Part shown: positions 1 through 64,000 of the stretch, piece by piece
Layout: every line of letters starts with the position of its first letter
Position numbering within the stretch: the first letter of the stretch is position 1
DNA from: Bolinopsis microptera
Taxonomy: Eukaryota > Ctenophora > Tentaculata > Lobata > Bolinopsidae
Direction of reading: 5' to 3'
Assembly: GCF_026151205.1 (NCBI RefSeq)
Contig: NC_087079.1
Span: 6,048,169-6,112,168, forward strand
DNA: 64,000 nt
Program-made: the position numbers and the translations under genes
The notes under the pieces: generated by a model
Seen by the model: only the letters and a program-made list of their open reading frames with translations
Database searches by the model: none
What the model was told of the DNA's origin: nothing

Positions 1-111
1 TTTCTCATTTCCCGATACTTTGAGAGCTCTGGGTATAAAACCAAAGACTATAGTAAGTATCAGCAGTATCGCTAGGGATATTATCTTGGCTTCCCATGAT
101 TCCATAGCCAT
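1..111 (-). CDS. ZIP-family (SLC39-like) zinc transporter, N-terminal piece, runs off the left edge
   Basis: The minus strand gives a 37-residue open start, beginning MAMESWEAKIISLAILL, that continues past base 1. A short polar N-terminus leads into one hydrophobic helix ending in Pro-Arg (IVFGFIPR), then a basic stretch. This is the pattern of the first membrane segment of SLC39A1-3 (ZIP) transporters, which import zinc into the cytosol. Two Met codons lie close together; the first (109-111) is chosen because a 3' splice-like TCTTAG ends 4 nt before it. The gene follows ADAT1 on the same strand after 377 bp. Only one helix is visible, so the family call is tentative; any multi-pass membrane protein with a similar first helix could look the same. 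Confidence 0.45.
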   Translation of the reverse strand, partial: MAMESWEAKIISLAILLILTIVFGFIPRALKVSGNEK

Positions 112-488
112 GGTCCTAAGAGAGTATTAGACATGAAGGGATCAGCTTTCACTAAGAAGCCTTGTCATGATTCCCTTAACCAAAAGGATGTTGAAAGAGA
201 TTACGCCCTAGTTTTATGAGGAAGGTCAATGTAACTCAATCTGAATAAACAAAAGCTTCTCATTTTGAGACGATCAGGAAACTTTAGTATGCGATAATGA
301 AAGCAATAAAAACCGTGTAATGTCATATCAACATATTCAACAAGTGCAACTGTTAATATTCCCTTACAAAGATTATAAATAAATTATAAAACTTAAATAA
401 CTTATAAAAATCTACCAATTGCAATGATGCCACTAAATTGAACCTTCAATTATGCAACTTCGATAAACTAAAAAGAGTTTAAAAACGC
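112..488. other. Intergenic spacer between ADAT1 and the ZIP-like gene
   Basis: AT-rich, with no gene seen. It must hold the ADAT1 3'UTR and, directly before base 111, a pyrimidine-containing acceptor (minus strand CTCTCTTAG). The short same-strand spacing suits a polycistronic arrangement. Confidence 0.5.
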
Positions 489-1841
489 TCATTTTCCATT
501 CTCCTTCTCAATATTTTGAGAAGTTCTGTGAATTTTACCGCTCACTTTTCGATCCCAACCGACAAAATATTTGCAAAATTCTGCTTTACTATTCTTATAC
601 GAGGACTCACACTTGAAAAATAGATACTGCCTACTAAATTCATCTTTCTCCAAAAGTGGCTTGGAATCTTGGACTGAAACATTTCCCCCAGATTCTAACA
701 AAGAAGAAAGTACAGTGGCCTGCTTCAGCATCGCTGCTCTGCAAACGGGCAGCATTATTTTTACTTGGGATGAGGATTTTGTAGCGCCCTGAAGCTTACC
801 TTTGACACCCGCCCATTGCAGATCTTGTTCACCGTGTTTCATCCACAAGAGGGAAGAACTTGCAGCTATGACGTCACCACTTGCAGCTATGACGTCACCA
901 ATTGCAGCTATGACGTCACCACTTGCAGCTATGACGTCACCACTATTACACTTACAATTGTTAGCACTGTTAACAAACGCATCCTCTACTTTTAGTATTT
1001 GTGGGGGTGGTAACAAGTTGTCTGGGAGACGGTTTAACAGGGCTCGTTTTACACTGCTCATAGAAAAATCCCCTCCAATACAGAAGGAAGAGAACCGGAT
1101 AGGAGCAGGTAAAAACTTTGACAATAGGCCCCCTTGCAGTCCCAGAAACTGCCTTTTCATCAGTTTATCAGAGCAACTCAGTGAAAGGCAGACTGGTCCT
1201 CGACCTGGTTTTGTCCTGAGAACTGAAGTTTTCCGCCAGGATCTGGCTTTGAGAGTGTCTGTGTGGAAGTTGTCCGAAAGCAAGCATTTGGCTCCGGTTC
1301 TGGACATTTGGTCTAGTTGGTCTAGTTTAGGGTGTTTAGAATATGAGGAGTTACATTCTGCGGACGGTCGTTTTCTGGTAGAAACACAGTCATCAATATT
1401 ATCAGTTACAGATTTGGATTCTTTCTTGTCAGTCTGCTTAGGATCTGATTCAGAGATAGTTGCGTCACCACACATTACACAGGAAGAATAGAAGTGAAGA
1501 GTGACCCCCTCCTTAACTACAAACCTCCCATCAACACCCTTCTGTAAACACAAACCACCACCACTTTTCAGACAAGTTGTAATATCCTCCACTAAAAATA
1601 ACCTGAATAATCTCAAAGACAGCACCTCCGCATGACTATCCGATACAATGTGCGGAGTTTTCTGTTCTTCGCCCACACATTTGGTACCTGTTGCCATGGT
1701 GAGGACAGTGAGGTTGCCAGAAAGTTCCATGACAACGGCTGATAAAACCGTCCATTGGTTAGCTGCTGGTTTTCCTTTTTTAGGAAGCGTGTTGTAATGT
1801 TTGTTACACAGATCATTGATCTTGCTACCGAGACTGTCCAT
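489..1841 (-). CDS. ADAT1: tRNA-specific adenosine deaminase 1 (ADAT1)
   Basis: ADAT1 deaminates A37 to inosine in eukaryotic tRNA-Ala, using zinc. The protein is about 450 aa (human ~500) in one exon. The N-terminus reads INDLCNKHY..LPKKGKP, the family signature. The deaminase core shows the HAE motif (H70, E72: SDSHAEVLSLR), the SSCVMCGDA motif (C121/C124) and the SCSDK motif (C223), so the zinc ligands and the proton-shuttling Glu are present. KPGRG and GLQGGLLSKFL are also typical. I start at 1841 rather than the upstream in-frame Met at 1880, because this start lines up with the family N-terminus and an acceptor-like CTCCAG ends 7 nt before it. Oddity: residues ~300-327 are a four-fold heptad tandem repeat (see 860-943) between the core and the C-terminal helices. 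Start confidence is moderate; family confidence is high. Confidence 0.93.
   Translation of the reverse strand: MDSLGSKINDLCNKHYNTLPKKGKPAANQWTVLSAVVMELSGNLTVLTMATGTKCVGEEQKTPHIVSDSHAEVLSLRLFRLFLVEDITTCLKSGGGLCLQKGVDGRFVVKEGVTLHFYSSCVMCGDATISESDPKQTDKKESKSVTDNIDDCVSTRKRPSAECNSSYSKHPKLDQLDQMSRTGAKCLLSDNFHTDTLKARSWRKTSVLRTKPGRGPVCLSLSCSDKLMKRQFLGLQGGLLSKFLPAPIRFSSFCIGGDFSMSSVKRALLNRLPDNLLPPPQILKVEDAFVNSANNCKCNSGDVIAASGDVIAAIGDVIAASGDVIAASSSLLWMKHGEQDLQWAGVKGKLQGATKSSSQVKIMLPVCRAAMLKQATVLSSLLESGGNVSVQDSKPLLEKDEFSRQYLFFKCESSYKNSKAEFCKYFVGWDRKVSGKIHRTSQNIEKENGK
860..943. repeat. In-frame 21-bp minisatellite inside ADAT1, each unit with a CRE octamer
   Basis: Four nearly perfect 21-bp units start at 860, 881, 902 and 923. 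Each contains the palindrome TGACGTCA. Because 21 is divisible by 3, ADAT1 stays open and gains four copies of a GDVIAAS-type heptad. TGACGTCA is the consensus CREB/ATF site; here it lies in coding sequence, so any regulatory meaning is only possible. Confidence 0.9.
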
Positions 1842-2080
1842 CGCCCTTCTGGAGTTAGTTATAAAATGAGCTGGGATCATGTGATGGGTTTTCCATCATA
1901 AACAAAAAATAGTATATAAAACCAAATATATTGCTCATTAATCACTTACTTTTCTATTGTCTAGGGAAAAATCAGAGTAAAAGGAGAAATTCTTCTAGAG
2001 ATTTAATAAATAAGTTACATCCTAAATTTAAAATGTTTATAATATTTAACATTGACCACATGACTTGGTTATACTAAATA

Positions 2081-2827
2081 TCATAATTTGTCTTCAACTT
2101 CTGTCACAACTTCAGCTGACTCGATACATTCTTCTGATGATCTATTTGACACATCACAGCTGACTGAGGAAGCATCAGAGTTCACTTTATCTACAAGGGT
2201 CTTCTTATCTAGAGAGATCTTCTCATCTAGAAGTTTCTTTTCCTCTAGAAGGTTCTTCTCATCTACAAGATTCTGTTTATGTTGCATCACGTGACCACTA
2301 CTTCTAGCTACAGCTAGAGACTCCTCTTCATTATCATGTCTCTCCACGAAGTCAGCCCACAGCGGATCTATACTCCTCCACCTCTCTTTGTAAAGATCAT
2401 AAAACGGGTAAATATCTTGTTTCTGACCCTGCGTGAACAAAAGCCCAGCTAGTAACCCTGGCAACATCCCCAGACCCGCTGCCACGACCTTCTGTCTGAT
2501 ACCTCTGAACTCGGAACTAGTAGTCATCAGTGTCACCAACATGGCACCAAACCCGGCTGAAACAACATAATGGGAAACACGGTCCCTATCATCCCGGTAA
2601 ACCCCCGCCAGAGCCGGAACCCCCAACAAAAACGCCACGAAAGTAAAAGTTCGGATCATGACAGGGATACCGTACCCCATAGCTCCCATCCACCTGAAGT
2701 TAGACCTGACCCGCCACATGGACAGCCTGCTCTCGTAAATAGTGAGCTCGTTAACCTTGGTGAACTGGTCAGTAGCGGCTCTGTAACCTTGGTACGCTGC
2801 CAGCGCCCCCACGGGGAGACACAGCAT
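2081..2827 (-). CDS. TIMMDC1: TIMMDC1-like mitochondrial complex I assembly factor
   Basis: TIMMDC1 is a Tim17-type inner-membrane protein needed to build the membrane arm of respiratory complex I. The 248-aa product shares its pattern of four hydrophobic segments: helix 1 near the start, then Y-RAA---F-K-NE--IYESRL, helix 2 (GIPVMIRTFTFVAFLLGVPA), the signature VYRDDRDRVSHYVVSAGFGAML, and a Gly-rich last helix (GLGMLPGLLAGLL). The C-terminus carries a tandem Lys/Asp/Leu-rich repeat (VDEKNLLEEKKLLDEK...), probably coiled. The N-terminus lacks ~70 residues found in vertebrates. Either an upstream exon is missed, or translation starts here: an acceptor-like GACAG ends at 2856, 29 nt before the ATG, but its pyrimidine tract is poor. 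The reading frame is closed a few codons further upstream. The gene lies 239 bp upstream of ADAT1 on the same strand. Confidence 0.75.
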   Translation of the reverse strand: MLCLPVGALAAYQGYRAATDQFTKVNELTIYESRLSMWRVRSNFRWMGAMGYGIPVMIRTFTFVAFLLGVPALAGVYRDDRDRVSHYVVSAGFGAMLVTLMTTSSEFRGIRQKVVAAGLGMLPGLLAGLLFTQGQKQDIYPFYDLYKERWRSIDPLWADFVERHDNEEESLAVARSSGHVMQHKQNLVDEKNLLEEKKLLDEKISLDKKTLVDKVNSDASSVSCDVSNRSSEECIESAEVVTEVEDKL

Positions 2828-2867
2828 GTAGCTAGTAACCCTCCAACACTCGTACCTGTCATTTTAG

Positions 2868-2985
2868 GTGTAGTTATGTGACGTGATGTCTACATGAGGA
2901 ATGGCACGTGACGTGATGCCTATATAAGGAATGGCATGGCACGTGACGTGATGCACATAAATAAATATACGTGTAGCACGTGAGA
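2868..2985. promoter_or_regulatory. Tandem CACGTGACGTGATG elements with a TATATAAGG box
   Basis: CACGTG E-boxes lie at 2905, 2940 and 2977. The first two sit in a 35-bp tandem unit (CACGTGACGTGATGC), with a third degenerate GTGACGTGATG at about 2875. TATATAAGG lies at 2921-2929 between two units. GTCACGTG/CACGTGAC is the USF/TFE-type site. The position just upstream of the TIMMDC1 ORF (minus strand) suggests a promoter, but it could equally be a small tandem repeat in an intron. Confidence 0.4.
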
Positions 2986-3492
2986 TGATGACCTTAAAAG
3001 AAGAATCTTGTGATATTAAGTATTAACTGGTTGTTTCCTGAGTCAGTGAGAAGTAGAATATTAGGCATTTGAAAATGGAATTGAGGATTATTCAAGGGAG
3101 ACACCCCCGTATTAAACATCATGTCAAACTATGTGTTATATATAATAGTACTAATATAATACTAATAATACTAATAGTATTAATAACAGTACCTGTCTAT
3201 TTGGTATTTGGAGCGAGGTTCGTGGGTTGGGTCCCGGTATTCATTATCTTCGAACAGTCGCCGTAAGTTACGGAGTCCGGCACTTTGGTGATACCACGTG
3301 TGAAGTGAGCTTCGTAGTTCTGTGTAATAACCCATCTCTGTGGCACTGTGCTGTCAGAGGAGTTTGTTGTGTGTTCACATTCTGTAATATGGTGAGATTT
3401 TATAGTTAATTAATCATAAGACCACATTGGCAATTGTGTGTGTAATTCAAAATATCGTAACTTATGAAAACACGATATATCATATCCAGTCT

Positions 3493-3620
3493 ATTGAGAG
3501 CATACAACGCCTGTTCACAAGACGGATTCTAGGGCTCAAAGACACCGACTATTGGAATAAACTGAAGGAACTGTAACATTCCTGCAAAGACGCCGAGAAC
3601 TCTACACTACCATAAAAGGA
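3493..3620 (+). pseudogene. Relic of a LINE reverse-transcriptase C-terminal region
   Basis: The plus strand reads IESIQRLFTRRILGLKDTDY then WNKLKEL, a stop, and in a shifted frame LQRRRELYTTIKG. This is the conserved block after the RT palm in CR1/I/Jockey-like LINEs (VQRRFTRRI...L.YW.RL..L...SL..RR...). It is a short, decayed fragment. Confidence 0.55.
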
Positions 3621-3639
3621 AAATAAAAACAAACGAACA

Positions 3640-5556
3640 ATAGGTTCAATAGGTAGGTTCAGAACTAGAGCTACCCTACAGGAAGAGGGAAACGTTACAT
3701 AACAAAGAAGGAAACGTTACATAACAACATTAACAGCAGGATGAATGTTTTGAATTACTGCCACAGAAATAATATTAGTGGGAATGTAAGAACACTAACT
3801 CCGCTATCAAATGAGAAAGGAGTGTGAACCTTTCACTAGCCAATAGGATCGCAGCATTATCAATTATACAAGATTGAATATTCTGCAAAGTCCTGCTTAT
3901 TAGATTACCTCAGCGTAATGTAACCACGGGGCGCAAAGGTCACCACTTACATGTGTTCATTCCAAAAGAATTGTAATAAAACCCCTGAGTGAATGTGCGC
4001 AAAAAGTCCCGTGAACGTTATTGCAGCTAAAATTAGATCAGTGTGACATGTTAGTCTTACTGTTGAATGAGGAGAGAGTATGGAGCGCTAATATAATAGC
4101 CAATCAGATCGCTGCACTCTGCAGAACTGCAGACACCAACGTCTCAGAACTCATTGAATTACCATAAGGACGCAAAGATAATCAGATTACCACAGGAACG
4201 CAAAGGTCACCGCTTAACAAGAGGATATACTGCTAACACCCGCATTATTTAGAATATTCAGAAGTATAATTATCATTGTACCGAGTTACTTCATACTGTG
4301 GACGGTCTAGTATTACAATAAACATCCTACACAAAAGGAGTAGACCTGTACGATGTTGTGAAAGTAAAAATACAGTTGCGCAATGGAGACCGTGTAGATA
4401 AGATGAAAATGATGAGCTGATGTAAGAAACAATATTTCCGATCACCCGATCACGTGACAGTTTCACTGTAGTAGTTGGGAGGTGGTGTATTGTTAGCCAG
4501 CATCTTGTGAAAACTGGTTACATGTTATAGCCAGTTTGGTAAGTTTTAAATTATATGGCAATGACATCCTTTGATTGAAATATTTCACAACACATTATAC
4601 TGTTAAAATGACTTTTTTCTTTTCATAACCAGGTAGATTCTGTTTGACATGGAAACAGACAACAATACGCCATATGTTATCAAAGATGATGCGGAGAGAT
4701 TCAATTCTGGAACTTAATTGTTCTTCTTGCGTCGCTTATTATAGGGAACAGAGTCATTCTTATAGCGAATTTCAAATAACAAGCCATCAAACTCCATTAA
4801 GTGATACTAACAGTGATAATAATAACAGATTTAAATAATAACAGTGATGCAGCACATGGCTGATTTTGACTTGATGTAAGCTGTATTAACACATTCCAGG
4901 AACTCTAGCAACAATCGCAGATGTTTGAATGATGGGGTGCTACTGTGTCATGTTCAGTATAATATCAGCTGGGTCTGTGAGCCAGTGACTGTGGTCCTGA
5001 CATCTGCTATGAGCACTCTAAAGCTGACAATGGCTAAATATCCTCTAAGAACTGGTGCCTGGTTCAAACGTTTACGACAAAAAATAGGTTCTTTTTGGTG
5101 GCTTGTGGTGCTTAGATGCTACACTCCATTACTAGTTATAGATATTATGTGTATTGTTTTTTGAGCATGTATACGGTAAATCTGGAAAGAGGAAGATCTA
5201 TTGAAACTAAGAAAAAATAAAAACTTGATTGCCAAAAACTGCAAAGATTGTTCTGGTGCAGGCACGTACTACATTTCTATTCGAACGGGCTGAAAATTCA
5301 TTAAAATGAATACAGCGCAACATATGTTTAATAGCCTGGAGGCCATCCTATCCAAATAATAACATTTCCGAGGAAGTGTTAGTTCTAGCCTGGAGGTCCT
5401 TATGTTATTAGGTATTAGGCAAGGTAAGTGGCGTGTGGCAACCACTTTACCACAAATCGTATTAGGTACATGCTATTCCTTTCTTAAAATTCAATTTTTA
5501 GTAAAACAGGACCTATCAAATTAAATCGAAAGAAAAGTAATCGCATCGAGCTTGTT
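3640..5556. other. Gene-free stretch with a degenerate direct duplication
   Basis: About 3830-3960 and 4085-4215 resemble each other: both hold a GCCAAT(A/C)(A/G)GATCGC motif and a later CGCAAAGGTCACC motif, spaced ~130 bp apart within each copy. A short ACGTTACATAACAA direct repeat lies near 3700-3726. Small ORFs (4644-4838, 4925-5164) show no recognisable domain. I see no convincing gene. Confidence 0.4.
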
Positions 5557-5564
5557 GTTCTAAG

Positions 5565-5975
5565 CGGGGGGGGGGGGGGAGGGGGGGGGGGGGGGGCGTG
5601 GGGGGATCAGGTACTAAGTTCTGTACGTGACGTTGACAATTGACTAAGTGTAATTTTGGAATTTTGTCAAAAGACCCACCCACCCCCTTCGCGGCTTTTG
5701 TGGTACTTTTGTCTTGGTATATAAAATAATACCCACCTATAAATTGCTTTAAACAGCTCATTAAACATTAGGAAATGGGCAACAAAGTTAGAGAAAAAAA
5801 AACCCATTCCCAAAATTGAAATTTGAGATAAAATGGGTTTTTTGGGGTTGGAGACCCCCCTTAGTACCATGTACTAACTGTATTTCTGGAAAATGTACCA
5901 TGTACTAACTGTGTTTTGTAAGAAAATATGACCCTCCCCCCACCCCCCCCCGCCCCCCCCCCCCCCCCCCCCCCC
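5565..5975. mobile_element. Small insertion element with G-tract/C-tract ends and a 7-8 bp target duplication
   Basis: GTTCTAAG occurs at 5557-5564 and again at 5976-5983, directly flanking a 411-bp segment. The segment begins CGGGG (two G-runs of 14 and 16 broken by one A) and ends in C-runs of 9 and 23. The flanking direct repeat is 7 or 8 bp, depending on whether the last G belongs to the element, which is the hAT size class. The interior has a tandem ACCATGTACTAACTGT at about 5867 and 5898 and no ORF of note. Non-autonomous; family uncertain. Confidence 0.5.
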
Positions 5976-6165
5976 GTTCTAAGTACAGTATATAATCTAG
6001 ATTAACCCAGAAATATGGAGCTATAAAGATTCACAAGTGTATTAAGTTAAGATCTTGATCCTGGGCATAGCATGTGATAAGAGAGAACGATCGGGGCAAA
6101 TGATGGGATGGTCACCAGATCGAGACGAGGTAAGTGTAAGAGGGGAGCACCATATCTCTTATTAA

Positions 6166-7538
6166 GGCTGGGGGTTCACCCTGATTTTTTTGTGAAACTT
6201 GGTTTCGAGATAGCAGTTGACCAACAAACTAGGACCAGTGACCGAACTTTTGAGAGGGTCCCTGACCCCAACCGCCAAACGGTGCCCGCGGGGCAGCCAC
6301 GCCCATATTTGGTCCAAATCAGGCCCAATTTAGCCAAATACCCTGAACATGCCCAAACCCCAGATTTTAGGTGCTTTACTTGTAGCTAGTGGTCCCCTGA
6401 ACTCGTATATGAAGTTTCATCAAGATTGGACAAAAAATGACTGAGTTATGAGCTAAAAACTATATGCCCATATTTGGGCATACGCACTAAATTTGATCAA
6501 TTTTGGCCCATAAATTAGTCAAATATCAATATTTTTGAATGAAACTAACTTTATATGAAAGGTAAGCCTAAACTACACATTCTCTATGATTATCAGCTCA
6601 ATATCTACCTAACTGTAGATTCTGTGCTCAAATATTCGCAAAAAATGTATAAAATCGCCCATATCTCAGTTCGCGATATTTGAAAAAGTGACTTCGCTCA
6701 AAACAATAGAACTCAATAGGGTATCAATATTTTTTCATGAAATTTTCAGAATCAACGTAGAATCGCCTCATGACCTTAAGTTTTGTATTAAAATTTTGAG
6801 TTAGGCCTTTAAAAAAATTTGGCGGTCAAATTCTGAAAAATGCCCGGCAAATTTCAGAATTTGGCCGCCAAATTTTTTTAAAGGCCTAACTCAAAATTTT
6901 AATACAAAACTTAAGGTCATGAGGCGATTCTACGTTGATTCTGAAAATTTCAGGAAAAAATATTGATACCCTATTGAGTTCTATTGTTTTGAGCGAAGTC
7001 ACTTTTGCAAATATCGCGAACTGAGATATAGGCGATTTTGTTCATTTTTTGTGATTATTTGAACACAGAATCCACAGTTAGGTAGATATTGAGCTGATAA
7101 TCATAGAGAATGTGTAGTTTATGCTTACCTTTCATATAAAGTTAGTTTCATTAAAAAATATTGATATTTGACTAATTTATGGGCCAAAATCGATCAAATT
7201 TAGTGCGTATGCCCAAATATGGGCATATAGTTTTTAGCTCATAACTCAGTCATTTTTTGTCCAATCTTGATGAAACTTCATATACGAGTTCAAGGGACCA
7301 CTAGCTACAAGTAAAGCACCTAAAATCTGGGTTTTGGGCATGTTCGGGGTATTTGGCTAGATTGGGCCTAATTTGGACCAAATATGGGCGTGGCTGCCCC
7401 GCGGGCACCGTTTGGCGGTTGGGGTCCGGGTCCCCCTCAAAAGTTCGGTCACCGGTCCTAGTTTGTTGGTCAACTGCTATCTCGAAACCAAGTTTCACAA
7501 AAAAATCAGGGTGAACCCCCCCCCCCCCCCCCCCCCCC
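6166..7538. mobile_element. TTAA-flanked 1.37-kb foldback (palindromic) element
   Basis: TTAA lies at 6162-6165 and 7539-7542. Between them is an almost perfect inverted repeat. The left arm starts GGGGGTTCACCCTGATTTTT; the right arm ends with its complement and a 23-base C-run. The arms meet near 6840, at a short centre between GGCGGTCAAATTCTG and CAGAATTTGGCCGCC. The arms are about 680 bp each and highly similar, so single strands would fold into one long hairpin. Target duplication TTAA is the hallmark of piggyBac-superfamily insertion. No transposase is present, so it is non-autonomous. A shorter diverged relative is at 48613-49461. ORFs inside (6108-6389, 7301-7615) are just the two arms and encode nothing recognisable. 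Confidence 0.8.
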
Positions 7539-7542
7539 TTAA

Positions 7543-9114
7543 AACGGGTAATAAAACAGAACTGGTAATTGGTAGAAAGAATAAGACATTCATTGTTAAA
7601 ATAAACTTCAAACAAGAGCGAATTTTAACACGTACAAAGAAACCTGAAACCACAATATCTCCACATCTCATGTCGAAAATAACGGTTCCCTGTTAGCCAA
7701 CACGTCGAATAGCTTTACATCACTTCTGAGATAACAGTAAAACATGTATGGTTTGATCGTATCTGGTATGATACCAGCGATATCATGAAATGCAACATGA
7801 TACGCCGAAATGAAACTTAGATTCTTTAACATGACGGACAGTTTGGCAAGATACTGTTGGAAAGAAGTAAGATGAGACAAATCACTGGCTATTTTGTTTC
7901 CACAGGAAGTTCAACTAATCTGATTAGAAATCAGAGAAATATACAGATCACGTGTAAACAAGAACTAGTCTGATTAAATCAGCTACTCTTTCTGACAAGA
8001 CATCACGAACCGATAGACCGTAAATGGGTATATGCTGTCTTCGTGCACTAGAATAGTTCGACACGCATGGCTAATTCTGTTTTGTGCTGTTGTTATTTTT
8101 AAGCTGTTGACTTTTCACTGTTATTTATATTCATGTTGAAAGGCAAAAATGCTTCAAACTCATGATAATTCTTTAAATTGAACCTGAAGGAAAATAAAAA
8201 TGCTTCAAACTCATGATAATTCTTTAAATTTAACTTCAAGTGTGTAATTGACCATTTGCATTTGATTTGGATTATCTTGATTCTTGACGAACGAGAAATC
8301 GAATCAGGTTCGATCAGCTCAGCTCAGCTAGGACGAGCAAAGTGTGCGCGCGTCGCGTGCTCAGAAAAACAATAATTGGCTTGAAAGCGCGGACGTAATA
8401 TAAACTTAGAAGCTCGCCGCCGACTAAAAGTCACAAATTTTTGGAGCTCATATAAATCCCCACGAGCCGGTGACCCGTGACAGTGTATATAAATACCTTT
8501 AATCAGACTAAATCTCAGGTAAGGGTTAAAATTCTCGAATCACATGACTCATCACTCAATGACGTTGCCACAGATGTGGTGTTCGAAATTAATATGTATT
8601 GGACCATCAAAAAACTTTGTAGCACTACGTGATATACAACTACAATGACCGATATAGTTAATGGTAGAAGGTTGTGGCGTGTGTCCCAGCCTATATTGTC
8701 AAATACCTGTCACTTTCTGGTCAAGGCAAGTCATCCCTAATTTAAAAGATCGCTGGCAAATAAAAGCTTTCTTGATTTATCTCTGAACCATGGAACCATA
8801 GGCATAAAATGACAAATTGCATCGAATGCCTCATTTCGGAGCTTACGTCACATGTCAAAAATTAAATCCATAGAATAATTAAATATCTGTATCATGTTGT
8901 TAGCACACGAAAGCTACTGAACTGTCAAATCTTAAGATAACTCAACTTAATGTGTGATGAGTGATCATGAGGAGACGAAGCTGAAAATAGCAGTCGTTAT
9001 TTGTGAAAGTTAAAGAAAATATCAAGATAACTCCACATGTAAGAAAAGTAGCGGGAATAAAAACTATAAAGTAGCTGATAGTATAAATTTGTAAAAATGC
9101 TAGACAAAAATTCG
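7543..9114. other. Gene-free stretch
   Basis: Holds a 52-bp-period direct duplication (AAAATGCTTCAAACTCATGA at about 8146 and 8198), a CpG-rich patch near 8340-8480 and two TATAAAT motifs at about 8452 and 8485. No coding region can be supported. Confidence 0.4.
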
Positions 9115-9206
9115 TGCTCCAGGAGAGGCTCGAACTCTCAACCTTCGCATTGCTAAGCCTGTACTGCTTATAAGTACGACGCGCTAACCGATTGTGCCAC
9201 TGGAGC
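9115..9206 (-). tRNA. tRNA-Ile (anticodon UAU) with an 18-nt intron
   Basis: The minus strand folds as a full cloverleaf. The acceptor stem is GCTCCAG/CTGGAGC, followed by A (discriminator). The D arm holds the A box (TGGCACAATCGGTTAGCGC). The anticodon stem is TCGTA/TGCGA with loop CTTATAA (anticodon TAT). The variable loop is AGGTT and the T arm is GAGAG-TTCGAGC-CTCTC (B box). Eighteen nt (GCAGTACAGGCTTAGCAA) intervene after position 37, the canonical intron site. tRNA-Ile(UAU) is one of the few intron-bearing tRNAs in animals, which fits. No wobble pairs disrupt the stems except one T-G in the anticodon stem, so it looks functional. Confidence 0.95.
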
Positions 9207-10442
9207 TCTGTCCAATAAACGAATACAGTCTCCATATTCTAGTGCAAATTTCCATGATATGCGTTAAGTGGCATAGGCGATTAAGTCATAAGGTCATCAT
9301 TGTTCTCTCTTCGATAAAGCAGGAAAGTTTCTGTTCGTGTATCTTGCAAAATGACATCCCGAAACATGCTTACTCGATAAATATAATATGTGCATTACAC
9401 GTCATGTCACCTGATATACATGGTTACAGACCGCAGTTAGGAACAATATACCCCGTCACTGTAGGCTTGGGGATAGTTAACACATTACTTAATCACTTAC
9501 ACTAGTGTAATTATAACACAATTGTTGTGTGTAAAACTGATTAAGGAGGACAAGGGGGTTAAAAATCGGCTAAAAAGTGGTTACATTAAAATATTCAAGT
9601 GTACACTCAGTTTGTTTCAGGTCTCACAATATATCGGATGTAATAAAGCACATTTCACACACTGACCTTACTTCTACCAGCAAATTTAAAGACGGGTTGC
9701 GCTGATTTAAAGACGGTGAAGCCTTTAAAATGGTCAAAATTAAAGACGCTGAGTGAACCGTCTTTATATTTAAACGAACTGAGTATAGTTTGAGAGCTGG
9801 TAAAATTTTCCAGATTTGGGCTAAGATTAGTGATCACAGGCACGAATTTCTTGTCTAAATAGTAGAACCTCCTTATACCGGGCCTCTCAGGGGAAAAGAA
9901 AGGAGCACATGTTCCCAATAGCATATCTCTAGCCAATCGAATAACCTATCAAGCGTCTCACATAGCGCATTAGGCTGATTAGGGGTCTTATACTCACGTA
10001 TCGTGTTGTGATGGAATACAGCTGGGTGTGTGCTGAAACCACCACATAATGTGAACCCTGATAAATCTAATCTCTGACACGAACTAGCCGAATACTGGCT
10101 AATAAACTAAGAAATAAACAGTCAGTTGCATTATTAAACGCATCACCCTTAAATTTAATAATACAAAATCCACTTCTAAATCCCATATATAGTTTAATGA
10201 AGCCCTCAATCTGTCAAGAATTTAATGGATTAGAACTTTTAATGATTTACGAAGAAAAATTGATTATTACATCTCCAGTATCTACTTTCCAGCCAATGTG
10301 CACTTGATACATGAACAATGAACATACCCAACATAATATGCGGATATTGGATATAACTGTTCATATAATTGAGTGGAATGTAAACTGATAAAAAGAACTC
10401 GCAGGTCATCTAGCCAGACATGAAGAACTTCTGAGTCATCAA
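9207..10442. other. Gene-free stretch
   Basis: No gene recognised. The minus-strand ORF at 9655-9936 has repeated Lys/Phe-rich segments (FKF.GR.., FNFDHFKG..) but no known domain, and its start lacks context. Confidence 0.35.
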
Positions 10443-10619
10443 CTTCTCTTCTGGGAACCCCTTCAAGGACATCGTCGAAGGGGAAGACCACACCTCACAT
10501 ATATTGACATCCTTCGGAAGGACACGGGGCTTGACGACAGCAAGAAGATTAACAAACTCATGCTGGATAGACAGATTTGGAAAAAAACTATCTCTGTTCG
10601 GACGTTGAAGCCGCCCTAA
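10443..10619 (+). pseudogene. C-terminal tail of a retrotransposon endonuclease/reverse transcriptase (relic)
   Basis: Plus-strand codons to the TAA at 10617-10619 read FWEPLQGHRRRGRP, then LTYIDILRKDTG, then KLMLDRQIWKK. The block W-P--G-R-RGRP-(K/L)TY-D-L--DTG------MLDR--W is a widespread tail of LINE-type polymerase ORFs in invertebrates. Upstream catalytic domains are absent, so this is a fragment. Minus-strand ORFs here (10282-10643) are its shadow. Confidence 0.6.
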
Positions 10620-10833
10620 GTCGAGTAAGTCAAATAAGAACATAACAATAAAACGTGTAGTATCAGCTGACCGGAGAGGGCCTTGGAAGACTGTTGTTAT
10701 TCTGAGACGCTATATTAACATAAATACAATCCTAAACATTAGCTTCACAGATCACGATGAAGCTAACATTACTTTCCTTGTGTATAGTTTTCTATTTATA
10801 ATTAATGTGTACTTTAAAGAGACGATGTCAGGG

Positions 10834-10910
10834 CTTTACTGGACAAAACTAAAGCTGTTTCAGTGGATCCTTACTTTACTGGACAAAACTAAAGCTGTTT
10901 CAGTGGATCC
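10834..10910. repeat. 40-bp tandem duplication
   Basis: A 37-bp sequence beginning CTTTACTGGACAAAACTAAA and ending CAGTGGATCC occurs twice with a 40-bp period, without mismatch. Confidence 0.9.
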
Positions 10911-11270
10911 CTAGTAACACGTAATATTATACATACTAATATGGTGAATGCTTTCAGATTTCAATATCACATCTTGATATCTATCATGTTCTTTGTATAT
11001 GTTTAATATTTGACTAACTGCGATGAAAACGATGGGAAAATGTTCACCAAAGTCCAGCCAACATGTTAAAAAACACTACAGATCTGCATTGTATGACAGT
11101 TTTAGAAAAGCATCACTAGAATGGTGATTTTCCGTCCATACATTAGAGAATTATACTCAGTTAGAGCCATATTAAGTATAATGGTATCCAACCAGTTACC
11201 AAGGGCCATTTCTACGAATTAACTATTTGCTACCAAATCATATTATACACTTATATACCACCTGGGAGTG

Positions 11271-11351
11271 TCAAGTACCGGTATACTTGACAGGAACATA
11301 CTACTTCAGTTCCTGTCAAGTATACCGGTACTTGACAGGAACTGAAGTAGT
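11271..11351. repeat. Overlapping perfect inverted repeats (two alternative cruciforms)
   Basis: Arms 11271-11297 and 11309-11335 are exact reverse complements (core GTACCGGTATACTTGACAGG). Independently, 11300-11322 and 11329-11351 are reverse complements around TACCGG. The middle segment can pair with either side, so two mutually exclusive hairpins are possible. Confidence 0.9.
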
Positions 11352-11430
11352 AAGTGGGACTAGTCAGGAAGTGCACCACTTCTCCATCGTGACACGGAAT
11401 TTTCCAACGTGTCAGTATTTAATATTTATC

Positions 11431-11495
11431 CACGTGACGGTATTCGCCCACGTGTCAGCATTTGCCCACGTGTCAGCATTTGCCCACGTGTCAGA
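11431..11495. repeat. 18-bp tandem repeat of CACGTG E-boxes
   Basis: CACGTG lies at 11431, 11449, 11467 and 11485, exactly 18 bp apart, in a unit ending TCAGCATTTGCC. A related ACGTGTCAG lies just upstream at about 11408. It could bind bHLH factors, but no neighbouring gene start is visible. Confidence 0.85.
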
Positions 11496-13892
11496 ATGTA
11501 CGGTCCCTGACCACTGACCAGGTAATGCTTCACAGCTATCACGTGTCAAGTTGAAGGGTCTGGTTGATTAAACTGCAGCGACTTCAGGTCGGGTTTTAAG
11601 GTGGTGGAAATATGGCTCTCCCTTTATCGATTATTGGTGGATTTGAAGCAATGTATAATAAATATAAATATTAAATATACTATCTTATTTAAGTTTTTGT
11701 GAATTTAGTGTGCCCTTAGCTGATCAGATACTTACTTTAGGTTAATCAGGTATTGCTTATGGATAACAGTTTCAAGTGCCTTCTCCTATCAATCCAGGCT
11801 TAAATATTTTTGGGGATTCTATTCAAGAAGAAAATTATAATTTCAGCGTTAAAGGTTTTCCGAAGCTTCACCATACCCCCACAATATAAGACAAATAACC
11901 CCCACCCAATCTATTTATGTACCATAAAGAAGGTGAGCTCCGATATTATTATATTATGGTCCCTGCATTTGTTAAATACTACAATGTTACACTCAGTATA
12001 GTAGTATTATATAATATAACTATAGTACATATTATAATAATATAATGGAAAATGTATAGATGACTTATAAACGTCTCTATACATTTTAATGTACTGAGTA
12101 ACTTGAGAGTTAGGTACATTACACATTTTAATGTACTGCCACAACCGATGATTCTGGTGCAAGTCTCTTTTTTCCCGTTGTTATGTGACCTTGAAAAGAA
12201 CAGATTTAAGCTCCACAAAGTAACTTATTGACAATCATTCAAAATATGCTGCACCTCCCAGTTGCGCACGTGAGCTTTGCACTATCAACAGATGTACAGA
12301 GTATGGCATACAAGATTTTAATATTTCACTTGCAACCAATCCACAGACTAGGGTAGCCACTAAAAGCCACTACAAGCCACTGCCCCATAATTTTCTAAGA
12401 AACATACATGTTAGGAGATAATGAAATGAGATGTGACGAGTCCATAATGAAAAGATAATATATATGCGCATATATAATATATATATATATGCGCATATTA
12501 CGCACATTGAGATCAAACATATTGGGTTGATGAAAACTAAATTATAATAAATGGCTAACATGTTATAAGAAATAATTAAGAATCTCGAGTAAAAGCTCTC
12601 CATTGCAATTAACATGATTTATAATTCTTATAAGCTAAATTAGTATAAAATGCGATAATACTTTCAACACTACTATATAACAAATAATTTGAGGATGTCG
12701 AAAAAGAATGTCAGTCAAGCAAGTTCGCAAGTAATGCAGCACTAATTGGAAAAGGTGTGTGGGGGTGATGCGGGGTGGCCGGGTCGTGTACTCAGAAGAC
12801 TAGCCATGGACTCCTGAAGCAAGTTGAGTAATTATCATTTTTCTACAATCAGCATCAGCACCGCCATAAACATCATCATTCAAATCCACGTCCACGTGAC
12901 CCTACCCTGACCCTACTTTTAACCCTGCGAACTTGCTTGGCTACAGTCTGGATATCCTTAAATATTTGTATATATATGATACTACTGTATGTAGTGTTGA
13001 ATTGTATGGTGACTACGGTCTGCACTTGAAATAGAAGAGCCTCAATAAAATAGCAGTTATTATAAGTAATGGTTTTGTGAACCACTGCAAATAGCAAATT
13101 TACTAAAACGTATTGATATGTAATTACTTTATTGCTCATTTAATGTATGACAAATTCAAATTTAAATTATACTTTAAATTTATACTGATATCTTTGATTG
13201 TCATAACTCTAAAAGTATTAACAGATGAATATTAATTTTTAAATGTTTAAAATTGCACTTGAGGTTTAGCTGTGCTTTTATCATTATGCTGTCCTATTCG
13301 TGTTAGAGTGAGAAGATTATTTAACCCAAGACAGTTATTCAATGGAAATCTAAAAAGTAAAGATATCCACCTGCAGTCTTGCAAAATCCCTCTCCCCATT
13401 TTTTCCCCTGTTATCTGCCTCCCCATACATTTTTTATTAAAAAATTTATATATAATACCCGCAGACTATTTACCCTTTATATGTGTACATTCATTCGGAT
13501 TTGAGATTCTAACTAATATTTGTGTGGGATTGTTTATTGATAAAGTTGAAAATTTACATTGAATTTGAATTGGTAGCCCTTCCTTACCCCAACCCCTCCG
13601 ATCCTTACCCCAGCCCCTTCCCCCTCATTGCACATTCACTCCATTTTACATCTCATCCAAAACAATTGACGTTTCGATATACTTTATTCATTTTCAATCA
13701 ACAATCGTACTTAATAACTCATTAACTAGCCTTAAATATACTGGTGATTCCTGCTAAGCTTAACGTGATCACTGATAAATTTATGTTACTCATCTCACTG
13801 CCGCCTAGCTTGTTTCAGGTTTACTGGTCTGGTTCGATGGGTCTGACCCTGGCCCCCTCCGCTCACCCCTGTACTCCGCATCCATTATCATC

Positions 13893-16058
13893 ATGAAAAA
13901 GACCGACAAGAAACTCGACAGGAGATCGGACCTCTTTAATTCCACGTCTCGAGGGTGCAAGTCAGCTGGATCCACCCCTATTTCGAGCCCAGCTTTAAGC
14001 CGAAAAGTCACTAGCAGAATACATAATAGGAACACAGAGCCAGATGCAGATCTAACATCTGATGGAGACTTTGTAGATGTAGAGAGCAACGAACCAGCAT
14101 CGATCCCAGGCACGCTACTCTCTAAGTGTCCCTGCTTTGTAGAGTCAAAGAACCCTGCAATCTTATGTGTTACTTGTAAGCAGACCTTCCATTCTAACTG
14201 TGTTAACCTTGCTGGCCTCACAGCAACTTCTCTAAAGAAGCTCAGCACTTCCTGGAAGTGCCCGGACTGCTTTATCTTTCCTTACACAAGAAGATTGAAG
14301 GAGGAGGAAAAATCCAAAGCCTTAACAGAATTCTTTAGCAATATTTCGAAGATATCAAAGTGTAATGAGGAACTCAAAGAAAGTACAACAACCATAGAGT
14401 TCTTCAACGAGCATATCAAACACCTCATACTCAAGGAGGACAGTTTCAAAGAACACTCCAAAAGAACAGAACGATTAGTAACTGGAATTGAAGATATCAC
14501 TGAAGACATAGCTTCTATCAAGGGTGTACTTACGAAAGTAAAGGAGAGTGGCTCAGCTCTTGAGACAACCAGCAACTCTCTCAAACAGGAGATTGATGGC
14601 CTGAAGGACTCTCTCAAAAATATACCTATGACAGAGCAACCTCCGACTAACAGCAGTACTTTCGATCATGTTGACAACCTGATGACCCAGATCAAAGTGC
14701 AATTGGAAAAGATCAATGATCATGTATGTCCCTCAACGTCCACACAGAACTTTGATGAAGGTGAACTACCTTACAATGAATCTATCCTTATGACCCCTAA
14801 CACTACTTCTCCTCACTTTGCTGCATCTCAAATTCCTGAAGGCCCTGCATGTGACCCTTATCTAACTTATCAGGAAGATATAGTGCCTGTTGAGCTTCAC
14901 AGCAAACTTATAAAGCTGCTGGAGGACAATAGTGCGGATTTTTCTTCGGTTGGTGGCAGCAGGGATGTTGTCTACTTTGGTGAACATGGATACTGGTACA
15001 CAGGAGCCTATCATCAGGCAAAGGAAACTCCACCGGAGATACAAGATCTTTTGGACTGTGTGCGTCCCTCTCTCCCCAATAGGAAGAGCTGGCTGAACTC
15101 TTGCCTTGTTACAAGATATACAGGCAATAGTAGCCATATCCCCCAACACTGCGACAATGAGGTTCTTATTGACCCAGAATCGGTAATAGTCACTGTGTCC
15201 CTTGGTGATGAACGCACAATAAAGTTCACACATAAGTCGACTGAAAAGTCCTTAAAGCTCAAAGATGGAAGTGTATACGTGATGTCCAGAATGTCCCAGG
15301 AAATCTGGAATCATGGTATTGAACCCCTCGCTAATGAAGAAGATGGCGAGGAATCTGAAGAGAAAACTTCTGTGAGGTACAGCTTTACCTTTAGGCATAT
15401 TGCGCCTTTCTACAAAAATAGCACAGTGTTAATTGGAGACTCAAACACTAAGTACATCAAATTTGGTAAAGATGTTGGAACTCTAGGAAAATGGGTTACC
15501 GGTAAGCGAATGTGGGCTGCTAAAATCGACGATATTCCTGCTCCCAAAGACATAGGCCCTTTTCGGAACATTGTTATACATACGGGAATCAATGATATTC
15601 GAGATGATTCCAACAGACCATCCACTAGAACACTTATTGCTAAGCTTAAGAAGAAATGTTGTGAAATTCAGCAATTTTATCCTAATAGTAAAGTTCATAT
15701 TAGTTTACTCTTGCCCACCAAATCACAGTTTGTTAACTCACGTATAGGGGAGTTAAACAGTTTAATTGTCGACATGGTTTATAATAGGAAAAACATGTTT
15801 ATTATAGATAACTCTGTACTAGGTTCTGTTAACGGATGTATGCCCTCTAAGTATGGTAGATTCTCACGTGATGGCACACCATTGGTCAATGATGTTGTTC
15901 ATCTCGGGAGAGAAGGCCTGAAAATATTTTGTATGAACATAAAACGGTGTATTGTACAACGTGGTGGAAGTCAGTCCACGGAAAGATTTAAAGGTGGAAA
16001 TGGTGACTATAGGAGTGCCCTAAGTAGGGGTAGTAGGGGTGATATCTTACCGATATGA
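13893..16058 (+). CDS. LINE ORF1: PHD finger, coiled coil, AlkB-like dioxygenase, SGNH esterase
   Basis: The 721-aa ORF is intact. Residues ~79-126 form a PHD-type zinc finger (C79, C81, C92, C95, H100, C103, C123, C126). About 135-275 is Lys/Glu-rich and heptad-like, a likely trimerising coiled coil. About 325-505 matches the AlkB Fe(II)/2-oxoglutarate fold: N-x6-Y (N402, Y409), HxD (H419, D421), the distal His (H474) and Arg in RYSFTFR (R495, R501), so iron and oxoglutarate ligands are complete. About 510-690 is an SGNH hydrolase: GDS (515-517), GxND (565-568) and DxxH (667-670), with the catalytic triad present. The C-terminus is Arg/Gly-rich. ORF1 proteins bind element RNA; AlkB could remove alkyl lesions from RNA or DNA, which is inference. 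The stop overlaps the ORF2 start (ATGA at 16055-16058). Confidence 0.9.
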   Translation: MKKTDKKLDRRSDLFNSTSRGCKSAGSTPISSPALSRKVTSRIHNRNTEPDADLTSDGDFVDVESNEPASIPGTLLSKCPCFVESKNPAILCVTCKQTFHSNCVNLAGLTATSLKKLSTSWKCPDCFIFPYTRRLKEEEKSKALTEFFSNISKISKCNEELKESTTTIEFFNEHIKHLILKEDSFKEHSKRTERLVTGIEDITEDIASIKGVLTKVKESGSALETTSNSLKQEIDGLKDSLKNIPMTEQPPTNSSTFDHVDNLMTQIKVQLEKINDHVCPSTSTQNFDEGELPYNESILMTPNTTSPHFAASQIPEGPACDPYLTYQEDIVPVELHSKLIKLLEDNSADFSSVGGSRDVVYFGEHGYWYTGAYHQAKETPPEIQDLLDCVRPSLPNRKSWLNSCLVTRYTGNSSHIPQHCDNEVLIDPESVIVTVSLGDERTIKFTHKSTEKSLKLKDGSVYVMSRMSQEIWNHGIEPLANEEDGEESEEKTSVRYSFTFRHIAPFYKNSTVLIGDSNTKYIKFGKDVGTLGKWVTGKRMWAAKIDDIPAPKDIGPFRNIVIHTGINDIRDDSNRPSTRTLIAKLKKKCCEIQQFYPNSKVHISLLLPTKSQFVNSRIGELNSLIVDMVYNRKNMFIIDNSVLGSVNGCMPSKYGRFSRDGTPLVNDVVHLGREGLKIFCMNIKRCIVQRGGSQSTERFKGGNGDYRSALSRGSRGDILPI

Positions 16059-19000
16059 CCTCAATAAACTTCAATATTACAAGAGAGAGATGTCCAGGTT
16101 GTGATAGCAATGTACTAAGCCATCATAAAATCATAATATGTGAGAGTTGCGATACAATATATCATGCCAAATGTTCTGAACAGAGTTTTAAATTTGATCA
16201 TGTTAAACAAATGTGGCACTGCAGTCAGTGTTACGCCTTCAAATCCCAAAGGTACAATCCTTTTAACTCAATTATTTATGACAAATATGATCCCAACACT
16301 GTAGAAAGAGACGAGGATATGGAGACTATTTCAAACATTCTAAAAGACTGTAGGTATTATAACATGACAAATTTCAACCGGCTGTCAAAAAACATACTTA
16401 ACCATAACAAGCCGTTTATATCTATTGTGTTTAACAACATTGATGGGAACGCATCTAACTTTGACAGCTTTATTACTGATATGAGTCAATATGATGAGAA
16501 ATTTGCAGTTATTGCGCTAGCTGAAACAAACATTAATGAGGAAAATAAAGATCTATACAAAATTGATGGTTACAGCAGTGAGTACAACTCCAAAACTGAT
16601 GGGAAAAAGAAAGGTAGTGGCCTTGGTATATATATTGACAATCAGTACCAATACAGCCGAATCGAAAAGTTATGTAAATGCTCTGACAATCTTGAAACAC
16701 TTTTCGTTGAGATCACTAACACAGAGGTTCCACAGATTGCTGGTGTTGTTTACAGGCCCCCTAGTGGTGATATTCAAGATGCACTTGCTGAGCTTGATGT
16801 GTTGATGAAATTTCTACCGTCTAATAATGTAGCCTTGACAGGTGACTTCAATGTTGATCTTTTGGCCCAGGGACGAAACATAGCTGAATTTGAACAAACT
16901 ATCTACAGTAACAATTTAATCCCTTTGATATCGATTGCCACCCATGCCAAGCCGGGTTGCAATGAAAGCTTAATTGATAATATTTTAGTGAACTCTACTG
17001 AGCGTGTGTTAGGATCTGGAATTCTTGAATCCAAGATTTCCCATCATAACCCAATCTTCTGTTTCATATCGTGTAATATTAAAGAGAGTTCAAATACTGC
17101 CAAACTTAAACCTAAGTATGATTACTGTGAGTCTAATATAGAAAGTTTCCTTAATGATATTGGAAAGGATATCTACCAATCGAACTTTTCGTATGATGAG
17201 GAAGGTTTTGAAAAATTTGTCGAAACTGTCCACGAAAAAATCGAACTGAATTTCAAAGTGGACTGTACTGCTGGTTTTCAATCAAAACGCAATAGATTGA
17301 TGAATCCATGGATCACTTCTGCGTTAATTAAATCTGTGTTTACTAAAGGCTTTCACTACAAGCGATGGAAGGCTTCGTGTACCAAAATCAACCCATTAGG
17401 TGAGGAAACTCTATATCTTAAGTATAAGGAGTATCGTTCTATCTTAAACAAAGCTATAAAATCTGCGAAAAAAGCCCACTATGGGAAAAAATTTGAACTT
17501 GCTAAAGGAAATATTTAAAAAAACCTGGCAATTGATCAACGAACTCAGGGGTAAATCTAAAAAAGATATAAAAGCATCATTCTTAATTGATGGTAGAATT
17601 GTAACTGAACGCCGTGAGATTGCCAACGGATTTAACATCTACTTCTCGTCTATTGCTCGTAATCTTAATTCAAAAGTTCAATCTTCTGTACCATCTCGTA
17701 CGGTAACTGATGGCAATTTCAATAAAACGAAGTTTAAACAATACCTCAAGGGCAGAGAAAGAATAGTGAACTCTTTTTTTCTCAGCCCCTGCGACGAGGA
17801 AGAGATAAGTAAAATTATTGGTAGCCTTGAAAATGGGAAGGCAAGTGATATCTCTGTTAAAGTCTTAAAAAAAAGAGTGTAAATTATCTGTCTGGTCATA
17901 TCTCTAGATTCTTTAATTGGTTCTTGGACAATGGGGTCTTTCCAAACAAGCTTAAAACGGGCTCTATTACACCAATTTATAAAAAAGGAGACTCACGATG
18001 CCTTGATAACTATCGACCTGTTTCTACATTACCGATATTTGGCAAAATACTTGAAAAAATAATTTATAATAGGTTATATAATTACCTCAGTGCTATGAAC
18101 GTGATTTATGATCGACAATTTGGTTTTAGAAAACAACACTCAACATCTCATGCCGTAAACTATTCTGTCAATAAAATACTTAATGAGATTGAACAGAAAA
18201 ATCATGTAATTGGAATATTTATTGATCTAAGTAAAGCATTTGACACAATTGAGCACGATAAACTCCTGCATAAACTTGAACACTATGGAGTAAGAGGTAT
18301 TGCACTAAAAACTCTTGCTAGCTATCTAACAAACCGTAGCCAAGTAACTTCTTTTCAAACTGAAAAATCGGACAAGTGTTCAGTTGAGTATGGTGTACCC
18401 CAGGGGTCAGTGTTAGGACCTCTACTATTTCTGATTTATATAAATGATATTGTGAGCTCCTCAAGTTTGGCTGAATTCGTCCTGTTTGCTGATGATACAA
18501 ATATTTTTGTGATAGGTCGTTCAGCACAGGAAGCTTTTGAAAAAGCTAATCATGTAATGAAACAGGTCAGTAACTATATGGAGTCTAACAAGTTACATAT
18601 AAATGCAGGGAAAAGTTGTTTTATGCATTTTCAGCCAGGTTTGTCAAGAGCAACACAGACCTGTGCTAGAACACGGCCCTTTAACAGGAATCTAACGATT
18701 TCAATAGATGGCAAAAAGCTAGAAAAAGTTCAATGTACAAAATTTCTTGGGGTGATAATAGACGAACAGCTATGTTGGGAACCACATCTTAATCATTTAT
18801 CTTTAAAGCTGAACTCCAGTATTGTATCGATTAAGAGAATTTGCAAATTCATTCCCAAATCTGAATATTTGAAACTATACAATGCTCTATTTATGTCACA
18901 TCTTAGCTATTGTATAAGTTGCTGGGGTGGGATCCCTAAACATAAGCTGAATAAAATCTTTGCTATTCAAAAACGATGTATACGACTGCTATTTGGTAAC

Positions 19001-19482
19001 ATTCCCAATTTTGATCATAAAGAATACTACTTAACCTGTGCACGTTCAAGAACTTATAACGAACATATGGCTAAAAAGAACTACTGTCTTGAACACACTA
19101 AACCGCTATTCACTGAGCAGAAAATTATGAACCTGGAGAATCTGCACATGTACCATACATTTATGGAGCTATTCAAAATTCTTAAATTTGATGTCCCCCA
19201 GTCGATTAAAGATCTTTTCAAGTTCTGTCCTAGAAATGAAAAAACTTCGTCTTATTGTCCCATTACTGAGGTTAGATATCTCCCAACAGAACTTTTTGTA
19301 CACCTCTACGAAAATATCTCATCCCCTATGTATTCGAAATATGTGATGCTAATGTAGATGGGATAATAATCCCGGGTTCTTCCAAAAATTCAGACTTATC
19401 AGCCTCGTCAGGTATTATTAAATCTAACCTTAAAAAGCACTTGCTATCCCTCCAAAATCGAGGTGACCCTAATATATGGTAA
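16055..19482 (+). pseudogene. LINE ORF2: PHD-like finger, APE endonuclease, reverse transcriptase; about three frameshifts
   Basis: The first frame (16055-17518) has an N-terminal Cys/His finger (CPGCDSN ... CESCDTIYHAKC ... CSQC), then an APE endonuclease (AETN, VVYRPPS, GDFNVD). The usual SDH near the end reads SHH, so a catalytic Asp is replaced. The frame breaks near 17510-17517 at ATTTAAAAAAA and continues at 17481-17882. It breaks again in an A-run near 17868-17875 and returns to the first frame for the RT: motif A (SKAFDTIEHDK), motif B (GVPQGSVLGP) and motif C (VLFADDTN). A third shift near 19340 leads to a plausible C-terminus (SNLKKHLLSLQNRGDPNIW) with stop at 19480-19482. Two breaks fall in A-runs, so sequencing error is possible as well as real decay. 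Confidence 0.85.
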
Positions 19483-20036
19483 CTAATCTATATTATATCT
19501 CAAATTCTACATCTGGTACGGCTCTGCACACATGATATCTCTCTCTGCCATGAAACATGGCTAACCTTTCAAACTATGATTTAAAACATAAACCTAATCT
19601 AAAACTCAACTGGGCTCTCCTATGTCACCAAACTAGACCAATAAGCAATTTTAGCTTAGATAATTATATTTTTCTATATTTGTATAATAAGTATTATATT
19701 GACGTAGTGGATGGTTGAGGGGGTTTCAAGCACAGGTCACTCTCAAATCCTAAAGATAAGCAGTGGCCTTCGGCACTTGAAACCTCTTCAAACCTCCCCT
19801 GATTTATTTATTATTGATATTGTTTGATTGTGCCGTAAAAATAAATATTTGTTTTATTAAAAAAAAAATATTTGTTTTATTAAAAACACATTGTAATTTG
19901 TAACGAAAACAGCAGCTTGTCATCTCCAGAGGTGCTAGGGGACCCATTTCACGATTTTACAGGACAATTTAATTAGTAACATCCAACATGATATATCTGT
20001 GTGAATCTAATATAACACAGGTTACAGTTGATATGA

Positions 20037-20063
20037 TGACGTCATAGTAACAAAGTGACGTCA
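20037..20063. promoter_or_regulatory. Two CRE octamers in tandem
   Basis: TGACGTCA lies at 20037-20044 and 20056-20063, each followed by TAG, just downstream of the LINE. They match the CREB/ATF palindrome. No promoter or gene start is visible, so they may be a small duplication without function. Confidence 0.35.
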
Positions 20064-20218
20064 TAGTTCACAAATGTTCACAAATGCCGTGCGAACTGTG
20101 ACGGATATCAATAATTAGGGAACGACCCCAAGGATTGTGAAACTACTTTGATCTTTCAGGGGACTTCTAAATAACATATTATCATGTTTCTGGATCATAT
20201 AGCTGAACATGTGTAAGT

Positions 20219-21335
20219 GTTTCAACTGCTTCAACTTTAATACTCTTAACCATAACACTGCTTCAACTTTAATACTCTTAACCTTAACACTGCTTCAACT
20301 TTAATACTCTTAACCTTAACACTGCTTCAACTTTAATACTGCTTCAACTTTAACACTGCTTCAACTTGAACACTGCTTCAACTTTAATACTCTTAACCGT
20401 AACACTGCTTCAACTTTAACACTGCTTCAACTTTAACACTGCTTCAACTTGAACACTGCTTCAACTTTAATACTCTTAACCTTAATACTGCTTCAACTTT
20501 AATACTCTTAACCGTAACACTGCTTCAACTTTAATACTCTTAAACTTAACACTGCCTTAACCTTAACACTGCTTCAACTTTAATACTCCTAACCTTAACA
20601 CTGCTTCAACTTTAATACTCTTAACCTTAACACTGCTTCAACTTTAATACTCTTAACCTTAACACTGCTGACTGCTTCAACTTTAATACTCTTAACCTTA
20701 ACACTGCTGACTGCTTCAACTTTAATACTCTTAACCTTAACACTGCTTCAACTTTAATACTCTTAACCTTAACACTGCTGACTGCTTCAACTTTAATACT
20801 CTTAACCTTAACACTGCTTCAACTTTAATAACACTGCTGACTGCTTCAACTTTAATACTCTTAACCTTAACACTGCTTCAACTTGAACACTGCTTCAACT
20901 TTAATACTCTTAACCTTAATACTGCTTCAACTTTAATACTCTTAACCGTAACACTGCTTCAACTTTAATACTCTTAAACTTAACACTGCCTTAACCTTAA
21001 CACTGCTTCAACTTTAATACTCCTAACCTTAACACTGCTTCAACTTTAATACTCTTAACCTTAACACTGCTTCAACTTTAATACTCTTAACCTTAACACT
21101 GCTGACTGCTTCAACTTTAATACTCTTAACCTTAACACTGCTGACTGCTTCAACTTTAATACTCTTAACCTTAACACTGCTTCAACTTTAATACTCTTAA
21201 CCTTAACACTGCTGACTGCTTCAACTTTAATACTCTTAACCTTAACACTGCTTCAACTTTAATAACACTGCTGACTGCTTCAACTTTAATACTCTTAACC
21301 TTAACACTGCTGACTGCTTCAACTTTAATTATACT
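20219..21335. repeat. Minisatellite (about 32-bp unit) with a 434-bp higher-order duplication
   Basis: The array is built from CTGCTTCAACTTTAATACTC plus TTAACCTTAACA, with shortened variants and some CTGACTG insertions. Landmark variants recur exactly 434 bp apart: GAACACTGCTTC at 20451 and 20885, CCTAACC at 20588 and 21022, and the AATAACACTGCTGACTG junction at 20827 and 21261. So a block of ~13 units was duplicated as a whole, recently. The minus-strand ORF at 21171-21359 is an artefact of the repeat. Confidence 0.95.
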
Positions 21336-21339
21336 GCTT

Positions 21340-24300
21340 TGAAGTGAACTGCAGATCATCGTCCTCAGTTTGTAGTAGCCTCATGGAATAATACGGATAT
21401 AGATTTAACCATATGGAAATTAATTTCGTTTATATATTATTTATTTACTGCCCGTATTAATTATTCATATAGACACCGTATACTGACTACTCCCTAAACT
21501 GGACCAATTGTAAGTTTAACAACACACTTTTTCTAAATTTGCCGAATACGGAGCGAAGGTTGGTGCCTCATAACTCATTAATTATTCAACCACTCAAATC
21601 TTGCAATCCTCGATATAAAGTATTTCTAGTTGCAGTAAAATGAAATGTTCCCGATATAGATGATATATAGAATAAGCCATGTGTTACAATGGTATCATTA
21701 CAATTATATGGACTACAATATCAGACTTACAAATAACGGTGCTCTTTATACTTTAACACGTACGTGCTTTAGCTTGATAGTACTAGTAGAGCTGGTACCT
21801 GGTCACTGTACTTGGTTTTAAACTTATCATGTCAACAATAAAGATCAGATAAACTAATTACCAAGATGGTCATTACTTCTAACGTTATTTTGTAAGAGCG
21901 GATAAGGTGTAAAGGAACTCGTGACAGCGATACAGGAATCTGATTGGTCGATGTTGCAAGCTGGTTCATTCACCACAGTATCAAAACAAACGTGTGCACT
22001 ACCTCCCAGACATTACCAGCGTCTATAATACCCATAATTACAAACTTTTCTAATTAAGTAAACACGTTCTGACAATGGCAATAGTATCGATAGTATGTAT
22101 TTTGGGACCGTGCCAACCGATCACTATACCAACAAAACATCATGTTTTCCAGAATCCCTATCACATGATAAATTAGATACAATCTGCTAAACCTTATAAT
22201 TTATAGGGTTAATTTTATAGGTTCTTTAACTTCCCTGTTACTTCCTGTGTGTTATTGTTGCTGTACTTTTGTTGCAGCAGTCCCTGGAGAGCTCGGTACA
22301 ATGTGAACTTTTCTTAATGCAGTATAATTATTATACACAATGGGGAGAATGTCGATCTTGTTGGCCACAATATAATGTATATAATATAGCGACCCGCCCA
22401 CTTTACGTCACCCCCCCCCCCCCCCCCCCCCCCTCGTCACACACAGAACTACCACAATAGTATTATCGTACCCTCGTTAATCAACATTGTTGTACTCTGT
22501 AGCGGGTATCATACACCAGATGAGGGCCACACAATACGATACCAGTGTTCCGCCCCCTACTTCAGATCATGGGTTATAAGAGTTATAGTGCCTTTAAATA
22601 CAGAATACAGTAGTCTCCTTTTGGCTTTCGTCCTTTAATTAGACATGAAATATTAGTAGACATGTCATTTTTAGTCATACTATTTAATGAGTTTAAGAGA
22701 TTAGCCCACTGGATCACTCAGTTAATTGTTATATGAGATACCGTGTAGTTATTATATTATAGCACTATATTTTTACAATAAATATACATTTAATTGGACA
22801 TATATTATTAAAAAGTAACTACGCTCAGAGATAATAAAGACAGCTGTAATGAGTGAATGTAGTTTTTAGTGTGGATGCCTGGTTGTAATATATGTATTGT
22901 ACAAAATGATCTGTTGCGTAATACCTTATATTATTACATGAATATTCAATATAATGACGCACAAACGTACATGTTGATCTGTAACCAGCGTTTAACACAG
23001 AGTTCTGACAGTTTTGAAATAGGTAATAGGCGACCCTGGAGTAATATAATCTGAACTGTGTTATATATAATATAATATCTTGATGAGATATAAGAATGTA
23101 GCTTTCTCCTACAAATGTTGTGCCAAAAGTCATGTACCAAAATAGAATTGATATCAAAATATAATGAATCTCTGGTCTTTGACAGTTTGACGTTCACGTA
23201 TCATTAAGTCATTTATGGTGGCTCAGTAAAATTAAATATTGAAAATATTCAACTTGAATGATTTTTAATAGATTTGTTTCAATACTTTTCATATTTGCTC
23301 TCTTGAGAGGGATTAACTAGTTGCTGAGGACGAAATAAGAGTCTCCATTCACTATAACATATTGCTAATTATATTTAATGGTACAGATTTATTTTAACCA
23401 ATGTGTGTCGCAGAGATGTGAAGAGCATGCAGCCGAAACGTCGACAATATACCTGATGTACTTTGTTGTATATTAGAATTAGAATTATTAGAATTAAATT
23501 GTATAGCGAGTGGAGACTCTCATTTCGTCCTCACTCATCAGTGATCAATTTTGGATTTGTCTTAAATTAAAAAGTTGTCAGCCTCCATGAGTTATCCTTG
23601 TTATAAACTATCACAGCGCAACAAGACGTCATGTTGACGTCTGTAATAAAATACTCACGATCAAACAGCAAGGAGGAGCTAGACTAATCACATAATAGCA
23701 TTCAATACCTGGTACATGTGTAGGTTAGTGACGTTTTTATTTAAGTTAAAGTTGATGAAATATTTTAACACAACATGCGTGGTTTGAATTTGACAATTTG
23801 ACAATAACCAGATGATTTTTAAATTTCTTTTGATCTTTAAATTTTGAGAATTGGCAATTGGGTTTTTGAGTTGAAGGTTGAAAGCAATAAAACATAGGAT
23901 GCTGATACATAGAATTAAACGAAATAATGATGGAAATGATTATCATAGTTAACATAATTAATTAATTAATTATCATAATTAACATTTAAATATTATAAGA
24001 GCATAGTACATCAATATTTAGGTAAAATAATTACGATACCAGTATGCAATGGTAAATTTAAAACGCTGAATCATAGATTATAGCCTGAAGAATTCGGGCA
24101 ACTCTTTCATTGTTGTGAAATATCTGCATTCTGTAATAAATAAATTGGCAAACTAAAAGTTGGAAATGATTTTAATCTGAATTACCATCATGTCAAAATA
24201 TTAGAAAATTAAAAGTTAATGATAATTACTGAGTCAATCTCAAAATAAAACCGGAAAAATAACAACAATTTGAAATGTTTAAATCTGGAAATTAATGGTT

Positions 24301-25150
24301 TCGCAAACGTATTATGTGAATTAAGAACAGTCCCTACTCCCTAACCCCATCCAAATGCAACTAGGCAATGGTCGAAGTTTAAATAAATAATGGCACTATA
24401 TGAATTATGTATTATATAATGTACTTGTTTAAACTTCAATACTGCAAGGGAACCACCCGGGAGGTGGGACAGGTATTCCTGACATGTGACAGCAATTAAC
24501 TGTCCAGCTTCCAGCGTTGATCAATCAAAACCATGAATAATTGTCACATGTCAAAATAAATTAGCCTCACCACCCCATGTCTATTAAATTGACAGAATCA
24601 ATATATTATAATATTATAATTTATTTATGTATGATGTATAATATGAAAATTTAAAGATACCGTGAAATTATAATGAAATTTACTAATTGACTTAATTTTA
24701 AGAATAGATCATCTAATCCTATCATACTAATAAATGCTAATTACTATTGTGGAGAATCTTCAATCTTCAATCTTTAATCGACATAATACATGTCACAACA
24801 GATCAGTCAAGAACAATTTCTATTTTCACTTCTGTGAAAATTGGGATGATCGAAGTTCTAGAAAGTAATTCCTGAGCCATAACAAGGAACCAATTTGTAC
24901 GCTAATACTTCCATACTACTAGAATCAATACCAGCTGTCACAGTGTGGCTGAACAATGTTTTTACTGGATCGTCCCAGAATAAATTAACATCCTAGATAT
25001 AGAGATTGTTCCAACTTTATCGACATTCTCAATTAATACTTAATAGTTTATATTGAACTAACTTAAATACAAAATTTATCTGAGCTAGTACACTAAGCAT
25101 CATAGATAATAAGTTAGACGCATCACAATCCGCAGCCTGAAGACTACAGT
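21340..25150. other. Gene-free stretch upstream of the rabphilin stop codon
   Basis: Includes a 23-base C-run at 22411-22433, the foldback at 23322-23533, and AT-rich sequence that near 25.0 kb must include the 3'UTR of the minus-strand rabphilin-like gene. No other coding region can be supported. Confidence 0.4.
23322..23533. repeat. Foldback repeat with GAGGACGAAAT termini
   Basis: 23322-23356 (GAGGACGAAATAAGAGTCTC...) pairs with 23502-23533 (...GAGACTCTCATTTCGTCCTC), giving ~30-bp imperfect terminal inverted repeats. Between them is CCGAAACGTCGACAAT, a motif common in invertebrate SINE/MITE families. A single related arm (GACGAAGTGAGAGTCTCCAC) occurs near 58790. Confidence 0.6.
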
Positions 25151-26899
25151 TCAAGGAGCAGCTGGAGAGACTCCATCTTGTTGGCTATTATCAGTGAGCT
25201 CTATAGAGGAGGACTCTCCAATGGTAGTGGTAGATTCACCCTCCAGCATGTGCCATCTTGTAACACGGTGGCCGCACGAGGAGAGGGCATCTTCCCAGTG
25301 GGACCTGGTAGTGCCACCTGATTCCTTACCTAACACCAGTCCTCCGATGTAGCTGTGTCTTTTGAGCCCTGTGCAGTCCCACACAGTTATCTCAAGACAT
25401 CTATCATTGCTTTCTATGTCAAAACTGCTTATGTCATAGGTAAATTTGGCTTTATGCCCAAATTCTGGGTTTGAGGTTTGCTTGATGATCTCTGTTTTTC
25501 GCTTGTAGGTGTTTCGTTTCAAGGATGGTCGGATGTTGACTTTTACCATTGGATTTGGCAGAGTGTCAGAGCCAGGGACCATGAGCATGCTACATCTTAC
25601 AATAGTTACTTTGAGCTCTTTGTTAGCTTGGTAATGCAGTGAAATTTGTATCCTTCCTCTGTCTATAACTGCGGATGCTTCATGTGTTTCCTCTTCCGGC
25701 TCTTTGAGAACCTCGCCATATAAATGTTGCTTTTGGGGGATAAGACCATCTAAAGGTACTGTGGTTATTCCAATCATATCATTTTTGGTCATTCTGTCAT
25801 AATCTAATACTGTTAGTCTGACCATTTTTGTCTTTATGTCAGAGTCAAAGATTCCATGGTATGTTAACTTTTCATTGAAGACAGGATTCAAATCACATTC
25901 CTTTCTTGAAGTCTTGAGTTTAGTTGCCTTTGGGTGTCCTGGTATCAATGTACATTTAACATATGGATCACTTGTTCCTCCAACATCCATTGGTTTAAGC
26001 TTATGACCAGAAAATACTTTAACATTTAGCATTTGTTCTATAGGGTCATACTGAAGAGAAAACCTAATAGCTCCCAGCTCTCCGGTTTCCAGATCATCCT
26101 CGTTTTCTTGAGAGTTAATATCATCTGATCCTATCGCATCCAACACCTGGTCCTCCTCACAAGGTATTCCTCCACTTGTTGACTCATCTCCATCTAGCTC
26201 ATCTTTGTTGGACTTATCCTCTCCTTCATCACTATCACTGTCTTCAGAGTCAGAATCATCAGACTCTTCGGAGTCATCAGTAGTGCTAAGGTAGTCAGAA
26301 TCAGGATCCCAAAAGCTCTCACTGTTAACTTTATTGGGTCGTTCAATAGGTTTCTTTTGGACAGGCGAATTTTTCAATTTTGGAAGCTGTTTTGGAAGCT
26401 TTGGGGGAATAACATACTTTGGAATAGCATGGAAGAACCATGCATTTGACTTTTTCCATATTTCCCTATACTCACTGCAGACACGGCAAAGAATTTTCGG
26501 TAAAACAATTTGTCTCTTCTCAGTTTCTACTTTGCACTTACTACAGACATTTCTTTGACACATATGACAACGGAATGGTTTGGCCTTCAGGAAGCCAAAG
26601 CTTGCATTGCAGAATAAGCATGTCTTGTAACCATCTCCCTGACTACACTTCATGTTCTCAAATCGTTCCATTAATTTGCCAATCCTCTCCTCTTCTAACT
26701 GAACCAGCTCATTGTGTTTCTTGATCACTTCTTCAATCTTATCAATCTCATGTTTTGCAAAAGATTCTCTAGTACACGTGGGTTTCAATCCAGATTGAAC
26801 ACTTTTGTAACTCCATCCCATGCCATTGTTCAATTTTGATCTCAAGCAAAGCTCTCTGTCTGTTGGGCATACCCATTTGTGAAGTCCAGCCTTAGACAT
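25151..26899 (-). CDS. RPH3A: Rabphilin-like Rab effector with FYVE-type zinc finger and two C2 domains
   Basis: The 582-aa product acts on secretory vesicles by binding Rab3/Rab27-GTP and membranes. Order: basic N-terminus; helix ~48-85 (EIDKIEEVIKKHNELVQLEE); FYVE-like zinc finger with four Cys pairs (94/97, 111/114, 119/122, 138/141); the SGAWFF-type Rab-contact motif as SNAWFF (151-156); a Ser/Asp/Glu-rich linker (~195-270); C2A (~277-400); and C2B (~413-552). C2A keeps the Ca2+ ligands (D305, D311, D366, D368, D374). In C2B the first loop reads VPGSDTLPNPMV and the second WDCTGLKRHS, so several ligands are missing and Ca2+ binding there is doubtful. The start is the Met at 26897-26899: a TTTTATTGCAG acceptor ends 3 nt upstream, and the open frame further upstream (to 27043) is intronic. 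The coding region has no introns. Confidence 0.93.
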   Translation of the reverse strand: MSKAGLHKWVCPTDRELCLRSKLNNGMGWSYKSVQSGLKPTCTRESFAKHEIDKIEEVIKKHNELVQLEEERIGKLMERFENMKCSQGDGYKTCLFCNASFGFLKAKPFRCHMCQRNVCSKCKVETEKRQIVLPKILCRVCSEYREIWKKSNAWFFHAIPKYVIPPKLPKQLPKLKNSPVQKKPIERPNKVNSESFWDPDSDYLSTTDDSEESDDSDSEDSDSDEGEDKSNKDELDGDESTSGGIPCEEDQVLDAIGSDDINSQENEDDLETGELGAIRFSLQYDPIEQMLNVKVFSGHKLKPMDVGGTSDPYVKCTLIPGHPKATKLKTSRKECDLNPVFNEKLTYHGIFDSDIKTKMVRLTVLDYDRMTKNDMIGITTVPLDGLIPQKQHLYGEVLKEPEEETHEASAVIDRGRIQISLHYQANKELKVTIVRCSMLMVPGSDTLPNPMVKVNIRPSLKRNTYKRKTEIIKQTSNPEFGHKAKFTYDISSFDIESNDRCLEITVWDCTGLKRHSYIGGLVLGKESGGTTRSHWEDALSSCGHRVTRWHMLEGESTTTIGESSSIELTDNSQQDGVSPAAP

Positions 26900-27399
26900 G
26901 ATCTGCAATAAAATTGAAATGGTTAGAATTGTATAAATTGAAAGAGGGATTTCAACAGACCAATAACAGTTACAACCCCCCCCCCCCCCCCGCCCCATCA
27001 ACCCTTTACAGGATCCACCCCTGATTTGAATTAATGAGGTCATGTATTAGTGCTTTTCAATACAAATTTAAAATGGGGCAATCATGTAATGGAGCCAGGG
27101 TTTGGACTAGCTTTCACCCGCTCAAAATGTTTCCATCACGATACATATAATCTATATGATAATTTGAAAGTTTCTTTTTGTTTGTCTGTTTGACTACCCA
27201 CGTGCAAGTTAGATGAGAAATAAGAAGTTGCGTAATAACACATGTGGAAAAGCAAACATACATGATGCACGTTCAATGATTGTTGGAATAGCATTTTGAT
27301 CGGTTTAATTGTAATAACCTTGTGTTTAAAGTGTTTTACATTTAAATCAGATGTATCTTCGATTAAACAGCAACGGATGTAAAGTTTTAAAAAATTAAA

Positions 27400-27483
27400 A
27401 TCAAGAATATCCAGAGATCTTTTCTCCCGGAGCGAGTTATTCCGCATTGGAACAAACTCCCACGGACGTCAAGAACCCTTTGA
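27400..27483 (+). pseudogene. Relic of a LINE ORF2 C-terminus
   Basis: The plus frame reads IKNIQRSFLPERVIPHWNKL then PRTSRTL and a stop. 'R....F--R(V)(I/V)--WN-LP' is the conserved last block of many LINE polymerase ORFs. Only this short piece remains; the minus-strand ORF 27136-27447 is its shadow. Confidence 0.6.
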
Positions 27484-27608
27484 CAGTTTAGGCTTTAAAA
27501 TTAAATAAGGAGGATTTAAGAAAGATATGATTTCTAAAAGTACATGGTGGGCCAAAAGTCAGTACACATATGTTGGACTTTATAGCTCTGTCACTGAGTG
27601 ACTATAGT

Positions 27609-27896
27609 TAGTGGCGTAACGTTGCCTGTTGGCGCCCCCCTGCCGAAAAAAGCGCCCCCCTGTTGGCGCCCCCTCCCCTTTTGGTGCCCCTCCCTAAAAT
27701 TGAACAAATTAGGTGATTTTAAAGAATACGCCGGTAAAATCTCTAAAAAATTGTGTATCTAGAGCAAAACGCGCAGTTTTGCTAGTACTTTAGTTAAGTT
27801 TTCGAAATTGTCCCACATTCAAACGACGATTTGGCGCCCCCCTAAGACGGCGCCCCCCTGCACAGCGGGGTCAGCAGGGCCTTTCGTTACGCCACT
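27609..27896. mobile_element. 288-bp MITE with AGTGGCGTAACG ends and a 9-bp flanking repeat
   Basis: The ends are AGTGGCGTAACG and CGTTACGCCACT, exact inverted repeats. GACTATAGT lies immediately outside both (27600-27608 and 27897-27905), a target duplication of 8-9 bp, hAT-like in size. The interior is full of GGCGCCCCCCT blocks. Further copies are at 57001-57265 (opposite orientation) and 28831-28916 (fragment). No coding capacity. Confidence 0.75.
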
Positions 27897-28830
27897 GACT
27901 ATAGTGCCCAAATGAAATAATTCTTTCTGGTATAACTAAGACTATCTTGGTCATATTTAGAGGTGGTGTTCCTGATGCTAGATAGCGGGTATTTAGGGAA
28001 CCATGGACATTGTTGTAAACAACACGAACGGATAAATTTGGTCCAGGGTTTAGTAATAATAATAATAATAAATACAACATTTATAAACCGCCTTATAGCT
28101 AAATCATATAACTCGATATAATTTAATCCTAGAGATAAACTCCAGTGCTTTCTAAAGCGGCTCTTACATTAACTGAGCTTAGTTTAATTGAAAATTAGAC
28201 ATGACAAGTTCATTTTACCTATATAGGTAAAATAAAAAGGCCTATGTAAATGCAAAATCAATCAAATGCTAGAGAAAAGAAGTATGTTTTAAGCTTGGTC
28301 TTGAAAGATGTAACTGATGTAAGGAAGATGTAAGGAACAACTACAAATTATTATCAGGGAAATATTAAGGAGAGAAAACCAGACCACACCTAGACATGGC
28401 CCCAAGCCAGCTGCTGGTAATTACAGAAAAACAACTTCACAGTCTATCTCGAGGACATGGTTGGTGACAGGTTGGGTGTCGTGGTAAATAACAATTTACC
28501 AGAGATGGCAGTTAAGAATAAGGCTGTCCCGATGCCCCTCTTCCCCTATACACAAGCTTCAAGTGTCTGAGATAAATGGTACAAAATATTACCATAAAGT
28601 AAAGATTTATGGACGACCTCAAACATGGTACGGAGTGTATTTTAGGTTGGAGGGTGCACCAGGGAGTTTATTAGCATCGATAGCAAAAGAAAATATATAC
28701 AAAATAACATAAAAGTAAAATATACCCAATAGAGCACATAACATAAGAAGACTGGACAGCAAATTTTCCCTGTTACCTCTATTACTATTACTGTTGATAG
28801 CATACCTAGAAAACATACCAGTTGCAACAC

Positions 28831-28916
28831 GGCGTAACGTTGCCAGTTGGCGACCCCTGCCGAAAATGCGCCCATTCCCCCCCCCCCCCCCTGTTGGCAC
28901 CCCTCTTCTTTTGGCG
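28831..28916. mobile_element. Fragment of the GGCGTAACG MITE family
   Basis: GGCGTAACGTTGCCAGTTGG, then CCCCTGCCGAAAATGCGCCC and a C-run, copies the left part of the 27609 element. The right end is missing. Confidence 0.6.
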
Positions 28917-29955
28917 TGTTTTATTAGGTATAGTATTTAATAATATTAAGTGACATACAGTATGCAATCACTTTATTTGAGAGAATATAATGATCAGATC
29001 CAATAGGACATTGATGCAGACTATTAAAAAATGATTGAATTACTACGTCAGTATCACAATGGATTAAACCAAATTAAGTGTATAATTCTGAAATAGAAAT
29101 TTGCCAACACTGGCATCCCAGCTTTGAAGTGGGATGAATATCATAAAAGCCCCTAGTGTCACACTTAGGAATAAATTTAACGGGTAATACTCGTACAATA
29201 ATTGTTTCAAATATTCAAAATATTCAAATATTCAAAACCGTCGACGAGTCCAAACTCCAACTCGGCGCGCGTTTTCTGTTCATGCCATAAAACAGTTTAT
29301 GAAAGCTCAAGGAAAACATCAAAGTAAAACAATTTATGCCTATAGCAGCGATCAAAGAACAAATTATTCATAAAATAATTACAAACATTACCAGGGATTT
29401 TTTTGTTGAAGTAACACCTTTGTGACAATAAATCAAAAAACATTTTTGTCAGACTCGCGACGCAGCGCACGCACGTGAAAGGCTTGTAAAACGATAATTG
29501 AACTGTTAATGCTTTATATATAAGCTGATTCGAATTAGTTTTTGTTTTACAGTTGTAGCGCGATGCACTACAGGGCCTCGCCGCGCATCCAATAATGCTT
29601 TTTTTCGATAGATCGGCAAAATGCACGAATGGGCCTCGCCAAGCTGCGAATTATTGACATTGTAAATCAAGTTGAGAAATTGAAAGTACTTAGTATTTTC
29701 ACTTCACATAGCCATGTCATGTCTACGCGTACTGCATGACGCGCTAATTGTTTCACAAGTAGAATAGACCGCCTTCGGCGGTTGCGCGCTACTGCAAGCG
29801 AGAGGGCTCTGGTTAGAGCAATATTTTCACCCATTTGTACTTAACTGATCAAACACGTTAGGTTTTTTTTCTTGAGATTCGGACGGTAAAAATTAATAAA
29901 TACAAAAATAAGCCAGGAAATTTGTTACATGAGGTTGATATTTTTACTTTTTCAC

Positions 29956-29999
29956 GTGGTCGGTACGTTACAATTTGTCCATTGTAACGGACCGACCAC
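29956..29999. repeat. 19-bp-stem hairpin
   Basis: GTGGTCGGTACGTTACAAT (29956-29974) pairs with ATTGTAACGGACCGACCAC (29981-29999) across the loop TTGTCC, with a single mismatch. There are no U-runs or conserved flanks to assign a function; it could be a tiny foldback element or a structured RNA. Confidence 0.75.
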
Positions 30000-31656
30000 A
30001 GAGTACTGTGGGGGCTGCATATGATCTAGTTGAGTTCTTACGAAGTCAAAATGAATGTCATCTGAGTCATGGAAAACCCTAAGGTAGTATTTTATCGAAA
30101 TTACCCTCCCCATGGTTTGGAGTGGTGGCACACCCAAAATGACTTTGTATGAAGACTTTGCTGCAGCGCAGTAGTTCACTTTTTCCATCTTCGTCATACC
30201 CATCTAAGAGATCAGCTGGAATTTGTACAAAACACTATTAATCTGAGGAGATGTTAATTCATATTGCATATAGAATTAAAGAAATTTGGGAGTAGCCATT
30301 CCAAACGTTTTCTAAGGTGTTTGTCAATCCAGAGATGTCGAAACAAAACTGAGAAAGATTTAACCCGCCGGAGAGGTTCCGACTTGTGCATGTGGGTTGG
30401 ACTTCTTTTAAAGATATAAATAAGAAGTGAAGAAGGTCTTCAGTGATTGGTCTGAGGCCTTGTCTGGTCAGAGTATACGTTATAGTATAGCTTGTCTACG
30501 ATTCCACTACTTGTCAATGTCACATACCTCGAATTATTTGTTATAATATAGTAGTGTTGAAAGTAGTTGAAAGTATTAAAACAGTATAACAAAAGGATCG
30601 TTGAAGTTGAACATGGAACATTTACACCAATAGTCCTATCAAAAACAGGTGGATTGGGATGAGAAGCAAATACTTTCTTCCAAAAGTTAGCTGATAAAAT
30701 GTCTATATTGTGAGGCAATGACTTTTATCAGGAAAAAAGAGTAAGATTTGACCTATTGAGAACAACAGTCATTGCTCATCGAGGAGAAAGAGGGTTGAAA
30801 AGTAGTAGTGTAGTAAAAATAGCAGGCTTAAATATAAATTTAGAGCCAATAAATTGAAATGACTACTTAAAGGGTTGTTATAAAATTTACTCAAATTTTT
30901 ATTGAATTTGTATATTGAATTTTTATATAAGGTCATTGTGATATTATGTATATACTAGAAAGCCCGTGGTCATAGGGAAGAAGGTAATATTATTTGTATC
31001 TATCTTTGGTAACTTCAGTTTTTATCGCATCAAAAAATATTCGTCACAAACGAAGATACAGCCGAATTAAATGTAAAACACGTTAAACACAACGTAATTA
31101 CCACAAAACCGATCAAAATGCCGTTCTAACAATCTTTGCAAGTGAACGTGCGTGTAACAACCATCGTTACTATGGTTACTATGGTTACTATGGTTACTAA
31201 TACTATGCAACTTTTATTTGTTTACCTAATTTGCATGTGGGCGGTCGTACATACATTCTACAAAAACAATTCTTTGAATTATAAGTAAGATTGTTTGAAT
31301 TTCTTTTCTTCATTGTTAAAGAAAACTGTGTCCCAAATCATATGAAATTACTGAGCCTACTAGTTACAAACGTGCTTGCTTCACGTGTTCAACAAACACG
31401 TTTGTTAGTAGAGCCTACTAGTTATGTATATTGTATACTTATCTTATCAGTTATAAGTCGATTATATATCGCACTTTTCGTCAATGACTTAAAGTCTCTT
31501 ATCAACTCATTGTAGCCAGTTATTTAAAGATTTTGAACATCATTATCTTTTAAACTGATTGTAGGAGAAATGAAACAAAGAATTCAGTAATCACAGAGTT
31601 ATTAATATTTGATTACATCCTTTCAATTGTTATCACGTTTCAGGGTAAAAGATGTC

Positions 31657-32982
31657 ATGGGGGCTGGAGAAATAATAGGAATCAGTGTTGTAGCTGTGGT
31701 TGCAGTTGTAATCATCGTAATCTATGTTTGCAAATGTTATTCGGATTATACACTTGGCTATCATGATCAGAATATCAAACCAATCAACCTTGACAATGAC
31801 CAGGACTTGGCATTGATAAGTGTTGAATGTACAAACCCGATGCCCCATGACCCGTACTATGCAGATGCTGAATTAGCTAGAAAAGATCACAATGATTTAG
31901 AAATGGTGTCAATGTCAATTGAGCAGTTTATGCGGAAAGAAACCTTCCGGAAAAGCCAACGGGGAAATCAGAAAAACTATAAAAAGCTTGGACAACATGC
32001 ACATTCATCATCCTCTACTGGCATAGAAGAAGATCCTGGAAACTTCGAACACCATGGTATCTCAAGCCACACAGATGAGATTGATGGGGGGCTTCCTCAA
32101 TCTGTTAAAGGTCCTATTGCCAATGGCAACGGATATCACCATTCTAATAAAGCTATCGATGCTCCTGTTATTGTCCACCACTCTCTTGGACATCAACAGT
32201 CTCTAGAAAATAAACCCCCCTTAAAAACAGAGCTGGATAGTCACATTTACGCTGCTGTAGAAAAATCCAAACCAGCTCCTAGTGCCCCTTCTATGGACCC
32301 ACCTACTTATTTCAGACCAGTGAAAGCAACTCCAGCTACTATCTCATCAAATATGTCCCAATCTTCAGCAGCTACCACCATCGATCAGTCATCGGTGAAT
32401 GATTTCAGACAGGACATTCCACCGATGTCTGCAAAAAATCATCATAGTACACCTACTTTGTCAGAAAATCAGGAACAGGAATTCAAAAGTGATGTCACAA
32501 TACCAGTATCTGTTAAAAAGCCTAGAAAACCTGCTCAAAAATCACTCGAAAATGTTCCCCCTAATGAGCAAGAATTGACACAAGAGAATTTGTTCTTCAT
32601 CCCAGAAGAAGTTGTTTCACCTAAAACTCCAAGGAAAAGTCGACGTGCAAATGAGGGAAACATCAAAACATTTGATGATCTTGGTGTAACTGCTGAAAAA
32701 CCCAAAACACCTAAAAAGTCCAAGAAGGCAAAAGGAAAAGGGGATGGTGCTCCAAAAGCACAAAAGAGGCGCAAAAAATCAGTTCCAAATCTTGATATTG
32801 CTAAACCAACCATGATAACAGACATAGAGCCAGAAGTACTGTCACCTAAGAGTCCACGACCAGAAGTAACTAACTCTATCGGTTTAAAAAGTCCTCCAAT
32901 TCCCCCAAAGCCAAAGTTTAACCCCCTCCTCTCACCAGTTACGACCAGAAATCTGGGAAATGCTAGAGTTAGTCAACTGTAG
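31657..32982 (+). CDS. Single-pass membrane protein with long Pro/Lys/Ser-rich cytoplasmic tail (unknown family)
   Basis: The 441-aa product starts MGAGEIIG. Residues ~5-25 are one hydrophobic helix (ISVVAVVAVVIIVIYVC), followed by a short Cys/Tyr-containing juxtamembrane segment (CKCYSDY). The rest is hydrophilic and low-complexity, with several (S/K)PKTPRK-type Ser/Thr-Pro basic motifs, KTPKKSKKAKGKG, and a proline-rich C-terminus (KSPPIPPKPKFNPLLSP) that resembles SH3 ligands. So it is probably a type III membrane adaptor: a tiny outside part and a large scaffold inside. The start is chosen because an acceptor (CACGTTTCAG) ends 13 nt upstream. An alternative is that this is the last exon of a larger receptor: the frame stays open through the acceptor (RVKDVMGAG). 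The next gene on the same strand begins ~830 bp on. Confidence 0.7.
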   Translation: MGAGEIIGISVVAVVAVVIIVIYVCKCYSDYTLGYHDQNIKPINLDNDQDLALISVECTNPMPHDPYYADAELARKDHNDLEMVSMSIEQFMRKETFRKSQRGNQKNYKKLGQHAHSSSSTGIEEDPGNFEHHGISSHTDEIDGGLPQSVKGPIANGNGYHHSNKAIDAPVIVHHSLGHQQSLENKPPLKTELDSHIYAAVEKSKPAPSAPSMDPPTYFRPVKATPATISSNMSQSSAATTIDQSSVNDFRQDIPPMSAKNHHSTPTLSENQEQEFKSDVTIPVSVKKPRKPAQKSLENVPPNEQELTQENLFFIPEEVVSPKTPRKSRRANEGNIKTFDDLGVTAEKPKTPKKSKKAKGKGDGAPKAQKRRKKSVPNLDIAKPTMITDIEPEVLSPKSPRPEVTNSIGLKSPPIPPKPKFNPLLSPVTTRNLGNARVSQL

Positions 32983-33816
32983 CATTATCTTCGTTCTTTT
33001 TGAGCTTTTATAACTTATTAATATCATAATATTATGATTTTGATAAATCTATATAATAATGTATTCCACATGGTACCCTATCATGATAATATGTAAATGA
33101 AATGATAGGTATTTTAACTTATTTTTAGCAGATTTTACTACAGTACAGTTTTAGTTTATAAGTGATATGCTGTGATTTCAGATTGATTTTGTGTAAATGT
33201 CAAAATTTAAGTCAAGTATATCCTCTTCAGTTCTTGGTATGTTCTATTGTTGATAATAATGTTAAGTTGTGAGTTAAATGTAAACTTGAAGAACAAAAGT
33301 CAATTTTTCTGCTCTAAAAATTAATGTCTTATTGAATATTCCTGAAATGTTTTCTTGTATCAAATATGAAATCCATGTGGTTGAATAGGTCATATAGACC
33401 ATGTTGTTTCTAAATTTGTTAATGCTATCTCGAAAAGCTTAGCATGAGTTAATATATGGAGTATATGATAGTAATATGATATAAATAATAATTTATGCAT
33501 GGTAGACAATTTTGATTAAGAACCCTCTATAATCAACCTTCATACATTCAGAAATATGGAAGTTTTAGTTTTTCCTTTTGTAATGCTGTTCAAAATTATA
33601 TTAAATATATTTTTATATCTTGATAAATAACAATTACATCAACAATATGCTTTTTTGTAAGTTATTTGTGTCTTGCTCATAATCATCTTCAAAATGTATC
33701 ATCCACGATAACTTGAAAAGAAGTACAAAATTCTGTCCTCTACAGCCAAATTTTAGTATTGGTTGTAGTTATGTAACTCACCTTAAATCACCTGTATTTC
33801 CTCTAGGTAAGGTGCA
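32983..33816. other. Spacer between the two membrane-protein genes
   Basis: AT-rich 3'UTR of the upstream gene and the leader of the next. A pyrimidine-tract acceptor TGTATTTCCTCTAG ends at 33806, 10 nt before the next start. No other feature seen. Confidence 0.5.
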
Positions 33817-35535
33817 ATGTTAAGTAAGATACTACTGTGGGTATCCTTAACTGGAGCTCTGTTATTGCTATCTGAGGCTACATACGAATGTGAGTTAAAT
33901 TCTTTATCCCTTAACGACTTTTTTCTTCTTGATATTATCATATTTTAAAGTAATTATATCTCTGCTGATTCTTTCTGTTTAAAGACTACTACGTCAATTT
34001 TGCACAATCTAATCTCTCGCAGTAAGGTTATATTAAGAAATTATGATCTCCTAATATTTATCATATTTTCATTGAACAATATCCATCTTCTTCATCGTTA
34101 CATGCAACAGTTGCGCTGTTCACTAACATTAACTTTGAAGGTTGCTGAGTCGTTTAAAACGTATGTTTCAAATTTCACAAATTTATCGTTTCCAGTTCAG
34201 TGCCACCAAGGTGAATTCCTCAACACGACGGCCAGTGGCCGCTCAATCTGTCAGAAATGCCCAATTAACACCTTCTGGGTGATGCGACTGAATGCGGAGA
34301 ATGAGATGATTGGAGCAGGATGCGAGAGATGTTTCGACTGGTTGGAATCCCCCGTGGGCTCCCTGGACATTAGCTACTGTGCTTGTAACAACGAACAGTG
34401 TGGTGAGTTTTACTTTACATTCCTGTACAATGTCAGACATGTTTGATGCCCCAGATGCTTCAAGCACTTTGAATGGTTTGGTATGTTTGCCCGCTAACTA
34501 AAGTTATTTTGCAGCTGAAGAGACCCCTTCGTCCAGTATGGGAATGATAATGGGTATCCTCATTACCATCCTAGTGCTGGCAGGTGTAATAGCTGCACTG
34601 TTCTGGTGTAAAAACTCTGGGCCTGAACTTCTCAAAGCTATCAGGTAGAGTTATTATTCTCATTTCTTGTATTGACATCGAAATATAGCTGTACAAATCT
34701 ATATTAATTTTAAATACTACTTCAAATCGTATTTTTGTAGCAACTCAAATTGAGTATGCATATAATAATATTAGGTACATAGTGGTGTTTTTCTATACTA
34801 AGTCACGTGCTTGAATAGATCTTTTTAGGGCATGTTTTTATTTTTGAAGCGTGTTGTAAGTACTAAAATGTATCTATTATATATATAATATTTAATAATC
34901 TTCAGTGGTAGACACATACGAGAGATTGAGGAAGAAGATGAAAGAGGTCATGGTGATTACGAAAGAATGCTGGCCGGCGAAACACCTTCTCCCAACCTTC
35001 TCGACTGTGATGTAAGAACTAGACCCTAACTAGACCCTAACTAGACCCCAACTAGACCCCAACCAACTATTCATTCGTTTTCAGGGCAAATATTAGCTGT
35101 TATGGCAGATGGAAAATCCTGTTAATTTCCTTGATTATTCAGAATTAATTGCTAACAATAATAATATGTTAAACTTTATCCCTCTCACAGATAGGGATAG
35201 AGATAACAGATGAGATGGTGGACGATACGGGCTACAACAACGAAACTGCAAAGGGAGACCACAATGACATTCAGGCAGTGCTGCGCGCAGCGGTCATCAG
35301 CGAGAAGCGCAGATCGCGCATGGTATCAATGTCCTCCATGTCTGAACTAGACCGGTACAGGGCTGGTTCTATGAACTCTGTGAGTGGCAGATCTCAGGGT
35401 GGGTACGGATACCCTTCTCCGGCTAACCCTGCTGGCTACGGTCCATCTGGTAACAATGGCAAAGTGCCAGCACAACTACCCTTACCTAGTTACTCTGATT
35501 TTGCGCACACTCGCAAGGCGCAGACTGCGCTGTGA
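33817..35535 (+). CDS. Type I membrane protein with a small Cys-rich ectodomain (unknown receptor-like)
   Basis: Five exons fit GT-AG rules and keep frame: 33817-33889, 34196-34402, 34515-34644, 34906-35011 and 35191-35535, giving 286 aa. Exon 1 is a signal peptide (MLSKILLWVSLTGALLLLSE). Exon 2 holds the ectodomain with nine Cys (CHQGEF.., CQKCP.NTFW, CERC, CACN..QC), reminiscent of GCC2/GCC3 or TNFR-like modules (CP-x-TFW). Exon 3 encodes the single helix (MIMGILITILVLAGVIAALF) and a basic stop-transfer. Exons 4-5 give an acidic then Ser/Gly/Tyr/Pro-rich tail of ~150 aa. All introns are short (112-306 nt); intron 4 contains a tandem ACTAGACCCTA run. AATAAA lies near 36044. It is a neighbour of another single-pass protein with a long tail, so the two might be partners, but this is only positional. 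Confidence 0.75.
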
Positions 35536-37428
35536 GCCGCAGCAAAGTGAGCTTCACGCCATAATATTATGCTGTGTTCTTGATACTTTTAATGTGTTCT
35601 GGGGATATAATACTTTTTATTTCAACTTTTAGCTGGCATCGCTTTAATTTTTTAACACAAATTCCAGATCAAATTCACAACTTTTTCTGATAAAAGAAAA
35701 CATCTTTAGTTCAGTAAAATATGCAGAAAGTATTGAATAGTTTATTTTGTGAATTTTGTCCGTCAAGGCTTTGAAAATCCTTATCCTTTCAGTGACAAAA
35801 AACAATTCTAATTGTCGTATTTTTAGTGTGATGTTGTCTTTGTAATTACATGTGATTAAGACATTTTAACTAGCCCATTTATAATGCATATATTGTGATG
35901 TGTGTGTTGAAATTACAGATTTTTATACAGCTATAAATGAAAATTTTTATTTGATTTTTATTTTCGTTGACCCAAACTTAGGCTGCTTAGTATTTTTTTT
36001 TTCAAGAACAATATTTTACTGCAACGTCTGACGATTACAACCAAATAAAGCTTCAAGTTCGGGTCATATATAATATAATAGAGAGTGTAGTACATTGAGG
36101 GTACGGAAATCAATACACACTGTGTGAGATAGGTGGAATTTATTGACAGAATATATGCGTGTTAAAAGAGACGTAATTTACGTTTTGTAAATTATTCTGG
36201 GAATTCTTGAATTTTCAGTACAAACTGATGGTAATTGCATGCGCAATTTAGTTGTTGGTGAAGTTTTATATGTTCTGGAAAACGGAAAGGTTTACTAAAA
36301 TTGTTTGCTGAACTTAATTTTGGGTAATGAATATTTTGAACACGATACATTTTTTGGTGTCCGACAGGCACTGAGGCACGAATAATCTGCCGAAACAGTC
36401 ACTGAATACCTTTCAAAATGTCAATTTTATTACGGGCAAGAAAAATCAAAAATTTATTTGAAATTTCATTGTAAATTCAAGAACTTTTCAAGAACTTCCA
36501 AACGACCTGTTACTAAAGATTTTCAAAATTTATCAAGTTTTTATATTTATACCTGGCTAGGGCTCCATCGTTGGCAGTCAAATACTTACTCAAAATTAAG
36601 TTTAGCAAACATTTTACGAAAAACCCTTGTTATTGCAATGTTTATTTGATTTGTATCGGTAGCAAGCAATGAGATAGGATTTTTATAATTTCTATATATT
36701 CCTGAATAACGCTACGTATTTCATGATTGACACAGTGAGGACAATTTTGTAACCACTTTTCAAGACCACCGTTTTATGATTACTTAACATGCTAATAATA
36801 CATTAATTACCTAATAGTAGATTAATTAACTAATAGCAAATATTACACCTATGACTGGCTATACTTGATTGCTGACTATGATATCTGGCAACGTTACTCT
36901 GCAAGTTTACGCTACCTTATATCGTATTATGAAACTCTGTGTTTTCTTGTATTGTAATATGACACTGAAACAGCTGCACAACAACTCTATATTATCTCCG
37001 TGTTGGCAAAACTCCAAATTCACTCCACATACGTATATTCCCATTCCCAATATGTTATAATCATTGAAAAGAAGAGGGCCTAAAAACAGCTTTTCATACT
37101 GACTTAAAACAAGGGATATGGTCAGACCACTACACTCAACACTGGTCAACCCCGGCCAAAAAGGATATGTTGAAATGAATCACTACAACTTATCACACCT
37201 GACCTTTTTAACAGCTGTTTATGACACGGTCATGTCACCATGGTGACACGGTCTCGTCACCATGGTCCCCTACTTTACAGGAGATGTTTACTCAAATTAA
37301 CTGTACCTACTTCTATAAACTCCTATAATCACTACCATGTTATGTTTTTTATTACTTCAAGATAATAATATTCTAATAAAAACAGCGCTCTGATCCGATT
37401 AATAATAAAGCTACAATCTCTCATTAGG
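35536..37428. other. Spacer: 3'UTR of the receptor-like gene and UTP23 upstream region
   Basis: Has AATAAA near 36044. Near 37190-37270 there is a palindromic CACCATGGTG repeat (GACACGGTC..GTCACCATGGT, twice). No other gene seen. Confidence 0.4.
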
Positions 37429-40351
37429 ATGAAAGTTAAGCGTTTGAAGCACTCTAAGCGAGTTCTGTCTTTCTACGAGAAGAACTTCTCCTTTAGAAAA
37501 CCCTACAACGTGCTTGTAGACGGTAAGACCTCTAGACCTCTAATTACTGTAATTAGTCATTAATTACAACTAAGTTGTCTGGTAATTATTTCGAGTATTT
37601 TGTGCGTTTTTCAGTCAGCTGAATAGATTTGCCTCTTTTGCCTCTTAATTTGCCTGCTAAAGTAGAGTGTATTTAAGGTGTACGTGTGTTCACTATTCTG
37701 GTTAAAAATAAGGAGTTTAACAGGTACAGCTCATGTGAATCTCCCTTATTTTCGTGCAACAAAACGTAATAAAGGAAGTGACAGCCCAGATAAGAGGTCG
37801 TGATGTCGGGATATCCTGACATGTTTGATGAGTATAGATTACGTAAAGAAGGTTTCAGTTATAAATAGATTATTTAAGAATCCTAACAGTACACCCGGTT
37901 ATAGTTTACCTTCGCTAGAGAAAGAAAGTGGTTTTCGTTCAACCATTTTGTTCTTATAATTATCATTATTGGAACACTTCCACTCGAAATAACCGAATGT
38001 AAACCGTCCCCCACGCCATGTGCAGTGAAACCCCGTAAAACCCTGATTTACTTCAGACATTTTTAGGGGAAACATGAACCTTCATGGTAGTCTGACAATT
38101 ATAGTTCCAGATTTATTTTTATTGAAAAGCCAACGTCTGGCTTAAAACTTATAAACCCTCTCCGTATTCCCAGGTACATTCTGCCAGGCGGCGCTGAAAG
38201 GCAAGGTAGACATTCTCCTGCAAGTGGGCAAGTACCTGGGAGGTGAGATTAATGTGGCTACTACCCACTGTGTGCTTAGAGAGTGCTTTCAGCTTGGACC
38301 TACTCTGTCAGGTATAGTAGTGCTGTAGTGGCACTGACGTTATTCATTACGTCATTAACATTATCAACATTTATCAACCTTATTAACATTATCAATTTTA
38401 TCAACATTATCAATTTTATCAACATTTGTCAATATCTTTCAAATTCAATCGTTCAAAAGCTTTTTTATCGAGATCAAAATTTAACAGCATTTGTCAATAT
38501 CTATCAAAATTTGCTAAACTTTTCAAGGTGGGATCATTTTCATGAACATATGAATACTTAATTGCGATTTTTGATAACATTTATTTATAACCAAAACTCT
38601 TTATCTCAAAATTCAGTTTTTTCTCTGAATACACTCATCGCTAGTTGAGTAATATCTACCGATGTACCATCAGTAACTACATAACATCATGAAGTACATA
38701 CTTAGATAAAATATGGGGAATATACGACTTTTACTTTATTTTAACTTAATGTCAGCGTATGGTAACTGATGTGATGGTTTGCAATGCTGGGAAACCTAAC
38801 GTATGCTTCTACAATTTACGTTATATAGTGGGTTGAATGTATGTCATGATAATTTATGCGCATAAGAGTTAATATTATGTTAACAGACATTATTTCTGGC
38901 ATCTCCAGTACTTACTACCCAGTCTAAATGTACAGTTGCTCTGTAACCGTACGCGAGGAGAACTTTCTGGTAAATAGTGATGTAAAAACCTAGAACACAT
39001 CCCTCATCTCAAACTTATTTTAACACTAAATATCTTGTCTCCTTATTTGCAAGAGCACACAAGATCACTAAATCTCCTTATTATCAGGAGCACACAAGAT
39101 CATTAAATCTCCTTATTCTCAGGAGCACACAAGATCACTAAATCTCCTTATTCTCAGGAGCACACAAGATCACTAAATCTCCTTATTCTCAGGAGCACAC
39201 AAGATCCTGAAGAAGTTTAAGCGGCACAAGTGTGGTCACGAGAACGCAGCACTGGATGCAGCCTCATGTATGTCTGCCATGGTGGGAGGAGGGAATGTGG
39301 AGCACTACATAATAGCTACTCAGGATACAGAACTTAGGAAACAGCTCCGAGCTATTACTGGTGAGTTTATATAATAGCTACTCAGGATACAGAACTTAGG
39401 AAACAGCTCCGAGCTATTACTGGTGAGATTGTTATTGTCGAATCTCTTAACTTAAGTTCATGTTACAGAAACATGCTATTCCTCACTGAGAACCTTCTGC
39501 TATTCAGGAATTCCGTTGTAAATAACCCATGTTATTTCAGGAATCCCGTTACTGTACCTCTCAGCCTGCACCCTGTTCCTTGAGTCTCCCTCATATGAGT
39601 CACGTGACATTGCGAGGAGAGTTTCCTCAAACAGGACCTACTCACTGACTACGAGAAGGTGCGACTTTCTTGGTTCTTGTTTCGCTTTCTGTTTCACTTT
39701 CACTTTTACTTTAGACAAACAGGACTACGAAAAGATGCACAACTTTATTTTTGTTTCACTTTCTGTTTCACCACTTCTTCCTTTTTAAAACAGGCTTACC
39801 CACTTACATACAGACGCTTCTGTAAAAACATCATCACTTTTCGTCTCGTACGTTTTGTTTCCGACACATTTGCAGCTTTCACCCTTAAAGCTGAAACGTA
39901 TACTTTCGTAGCATTTAGCGGCTGTTTAAAAATTATCACACGCTTGTTGCGTAGTAAGTTATTAGGTATTATGTGCATATTTCTGGAACTGGAAAGTCTT
40001 AAGTGTACTAAGTTATTACGTATTATATTGCTTTTTCTTGTTTTTCAAATTCTCAACAAGAAAACTTCCTAAACAGCTTCTGATCCGCACATTGCTAATT
40101 GTTGTTAACAGGAAACTCTGAAGAAACTGACGGGTATCGACCCGGAAGAAAAAACAGTGAACAGAAAGAGAAAGCGTCCGAAAGGACCAAACCCACTGTC
40201 ATGCAAGAAGAAGAAAGTCGAAGAGGGAGCGAAGAATAAAAAGAAGAAAAAGAAGAAAACTGAGACTAGCAAGGAGACTAAGCTAACATTATCTAGTGAA
40301 CCTCATCAGGAGACTGTTATAACTGCTTCAGTACCTGTTCAAGCCGTGTAA
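37429..40351 (+). CDS. UTP23: UTP23, small-subunit processome rRNA-processing factor
   Basis: Exons 37429-37522, 38174-38311, 39193-39360, 39541-39658 and 40112-40351 encode ~252 aa (human 249). UTP23 is a PIN-like nucleolar protein of the 18S-processing SSU processome. Landmarks: MKVKRLKHSKRVLSFYEKNF start; NVLVDGTFCQAALKGK; CVL-E; a CCHC-like zinc set around KCGHENA; HYIIATQDTELR (PIN acidic site); GIPLLYLS; and a basic tail with KGPNPLSCKKKK, the family hallmark. Exon 1 begins one base after an acceptor-like CTCTCATTAG. Oddities: the acceptor and donor of exon 3 are tandemly duplicated (listed separately), and exon 4 needs a 1-nt shift. It reads well as GIPLLYLS...ESPSYESRDIA, while only another frame (SFLKQDLLTDYEK) joins correctly to exon 5 (ETLKKLTG). 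The shift lies at about 39612-39620. It is a sequencing or assembly error, or a broken allele. Confidence 0.9.
39038..39212 (+). repeat. 35-bp tandem repeat that duplicates the UTP23 exon 3 acceptor
   Basis: Five units (starts 39038, 39073, 39108, 39143, 39178) each run TCTCCTTATTCTCAGGAGCA to ATCACTAAA. The last unit is the real acceptor plus the first 20 exon bases. Four of the five keep a usable TTNTCAG|GAGCAC site; the first has GCAAGAG. Confidence 0.95.
39309..39428 (+). repeat. 62-bp-offset duplication of the 3' end and donor of UTP23 exon 3
   Basis: About 58 bp (ATAATAGCTACTCAGGATAC ... GCTATTACTGGTGAG) occur at 39309 and again at 39371, without mismatch. The second copy carries a second GTGAG donor inside the intron. 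Confidence 0.95.
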
Positions 40352-43070
40352 TGAATCCTGAAGATGATAATTTTTATTTGAAGTGTGGGTTTTTTTTTCA
40401 AGATTGGTCAAATTAATTTATATCTTTGACGACAGTTTTAACTTTTAACAGTGAAAACGTTTGACTTTTATTCGCTGTTAAAACTTAGATTTCTAATTTA
40501 TTAACTCTGTAGTAGGTTTTTTGACGTTTTTACTTCGTTTGTTGGTATTTAAGTTTAACTTATTTAACTGTTTATTAAAACCTTTCGTTTGACTGAATAC
40601 GTTCCAGATTGAGCCGTCATGATATCAAGTATGACAGTGAAAATAAGAAATATTCTCAAAATAAAAATAAAATATTCTCATCCAAATTTATCGAATGACA
40701 ACTAACGTTTGGCTGCTAAAATGAAGATTTTCAAAACATCTCTACATAATTTGCCTGGCCGCTGATAATTACACATTTTAATAACTTTTAACACTAGAAC
40801 CTAGTCCAGATTAATATCCCTGCTAAATGCAAGGTTATCAACACGTCACCCCGGTGATCAACACGTTACCCTGGTGATCATTCAGTTGTCAACTCTATAT
40901 ATGTATAATCACGGTGTCAAGGAGCAGATCACATTTCCTGACTACAGGTAAGTTCTATCAATATCATAATTACATGTAACATCACTCACCACCAACATCA
41001 TCAGAAAACTCAGACGGGATTATCTTCCGTTTCTCATGACATCATATCCAGCACACTGTATAACTGTATGTAAGTCATATTCCGTGCCGCTCAAAGTTTA
41101 ACAAATGATTTAATTTATTATCTTGTTTCGAACTCCGACAGCCTATACCCCTTGGTAACAACACCTAACAACCCCTTAACAACCCCTTGGTAACAACTCT
41201 CTCCCCTTGGTAACAACTCTCTCCCCTTGGTAACAACCTTTCTCCTCTTGGTAACAACCTTCTCTCCCCTTGGTAACAACTCTCTCCCACCCGGACGATA
41301 AACTGATAATTGTAGTGTTATACGGGGTGGTCTAATAATGTGTCAACTCTAACCAGTATCAAATAACCAGCATCTTACACAAGCCTACTCTTGTACCCCC
41401 TCCTTCTCCCGATATAATGAACCTAATTCCCATGTCTTGGTGTCTTATCACCGTTAAACCTAGTATACGCATAATATGACAGCTGTCAAATTTATATGTT
41501 CCGGTGGCTTATCATTGGTTCACTTCGGAATCATCACCTTATATATGATGAAATTTTTGGTAGGAAATTATGTTATCTCTTGTACAGTAAATGCGGCCGA
41601 TATGTAAATACTCATAATATTTCCCACAACCTAGCATCTTTAAAACATTCGGCAATACTGGACCTACGTGGCAAGCTTGCTACCTGAACAAAACAAATAT
41701 ATCCATGATTTTCTCTCTGGAACTTGGAGATATCACTTGTTTTAACATTTTAGAGCTCATCACGGATATCAACATCTTTACTCTTTATTTTACTTTTTGA
41801 TAAACAGCTCGTCTTATTAATTGTAAGGGTGTTAACAGGACAGGTAACAACACGGTGACACTTTCTTGACAATACAAATTGAATTGTTTTAGTGCTAGTC
41901 ATGTCAAATTTGGTATGTATAAAGAGTCGCTAATTTTAGTGCTCGTCGAATGTAAAGTATTGAATATAAAGAGTCGCTAATTTATGTAAAATATCAAGTT
42001 CTGTAATTAAGTTGCTGCTCTTTCCCTTGAGTTTGTAACACTGTAGTACACGAGACAGTTGTTGGCCCGTGGGATCTCAGTTTAAAGGCGACTGTATTGT
42101 CCAATCATAGACTAGTTATCACAGCAAGTCATCTGATTTAATTAAATAATAAACAACCTCCTGATTTAGCCGCAGGTTAGTTACTCTACCGTGCCGTAAC
42201 GTACTGTAACTTACTGAAAGATATTATAAATCTAGCTTACTGTAACTTACTAAAAATAATATAATAATCCGCCTTATATTGTGTGTTTTCCTTAAATACA
42301 ACATACGATAAACGTAATTACTGTAACTTATCATGTCAATCATGTCCATCATGTTTATAATGTTCATCATGTTTATTAAGTTTATTATGCAGTATGTAAG
42401 GAGCAATGTTACGTACATACTGTAGAGCAAGGTAAACAGAGCCAACTCATCAGCATACATCAGTAAGAAGAGAGAGTAATGTTGCATGTAGGGGGAGGGA
42501 GATTTACCTGATATTTTAAATATGTATGACTACCTGGATTGTGGACCCATTATAATAGAGTCGTGTGTTATAATATACAGTGCAGGTCGAGGCTATGATC
42601 CTACTCCAGGAGTCAAACAGTACAGTGTACACTCAGTGAACGGCTATTTGTGTATCTTGTGGTCTTATAAAGGCTGGAGACATATAAATTACACTGCACG
42701 CTATACTCTGTGGTCCTACTTGAAGAATCGTAGTGTATTCTTTACACTGAATGACTGAACTGTGAAAAGGACCAGTGTAACGTGTTACCCCTGTTAATGA
42801 TAAGAATTACATTACCCTTTTAACTGGCAATGCGAGTTATGTAATCTTATTATGTTAGTTCACTGTGAGTATGAAACGTGCTTTGTAGGATATAACGAAT
42901 CTCCACTACCTACTGACTTCTGACTACATTTATCTTATGTAAACATGTCATATAAAACTGAAGGTTGGTTCTTGAAACATGTTATTAATGATACGGTAGA
43001 TTGTTTGTCTCAGAAGCTCTCAAATAACACGTGCTAATTTTCTTTACATGTCATAATATAATACATCATA
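40352..43070. other. Gene-free stretch downstream of UTP23
   Basis: Includes the UTP23 3'UTR (AATAAA-type motifs near 40660), a 22-bp duplication (CAACACGT.ACCC.GGTGAT, about 40845-40885), the minisatellite at 41148, and runs of ATCATGTTTAT near 42340. A 78-aa ORF at 42522-42758 has no recognised domain. Confidence 0.4.
41148..41288. repeat. CCCCTTGGTAACAAC minisatellite
   Basis: Six or seven units of about 22-24 bp (CTCTCCCCTTGGTAACAA core), with small indels, inside non-coding sequence. Confidence 0.9.
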
Positions 43071-43827
43071 TTATAAACCCCTCCGGGATAGAATAAGATT
43101 CTGATAATCCCGGCTCCCGCTAAATAGATTCTGATAATCCCGGCTCCCGCTGTTAGTTTTTTCCCGCTGAATAAATAACCCCGGCACAGCTTTTATAATC
43201 CCGCCCCGCTAATTTGGCTCAACAAGATTTGTTTTGTTTTGACATTCCATGAGAATTTCAACCGTGTACTGTCACGTGTTTTGATGACGTGTATCACGTG
43301 ACTAACTACTACGACGCGCATTGGTAAAAAATGTCACGTGACCTATGGCTTAACGTAAGAACTATAAATACACTCGATCTACGTATCGGTCTAATTGCAG
43401 GCGCTGGCAAAACTCCAGCACACTGCTTACATTACTTAAACTCTTACATTAATTGGACCAGTTCCAAAACTTGTCTCGACGGTTACATTTGATTTTGTCC
43501 GGTTCGGTTAATTTTGTCGTGTTTGATATAAGCCATGTATTATAGTCGTCTACTTTGATAAACTTCATGACACGATATCATTATTAGCTTTTATCGCTTG
43601 CCAGGCTTAACTCGACGCCCCTTATCGATATTCATATTCATTCAACGTTCTGACTGAGGAATAATGTTTAGATATAACGCCAATTTCAAAAGTCATAGTA
43701 CCTTAGTTGTATTTATTTGGTAGTCCCCAATTCCATTTCATATTTTCCATAATGATCTCATATAGCTATATTTAAGAGTAAAATGTCAAATTTGTTGGTC
43801 CTAGCACTAACCCGGAGGGGTTTATAA
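43071..43827. mobile_element. 757-bp TIR element containing an E-box/TATA promoter-like module
   Basis: Perfect 17-bp terminal inverted repeats: TTATAAACCCCTCCGGG (43071-43087) and its complement (43811-43827). Near the left end a 32-bp sequence (ATTCTGATAATCCCGGCTCC core) is tandemly duplicated. Inside are three CACGTG sites (43273, 43295, 43335) followed by CTATAAATA (43362-43370), which looks like a core promoter reading toward the NERD-helicase genes. No transposase. Element status rests on the TIRs alone; target duplications are unclear. Confidence 0.6.
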
Positions 43828-44004
43828 CACATAACACCGGCACGCTTAAGTTATATTAAAATAACCCCTCGTGCTAAAGCACGTCGGGGTTATTTTCATA
43901 ATAATCCCTCGTGCTTCGCACTCGAAATTATTATAAACTTTTCCCGCGCGTCGCGGGAAAAATTGAAATATAATCCCTGCGCATGCCGGGGTTATGTGTG
44001 TTAT
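43824..44004. mobile_element. Small foldback element rich in hairpins
   Basis: The ends ATAACACATAACACCGGCAC and GCCGGGGTTATGTGTGTTAT are near-complementary. Inside are consecutive hairpins: 43860-43894 (AATAACCCC..CGTGC TAAA GCACG..GGGGTTATT), about 43900-43934, and a perfect TTTTCCCGCG/CGCGGGAAAA at 43939-43961. It abuts the right TIR of the previous element. Confidence 0.55.
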
Positions 44005-45024
44005 ATACCAAGACTGCACGTGAAGAACCTGGCTCACAGACCGATTGAAAAATCAAATTAGTCTTCTAACAAACGTATAGTTATATCTATTATCTACACG
44101 TCCGCAATGTGTGCTTAATTTCCAAGTGAATGTAGCTTATGATTGAGGATGAATCAGTTTTTAACATTTTGTGCTTGGCTATTATACCCTCGTAATGGAA
44201 ATGAATAGCGAGGTGTTCCACCACTCTAACAAAACCTTTAAAGGACCTTGACAGTATTTTATCTATGGGCCCTTAAAGTTGAGAATCCAAGCTCTACAAC
44301 ATTCTTTATATAATAGATTTATAGCGCTTAGAAACTTCTTCCTTTGCTGTCTCTTTAAATAGATATTACTCTTACACAGAATTATCCAAACTCTATTACC
44401 GTCCGAGATAATGTGCCCACAATATGTGACTAGTGACTATAGCCTTACACTGTGAGGCTACGTATGTAGTTGTCGGAGCTTTTCTTTGCTGTTATTTACA
44501 TTGAGCAATTCGAAATCATTGCAGCTGATTGACCACTGATTTTTGCTAATTTGTGATTGAGTTGGAAGTAAAGTTTGTCTTTCCGAGTTATTTCTGATGA
44601 TTTCTTTCCAACCTCGTAACTAGTACAGTTTGTAGATTGTAGATAGTTTCATAGTACCTCATCGAGGTAAGATTTGGACTAATTTCTAATTCCTATTTTT
44701 TTTAAATTGTAATATTATTTGGGGAAAATTTGGAGAAAATTTAGATATGAACCATGTGTTCTAGCATGACACGTGATTCTTTATGTTAGCACAGTACGAT
44801 TTATAATTTTATTTTAATTTATTTCTCGGTTCGTTTTACCTAACATATTCATTTATTTAGCTAGCCTGATGGTAACCAGAGAGCATTGATGTAATGTACT
44901 CATGTACTGCAAGCTGGTCTCAAGTCCAGACACCATCATTTCACTTTCATTACTATTAACCTGTGTAGTTAATAGTTATTGACTACATTCTAAGCTATCG
45001 TTGCAGCGTGAATGATATTATGGT

Positions 45025-47382
45025 ATGGCACAGAAGGACACAAAATACCAGGAATATCTCCGGAATGGAAAGGAGATATTTGAAACCTACTGTTCAACTG
45101 GAGACAAACGTCCCATCATGTTACCCAGAGCTCCTCAGCAAACTTACATAGACGTCATAGACCCAAATGAGGATAAACCAGGGTGTAGTTTCGAGAATGA
45201 CAGAAACCAACAACTCAACTACGAGGCTGAGGTAACAGTATACAGGGTTTTGGAGAAACTGGATGGAAATTATATTGTTCTTCATAGTTTTGAATATACG
45301 CATTTCCAATACCACTTGGGAGATTCTAATCATGATCGGCGAAAGTGCATTATATGTAAAAAGACAGCTACCAATCGCGAAGGCGAGTGTGATTTCATTG
45401 TGATAGCACCAAACTACTTTGTTATTATGGAAGTTAAGAATATGAGTCATATCGGTGAAATATCAGAGAATGGGAGTAATAAAGATCAACAGATGCAAGC
45501 GTTGGGTAAGACATTCAAGAAATCGGCGGAACAGAGGAAGAGGATAAAAGACCTGATCATGAGATTTTGTAAGCGGTTAACAGTCCGTCAGTTCACCGTA
45601 TATCCAAATTTTGATAAAGCTTTCAAGAGCCAATTTCAGCTCAGTAGTTCTGAAAAATCAACGATTATTTTCAAAGATGATGTTGATGATTTCAGTAATT
45701 GGTGGAAAGAGAATGTTTCAGACCTACTCATGGATGACCCCTTGGGTCAAGAGTTTCGTACCCAACATGAAAAAGTTAGAAATCTATTTTTAGCTATTTG
45801 GTGTACAGATAAGAACCATTATGATATAGCTAAGTGTAGTTTGGGTCAGTGCATATTGAAAGTTGACAAACAGTTGCGTTCTGGAAAATTTATATTCAGA
45901 CAAAATAACCCTGAAGTTATTCCAACACCGACACTTTACAAGGAGTATTTAGGAGTAGAAAACTTGACCAAAGAGCAGTACGATTTGATAAATTCAACTG
46001 AAAGGTTTCTGTGGATCAATGGACCCGCCGGATCGGGCAAAACTGTGGTACTGATGGCTAGGATACTAAAACTAGTATTATCGAGTGAAAACAGCCAAGT
46101 TGTTTTATTTAGCGGAGGAACAATAAACTATGATCGCGCAGAACTTTCGCCAATACCGGATGTACTGGATAAAGCTGGCATAACATGGGCAGTTTTAGCT
46201 CTGAAAAATTGTACTGAACCTTACAAATTCTTTCGTGTAATGTCTGAATCTCTATTGCAATTTCAAGTTGTCATAGTTATGGTATGGGGTACACTAGAAA
46301 CTAAAGATATCGACATCTTAGGAATTCCACCTGGAGTTAAAAGAAGGTGGTTGAATGACTTATTTCGTTACTTACGTGGTATCAACGTATTTGTCGATGA
46401 TATGCAACAAGGGTTAGGAATCTCAGATGGCAACCATGACATTGTAGACACATTGTTTGAGTTATCAAAATCCAGTGATATTTGTGTGGCTTGTGATATG
46501 ATTCAAAGAGCTTTTTTTGTCGCTGCTTCTGCTCGCATGTATGATCAGAGTAACCTTATTTTAGAACAGTTCTTCAAAGATGAATGTTCTCCTTCAGCAA
46601 AGATAGGTAGTCTATCAAAGAGCTTGAGAAGCACCTCTGATCTCTCGAGATGTCTGTCAGTTATTCGGAAAATAACCATTGAGCGTAGAAGCTTCGACCC
46701 AAATTTTGTAACTAGCGTCTATCCCATACAAACCCGTGGGCACTACATACATGGACCAAGAGTTATCATACATGTTTTAGAAAACTTTAATAAAGAACTG
46801 TTGCATACTATTTTTGCCAAAGAATTGGATACATTGTCTGGTGATGATTTCAAGACCAACGACCTGGGGATAATCAACAACGGTATCAAAAATTTTGGTC
46901 TCACTGAAAAGGCTCTCGTAGAACTTCGTAGACTTACATTTATTTCAGTCAACAGCATCATTGACGAGGTGTTGGAATCAAAGGGTATACCGCGGGGACA
47001 AATGATTACACCATATTCGATGGAATGGCCAGCAGTCATCGCATTCCAGACGTTAAGTGAGAGTGGTGTAATCGTTCGTAAGGAAACTTACCAAAACTCC
47101 TCACCTGAAAATTATTATGACTATTCTTCGGACTACGAAACTCTATACGTTTTAATTTCGAGAGCTCGAGTGAAGTGCATTGTCATCTTGATTCCAATAG
47201 AAGATATTAGCTTTGATAGTTATTCTCTGATGAAAGATTTGCTGTTCAATCTTGAGGATTTCGCAGAAGTGATAAGACATCCGTTGACACCTCCAGGTTA
47301 CTCACCCAGATATCAAGTTACTGTTCAACCGGGTGGGGTGCATATCTTTGACAAGCTGAGATTAGAATCTTTGAGACTTTAA
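45025..47382 (+). CDS. NERD nuclease-SF1 helicase fusion protein, copy A
   Basis: The 785-aa product is in one exon. Residues ~62-190 form a NERD domain (PD-(D/E)xK nuclease-related): YEAEVTVYRVLEKL with E67/E69, then GECDFIVIAPN (D123) and EVK (E136, K138), the full catalytic pattern. CIICKK (108-113) may hold a metal. From ~312 a superfamily 1 helicase follows: Q-motif LTKEQYDLI, Walker A GPAGSGKT (333-340), Walker B FVDDMQQ (456-462), motif III ACDMIQ (489-494), motif IV LSKSLRST (530-537) and motif VI YVLISRARVK (708-717). Such fusions are known in bacterial nucleic-acid defence and repair; the helicase half also recalls Schlafen/DUF2075. Probable role: cleaving and unwinding foreign or damaged nucleic acid (inference). 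A non-coding first exon likely ends at 44666 (ATCGAG|GTAAGA); the acceptor GTTGCAG ends at 45006, 18 nt before the ATG. AATAAA at 47845. Confidence 0.8.
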   Translation: MAQKDTKYQEYLRNGKEIFETYCSTGDKRPIMLPRAPQQTYIDVIDPNEDKPGCSFENDRNQQLNYEAEVTVYRVLEKLDGNYIVLHSFEYTHFQYHLGDSNHDRRKCIICKKTATNREGECDFIVIAPNYFVIMEVKNMSHIGEISENGSNKDQQMQALGKTFKKSAEQRKRIKDLIMRFCKRLTVRQFTVYPNFDKAFKSQFQLSSSEKSTIIFKDDVDDFSNWWKENVSDLLMDDPLGQEFRTQHEKVRNLFLAIWCTDKNHYDIAKCSLGQCILKVDKQLRSGKFIFRQNNPEVIPTPTLYKEYLGVENLTKEQYDLINSTERFLWINGPAGSGKTVVLMARILKLVLSSENSQVVLFSGGTINYDRAELSPIPDVLDKAGITWAVLALKNCTEPYKFFRVMSESLLQFQVVIVMVWGTLETKDIDILGIPPGVKRRWLNDLFRYLRGINVFVDDMQQGLGISDGNHDIVDTLFELSKSSDICVACDMIQRAFFVAASARMYDQSNLILEQFFKDECSPSAKIGSLSKSLRSTSDLSRCLSVIRKITIERRSFDPNFVTSVYPIQTRGHYIHGPRVIIHVLENFNKELLHTIFAKELDTLSGDDFKTNDLGIINNGIKNFGLTEKALVELRRLTFISVNSIIDEVLESKGIPRGQMITPYSMEWPAVIAFQTLSESGVIVRKETYQNSSPENYYDYSSDYETLYVLISRARVKCIVILIPIEDISFDSYSLMKDLLFNLEDFAEVIRHPLTPPGYSPRYQVTVQPGGVHIFDKLRLESLRL

Positions 47383-48612
47383 TTTCCCGGAGTATTGTTG
47401 AACTCATTTTGTAAAGATCACAATAGCAATATTGTAAAATGTTGCAAGACTCAGCTACGAAACTCTAGATTCACATGAGCAAATCTCAATTATGAACTGA
47501 ACCTATCTTGTGTTCTCCAAACTTTATTATTGTGATGGACATGTTTTTGTATCCTTGAATGCTTTTTAAGAAACTTTAAAATGTGAGTAGGTATTACACA
47601 TTATTCCTCAAGCAAGACTTAAAATAGAACAAAAACAGGAATTGACTATAAGATAGCTCAGACTGCTTTTAAATATGAGAACAACATCACTCCAGATAAC
47701 CTTTAAAGGTGTGTCACCTGAAACCAAGACCTCTTAATCGAAAGAATGACCAAATCTTTGGTTTTACTCTGAAGCACTAAAGGGACGTTCGCGTTGTGCC
47801 GTATATTATATTCATTATTATCTTTTCATTGATCATGAGGTTTCAATAAACGCCCTATGTAACAAGAGTTCGTAAGATTTGAATGACGTTGTATGATTTT
47901 TCAAAACGATTCAAAAATTCTAATTAATTATGTGTTTACTTTTATATCATTTAATTTTAATTATATTAAATCTTCAGCTGTGTTCAGTCTCTGATTAAGG
48001 TAATAAAAGCCTACCTCCTAAAACAGAAAGAGTTTAGTTATGATGGTGCCCAGAAGACTACTTATTATATGTTTATATATCTATCATTATATTTAACTGT
48101 AACTGTGCCTTGCATGAGTAGTCATTCGCAAACAACATTCTGCGTATAATAAAAAATACTCTACTTAAACTTATAGCATATCATTAGTATTAGAATCTAT
48201 TGATAATAGTATGTGCACTGTGCATCAGGTACTGGAGCGTACTGTATGTACACTTATTATTACCTTTATAAGCTACCTGTGGACACTACTAAACTACACT
48301 ATAATAATACCATAAAGATATCACGTGACTTAAGTTCTTATCTTCACTGTTTGGAGATAATTTCCTATCTGATCAGCTGTTGTTACCGGGAATAATTTGA
48401 TGATTGTGGATGAATCAGTTTTTAACATTTTGTGCTTGGCTATACCCTCTTAATGGAAATAAATAGCGAGTTTTTCCACCACTCTAACAAAACCTTTAAA
48501 GGACCTTGACAGTATTTTATCTATGGGCCCTTGAAGTTGAGAATCCAAGCTCTACAACATTCTTTATGGTGTTTATAGCGCCCAGAAACTTCTTCCTTTG
48601 CTGTCTCTTTAA

Positions 48613-49461
48613 AGGGGGGGGGGGGGGGGGGGGCATGGGTATTTTTTTGTGAAACTTGATTTCGAGATAACAGTTGACCAACAAACTAGGACCAGTGACC
48701 AAACCCGCCAAACGGTGCCCGCGGGGCAGCCACGCCCATATTTGGTCCAAATTAGGCCCAAATTAGCCAAATACCCTGAACATGCCTAAAACCCAGATTT
48801 TAGGTGCTCTACCTGTAGCTAGTGGTCTCCTGAACTCGTATATGAAATTTCATCAAAATTGGACAACAAATGATTGAGTTATGAGCCAAAAACCATAAGC
48901 CCATATTTGGGTGAATTTGGGTCACAATTAATTTGGTTACTATAATTTTGGTAACCATAATTTTGGGCACAAAATTCGCAAATTTTTAGTCTACAACAAT
49001 TTTAGTCGCATTTTTTTACTTTTCGAGACCATTTTCCATTCCATTTATTTGATTTTTCCATTATAAAGTAAGTCTTATTCAAAATATTGATATTTGGCTA
49101 ATTTATGGGACAAAATCTACCAAATTTGGTGCATATGCCCAAATATGGGCATATGGTTTTTGGCTCATAACTCGGTCATTTTTGGTCCAATCTTGATGAA
49201 ATTTCATTTACGGGTTCAGGAGACCACTAGCTACAAGTAGAGCACCTTCAACCTGGTTTTTGGGCATGTTCAGGGAATTTGGCTAAATTGGGCCTAATTT
49301 GGACCAAATATGGGCATGGGTGCGCGTGCCCCGGGGGCACCGTTTAGCGGTTTGGGTCCGGGATCCCCTCAAAAGTTCGGTCAATGGTTTTAGTTTGTTG
49401 GTCAAGTTCTGCTATCTCGAAATCAAGTTTCACAAAAAAATACCCATGCCCCCCCCTCCCC
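48613..49461. mobile_element. 849-bp TTAA-flanked foldback element, second family member
   Basis: Flanked by TTAA at 48609-48612 and 49462-49465; starts AGGGGG (20-base G-run) and ends in C-runs. The arms (GGGCATGGGTATTTTTTTGTG ... and its complement) share sequence with the arms of 6166-7538 (GAGATA.CAGTTGACCAACAA, GCCCGCGGGGCAGCCACGCC) but are shorter and more diverged. Paralogous position 44351-44360 in unit A reads CTCTTTAAATAGA with a single TTAA, the empty site, so insertion followed the duplication and duplicated exactly TTAA. No transposase; piggyBac-type non-autonomous. Confidence 0.9.
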
Positions 49462-50184
49462 TTAAATAGATATTACTCTTACACAGAATTATCCAAACAC
49501 TATTACCGTCCGAGATAATGTGCCCACAATATGCGTGCAGCTAGCAGGAGTTGCATGATGTGGGCACGGTGAGAAGGCTTCCCTCTTAAAGTAGGAAGCC
49601 AGAAACCGTTGACCTTAACCAAGAGAGAGAGACTATAGCTCTTACACTGTGAGGCTACGTATGTAGTTGTCGGAGCTTTTCTTTGCTGTTATTTACATTG
49701 AGTAATTCAAAATCATTGTAGCTGATTGACCACTGATTTTTGCTAATTTGTGATTGAGTTGGAAGTAACGTTTGTCTTTCCGAGTTATTTCTGATGATTT
49801 CTTTCCAACCTCGTAACTAGTACAGTTTGTAGATTGTAGATAGTTTCATAGTACCCCATCGAGGTAAGATTTGGACTAATTTCTTATTCATATTTTTTTT
49901 AATTGTAATATTTGGGGAACATTTGGAGTAAATTTAGATATGAACCATGTGTTAACCATGTGTTCTAGCATGACATGTGATTCTTTATGTTAACATATTC
50001 ATTTATTTAGCTAGCCTGATGGTAATCAGAGAGCATTGATGTAATGTACTCATGTACTGCGAGCTGGTCTGAAGTCCAGACGCCATCATTTCACTTTCAT
50101 TACTATTAACCTGTGTAGTTAATAGTTATTGACTACTGATTAGAACATTCTAATCTTTTGTTGCAGCGTGAATAATATTATGGT

Positions 50185-52506
50185 ATGGCACAGAAGGACA
50201 CGAAATACCAGGAATACCTCCGGAATGGAAAGGAGATATTTGAAACCTACTGTTCAACTGGAGACAAACGTCCCATCATGTTACCCAGAGCTCCTCAGCA
50301 AACTTACATAGACGTCATAGACCCAAATGAGGATAAACCAGGGTATAGTTTCCAGAACGACAGAAACCAACAACTCAACTACGAGGCTGAGGTAAAAGTA
50401 TACAGGGTATTGGAGAAACTGGATGGAAATTATATTGTTCTTCATAGTTTTGAATATACGCATTTCCAATACCACATGGGAGATTCTAATCATGATAGGC
50501 GAAAGTGCATTATATGTAAAAAGACAGCTACCAATCGTGAAGGCGAGTGTGATTTTATTGTGATAGCACCAAACTACTTTGTTATTATTGAAGTTAAGAA
50601 TATGAGTCATATCGGTGAAATATCAGAGAATGGGAGTAATAAAGATCAACAGGTTCAAGCGTTGGGTAAGACATTCAAGAAATCGGCGGAACAGAGGAAG
50701 AGGATAAAAGACCTGATCATGAGATTTTGTAAGCGGTTAACAGTCCGTCAGTTCACCGTATATCCAAATTTTGATAAAGCTTTCAAGAGCCAATTTCAGC
50801 TCAGTAGTTCTGACAAATCAACGATTATTTTCAAAGATGATGTTGATGATTTCAGTAATTGGTGGAAAGAGAATATTTCTGACCTACTCATGGATGACCC
50901 CTTGGGTCCAGAGTTTCGTACCCTACATGAAAAAGTTAGAAATCTATTTTTAGCTATTTGGTGTACAGATAAGAACCATTATGATATAGCTAAGTGTAGT
51001 TTGGGTCAGTGCATATTGAAAGTTGATGAACAGTTGCGTTCTGGAAAATTTATATTCAGACAAAATAACCCTGAAGTTATTCCAACACCATCTCATTACA
51101 AGGAGTATTTAGGAGTAGAAAACTTGACCAAACAGCAGTACGATTTGATAAATTCAACTGAAAAGTTTTTATGGATCAATGGACCCGCAGGATCCGGTAA
51201 AACAGTGGTAATAATGGCTAAGATACTGAAGCTAGCTATGTCAAGAAAAGATAACAAAATTGTTCTATTCAGAGGACTTATGTTGAATGCAGAGGAAAAA
51301 GATATTGTACAGAGACCAGATAAAATATTAGATAAAGCTGGCATAAAGCATGTATATATAACTCTAGGTCCCAAATCATTTAGTAAACCTGACCCTATCG
51401 AACATTATCTCGATATAGTTTATAATCTAATTGAAAATAAAGTTGTCATAGTTTTGTCTTGGGGTTTTTTCCATCATTCTAATTTAGCCGATATGGTTAA
51501 ATGGAATAACGACTTATTTCGTTTATTGCGTGGAATCAACGTGTTTGTCGACGATGTACATCAGGGGTTTTCACTTTTAGATGACCACCATAACTGGTTG
51601 GAAACGTTAGTTGATTCATCAAATTCCAGTTATACTTGTGTTGCTTGTGATATGGTTCAAAGACGATATGACTGTAATGCAGAAAGTGACTTAATTTTGT
51701 CACGTTTTTTCGAAAACAAATTATCTCCATCGTCTCAGATTGTTAGTTTATCAAAGAACTTGAGAAACACGTTTGATCTATCGAGATGTTTGTCGGTTAT
51801 TCGGAAACGAATCATTGACATCAGGAGCTCCTATGACCCAAAATTTTTAACCAACCTCTTCCCTTCACAAACTCTTGGGCACTTCATACATGGACCGAGA
51901 GTTGTTATACATGTTTTAGAAAACTTTAATAAGGAACTGATGCAAGGTATTTTTGCCAAAGAAATGGATCTATTATTCTGTGATACTTTCTCAGAATTTG
52001 GTAATAATACTGATGAACTTTCAGTACTGATTAGTGGTCATGAACATGATCCTTCACTAATAGTAAGAGATACCTCCTCTTTAGTCAACAGTTTCATTCG
52101 TGAGGCGATAAAAACGTTGGAACCGTTACCGAGCCAATGGATGACATCATATTCGACGGAACGGCCAGCAGTTATAGCACTTCAAATTTTACGGGATTGT
52201 GATGTATGTGAAATAGTAAAGGACTACTCACCGAGGGAAAATTATGCAGAAGTTTCCTCGGATTTCGAGCATCTATACGTATCTGTGTCAAGAGCACGAG
52301 TGAAATGCACTATAATCTTGATTCCGGTAAAAGGTTTTCTATTTGATAATTATTCTCGCATGAAAGATTTACTGTTTAAACTGGAAGAGTTTGTAGACGT
52401 AAGGAGACATCCGTTGACACCTCCTAGTTACAAACCTAGATACATTGATGTTAAACCAGGTTCATGTTTTGATACTTTAAAAAATGTTACTTCTAACAGT
52501 GATTAG
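50185..52506 (+). CDS. NERD nuclease-SF1 helicase fusion protein, copy B
   Basis: The 773-aa paralogue of copy A, 5160 bp downstream. It has the same order: NERD (E67/E69, D123, EVK 136-138), Walker A GPAGSGKT (333-340), Walker B FVDDVHQ (454-460), motif III ACDMVQ (487-492), motif IV LSKNLRNT, motif VI YVSVSRARVK. All key residues are present, so it seems intact. Residues 1-330 differ from copy A at only ~15 positions; after Walker A, identity falls to about half, with indels. The leader intron is conserved (donor after 49863, acceptor ending at 50166). AATAAA lies at 52608. The upstream flank carries the foldback element, ~0.4 kb before the first exon, which could separate it from shared regulatory DNA. 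Confidence 0.8.
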   Translation: MAQKDTKYQEYLRNGKEIFETYCSTGDKRPIMLPRAPQQTYIDVIDPNEDKPGYSFQNDRNQQLNYEAEVKVYRVLEKLDGNYIVLHSFEYTHFQYHMGDSNHDRRKCIICKKTATNREGECDFIVIAPNYFVIIEVKNMSHIGEISENGSNKDQQVQALGKTFKKSAEQRKRIKDLIMRFCKRLTVRQFTVYPNFDKAFKSQFQLSSSDKSTIIFKDDVDDFSNWWKENISDLLMDDPLGPEFRTLHEKVRNLFLAIWCTDKNHYDIAKCSLGQCILKVDEQLRSGKFIFRQNNPEVIPTPSHYKEYLGVENLTKQQYDLINSTEKFLWINGPAGSGKTVVIMAKILKLAMSRKDNKIVLFRGLMLNAEEKDIVQRPDKILDKAGIKHVYITLGPKSFSKPDPIEHYLDIVYNLIENKVVIVLSWGFFHHSNLADMVKWNNDLFRLLRGINVFVDDVHQGFSLLDDHHNWLETLVDSSNSSYTCVACDMVQRRYDCNAESDLILSRFFENKLSPSSQIVSLSKNLRNTFDLSRCLSVIRKRIIDIRSSYDPKFLTNLFPSQTLGHFIHGPRVVIHVLENFNKELMQGIFAKEMDLLFCDTFSEFGNNTDELSVLISGHEHDPSLIVRDTSSLVNSFIREAIKTLEPLPSQWMTSYSTERPAVIALQILRDCDVCEIVKDYSPRENYAEVSSDFEHLYVSVSRARVKCTIILIPVKGFLFDNYSRMKDLLFKLEEFVDVRRHPLTPPSYKPRYIDVKPGSCFDTLKNVTSNSD

Positions 52507-54881
52507 TTATTGTTTATCAATAATCAATATATAATATGTATTTTATCAGCAATTCAAAATATCTGTTGCTTTGATTGTTATTTTGTGTTTTGGTTTTGTA
52601 TTTACAAAATAAACAGTGTTCAGTCACTAATTTGATGAAATAAAAAACTTCCCAAAATGTTTTGGACAACACTGAAACATAATTTCATATTCTATACTTA
52701 AGGTTAAGGAAAGGTTATCAAAATATACAATTAAATATTTAAAGCAACCCATAAGTATAAAATTCGGTTGCGAATAGTAATCTCCTTAATATTATTATTA
52801 TGTACACTGTACTACAGGTACTGAACTACACTGTGTATACAATATACATGTTTGTTTTAGTTTATACCTGAGGACACAACGAGACCATGTTTTTACTTAT
52901 TATAATATCATCAACTCCAGTTATTATTTTGCAGTCATTGGCTTTGCAAACAACATTCTGCGCATAAAAAATACTCTACTTTAACTTATAGCATATTATC
53001 ATTAGTATTAAAATCTATTGATAATGGTATGTGCACTGTGCAACAGGTACTGGAGCGTACTGTATGTACACTGATTATTACCTTTATAAGCTACCTAAGG
53101 ACACTACTAGACTACACCATAATAATACCATAACGATATGATCACGTGACTTAAGTTCTTATCTTCACATTCCACTGTATGGAGATAATTTCCTATCTGA
53201 TCAGCTGTTGTTACCGGGAATAATAATTTGTAGTCTCGGCTACTGAACATTCTAACATTATTCATAATTCACGAACCTCTCCATTTACAGCAGGTCATTT
53301 CAAACTATTCGCTTTATTCATGTCAACAAATACTTGTCGAAATGTAAGGAATGCTAATGGGACCAATCAGCTAAAACGTTGTGCGCGTATATAATATAAT
53401 ATATCTCAAACGTCATTAACCAGCATTAGTCAAATTGGTAGAATTCTAAAAAACAAAGCATTATTATTATACATTCTAGTATAACTATAAACGGGCCCTA
53501 CTCAGCGGAGGAATATTTTAATATTATTTTACTTTCCAGTCTTTTCAACTTAACAGGGTTAATCTATTGAACAGATTGTTACTGATTACGTAACTACGAT
53601 ATAATTATAGAGGTACTATTATATAATCAAATGGCTTATATTCTACCATCACCTATTGGAATTATCGGGGGTTATTATTTAGATGATATAACTAGAAAAT
53701 GGAAACTGGTGTTATTTCAACCCCTCACTTCCAACCAAACTGATAATTATCAATTAGGTAACAAATCTAATTAAAGTTACAGTTATAACAGCTGTAGCCG
53801 CCAGTCTACAACAGCTAATGAATTAATCAACTGTAACGCCTTGCCGAATCAAATAATTGGCCCGGCTGAAGCATGCAATTTAAATCAGCTAATTGAAGCA
53901 CTCAGCTAATCATCCTAATGACTAAGACATGCTCATAATTAAAATACTCGAGACTCCACCCAAGTCATGAATATTCCAGGTTGGTTCTAAAATAGATTAT
54001 CCAGAAAACTAACTCACATTTTCTCAAGCAGATTAATCACGTGTACTTGTGTACAGAGGTTTTGACTTTAAAACTCATGAAATAGCTAGTACACATTGTG
54101 ACTCATCTTAATTCGTCAACAAGCAACGTGAAGCCAGTGTTATAATGTGCTATGCTCTCAATGAGTTGAATGTTTACAATGTAATAGCCAGTTGTAAGTG
54201 TTTAATGTTAATACTGGTGATTTTGTAGCATAAGACGGGATCATGAGTTATAAATTAATTTATTCTAGAACTTATATAGTTAGTCTCTGTAGGTCAACGG
54301 TCGTTTATGGTAAGGATAACACGTACACTCGTTAAGAGTTGGAATCTGAAATGATTTAAGAAAATATTTTTAAAGATTGATTGGAATGTCTTGGTGTTTA
54401 AAGTTTGATTAAATTTCCCAATAAATGTTTACCATTAAAACAAGATTGAGGCTGGCTAAAATGATAATATTCACACTGTAAATTCAGTAGATTCCATTCC
54501 TGAATCCCTGGTATTACAACACATTTGCCTTGTTATAACCACAACCAGATATCTCACCCATTATTCTCGGCTGAATCAGCCAGCCCGATGTAAAACAATC
54601 TCTATAATATATACCTAATTAATAAATTTAATACATATCGTGAATGATTTACTGTGTGATCACTGCCTATATTCCTGACTACATATACTCTGTAATTATA
54701 TTACTGAGATACAGTCTCTACAGGGTAGCTGGTACTCAGTCAGGTTGGTATACAGTAAAACTGCAGAGTTTGGGAAAAGGAAACAGCCGTTCTAAATCGG
54801 GATTTGCAGTAAATTGGGGTTTTACTGTAAAATACACTGTAGATAGAAGATAACCCTGCTAGTATAGAGGGCTCCAGGCTC

Positions 54882-55041
54882 AGTAGATTATACATCCTTT
54901 GGTAGATTACAGATCCTATAGTAGATTACAGATCCTATAGTAGATTACAGATCCTATAGTAGATTATAGATCCTATAGTAGATTACAGATCCTATAGTAG
55001 ATTATACATACTATAGCTCTATAGTAGATTATACATACTAT
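54882..55041. repeat. 19-bp minisatellite (GTAGATTACAGATCCTATA)
   Basis: About eight units with 19-bp period; the last ones change to TTATACATACTATAG. Confidence 0.92.
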
Positions 55042-55354
55042 GAACCAGTAGAGGAATCTACTCCCTAATCCCTCTCAAGAAGTAAGTAACCAAAGTAAGT
55101 TTAAATAGTGTACTGTATTACTCTACACTGATCGGCTGTATAATCATTACAGGATCACTCAACCCAGACCATGCTAATGACCGGGGTTTGTTAACCAGCT
55201 CTAGTATCTATAATCGGTGCCTTCTATTATTGGTTTATATGTATTATATCCTATAATGTATCGTATGTAGCTTAATATTGTGGAGTCTACACTGCAGGCT
55301 GATAATTTGTAAAATAGAGAACTGTAAGTTTAAAACAATAATGATTGTGGGCAG

Positions 55355-55457
55355 TGTAACGGCGCACTGTAACGGCGTACTGTAACGGCGTACTGTAACG
55401 GCGTACTGTAACGGCGCACTGTAACGGCGTACTGTAACGCGTACTGTAACGCGTACT
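55355..55457. repeat. 13-bp minisatellite (TGTAACGGCGTAC)
   Basis: Eight units, period 13, the last two shortened to TGTAACGCGTAC. CpG-rich against an AT-rich background. Confidence 0.92.
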
Positions 55458-56396
55458 GTTAGTCAGTAGTATCGGTCACCATCAGCAGCCTACCAGTAAA
55501 TTAGTGAACATGTAAGCTATATACTTTGTAACTATATAATACGGACCTCCGGATGGTTTCTAAAGAGTATTGCTTGCGTTATAAGGTAAAACGATAAGAT
55601 GCCTCTTAGAGATGAATCAGTTCAACATTGTTATCAGACCCCTCCCTAGACCCCCCCCCCCCCCCCCCCCACAGTGTAGGAATGTAAATAAGTGTGTAGG
55701 TATCTATGACACGAAACAGTTGGCGTGTAGGTATCTATTACACGTTACATCTGGTCCCACGTCACGCTTCATAACTTCAATCATACAGAATCTAATTATA
55801 TCTCCCACTTTTTACATCACATATGAGACCTGCTTCTGTAACGGATATAATAACATGTAATGGACAAACATTTAGTGTCCCTCACACTTCTTTGTTCACA
55901 CTACAACCTGGCACAATGCCAGCTCTGCTCCCTCATTATTCTAATAGCACAGACTCATTACATTAGAAACAGCGCAGACACCGAAGTGAGTGTTTATACA
56001 TAACAATAAGCCTCTTTAGCACTTTATATTAGGGGCCCGGTATGTGGCTCACTGTTTGCTTCTTTGTAGTGTATAGAAGGTATCAAGTGTCAAGTGTGTG
56101 TGTGTGTAACTACACTCAATATTACACAGTAACAAGGTATTTGTTACACAGTGACGAGGTATTTGTTTATGTAGGAGAGGTGTCATTATTGACATCCATC
56201 TTCTGATATCCGCTGAAAGTTGCATACCTCATTACGGGTACTGCGCATTCTGTAACTGGTCACTGGGCCCTACTAATTAGTCATTTGACATCGATACATC
56301 AACATAAGATGGTGCCTATTTCAATGCGGAAAATGTGTAATGATGTCATGTATAACCCCCTACATAGTGTAAGGGGTGTAATAAAATCACGTGGTG

Positions 56397-59331
56397 ATGA
56401 TCGCATCTGTGCAGCACACCTTGCCTACAGAGAACAATCAGCTGATTGTTGTTGTGATCATTAATCAAAAGGCTCCCTGCTTCATGAGTGAGCCTCTTGA
56501 TTTAATAGGCGGGAATGTAAAGAATTCAAGCCCCAAAATCGAATCAACTGGTACGAAAGCTACTGCTCGTCTTTGCAGAGTTTGCGCATGAAAAGTTGAG
56601 TTTTATCACTTTTGTGCGCGTTTTCGCCGCGCGCGCACGGTGCAAACACATGTCCTTCATGTGAGAATTAACCGGGAAATTAAACCCAGATTTATAATAG
56701 CTGCATACTCAACTTATTATGTCAATGACGAACAATCCAATCCACCACATCAGCCTTATATGCTTACAATCGTTGCACTTTAACCAGAGCCCGAAACTTC
56801 AGCTTTGACGAGAAACGTGCGACCGAAGTTGATACGGCAATATTGATAAACCTATGTCATGTTTCTGGACGTGACTGTATAATATTAATAGCCCTGTACA
56901 ATAATCATAATAGCTAGGATGTTACTCTGAGTTCATTTCTTTTAAGGGCGTTGGGCAACTAAACTGGTGGATACTTAGGGTGTTCTAGTGTCTACCTAAC
57001 CAGTGGCGTAACGAAGGACCCCGCCGAAGGCACCGATCTCGCTGTGCGGGGGGGGGGGGGGGGGATCTAAGGGGGCGCCAAATCGTCGTTTGAATGTGGG
57101 ACAATTACGAAAAACTTAACTACGGTACTATATATACTAGAAAACTGCGCGTTCTGCTCTAGAAACATAACTTTTAAAAATTTTACCGGCTTATCTTCTA
57201 AAATCATCTAATTTGTTCAGTTTTAGGGAGGGGCGCCAAAAGGGGAGGGGGCGACAACAGGCAACTAGCTATGAAGACTTCCTTGGATGATCTACTCTGC
57301 AATGTGCGTATCTATAATATAGCCTATCTTGCTTCATCGAAAACGCAAGACTGACTGTTTAGTGGCTTATCCGACACATCTTCTGATTCACTATTAGTGG
57401 TCGACTGGTCGTTGCGTGGTTTACTGCAATGACCGAGAGACTTCCAATAAACACTTGATTAAAATGATTGAAATGCTCATGCTAGTCACTATATATCACG
57501 GAGCCTGGATAGATAGGAGGTGATAGGAGCCTGGATAGGAGGTGATAACAATTACAGGGAGTGACACTTAGGACCGTCCTTAAACCGTCTGCTTATCTGC
57601 TAGCATAGGGAATATAATAGATTCATTATGTTACTACACAATATATCAGCAGTGGTTCTTTATTTCAGAATGCTTTGAAGTTTGGAACGATGTTGGATGT
57701 GGTTGACAAATGCAGGGAGGGCGCTGGGCGGTGTCGTATAAAAAACATTCTCCCTCAATTATAGAACTGCTCATGATATTCCAGGTATGAGGAAATTAAT
57801 CAATTTTTAAAATCCTAACTTCACAAGCCTGTTGTCAAATGAACAAATATCGTGCATCGACCCAAGAGCAGATTTGCATTTCACCGTTTGATATCACGGA
57901 AATTCAAATTAGTTCAGTTTAAAAGTAACCCATCTATTTTTAATGGGTAATATTTGATGTGTAACATGTCTTGTCCGATGTATCGCTGTCTAGTGAGTAG
58001 CAGGTAATCCTGTTTAAGTAGCCGGATTTTTGTCGTCTCATAGCGGGTCAATAGCCGGATTGCAGCACCATACCAACCAAAGTAGCCGTTTAATAGCCTG
58101 TTAATAGGAACTTATGAAAGGTGTAATTATCACTAATTACATATTACTAGCAGGTGATTGTTGTGCCCCAAATACCTATATGCCGTCTGTCCCTAACATC
58201 TCATTATCCTGCAACTGACACTGTCTATTATAAGTTTACACATATTACCACATGCAGCCCCCTGCTTTAGCAAGTTCCTAGCTTGCATTGTGTTGACTCT
58301 AAACCAAGTTCATGGTTGAGTTTGTGCCTCCGTCGACAATTAACCATTGTCTTCCCCCTGTGCTGGTAGCTAATCGTTCTGGAACCTCGCATACCATAAT
58401 ACCAACTACTCTGTGTAATCCTCAGCTACAATAATTTCACTTTCCCTTGATCTGCTCCTCAACTTAAAGCTTGGTATTACAATGGGGACATTAAGCGTGG
58501 GTTACATGATGTCATGTTTATACTTTGTAATCTCTATATACCTTGCGACCATTGCTGTAATCTGCAGCCACAATAACCTTTTAGAGACACCTACAGGGTT
58601 ATATGCTACACTATAAACGTGTATTAGGGAACTTTCTTTAGTAAAAGCGCTTCTTGTAACGTATATGATCCATGGTTATTGTAACAATGGAGTTTAGTGT
58701 ATTATCATTGGTTTTAGTAAAGAGATTCTTTGGTAATCTTTCTTCGCTCTTATGAGTGGGTCGATCATATATTTTGATGATAGTTGGTGACGAAGTGAGA
58801 GTCTCCACTCAGTGTTTGAGTTTCTTTAATGGGAATTGAGTTTTAAATAGTTAAATCTTCTTATATGGGTACCACGTGGTTTATACATCTCTTTAGTGAA
58901 CTGTTCACCGACAATTTAACGGTAGCTATTATCTAGCTTAGTGCATTGAGTCAAACCGGTTCATCAAAACATCACATGTAATTGACGTAAGTTGAAGGAC
59001 GTAAGTTGTAGGCCTAAATACAATGTTACAATCGTGTCTACCTAATGAAAATGGCAAATGCATCATTAACTCGGCTGATCAGCGATCATTAACTCGGCTG
59101 ATGAGCGATCGCAAAACTTAATACACTCGTTTCAGTGCTGTTTTGCTTCATCAGTAACTTCAGCGGTGTGATTATTTTATAGTGAGTTTTTATCCGGTTT
59201 ATAGACGGGATTGGGGTAATAATTAATCCAAGAGGCTCACTCATGAAGCAGGGAGCCTTTTGATTAATGATCACAACAACAATCAGCTGATTGTTCTCTG
59301 TAGGCAAGGTGTGCTACACAGATGCGATCAT
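56397..59331. repeat. Pair of ~107-bp inverted repeats 2.7 kb apart
   Basis: 56397-56502 (GATCGCATCTGTG.. to AGTGAGCCTCTTG) is the near-exact complement of 59225-59331. Either these are terminal repeats of a ~2.9-kb element that has lost its transposase, or two copies of a small repeat in opposite orientation. The interval contains the separate MITE at 57001. Confidence 0.8.
57001..57265. mobile_element. Reverse-oriented copy of the CAGTGGCGTAACG MITE, one end lost
   Basis: Starts CAGTGGCGTAACGAAGG and contains GGCGCCAAATCGTCGTTTGA and GTGGGACAATT, complements of the 27609 element. It ends at GACAACAGGCAAC without the terminal GTTACGCCACT. A 17-base G-run (57048-57064) sits near the left end. 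Confidence 0.75.
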
Positions 59332-60360
59332 TATAATTATATTTTGCGATTGTTTACTTATCTCCTGTCTAGGCAGGATGATATAAATTGCTTGTGCAGG
59401 GTCCGTATCATCAGGTCATTTAATCGGACTATCTAGAATAAACTCGTCTAGCCTCTACTATTCTAAACTGAACTATTTTTACGGAATAGTGTCTGATTAT
59501 GATTAACTCCTATAACGGATATGTTACATTATCCGAGATTAATGTGTCTTCTAGTGTTATCCACGTTTGCGCCCCGGGAATCTTATAGTCCTTCATTCAA
59601 CTGGTATATTCTTATCAGCTCATGCCTGCAATGACACAGGACCCGCTACAATGGAGCTCCTACATGTTACCGCGTTACAATGCTGAACAAACCTTATCAA
59701 TATTAGATGAAAGTTTTCATACTTCTTTATTTTAACCAAGAGTTAAGTTGAACTTCACTGCATCGTTCTATACTGTATTTTAACATACTAGTGCCCATTA
59801 AGTTCTTAGTCAGTAAACGAGACAAATATTATGCTACCTTCATCATGACTGGCTAATTCTAGTTAAACCACTCATATCTTTATGACAAATAAAGTTCTAC
59901 TGGACCTCTGTGATATTTTGCAACGCTTGATAGTGTTCAGTAGATTTCTACATTCATAATAATAATATGTGCAGCTTGGCTCGTCGCCAATATACTGAGG
60001 ATTCTCGTCATTAAAACTTTGTACATGACTATTATCATCTGCTCAGGCACCCATTATTAAACTATATATTATGTCTGATTATTAGCAGGGAAATGGTTAT
60101 GAACCCATGCTACAATCTGCCGTTTTATCAACAAACAGTTTCCAGTCCAGATCCAAGCTACACCATAACCCAGTTTTGTGTTTGTACACCGTGTTCCCCC
60201 GGAACATAAGCCCCATAACCCCCACAATGGACACAGTCTGCAACTTAAACGGAACAAACACCTCCTCTCTTTCAACAAGACTAAACGATCTTATGAGTGA
60301 ATACAACCCTGTCTTTAGGGGAGCTCTAAACGGTGTGCACTGCGGGGACTATCAAATCTC

Positions 60361-60450
60361 AGGTGTTTGGAGCCAAAACTCTGGTTTATCAGGTGTTTGG
60401 CGCCAAAACTCTTGTTTATCAGGTGTTTGGCGCCAAAACTCTGGTTTATG
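60361..60450. repeat. 30-bp tandem repeat, three units
   Basis: AGGTGTTTGGCGCCAAAACT plus CTGGTTTATC, three times with two or three changes. Each has the small palindrome TTTGGCGCCAAA, an E2F-like site. Confidence 0.92.
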
Positions 60451-60563
60451 AGTCCTAAGAGGAGGGTGTTAGTGTGGTGTTTGATCTCTGTTTGTAGTGG
60501 TGGTAATGAGTTGTCGGGTAAGCTTTATTGAGGCTGTCGTTAGTTGCTGCTGGTGGGGATCGT

Positions 60564-61136
60564 GGCCCTTGTTGGCTGGTTTCTGGCCCTTGTTGGCTGG
60601 TATCTGGCCCTTGTTGGCTGGTATCTGGCCCTTGTTGGCTGGTATCTGGCCTTGTTGGCTGGTATCTGGCCCTTGTTGGCTGGTATCTGGCCCTTGTTGG
60701 CTGGTATCTGGCCCTTGTTGGCTGGTATCTGGCCCTTGTTGGCTGGTATCTGGCCCTTGTTGGCTGGTATCTGGCCCTTGTTGGCTGGTATCTGGCCCTT
60801 GTTGGCTGGTATCTGGCCCTTGTTGGCTGGTATCTGGCCCTTGTTGGCTGGTTTCTGGCCCTTGTTGGCTGGTATCTGGCCCTTGTTGGCTGGTATCTGG
60901 ACCTTGTTGGCTGGTATCTGGCCTTGTTGGCTGGTATCTGGCCCTTGTTGGCTGGTATCTGGCCCTTGTTGGCTGGTATCTGGCCCTTGTTGGCTGGTAT
61001 CTGGCCCTTGTTGGCTGGTATCTGGCCCTTGTTGGCTGGTATCTGGCCCTTGTTGGCTGGTATCTGGCCCTTGTTGGCTGGTATCTGGCCCTTGTTGGCT
61101 GGTATCTGGCCCTTGTTGGCTGGTATCTGGCCCTTG
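60564..61136. repeat. 21-bp minisatellite, ~27 units
   Basis: Unit GGCCCTTGTTGGCTGGTATC+T. Two units lack one C (20 bp), which shifts frame. The unit has no stop in four of the six frames, producing long spurious ORFs (for example PANKGQI on the minus strand). No start or splice context, so not called as a gene. Confidence 0.95.
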
Positions 61137-61261
61137 TATGATTGTTGTATCAGGATTAACACTGCGTTATAAATGGGAATGATTGCTGGTTTTATGGCAA
61201 ATGTTTATTGTAGTCTAAACTTTACAATTAAGAGGACTCCCTTGTCTGTGTTTATATACAT

Positions 61262-61648
61262 CATAGTAGTGTTTAGTAGGTAGCATCATGGCTCTCGACA
61301 GACAAAGTAAAACAAAGCAAATGACTGATAAAACTATATGAAAATAATCGACGTTTCGGCACTAATTGGCCGATTACTAAGCCATCCGAAACGTTTTCAT
61401 ATATTTTTCATATATTTTTACCATTTATCTTTTTTGTACAATTTAAGACTTTTAGCCTCTGATAGAGCGGGATGGAAGAAATTGTTATAGCTTGTGTGTC
61501 AGTATTTCTTTTTTTCTGGCTACTTATCAGATCTTTAAGATGTTCATTTATGTTCTATTTTTTGATTTGAATAAAGTTATATAATAAATCTGCTTTGTTT
61601 TACTTTGTCTGTCGAGAGCCATGTTGCTTCCTACTAAACATTACTATG
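61262..61648. mobile_element. 387-bp MITE with ~55-bp terminal inverted repeats
   Basis: The left end CATAGTAGTGTTTAGTAGG and GGCTCTCGACAGACAAAGTA match the complement of the right end (TACTTTGTCTGTCGAGAGCC, CCTACTAAACATTACTATG), with few mismatches. The interior has CGACGTTTCGG..CCGAAACG, itself a small inverted repeat. No ORF. Confidence 0.8.
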
Positions 61649-61777
61649 CTAAGAACTCACGCTCGGCCCTACTAGATCTATATAAATCACCCAATGAAAA
61701 GCTCAGAACAACACCTCTTGTCCAATGAGAAGCTCGGAATAAAACTAACTACCCAATCAGGATGCTAGCAGGTCGGT

Positions 61778-61896
61778 ATGCTGCTGCTGGTCCTTCTAGG
61801 AGGAGTGGGATTATCGAGCACCCTCGTTCTAGGAGGAGTGGGATTATCGAGCAACCCGGCATGTTCCAACAGAAAGAAGATCTGGAGGTGGGACTG
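61778..61896 (+). CDS. Candidate first coding exon of a secreted or membrane protein
   Basis: ATG at 61778 opens MLLLVLLGGVGLSSTLVLGG, continuing to SNPACSNRKKIWRWD, then a strong donor (CTG|GTGAGT at 61896/61897). It is signal-peptide-like: a hydrophobic run, then Cys and basic residues. An acceptor-like TAGCAG ends 6 nt before the ATG, as in the other genes here. A 33-bp in-frame duplication (CTAGGAGGAGTGGGATTATC) doubles the LGGVGLSS segment. The exon ends in phase 2. A possible next exon begins after TTGTATTCTTCAG (~62700) and reads C..YHLQSQKWPAGNDKY.. to a stop, but I cannot confirm the join. Low confidence as a gene. Confidence 0.35.
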
Positions 61897-64000
61897 GTGA
61901 GTTTATAGGTTCGTGAGTTTGTTTGTGAGTTTGTTTGTGAGTTTGTTCGCGAGTTTGTTTATTTGTCTGCGAGTTTTCTTCTTGGCGACTTTGTTATCTA
62001 AGCTGATATGTTTGATATGTTTGTATGCCTTGATGAACGAGATAGAGAAATCGCTTCATTGATTAAGTGAACATTAAAATTTAATCTTCTTTACTGATCT
62101 TTAATTTCAAGGCCTGTAATTTAATATGGAGCTTGGCTTGCTTAACTTTAATAAACTTAGCTTTAATTTTATGAGAACGTATTGAAATAATAACCCTGTC
62201 TCAATTACACAATAGTATTATTATCTTATTTTCTTAACCCGTTCTCGAAATGTGTAACAATGTCATAAGAGTTGACAACTTTTTATCAAGATTGAGTGCC
62301 AACCTACAAACATTGCCTGAAAAAGTACACTAATACCGAAAGATAACCATAACATTTACCTGCTATCATCAAGTTTTCATCCCTAAAGTTAGAACATAGT
62401 AACTGTTTTTTAGCCACGAGCATTAGGCAGCATATGTAAGGAGACACCGACATAATAACTTTTTAAAAGTAAAATATAGTAGCTGTGTTTGGGGAGCTGC
62501 CGCCCTGACCTCAGTGATACACACAACATGGTTGCACTGGTCCGCGCAGTTGTGAGCTAAAAATACCACACCATCTTTCATTGTTTCTTCCCTCGTGTCC
62601 CTGGCTGGCTGGCAGTCTTCTCATACCTTGATCCTGGTATTCAGTTCCCTGATCTTGGTGTATCGGTATTTGTAATGTTTCAATATGTTGTATTCTTCAG
62701 TTTCTTAAGCTTGTGTTACCACTTGCAGAGCCAGAAGTGGCCGGCAGGAAACGACAAATATTTAAACGGCAGTGGTGTCATTACAAATACCACTACCAGA
62801 TCGTGAGACCGTTGAATTTTGGCCCATCTCTCAGTTTTCCTCTTAGTATTATATCTTGTAGCTTTTTTAACGTTCACTCGGATTATCCACCAATGAAAAA
62901 AAAACTTCTCTGCGTAAGGGACGGAAAGTCAAATTGCTTTATTTAAATACAATATTTGATCATTTGAAATACTAGCAGAATGCAGATTTACAATAGAACG
63001 GTGTGATTTACATACTTTACCAGTGGCAAATAAAGATGGGTCTTGAATGTTTGGTATTATTTGCCTTTATCACCCTATACTCTATTTTTCATGTTTAACA
63101 AAATTAATTCAGAATTCATACAGTTCAATGAGATTGACAATCTATTGAATGCGTTAAATATCATAACAAAAGAATTTGTATCTCGCTTTTTTCTTAGCTT
63201 TAGTTTCAGTAATCATGTAATTTCTATTTTACAGGATACTGACCACTAACCAGTCATACTTTTTCTCTTAAATATCTATCACGCAAACAATTTGCAACTA
63301 CATTGTAGCCAGTAAGCTAAAATGTGTCGGTTTGGGTTGCAATTTTGGGTTAAAGCCAGAGTTGTCCGGTTGTCAAATTGACCAGCTAGGGTGGATTTGG
63401 GGGTGAACCTGAAGTATAAAAGTATAACGGAGTCAGGCCGACTCAGCCAAATTGAGACGTAATATTCACACTTTACGCTTCACTTGTTATTCCTGTTTCC
63501 TACTTTGTATATAGCACTACTACCATGGGGATGTACAACTTGTGTCTAGACAAATCACAAACACTGCAACATTAACAGAAACACAGACGTAATATTAATA
63601 ATGATAAAACCTCCGAATTTCAGGGCAAACTTATCTGCCAGAAACGTCACACATACGTCACACACATTTCGTGACCATGACAACCCGCGCGTATTGCTCC
63701 TTCATAAACCTCCCCAATTACCGATAACTCGCTTCTGTGGAGTGTAGTTAGGTGTCAGACAGCAGTTTTTAACTGTGTTCCATGTCTCCTGGTCCGGTGT
63801 GTGGTATACTAGGTTCAACTCTCAACACTTTATAGTTTAAAACACTGTTAGCATTTTCTGCCTCGTTTAGGAGCTAAGTTTCGGAATGATTCCCTGGCCA
63901 TCGTGTGACGTTTTTGTGATATGTATCACTTCTTTTGATTTCCTGTTGTTAAGTCTCACATTCGCAGATCAGAGTGGTGTAAAACTTCATCTAAATTTAG
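61897..64000. other. Right-end stretch without a confirmed gene
   Basis: A 12-bp GTGAGTTTGTTT tandem repeat follows the donor (about 61910-61960). Possible exon near 62700-62815 as noted above. The remainder is AT-rich with no recognisable domain. Confidence 0.35.

Follow-up and report, generated by a model that had tools for sequence, protein, structure and literature searches.

A tandem pair of NERD nuclease–SF1 helicase genes in Bolinopsis microptera and its diversifying ctenophore family, a candidate nucleic-acid defence system

What two adjacent genes for nuclease–helicase fusion proteins might be doing in an animal genome is the question raised by a 64,000-nucleotide stretch of DNA from the ctenophore Bolinopsis microptera (hereafter, the window). 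On the basis of sequence comparisons, we consider it likely that they belong to a large tandem and dispersed ctenophore family of nucleic-acid defence proteins, in which a NERD domain would serve as the effector and a hypervariable SF1 helicase as the sensor or motor. Both genes lie on the forward strand and are intact from ATG to stop, with no internal intron in the coding part, exactly at the coordinates given by the first-pass annotation: copy 1 (45025–47382; ORF and Pfam evidence) has 785 codons and copy 2 (50185–52506; ORF, Pfam and AlphaFold evidence) has 773, each in one coding exon. Between 43000 and 54500, the only other ORFs of at least 100 codons are two antisense ones within the genes. 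At 25151–27043 (−), an uninterrupted ORF of 630 aa encodes FYVE_2 together with two C2 stretches and is presumably synaptotagmin-like or rabphilin-like, and long intact ORFs are thus not confined to the NERD pair; another uninterrupted ORF of 463 aa at 489–1880 (−) carries an ADAR-type adenosine-deaminase domain (152.8 bits). The window also contains a minisatellite with 32-bp and 113-bp periods, set in strongly GC-skewed sequence (about −0.36), at 20225–21311, and a 21-bp unit repeated 27.5 times at 60563–61137, where four overlapping ORFs in different frames are probably not genes.

Upstream of both genes, a common donor (GAG/GTAAGA) and acceptor (TTGCAG/CG) flank an indel-rich stretch. Given that these signals are kept around it, a 5′UTR intron followed by a single coding exon is probable for the pair, and putative introns were placed, from the sequence only, at 44667–45006 (+, copy 1) and 49864–50166 (+, copy 2). 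Among 29 full-length family members, a strict donor (AGGTRAG) occurred within 800 bases upstream in only 8, and a YAG was seen by eye no more than 60 bases ahead of the chosen ATG in 27, as chance alone would lead one to expect.

The nuclease assignment was confirmed by the Pfam NERD profile (PF08378), which scored 35.5 bits in copy 1 (E-value 1.5e-8) and 39.7 bits in copy 2 (7.8e-10) against a curated cut-off of 22.1. According to the Pfam match and the alignment, the domain spans residues 66–184 (45220–45576 and 50380–50736, both +). The catalytic residues of NERD domains are E, D and ExK, and both copies have this pattern as E69, D123, E136 and K138, as first reported. The helicase half has two RecA-like domains, a Walker A motif (GPAGSGKT, residues 333–340; 46021–46044 in copy 1 and 51181–51204 in copy 2, both +) and a motif VI arginine; its fold matches UvrD and SLFN11 and is nearest to SLFN11, UvrD and UPF1. 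The profile of the UvrD-helicase N-terminal domain exceeded its cut-off of 23 in copy 1 (24.4 bits) but not in copy 2 (21.2 bits), in the region of approximately residues 314–355. The earlier description of a full set of SF1 motifs was slightly generous: motifs I, II, III, IV and VI are conserved, but motif V is less so, a conserved motif Ia could not be picked out, and motif II reads Asp-Asp (D456 and D457 of copy 2; 51550–51555, +), the normal form in SF1 helicases being Asp-Glu. The NERD-helicase observation as a whole holds and goes beyond chance, given the Pfam E-values above, homologues that span the full length and an AlphaFold prediction at pLDDT 85.3 and pTM 0.90.

Residue conservation was assessed in an alignment of 130 rows, comprising 129 database matches and copy 2, with fragments included. 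Among rows with a letter at the position, E69 was present in 123/123, D123 and E136 each in 125/125, K138 in 112/125, K339 in 129/129 and R703 in 112/112; the nuclease and ATPase residues are thus nearly invariant. D457 occurred in 120 of 121 homologues, so that Asp-Asp is a near-universal, fixed departure from Asp-Glu. With such a Walker B motif, ATP hydrolysis may be weak or turnover slow.

Bacterial contamination was ruled out, as the window lies on contig C8 of the B. microptera assembly with animal-type genes alongside and is therefore ctenophore sequence. PF08378 matched at least 91 places on contigs C1 to C13 of the 264.65-Mb genome, all above the cut-off. An open frame of at least 690 codons was found at 52 of these places; the frames at the remaining 39 are shorter, and these places may be fragments, spliced or broken. 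At 20 of the 91, a further such place is found no more than 20 kb away, compared with a mean of 1.35 and a maximum of 8 in 500 random placements (the size of one contig being approximated), and eight matches are clustered at 8.008–8.056 Mb of C13. For sequence comparisons, 45 regions besides the window were sampled (L001–L008 were dropped as duplicates of other loci), yielding 29 full-length ORFs including the window pair, defined by a query match from residue 30 or earlier to residue 700 or later without a stop. The organisms named among the matches listed were exclusively the ctenophores Mnemiopsis and Bolinopsis (best 120 of 130, 120 of 139 and 88 of 88), although a ctenophore-only occurrence is unproven, because the homologue search was word-limited and named rows were a minority. 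A scan of viral contigs returned at least two loci (L055 and L056) with 26% identity, confined to residues 250–363. Searches of other collections gave three weak matches among PDB sequences (best E 0.28), nothing near the curated cut-offs of NCBIfam, and PHROGs matches confined to the P-loop region. No match to the NERD part appeared among the PDB fold matches listed, since these lists were filled by the helicase.

The two genes belong to a unit duplicated head to tail, with the first unit at 44139–48396 and the second at 48400–53224, and the similarity between the two units is highly uneven. The constant segment, consisting of the 5′ flank, the putative 5′UTR and the nuclease half (44139–46031 in copy 1 and 48400–51191 in copy 2, both +), is about 91%–100% identical, small gaps aside, whereas the variable cassette, consisting of the helicase half and the 3′ region (46032–48124 and 51192–52942, both +), shows 44%–78% identity per 100 aligned bases. 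Identity rises again to 90% overall in the 3′ flanks (48125–48396 and 52943–53224, both +), and to 94%–97% in the last 200 bases of the copy 1 flank (48197–48396). Summarised along the unit, identity is approximately 97% in the 5′ part and nuclease half, approximately 66% from Walker A onwards and 90%–97% past the 3′ region. The constant segment of copy 2 is broken at approximately 48614–49461 by a MITE-like insertion about 0.85 kb long, which bears inverted repeats of 186 and 53 nt and has kin in L029, L044 and L021. The break in identity falls within the Walker A codons (change point at codon 335.7, log-likelihood gain 202), and the synonymous differences between the copies rise from 13.5 per 201 sites before it to 128.2 per 285 past it (P 6e-22). 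A recent duplication with an old middle suggests that one of the copies received a new helicase-half cassette from a diverged paralogue, and a cassette has thus probably been exchanged in this pair; the donor was not found among the regions compared.

Homogenisation appears to have occurred elsewhere in the family. In the trio L018, L019 and L020, the nuclease half is the part that stands apart: it has diverged by 0.3%–0.8% versus 7%–9% past the change point, the flanks differ by approximately 3%–9% (two pairs compared), and the synonymous contrast is significant (P 0.0008; two pairs tested), so that the nuclease half of these genes looks homogenised. Across the 29 members, each half rejects the tree of the other (AU P 7e-5 and 5e-4, from 5000 resamplings, which are few according to the program). 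Among 29 proteins drawn from the database matches and the window, 351 comparisons had sufficient overlap, and in 350 of them the first half was more alike than the second. The L033/L036 pair is more diverged in the first 170 codons than afterwards. In the pair L025/L026 and in the L014 and L042 pairs, synonymous divergence was equal between the halves (P 0.33, 1 and 1, respectively), and conversion therefore does not account for the excess protein change in their helicase halves.

Codon site models (M1a versus M2a under GY94, with our own code and branch proportions fixed from M0) were fitted to three groups of 10, 6 and 3 paralogues, which together make up 19 of the 29 full-length ORFs. The helicase half of group 1 favoured M2a with a likelihood-ratio statistic (LRT) of 129.4, assigning 20% of sites to ω 3.54; LRT was 116.0 for group 2 and, more weakly, 14.8 for group 3, where the fit consisted of 96% of sites at ω 1 and 4% at ω 15. 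Such tests can be inflated by recombination between copies, and the controls lessen this inflation without removing it: with columns within three positions of a gap removed, LRT was 53.4 in group 1 and 54.3 in group 2, and with the group 1 helicase half cut into three stretches, each with its own tree, it was 35.2, 6.3 and 18.9. When the group 1 helicase half was simulated 24 times under M1a, the maximum LRT was 11.0 and one of the 24 runs fell under P 0.05. The helicase half is thus under diversifying selection, strong in two groups and weaker in the third. In the nuclease half, LRT was 0.09 for group 1 and 11.5 for group 2 (P 0.003, a value to be read against the one null run in 24 that reached 11.0 for the group 1 helicase half), and overall ω was 1.12 in group 3. 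Together with L033/L036, the nuclease halves of groups 2 and 3 mean that the division into a slow nuclease and a fast helicase is not a clean one.

The selected sites recur and are not scattered evenly over the fold. Positions 428, 499, 631, 651, 672, 673, 674 and 696 were selected in both groups 1 and 2 (hypergeometric P 8e-6). Sites lying 0–12 residues past a strand end made up 23/36 in group 1 (P 4e-4) and 9/15 in group 2 (P 0.05), relative to a background of 36%; empirical-Bayes sites of clade 1 in residues 451–600, where the model gave ω 1.6 for a third of sites, were not used. In RecA folds, the face that binds ATP and nucleic acid is lined by strand ends, so that the ligand face of the helicase seems to be the target of selection. 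In pairwise comparisons of seven independent pairs, a set that leaves out overlapping pairs and the window pair with its high synonymous divergence, dN/dS was 0.47 at residues 1–330 and 1.43 at 601–690. dN exceeded dS at 601–690 in all seven pairs (barely in one; pooled P 0.035) but at 346–450 in just four; the region limits for these comparisons and for the strand-end tests were drawn post hoc, with the profile already inspected. A slowly changing nuclease joined to a fast helicase is the pattern that would be expected for immune genes, and diversifying selection is also known from genes in selfish or reproductive conflict.

Part of the family appears to have changed its output. Residue 138 is not lysine in 13 of the 125 readable rows and is serine in ten of the 13. 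Eight homologues extend more than 150 residues past motif VI, and all seven of them with a readable residue 138 have serine, compared with 4 of 100 shorter homologues lacking the lysine. According to Pfam, P0126 and P0127 have a C-terminal TIR_2 domain (39.9 and 44.9 bits, against a cut-off of 28), and ankyrin repeats are present in P0102 and in P0124, a protein named B. microptera; precomputed lists add ankyrin in P0108, P0109 and P0123. The Ser138 members P0113, P0116 and P0119 have no TIR or ankyrin tail. As the rows are related, the loss of the lysine in company with tails may represent one event, and in one branch the nuclease output apparently gave way to a TIR or ankyrin output.

From gene structure, motifs, family size, mosaicism, selection and fusions, all of which are read from the DNA, we infer a substrate, sensing, cleavage and a role in defence. 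The helicase half would load onto foreign or aberrant nucleic acid, or onto a viral or transposon nucleoprotein, and the variable loops near the RecA strand ends would recognise some rapidly evolving trait of the opponent. Binding or turnover of ATP, perhaps slowed by the change of the Walker B Glu to Asp, might then license the nuclease half to cut. New specificities could arise both from point selection in the helicase half and from exchange of helicase-half cassettes among copies, with the nuclease halves of at least one gene trio kept alike by conversion; in one branch, the nuclease lysine would have been lost and TIR or ankyrin tails would have taken over the output. This scheme is modelled on Hachiman, in which the helicase restrains the nuclease until a trigger, and on Nhi, with its proposed response to phage SSB. 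Should nucleoproteins of a comparable kind be encoded by ctenophore viruses or transposons, an arms race would be expected to yield such variation on the ligand face. The antiviral or anti-transposon interpretation of the first-pass annotation is supported in part, and the bacterial contamination that it had also considered does not apply.

The closest rival places the arms race with mobile elements and not with infections: in germline anti-transposon surveillance, the helicase half would spot retrotransposon intermediates or proteins and the nuclease would destroy them. The nuclease–helicase logic would be identical, the expansion and selection fit equally well, and LINE-like ORFs occur within the window at 13893–19357 (+), namely one with a PHD-like finger and a 2OG-Fe(II) oxygenase domain (70.4 bits), one with a PHD-like finger and a weak endonuclease match, and a reverse transcriptase (137.1 bits). 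We take the oxygenase to be AlkB-type, and such a domain seems unusual in a LINE-like element. The TIR tails of some homologues, however, suggest signalling over element silencing, and we regard this explanation as unlikely. A second rival holds that these are selfish or drive-type genes, a toxin with self-rescue, multiplying and diversifying against one another with no role in host defence. Clustered and dispersed copies, cassette exchange and diversifying selection would suit such genes too, but the locus encodes one protein with conserved enzyme motifs, without a further ORF of at least 100 codons in 43000–54500 except the two antisense ones, and signalling proteins are where TIR and ankyrin fusions are more typically seen; we therefore consider this highly improbable. 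Equally improbable in our view are housekeeping enzymes of repair or RNA decay (UvrD-, UPF1- or Schlafen-like) that expanded by chance under relaxed constraint on the helicase half. The fold relationships described above and the large share of the helicase half with ω near 1 accord with that idea, but relaxation by itself yields ω near 1, whereas site classes with ω well above 1 recur at identical positions in separate groups and the catalytic and ATP motifs are kept. Finally, carriage of the gene as cargo by a mobile or viral element is disfavoured as very improbable indeed: the coding part is intronless, copies are spread across 13 contigs and matches to the flanks of the pair occur in 6 of the 45 further regions (the longest being 927 bp at 98% in L011), but no inverted repeats of at least 40 nt bounding the unit were found, the two detected sitting in the unit 2 insertion, and none of 50,697 phage records gave a match at E 1e-5. 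The stretch shared with L011 (43080–44005, just upstream of unit 1) lies several kb from the L011 gene and outside the window unit, and thus looks like an independent, probably unrelated dispersed repeat.

Nucleic-acid defence by a diversified family thus remains our preferred reading, and it bears on what is known of ctenophore immunity. A survey of immune genes in Mnemiopsis covered 20 immune Pfam domains, TIR2 and DEAD helicases among them, and reported 15 TIR2 genes and the upregulation of four TIR2 genes after Vibrio exposure; its main text mentions neither NERD nor Schlafen (PMC11797021), and the accessible portion of a further article mentions neither NERD nor helicase (PMC13231562). 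As far as that text goes, the NERD-helicase family was uncounted in the 20-domain survey and offers a concrete candidate, with many enzymes whose variable sites can be read. No paper on a ctenophore or cnidarian NERD-helicase was found and none of the listed titles or abstracts describes the family, in a search whose coverage mostly excluded subscription journals. New here are the probably cassette-exchanged tandem pair, the diversifying selection on the helicase half, the near-invariant enzyme residues and the TIR or ankyrin tails on some lysine-less homologues.

Among known systems, vertebrate Schlafens (SLFN11 and SLFN14) have a Schlafen nuclease core where the window proteins have NERD. 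Neither window protein matched that core in Pfam at E 0.1, and the SLFN-g3 helicase profile was absent from both at E 0.1 and below its cut-off in P0126 and P0127. Gabija likewise combines a nuclease with a UvrD-like helicase, and GajB models match the P-loop of the window proteins. The Gabija system consists of two proteins with an OLD-type nuclease. In contrast to the separate GajA and GajB, each window gene encodes one polypeptide with NERD, and no separate GajA-type gene was present among the nine window ORFs scanned. Hachiman also differs in having two proteins (HamA nuclease and HamB helicase) from families other than NERD-helicase; in its published description, the helicase acts as a sensor that holds the nuclease in check. 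Closer in layout are Nhi and the NERD-helicase models of PADLOC (RTasNERD-Hel and C3a187), which, as in the ctenophore proteins, place nuclease and helicase in a single chain. The best PADLOC model was RTasNERD-Hel (32.2 and 35.5 bits), with its top stretch at residues 61–227; no defence reverse transcriptase lies beside the pair, the sole reverse transcriptase among the ORFs scanned being the LINE-like one about 26 kb away. A full-length match to the Nhi profile was absent in both copies, which scored 20.7 and 20.8 bits over about 60 residues at the P-loop. A review describes Nhi as a nuclease-helicase encoded by a single gene whose proposed trigger is phage SSB (PMC12904381), and this provides a model for a helicase that reads a protein of the opponent. 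Compared with bacterial Nhi and NERD-helicases, the ctenophore family is animal, with proteins of about 773 aa, at least 91 PF08378 places, a hypervariable helicase half and TIR or ankyrin fusions, and its Walker B motif is Asp-Asp in contrast to DEAQ in the bacterial relative L054. In scale, it recalls the zebrafish NLRs, likewise a large lineage-specific immune repertoire, in the paper on which gene conversion is mentioned 22 times (PMC4852459); the NLR fold is unrelated, and the ctenophore family keeps an enzyme constant and varies a helicase. Whether the family pairs a constant nuclease with a helicase in which selection and cassette exchange diversify the ligand-facing loops, with a derived TIR or ankyrin branch, and would so be an animal counterpart of bacterial nuclease–helicase defence with an NLR-scale repertoire is, in our judgement, an even call. 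If true, nuclease–helicase coupling would have been used repeatedly, in bacteria (Nhi, Gabija and Hachiman), in vertebrates (Schlafens) and in ctenophores.
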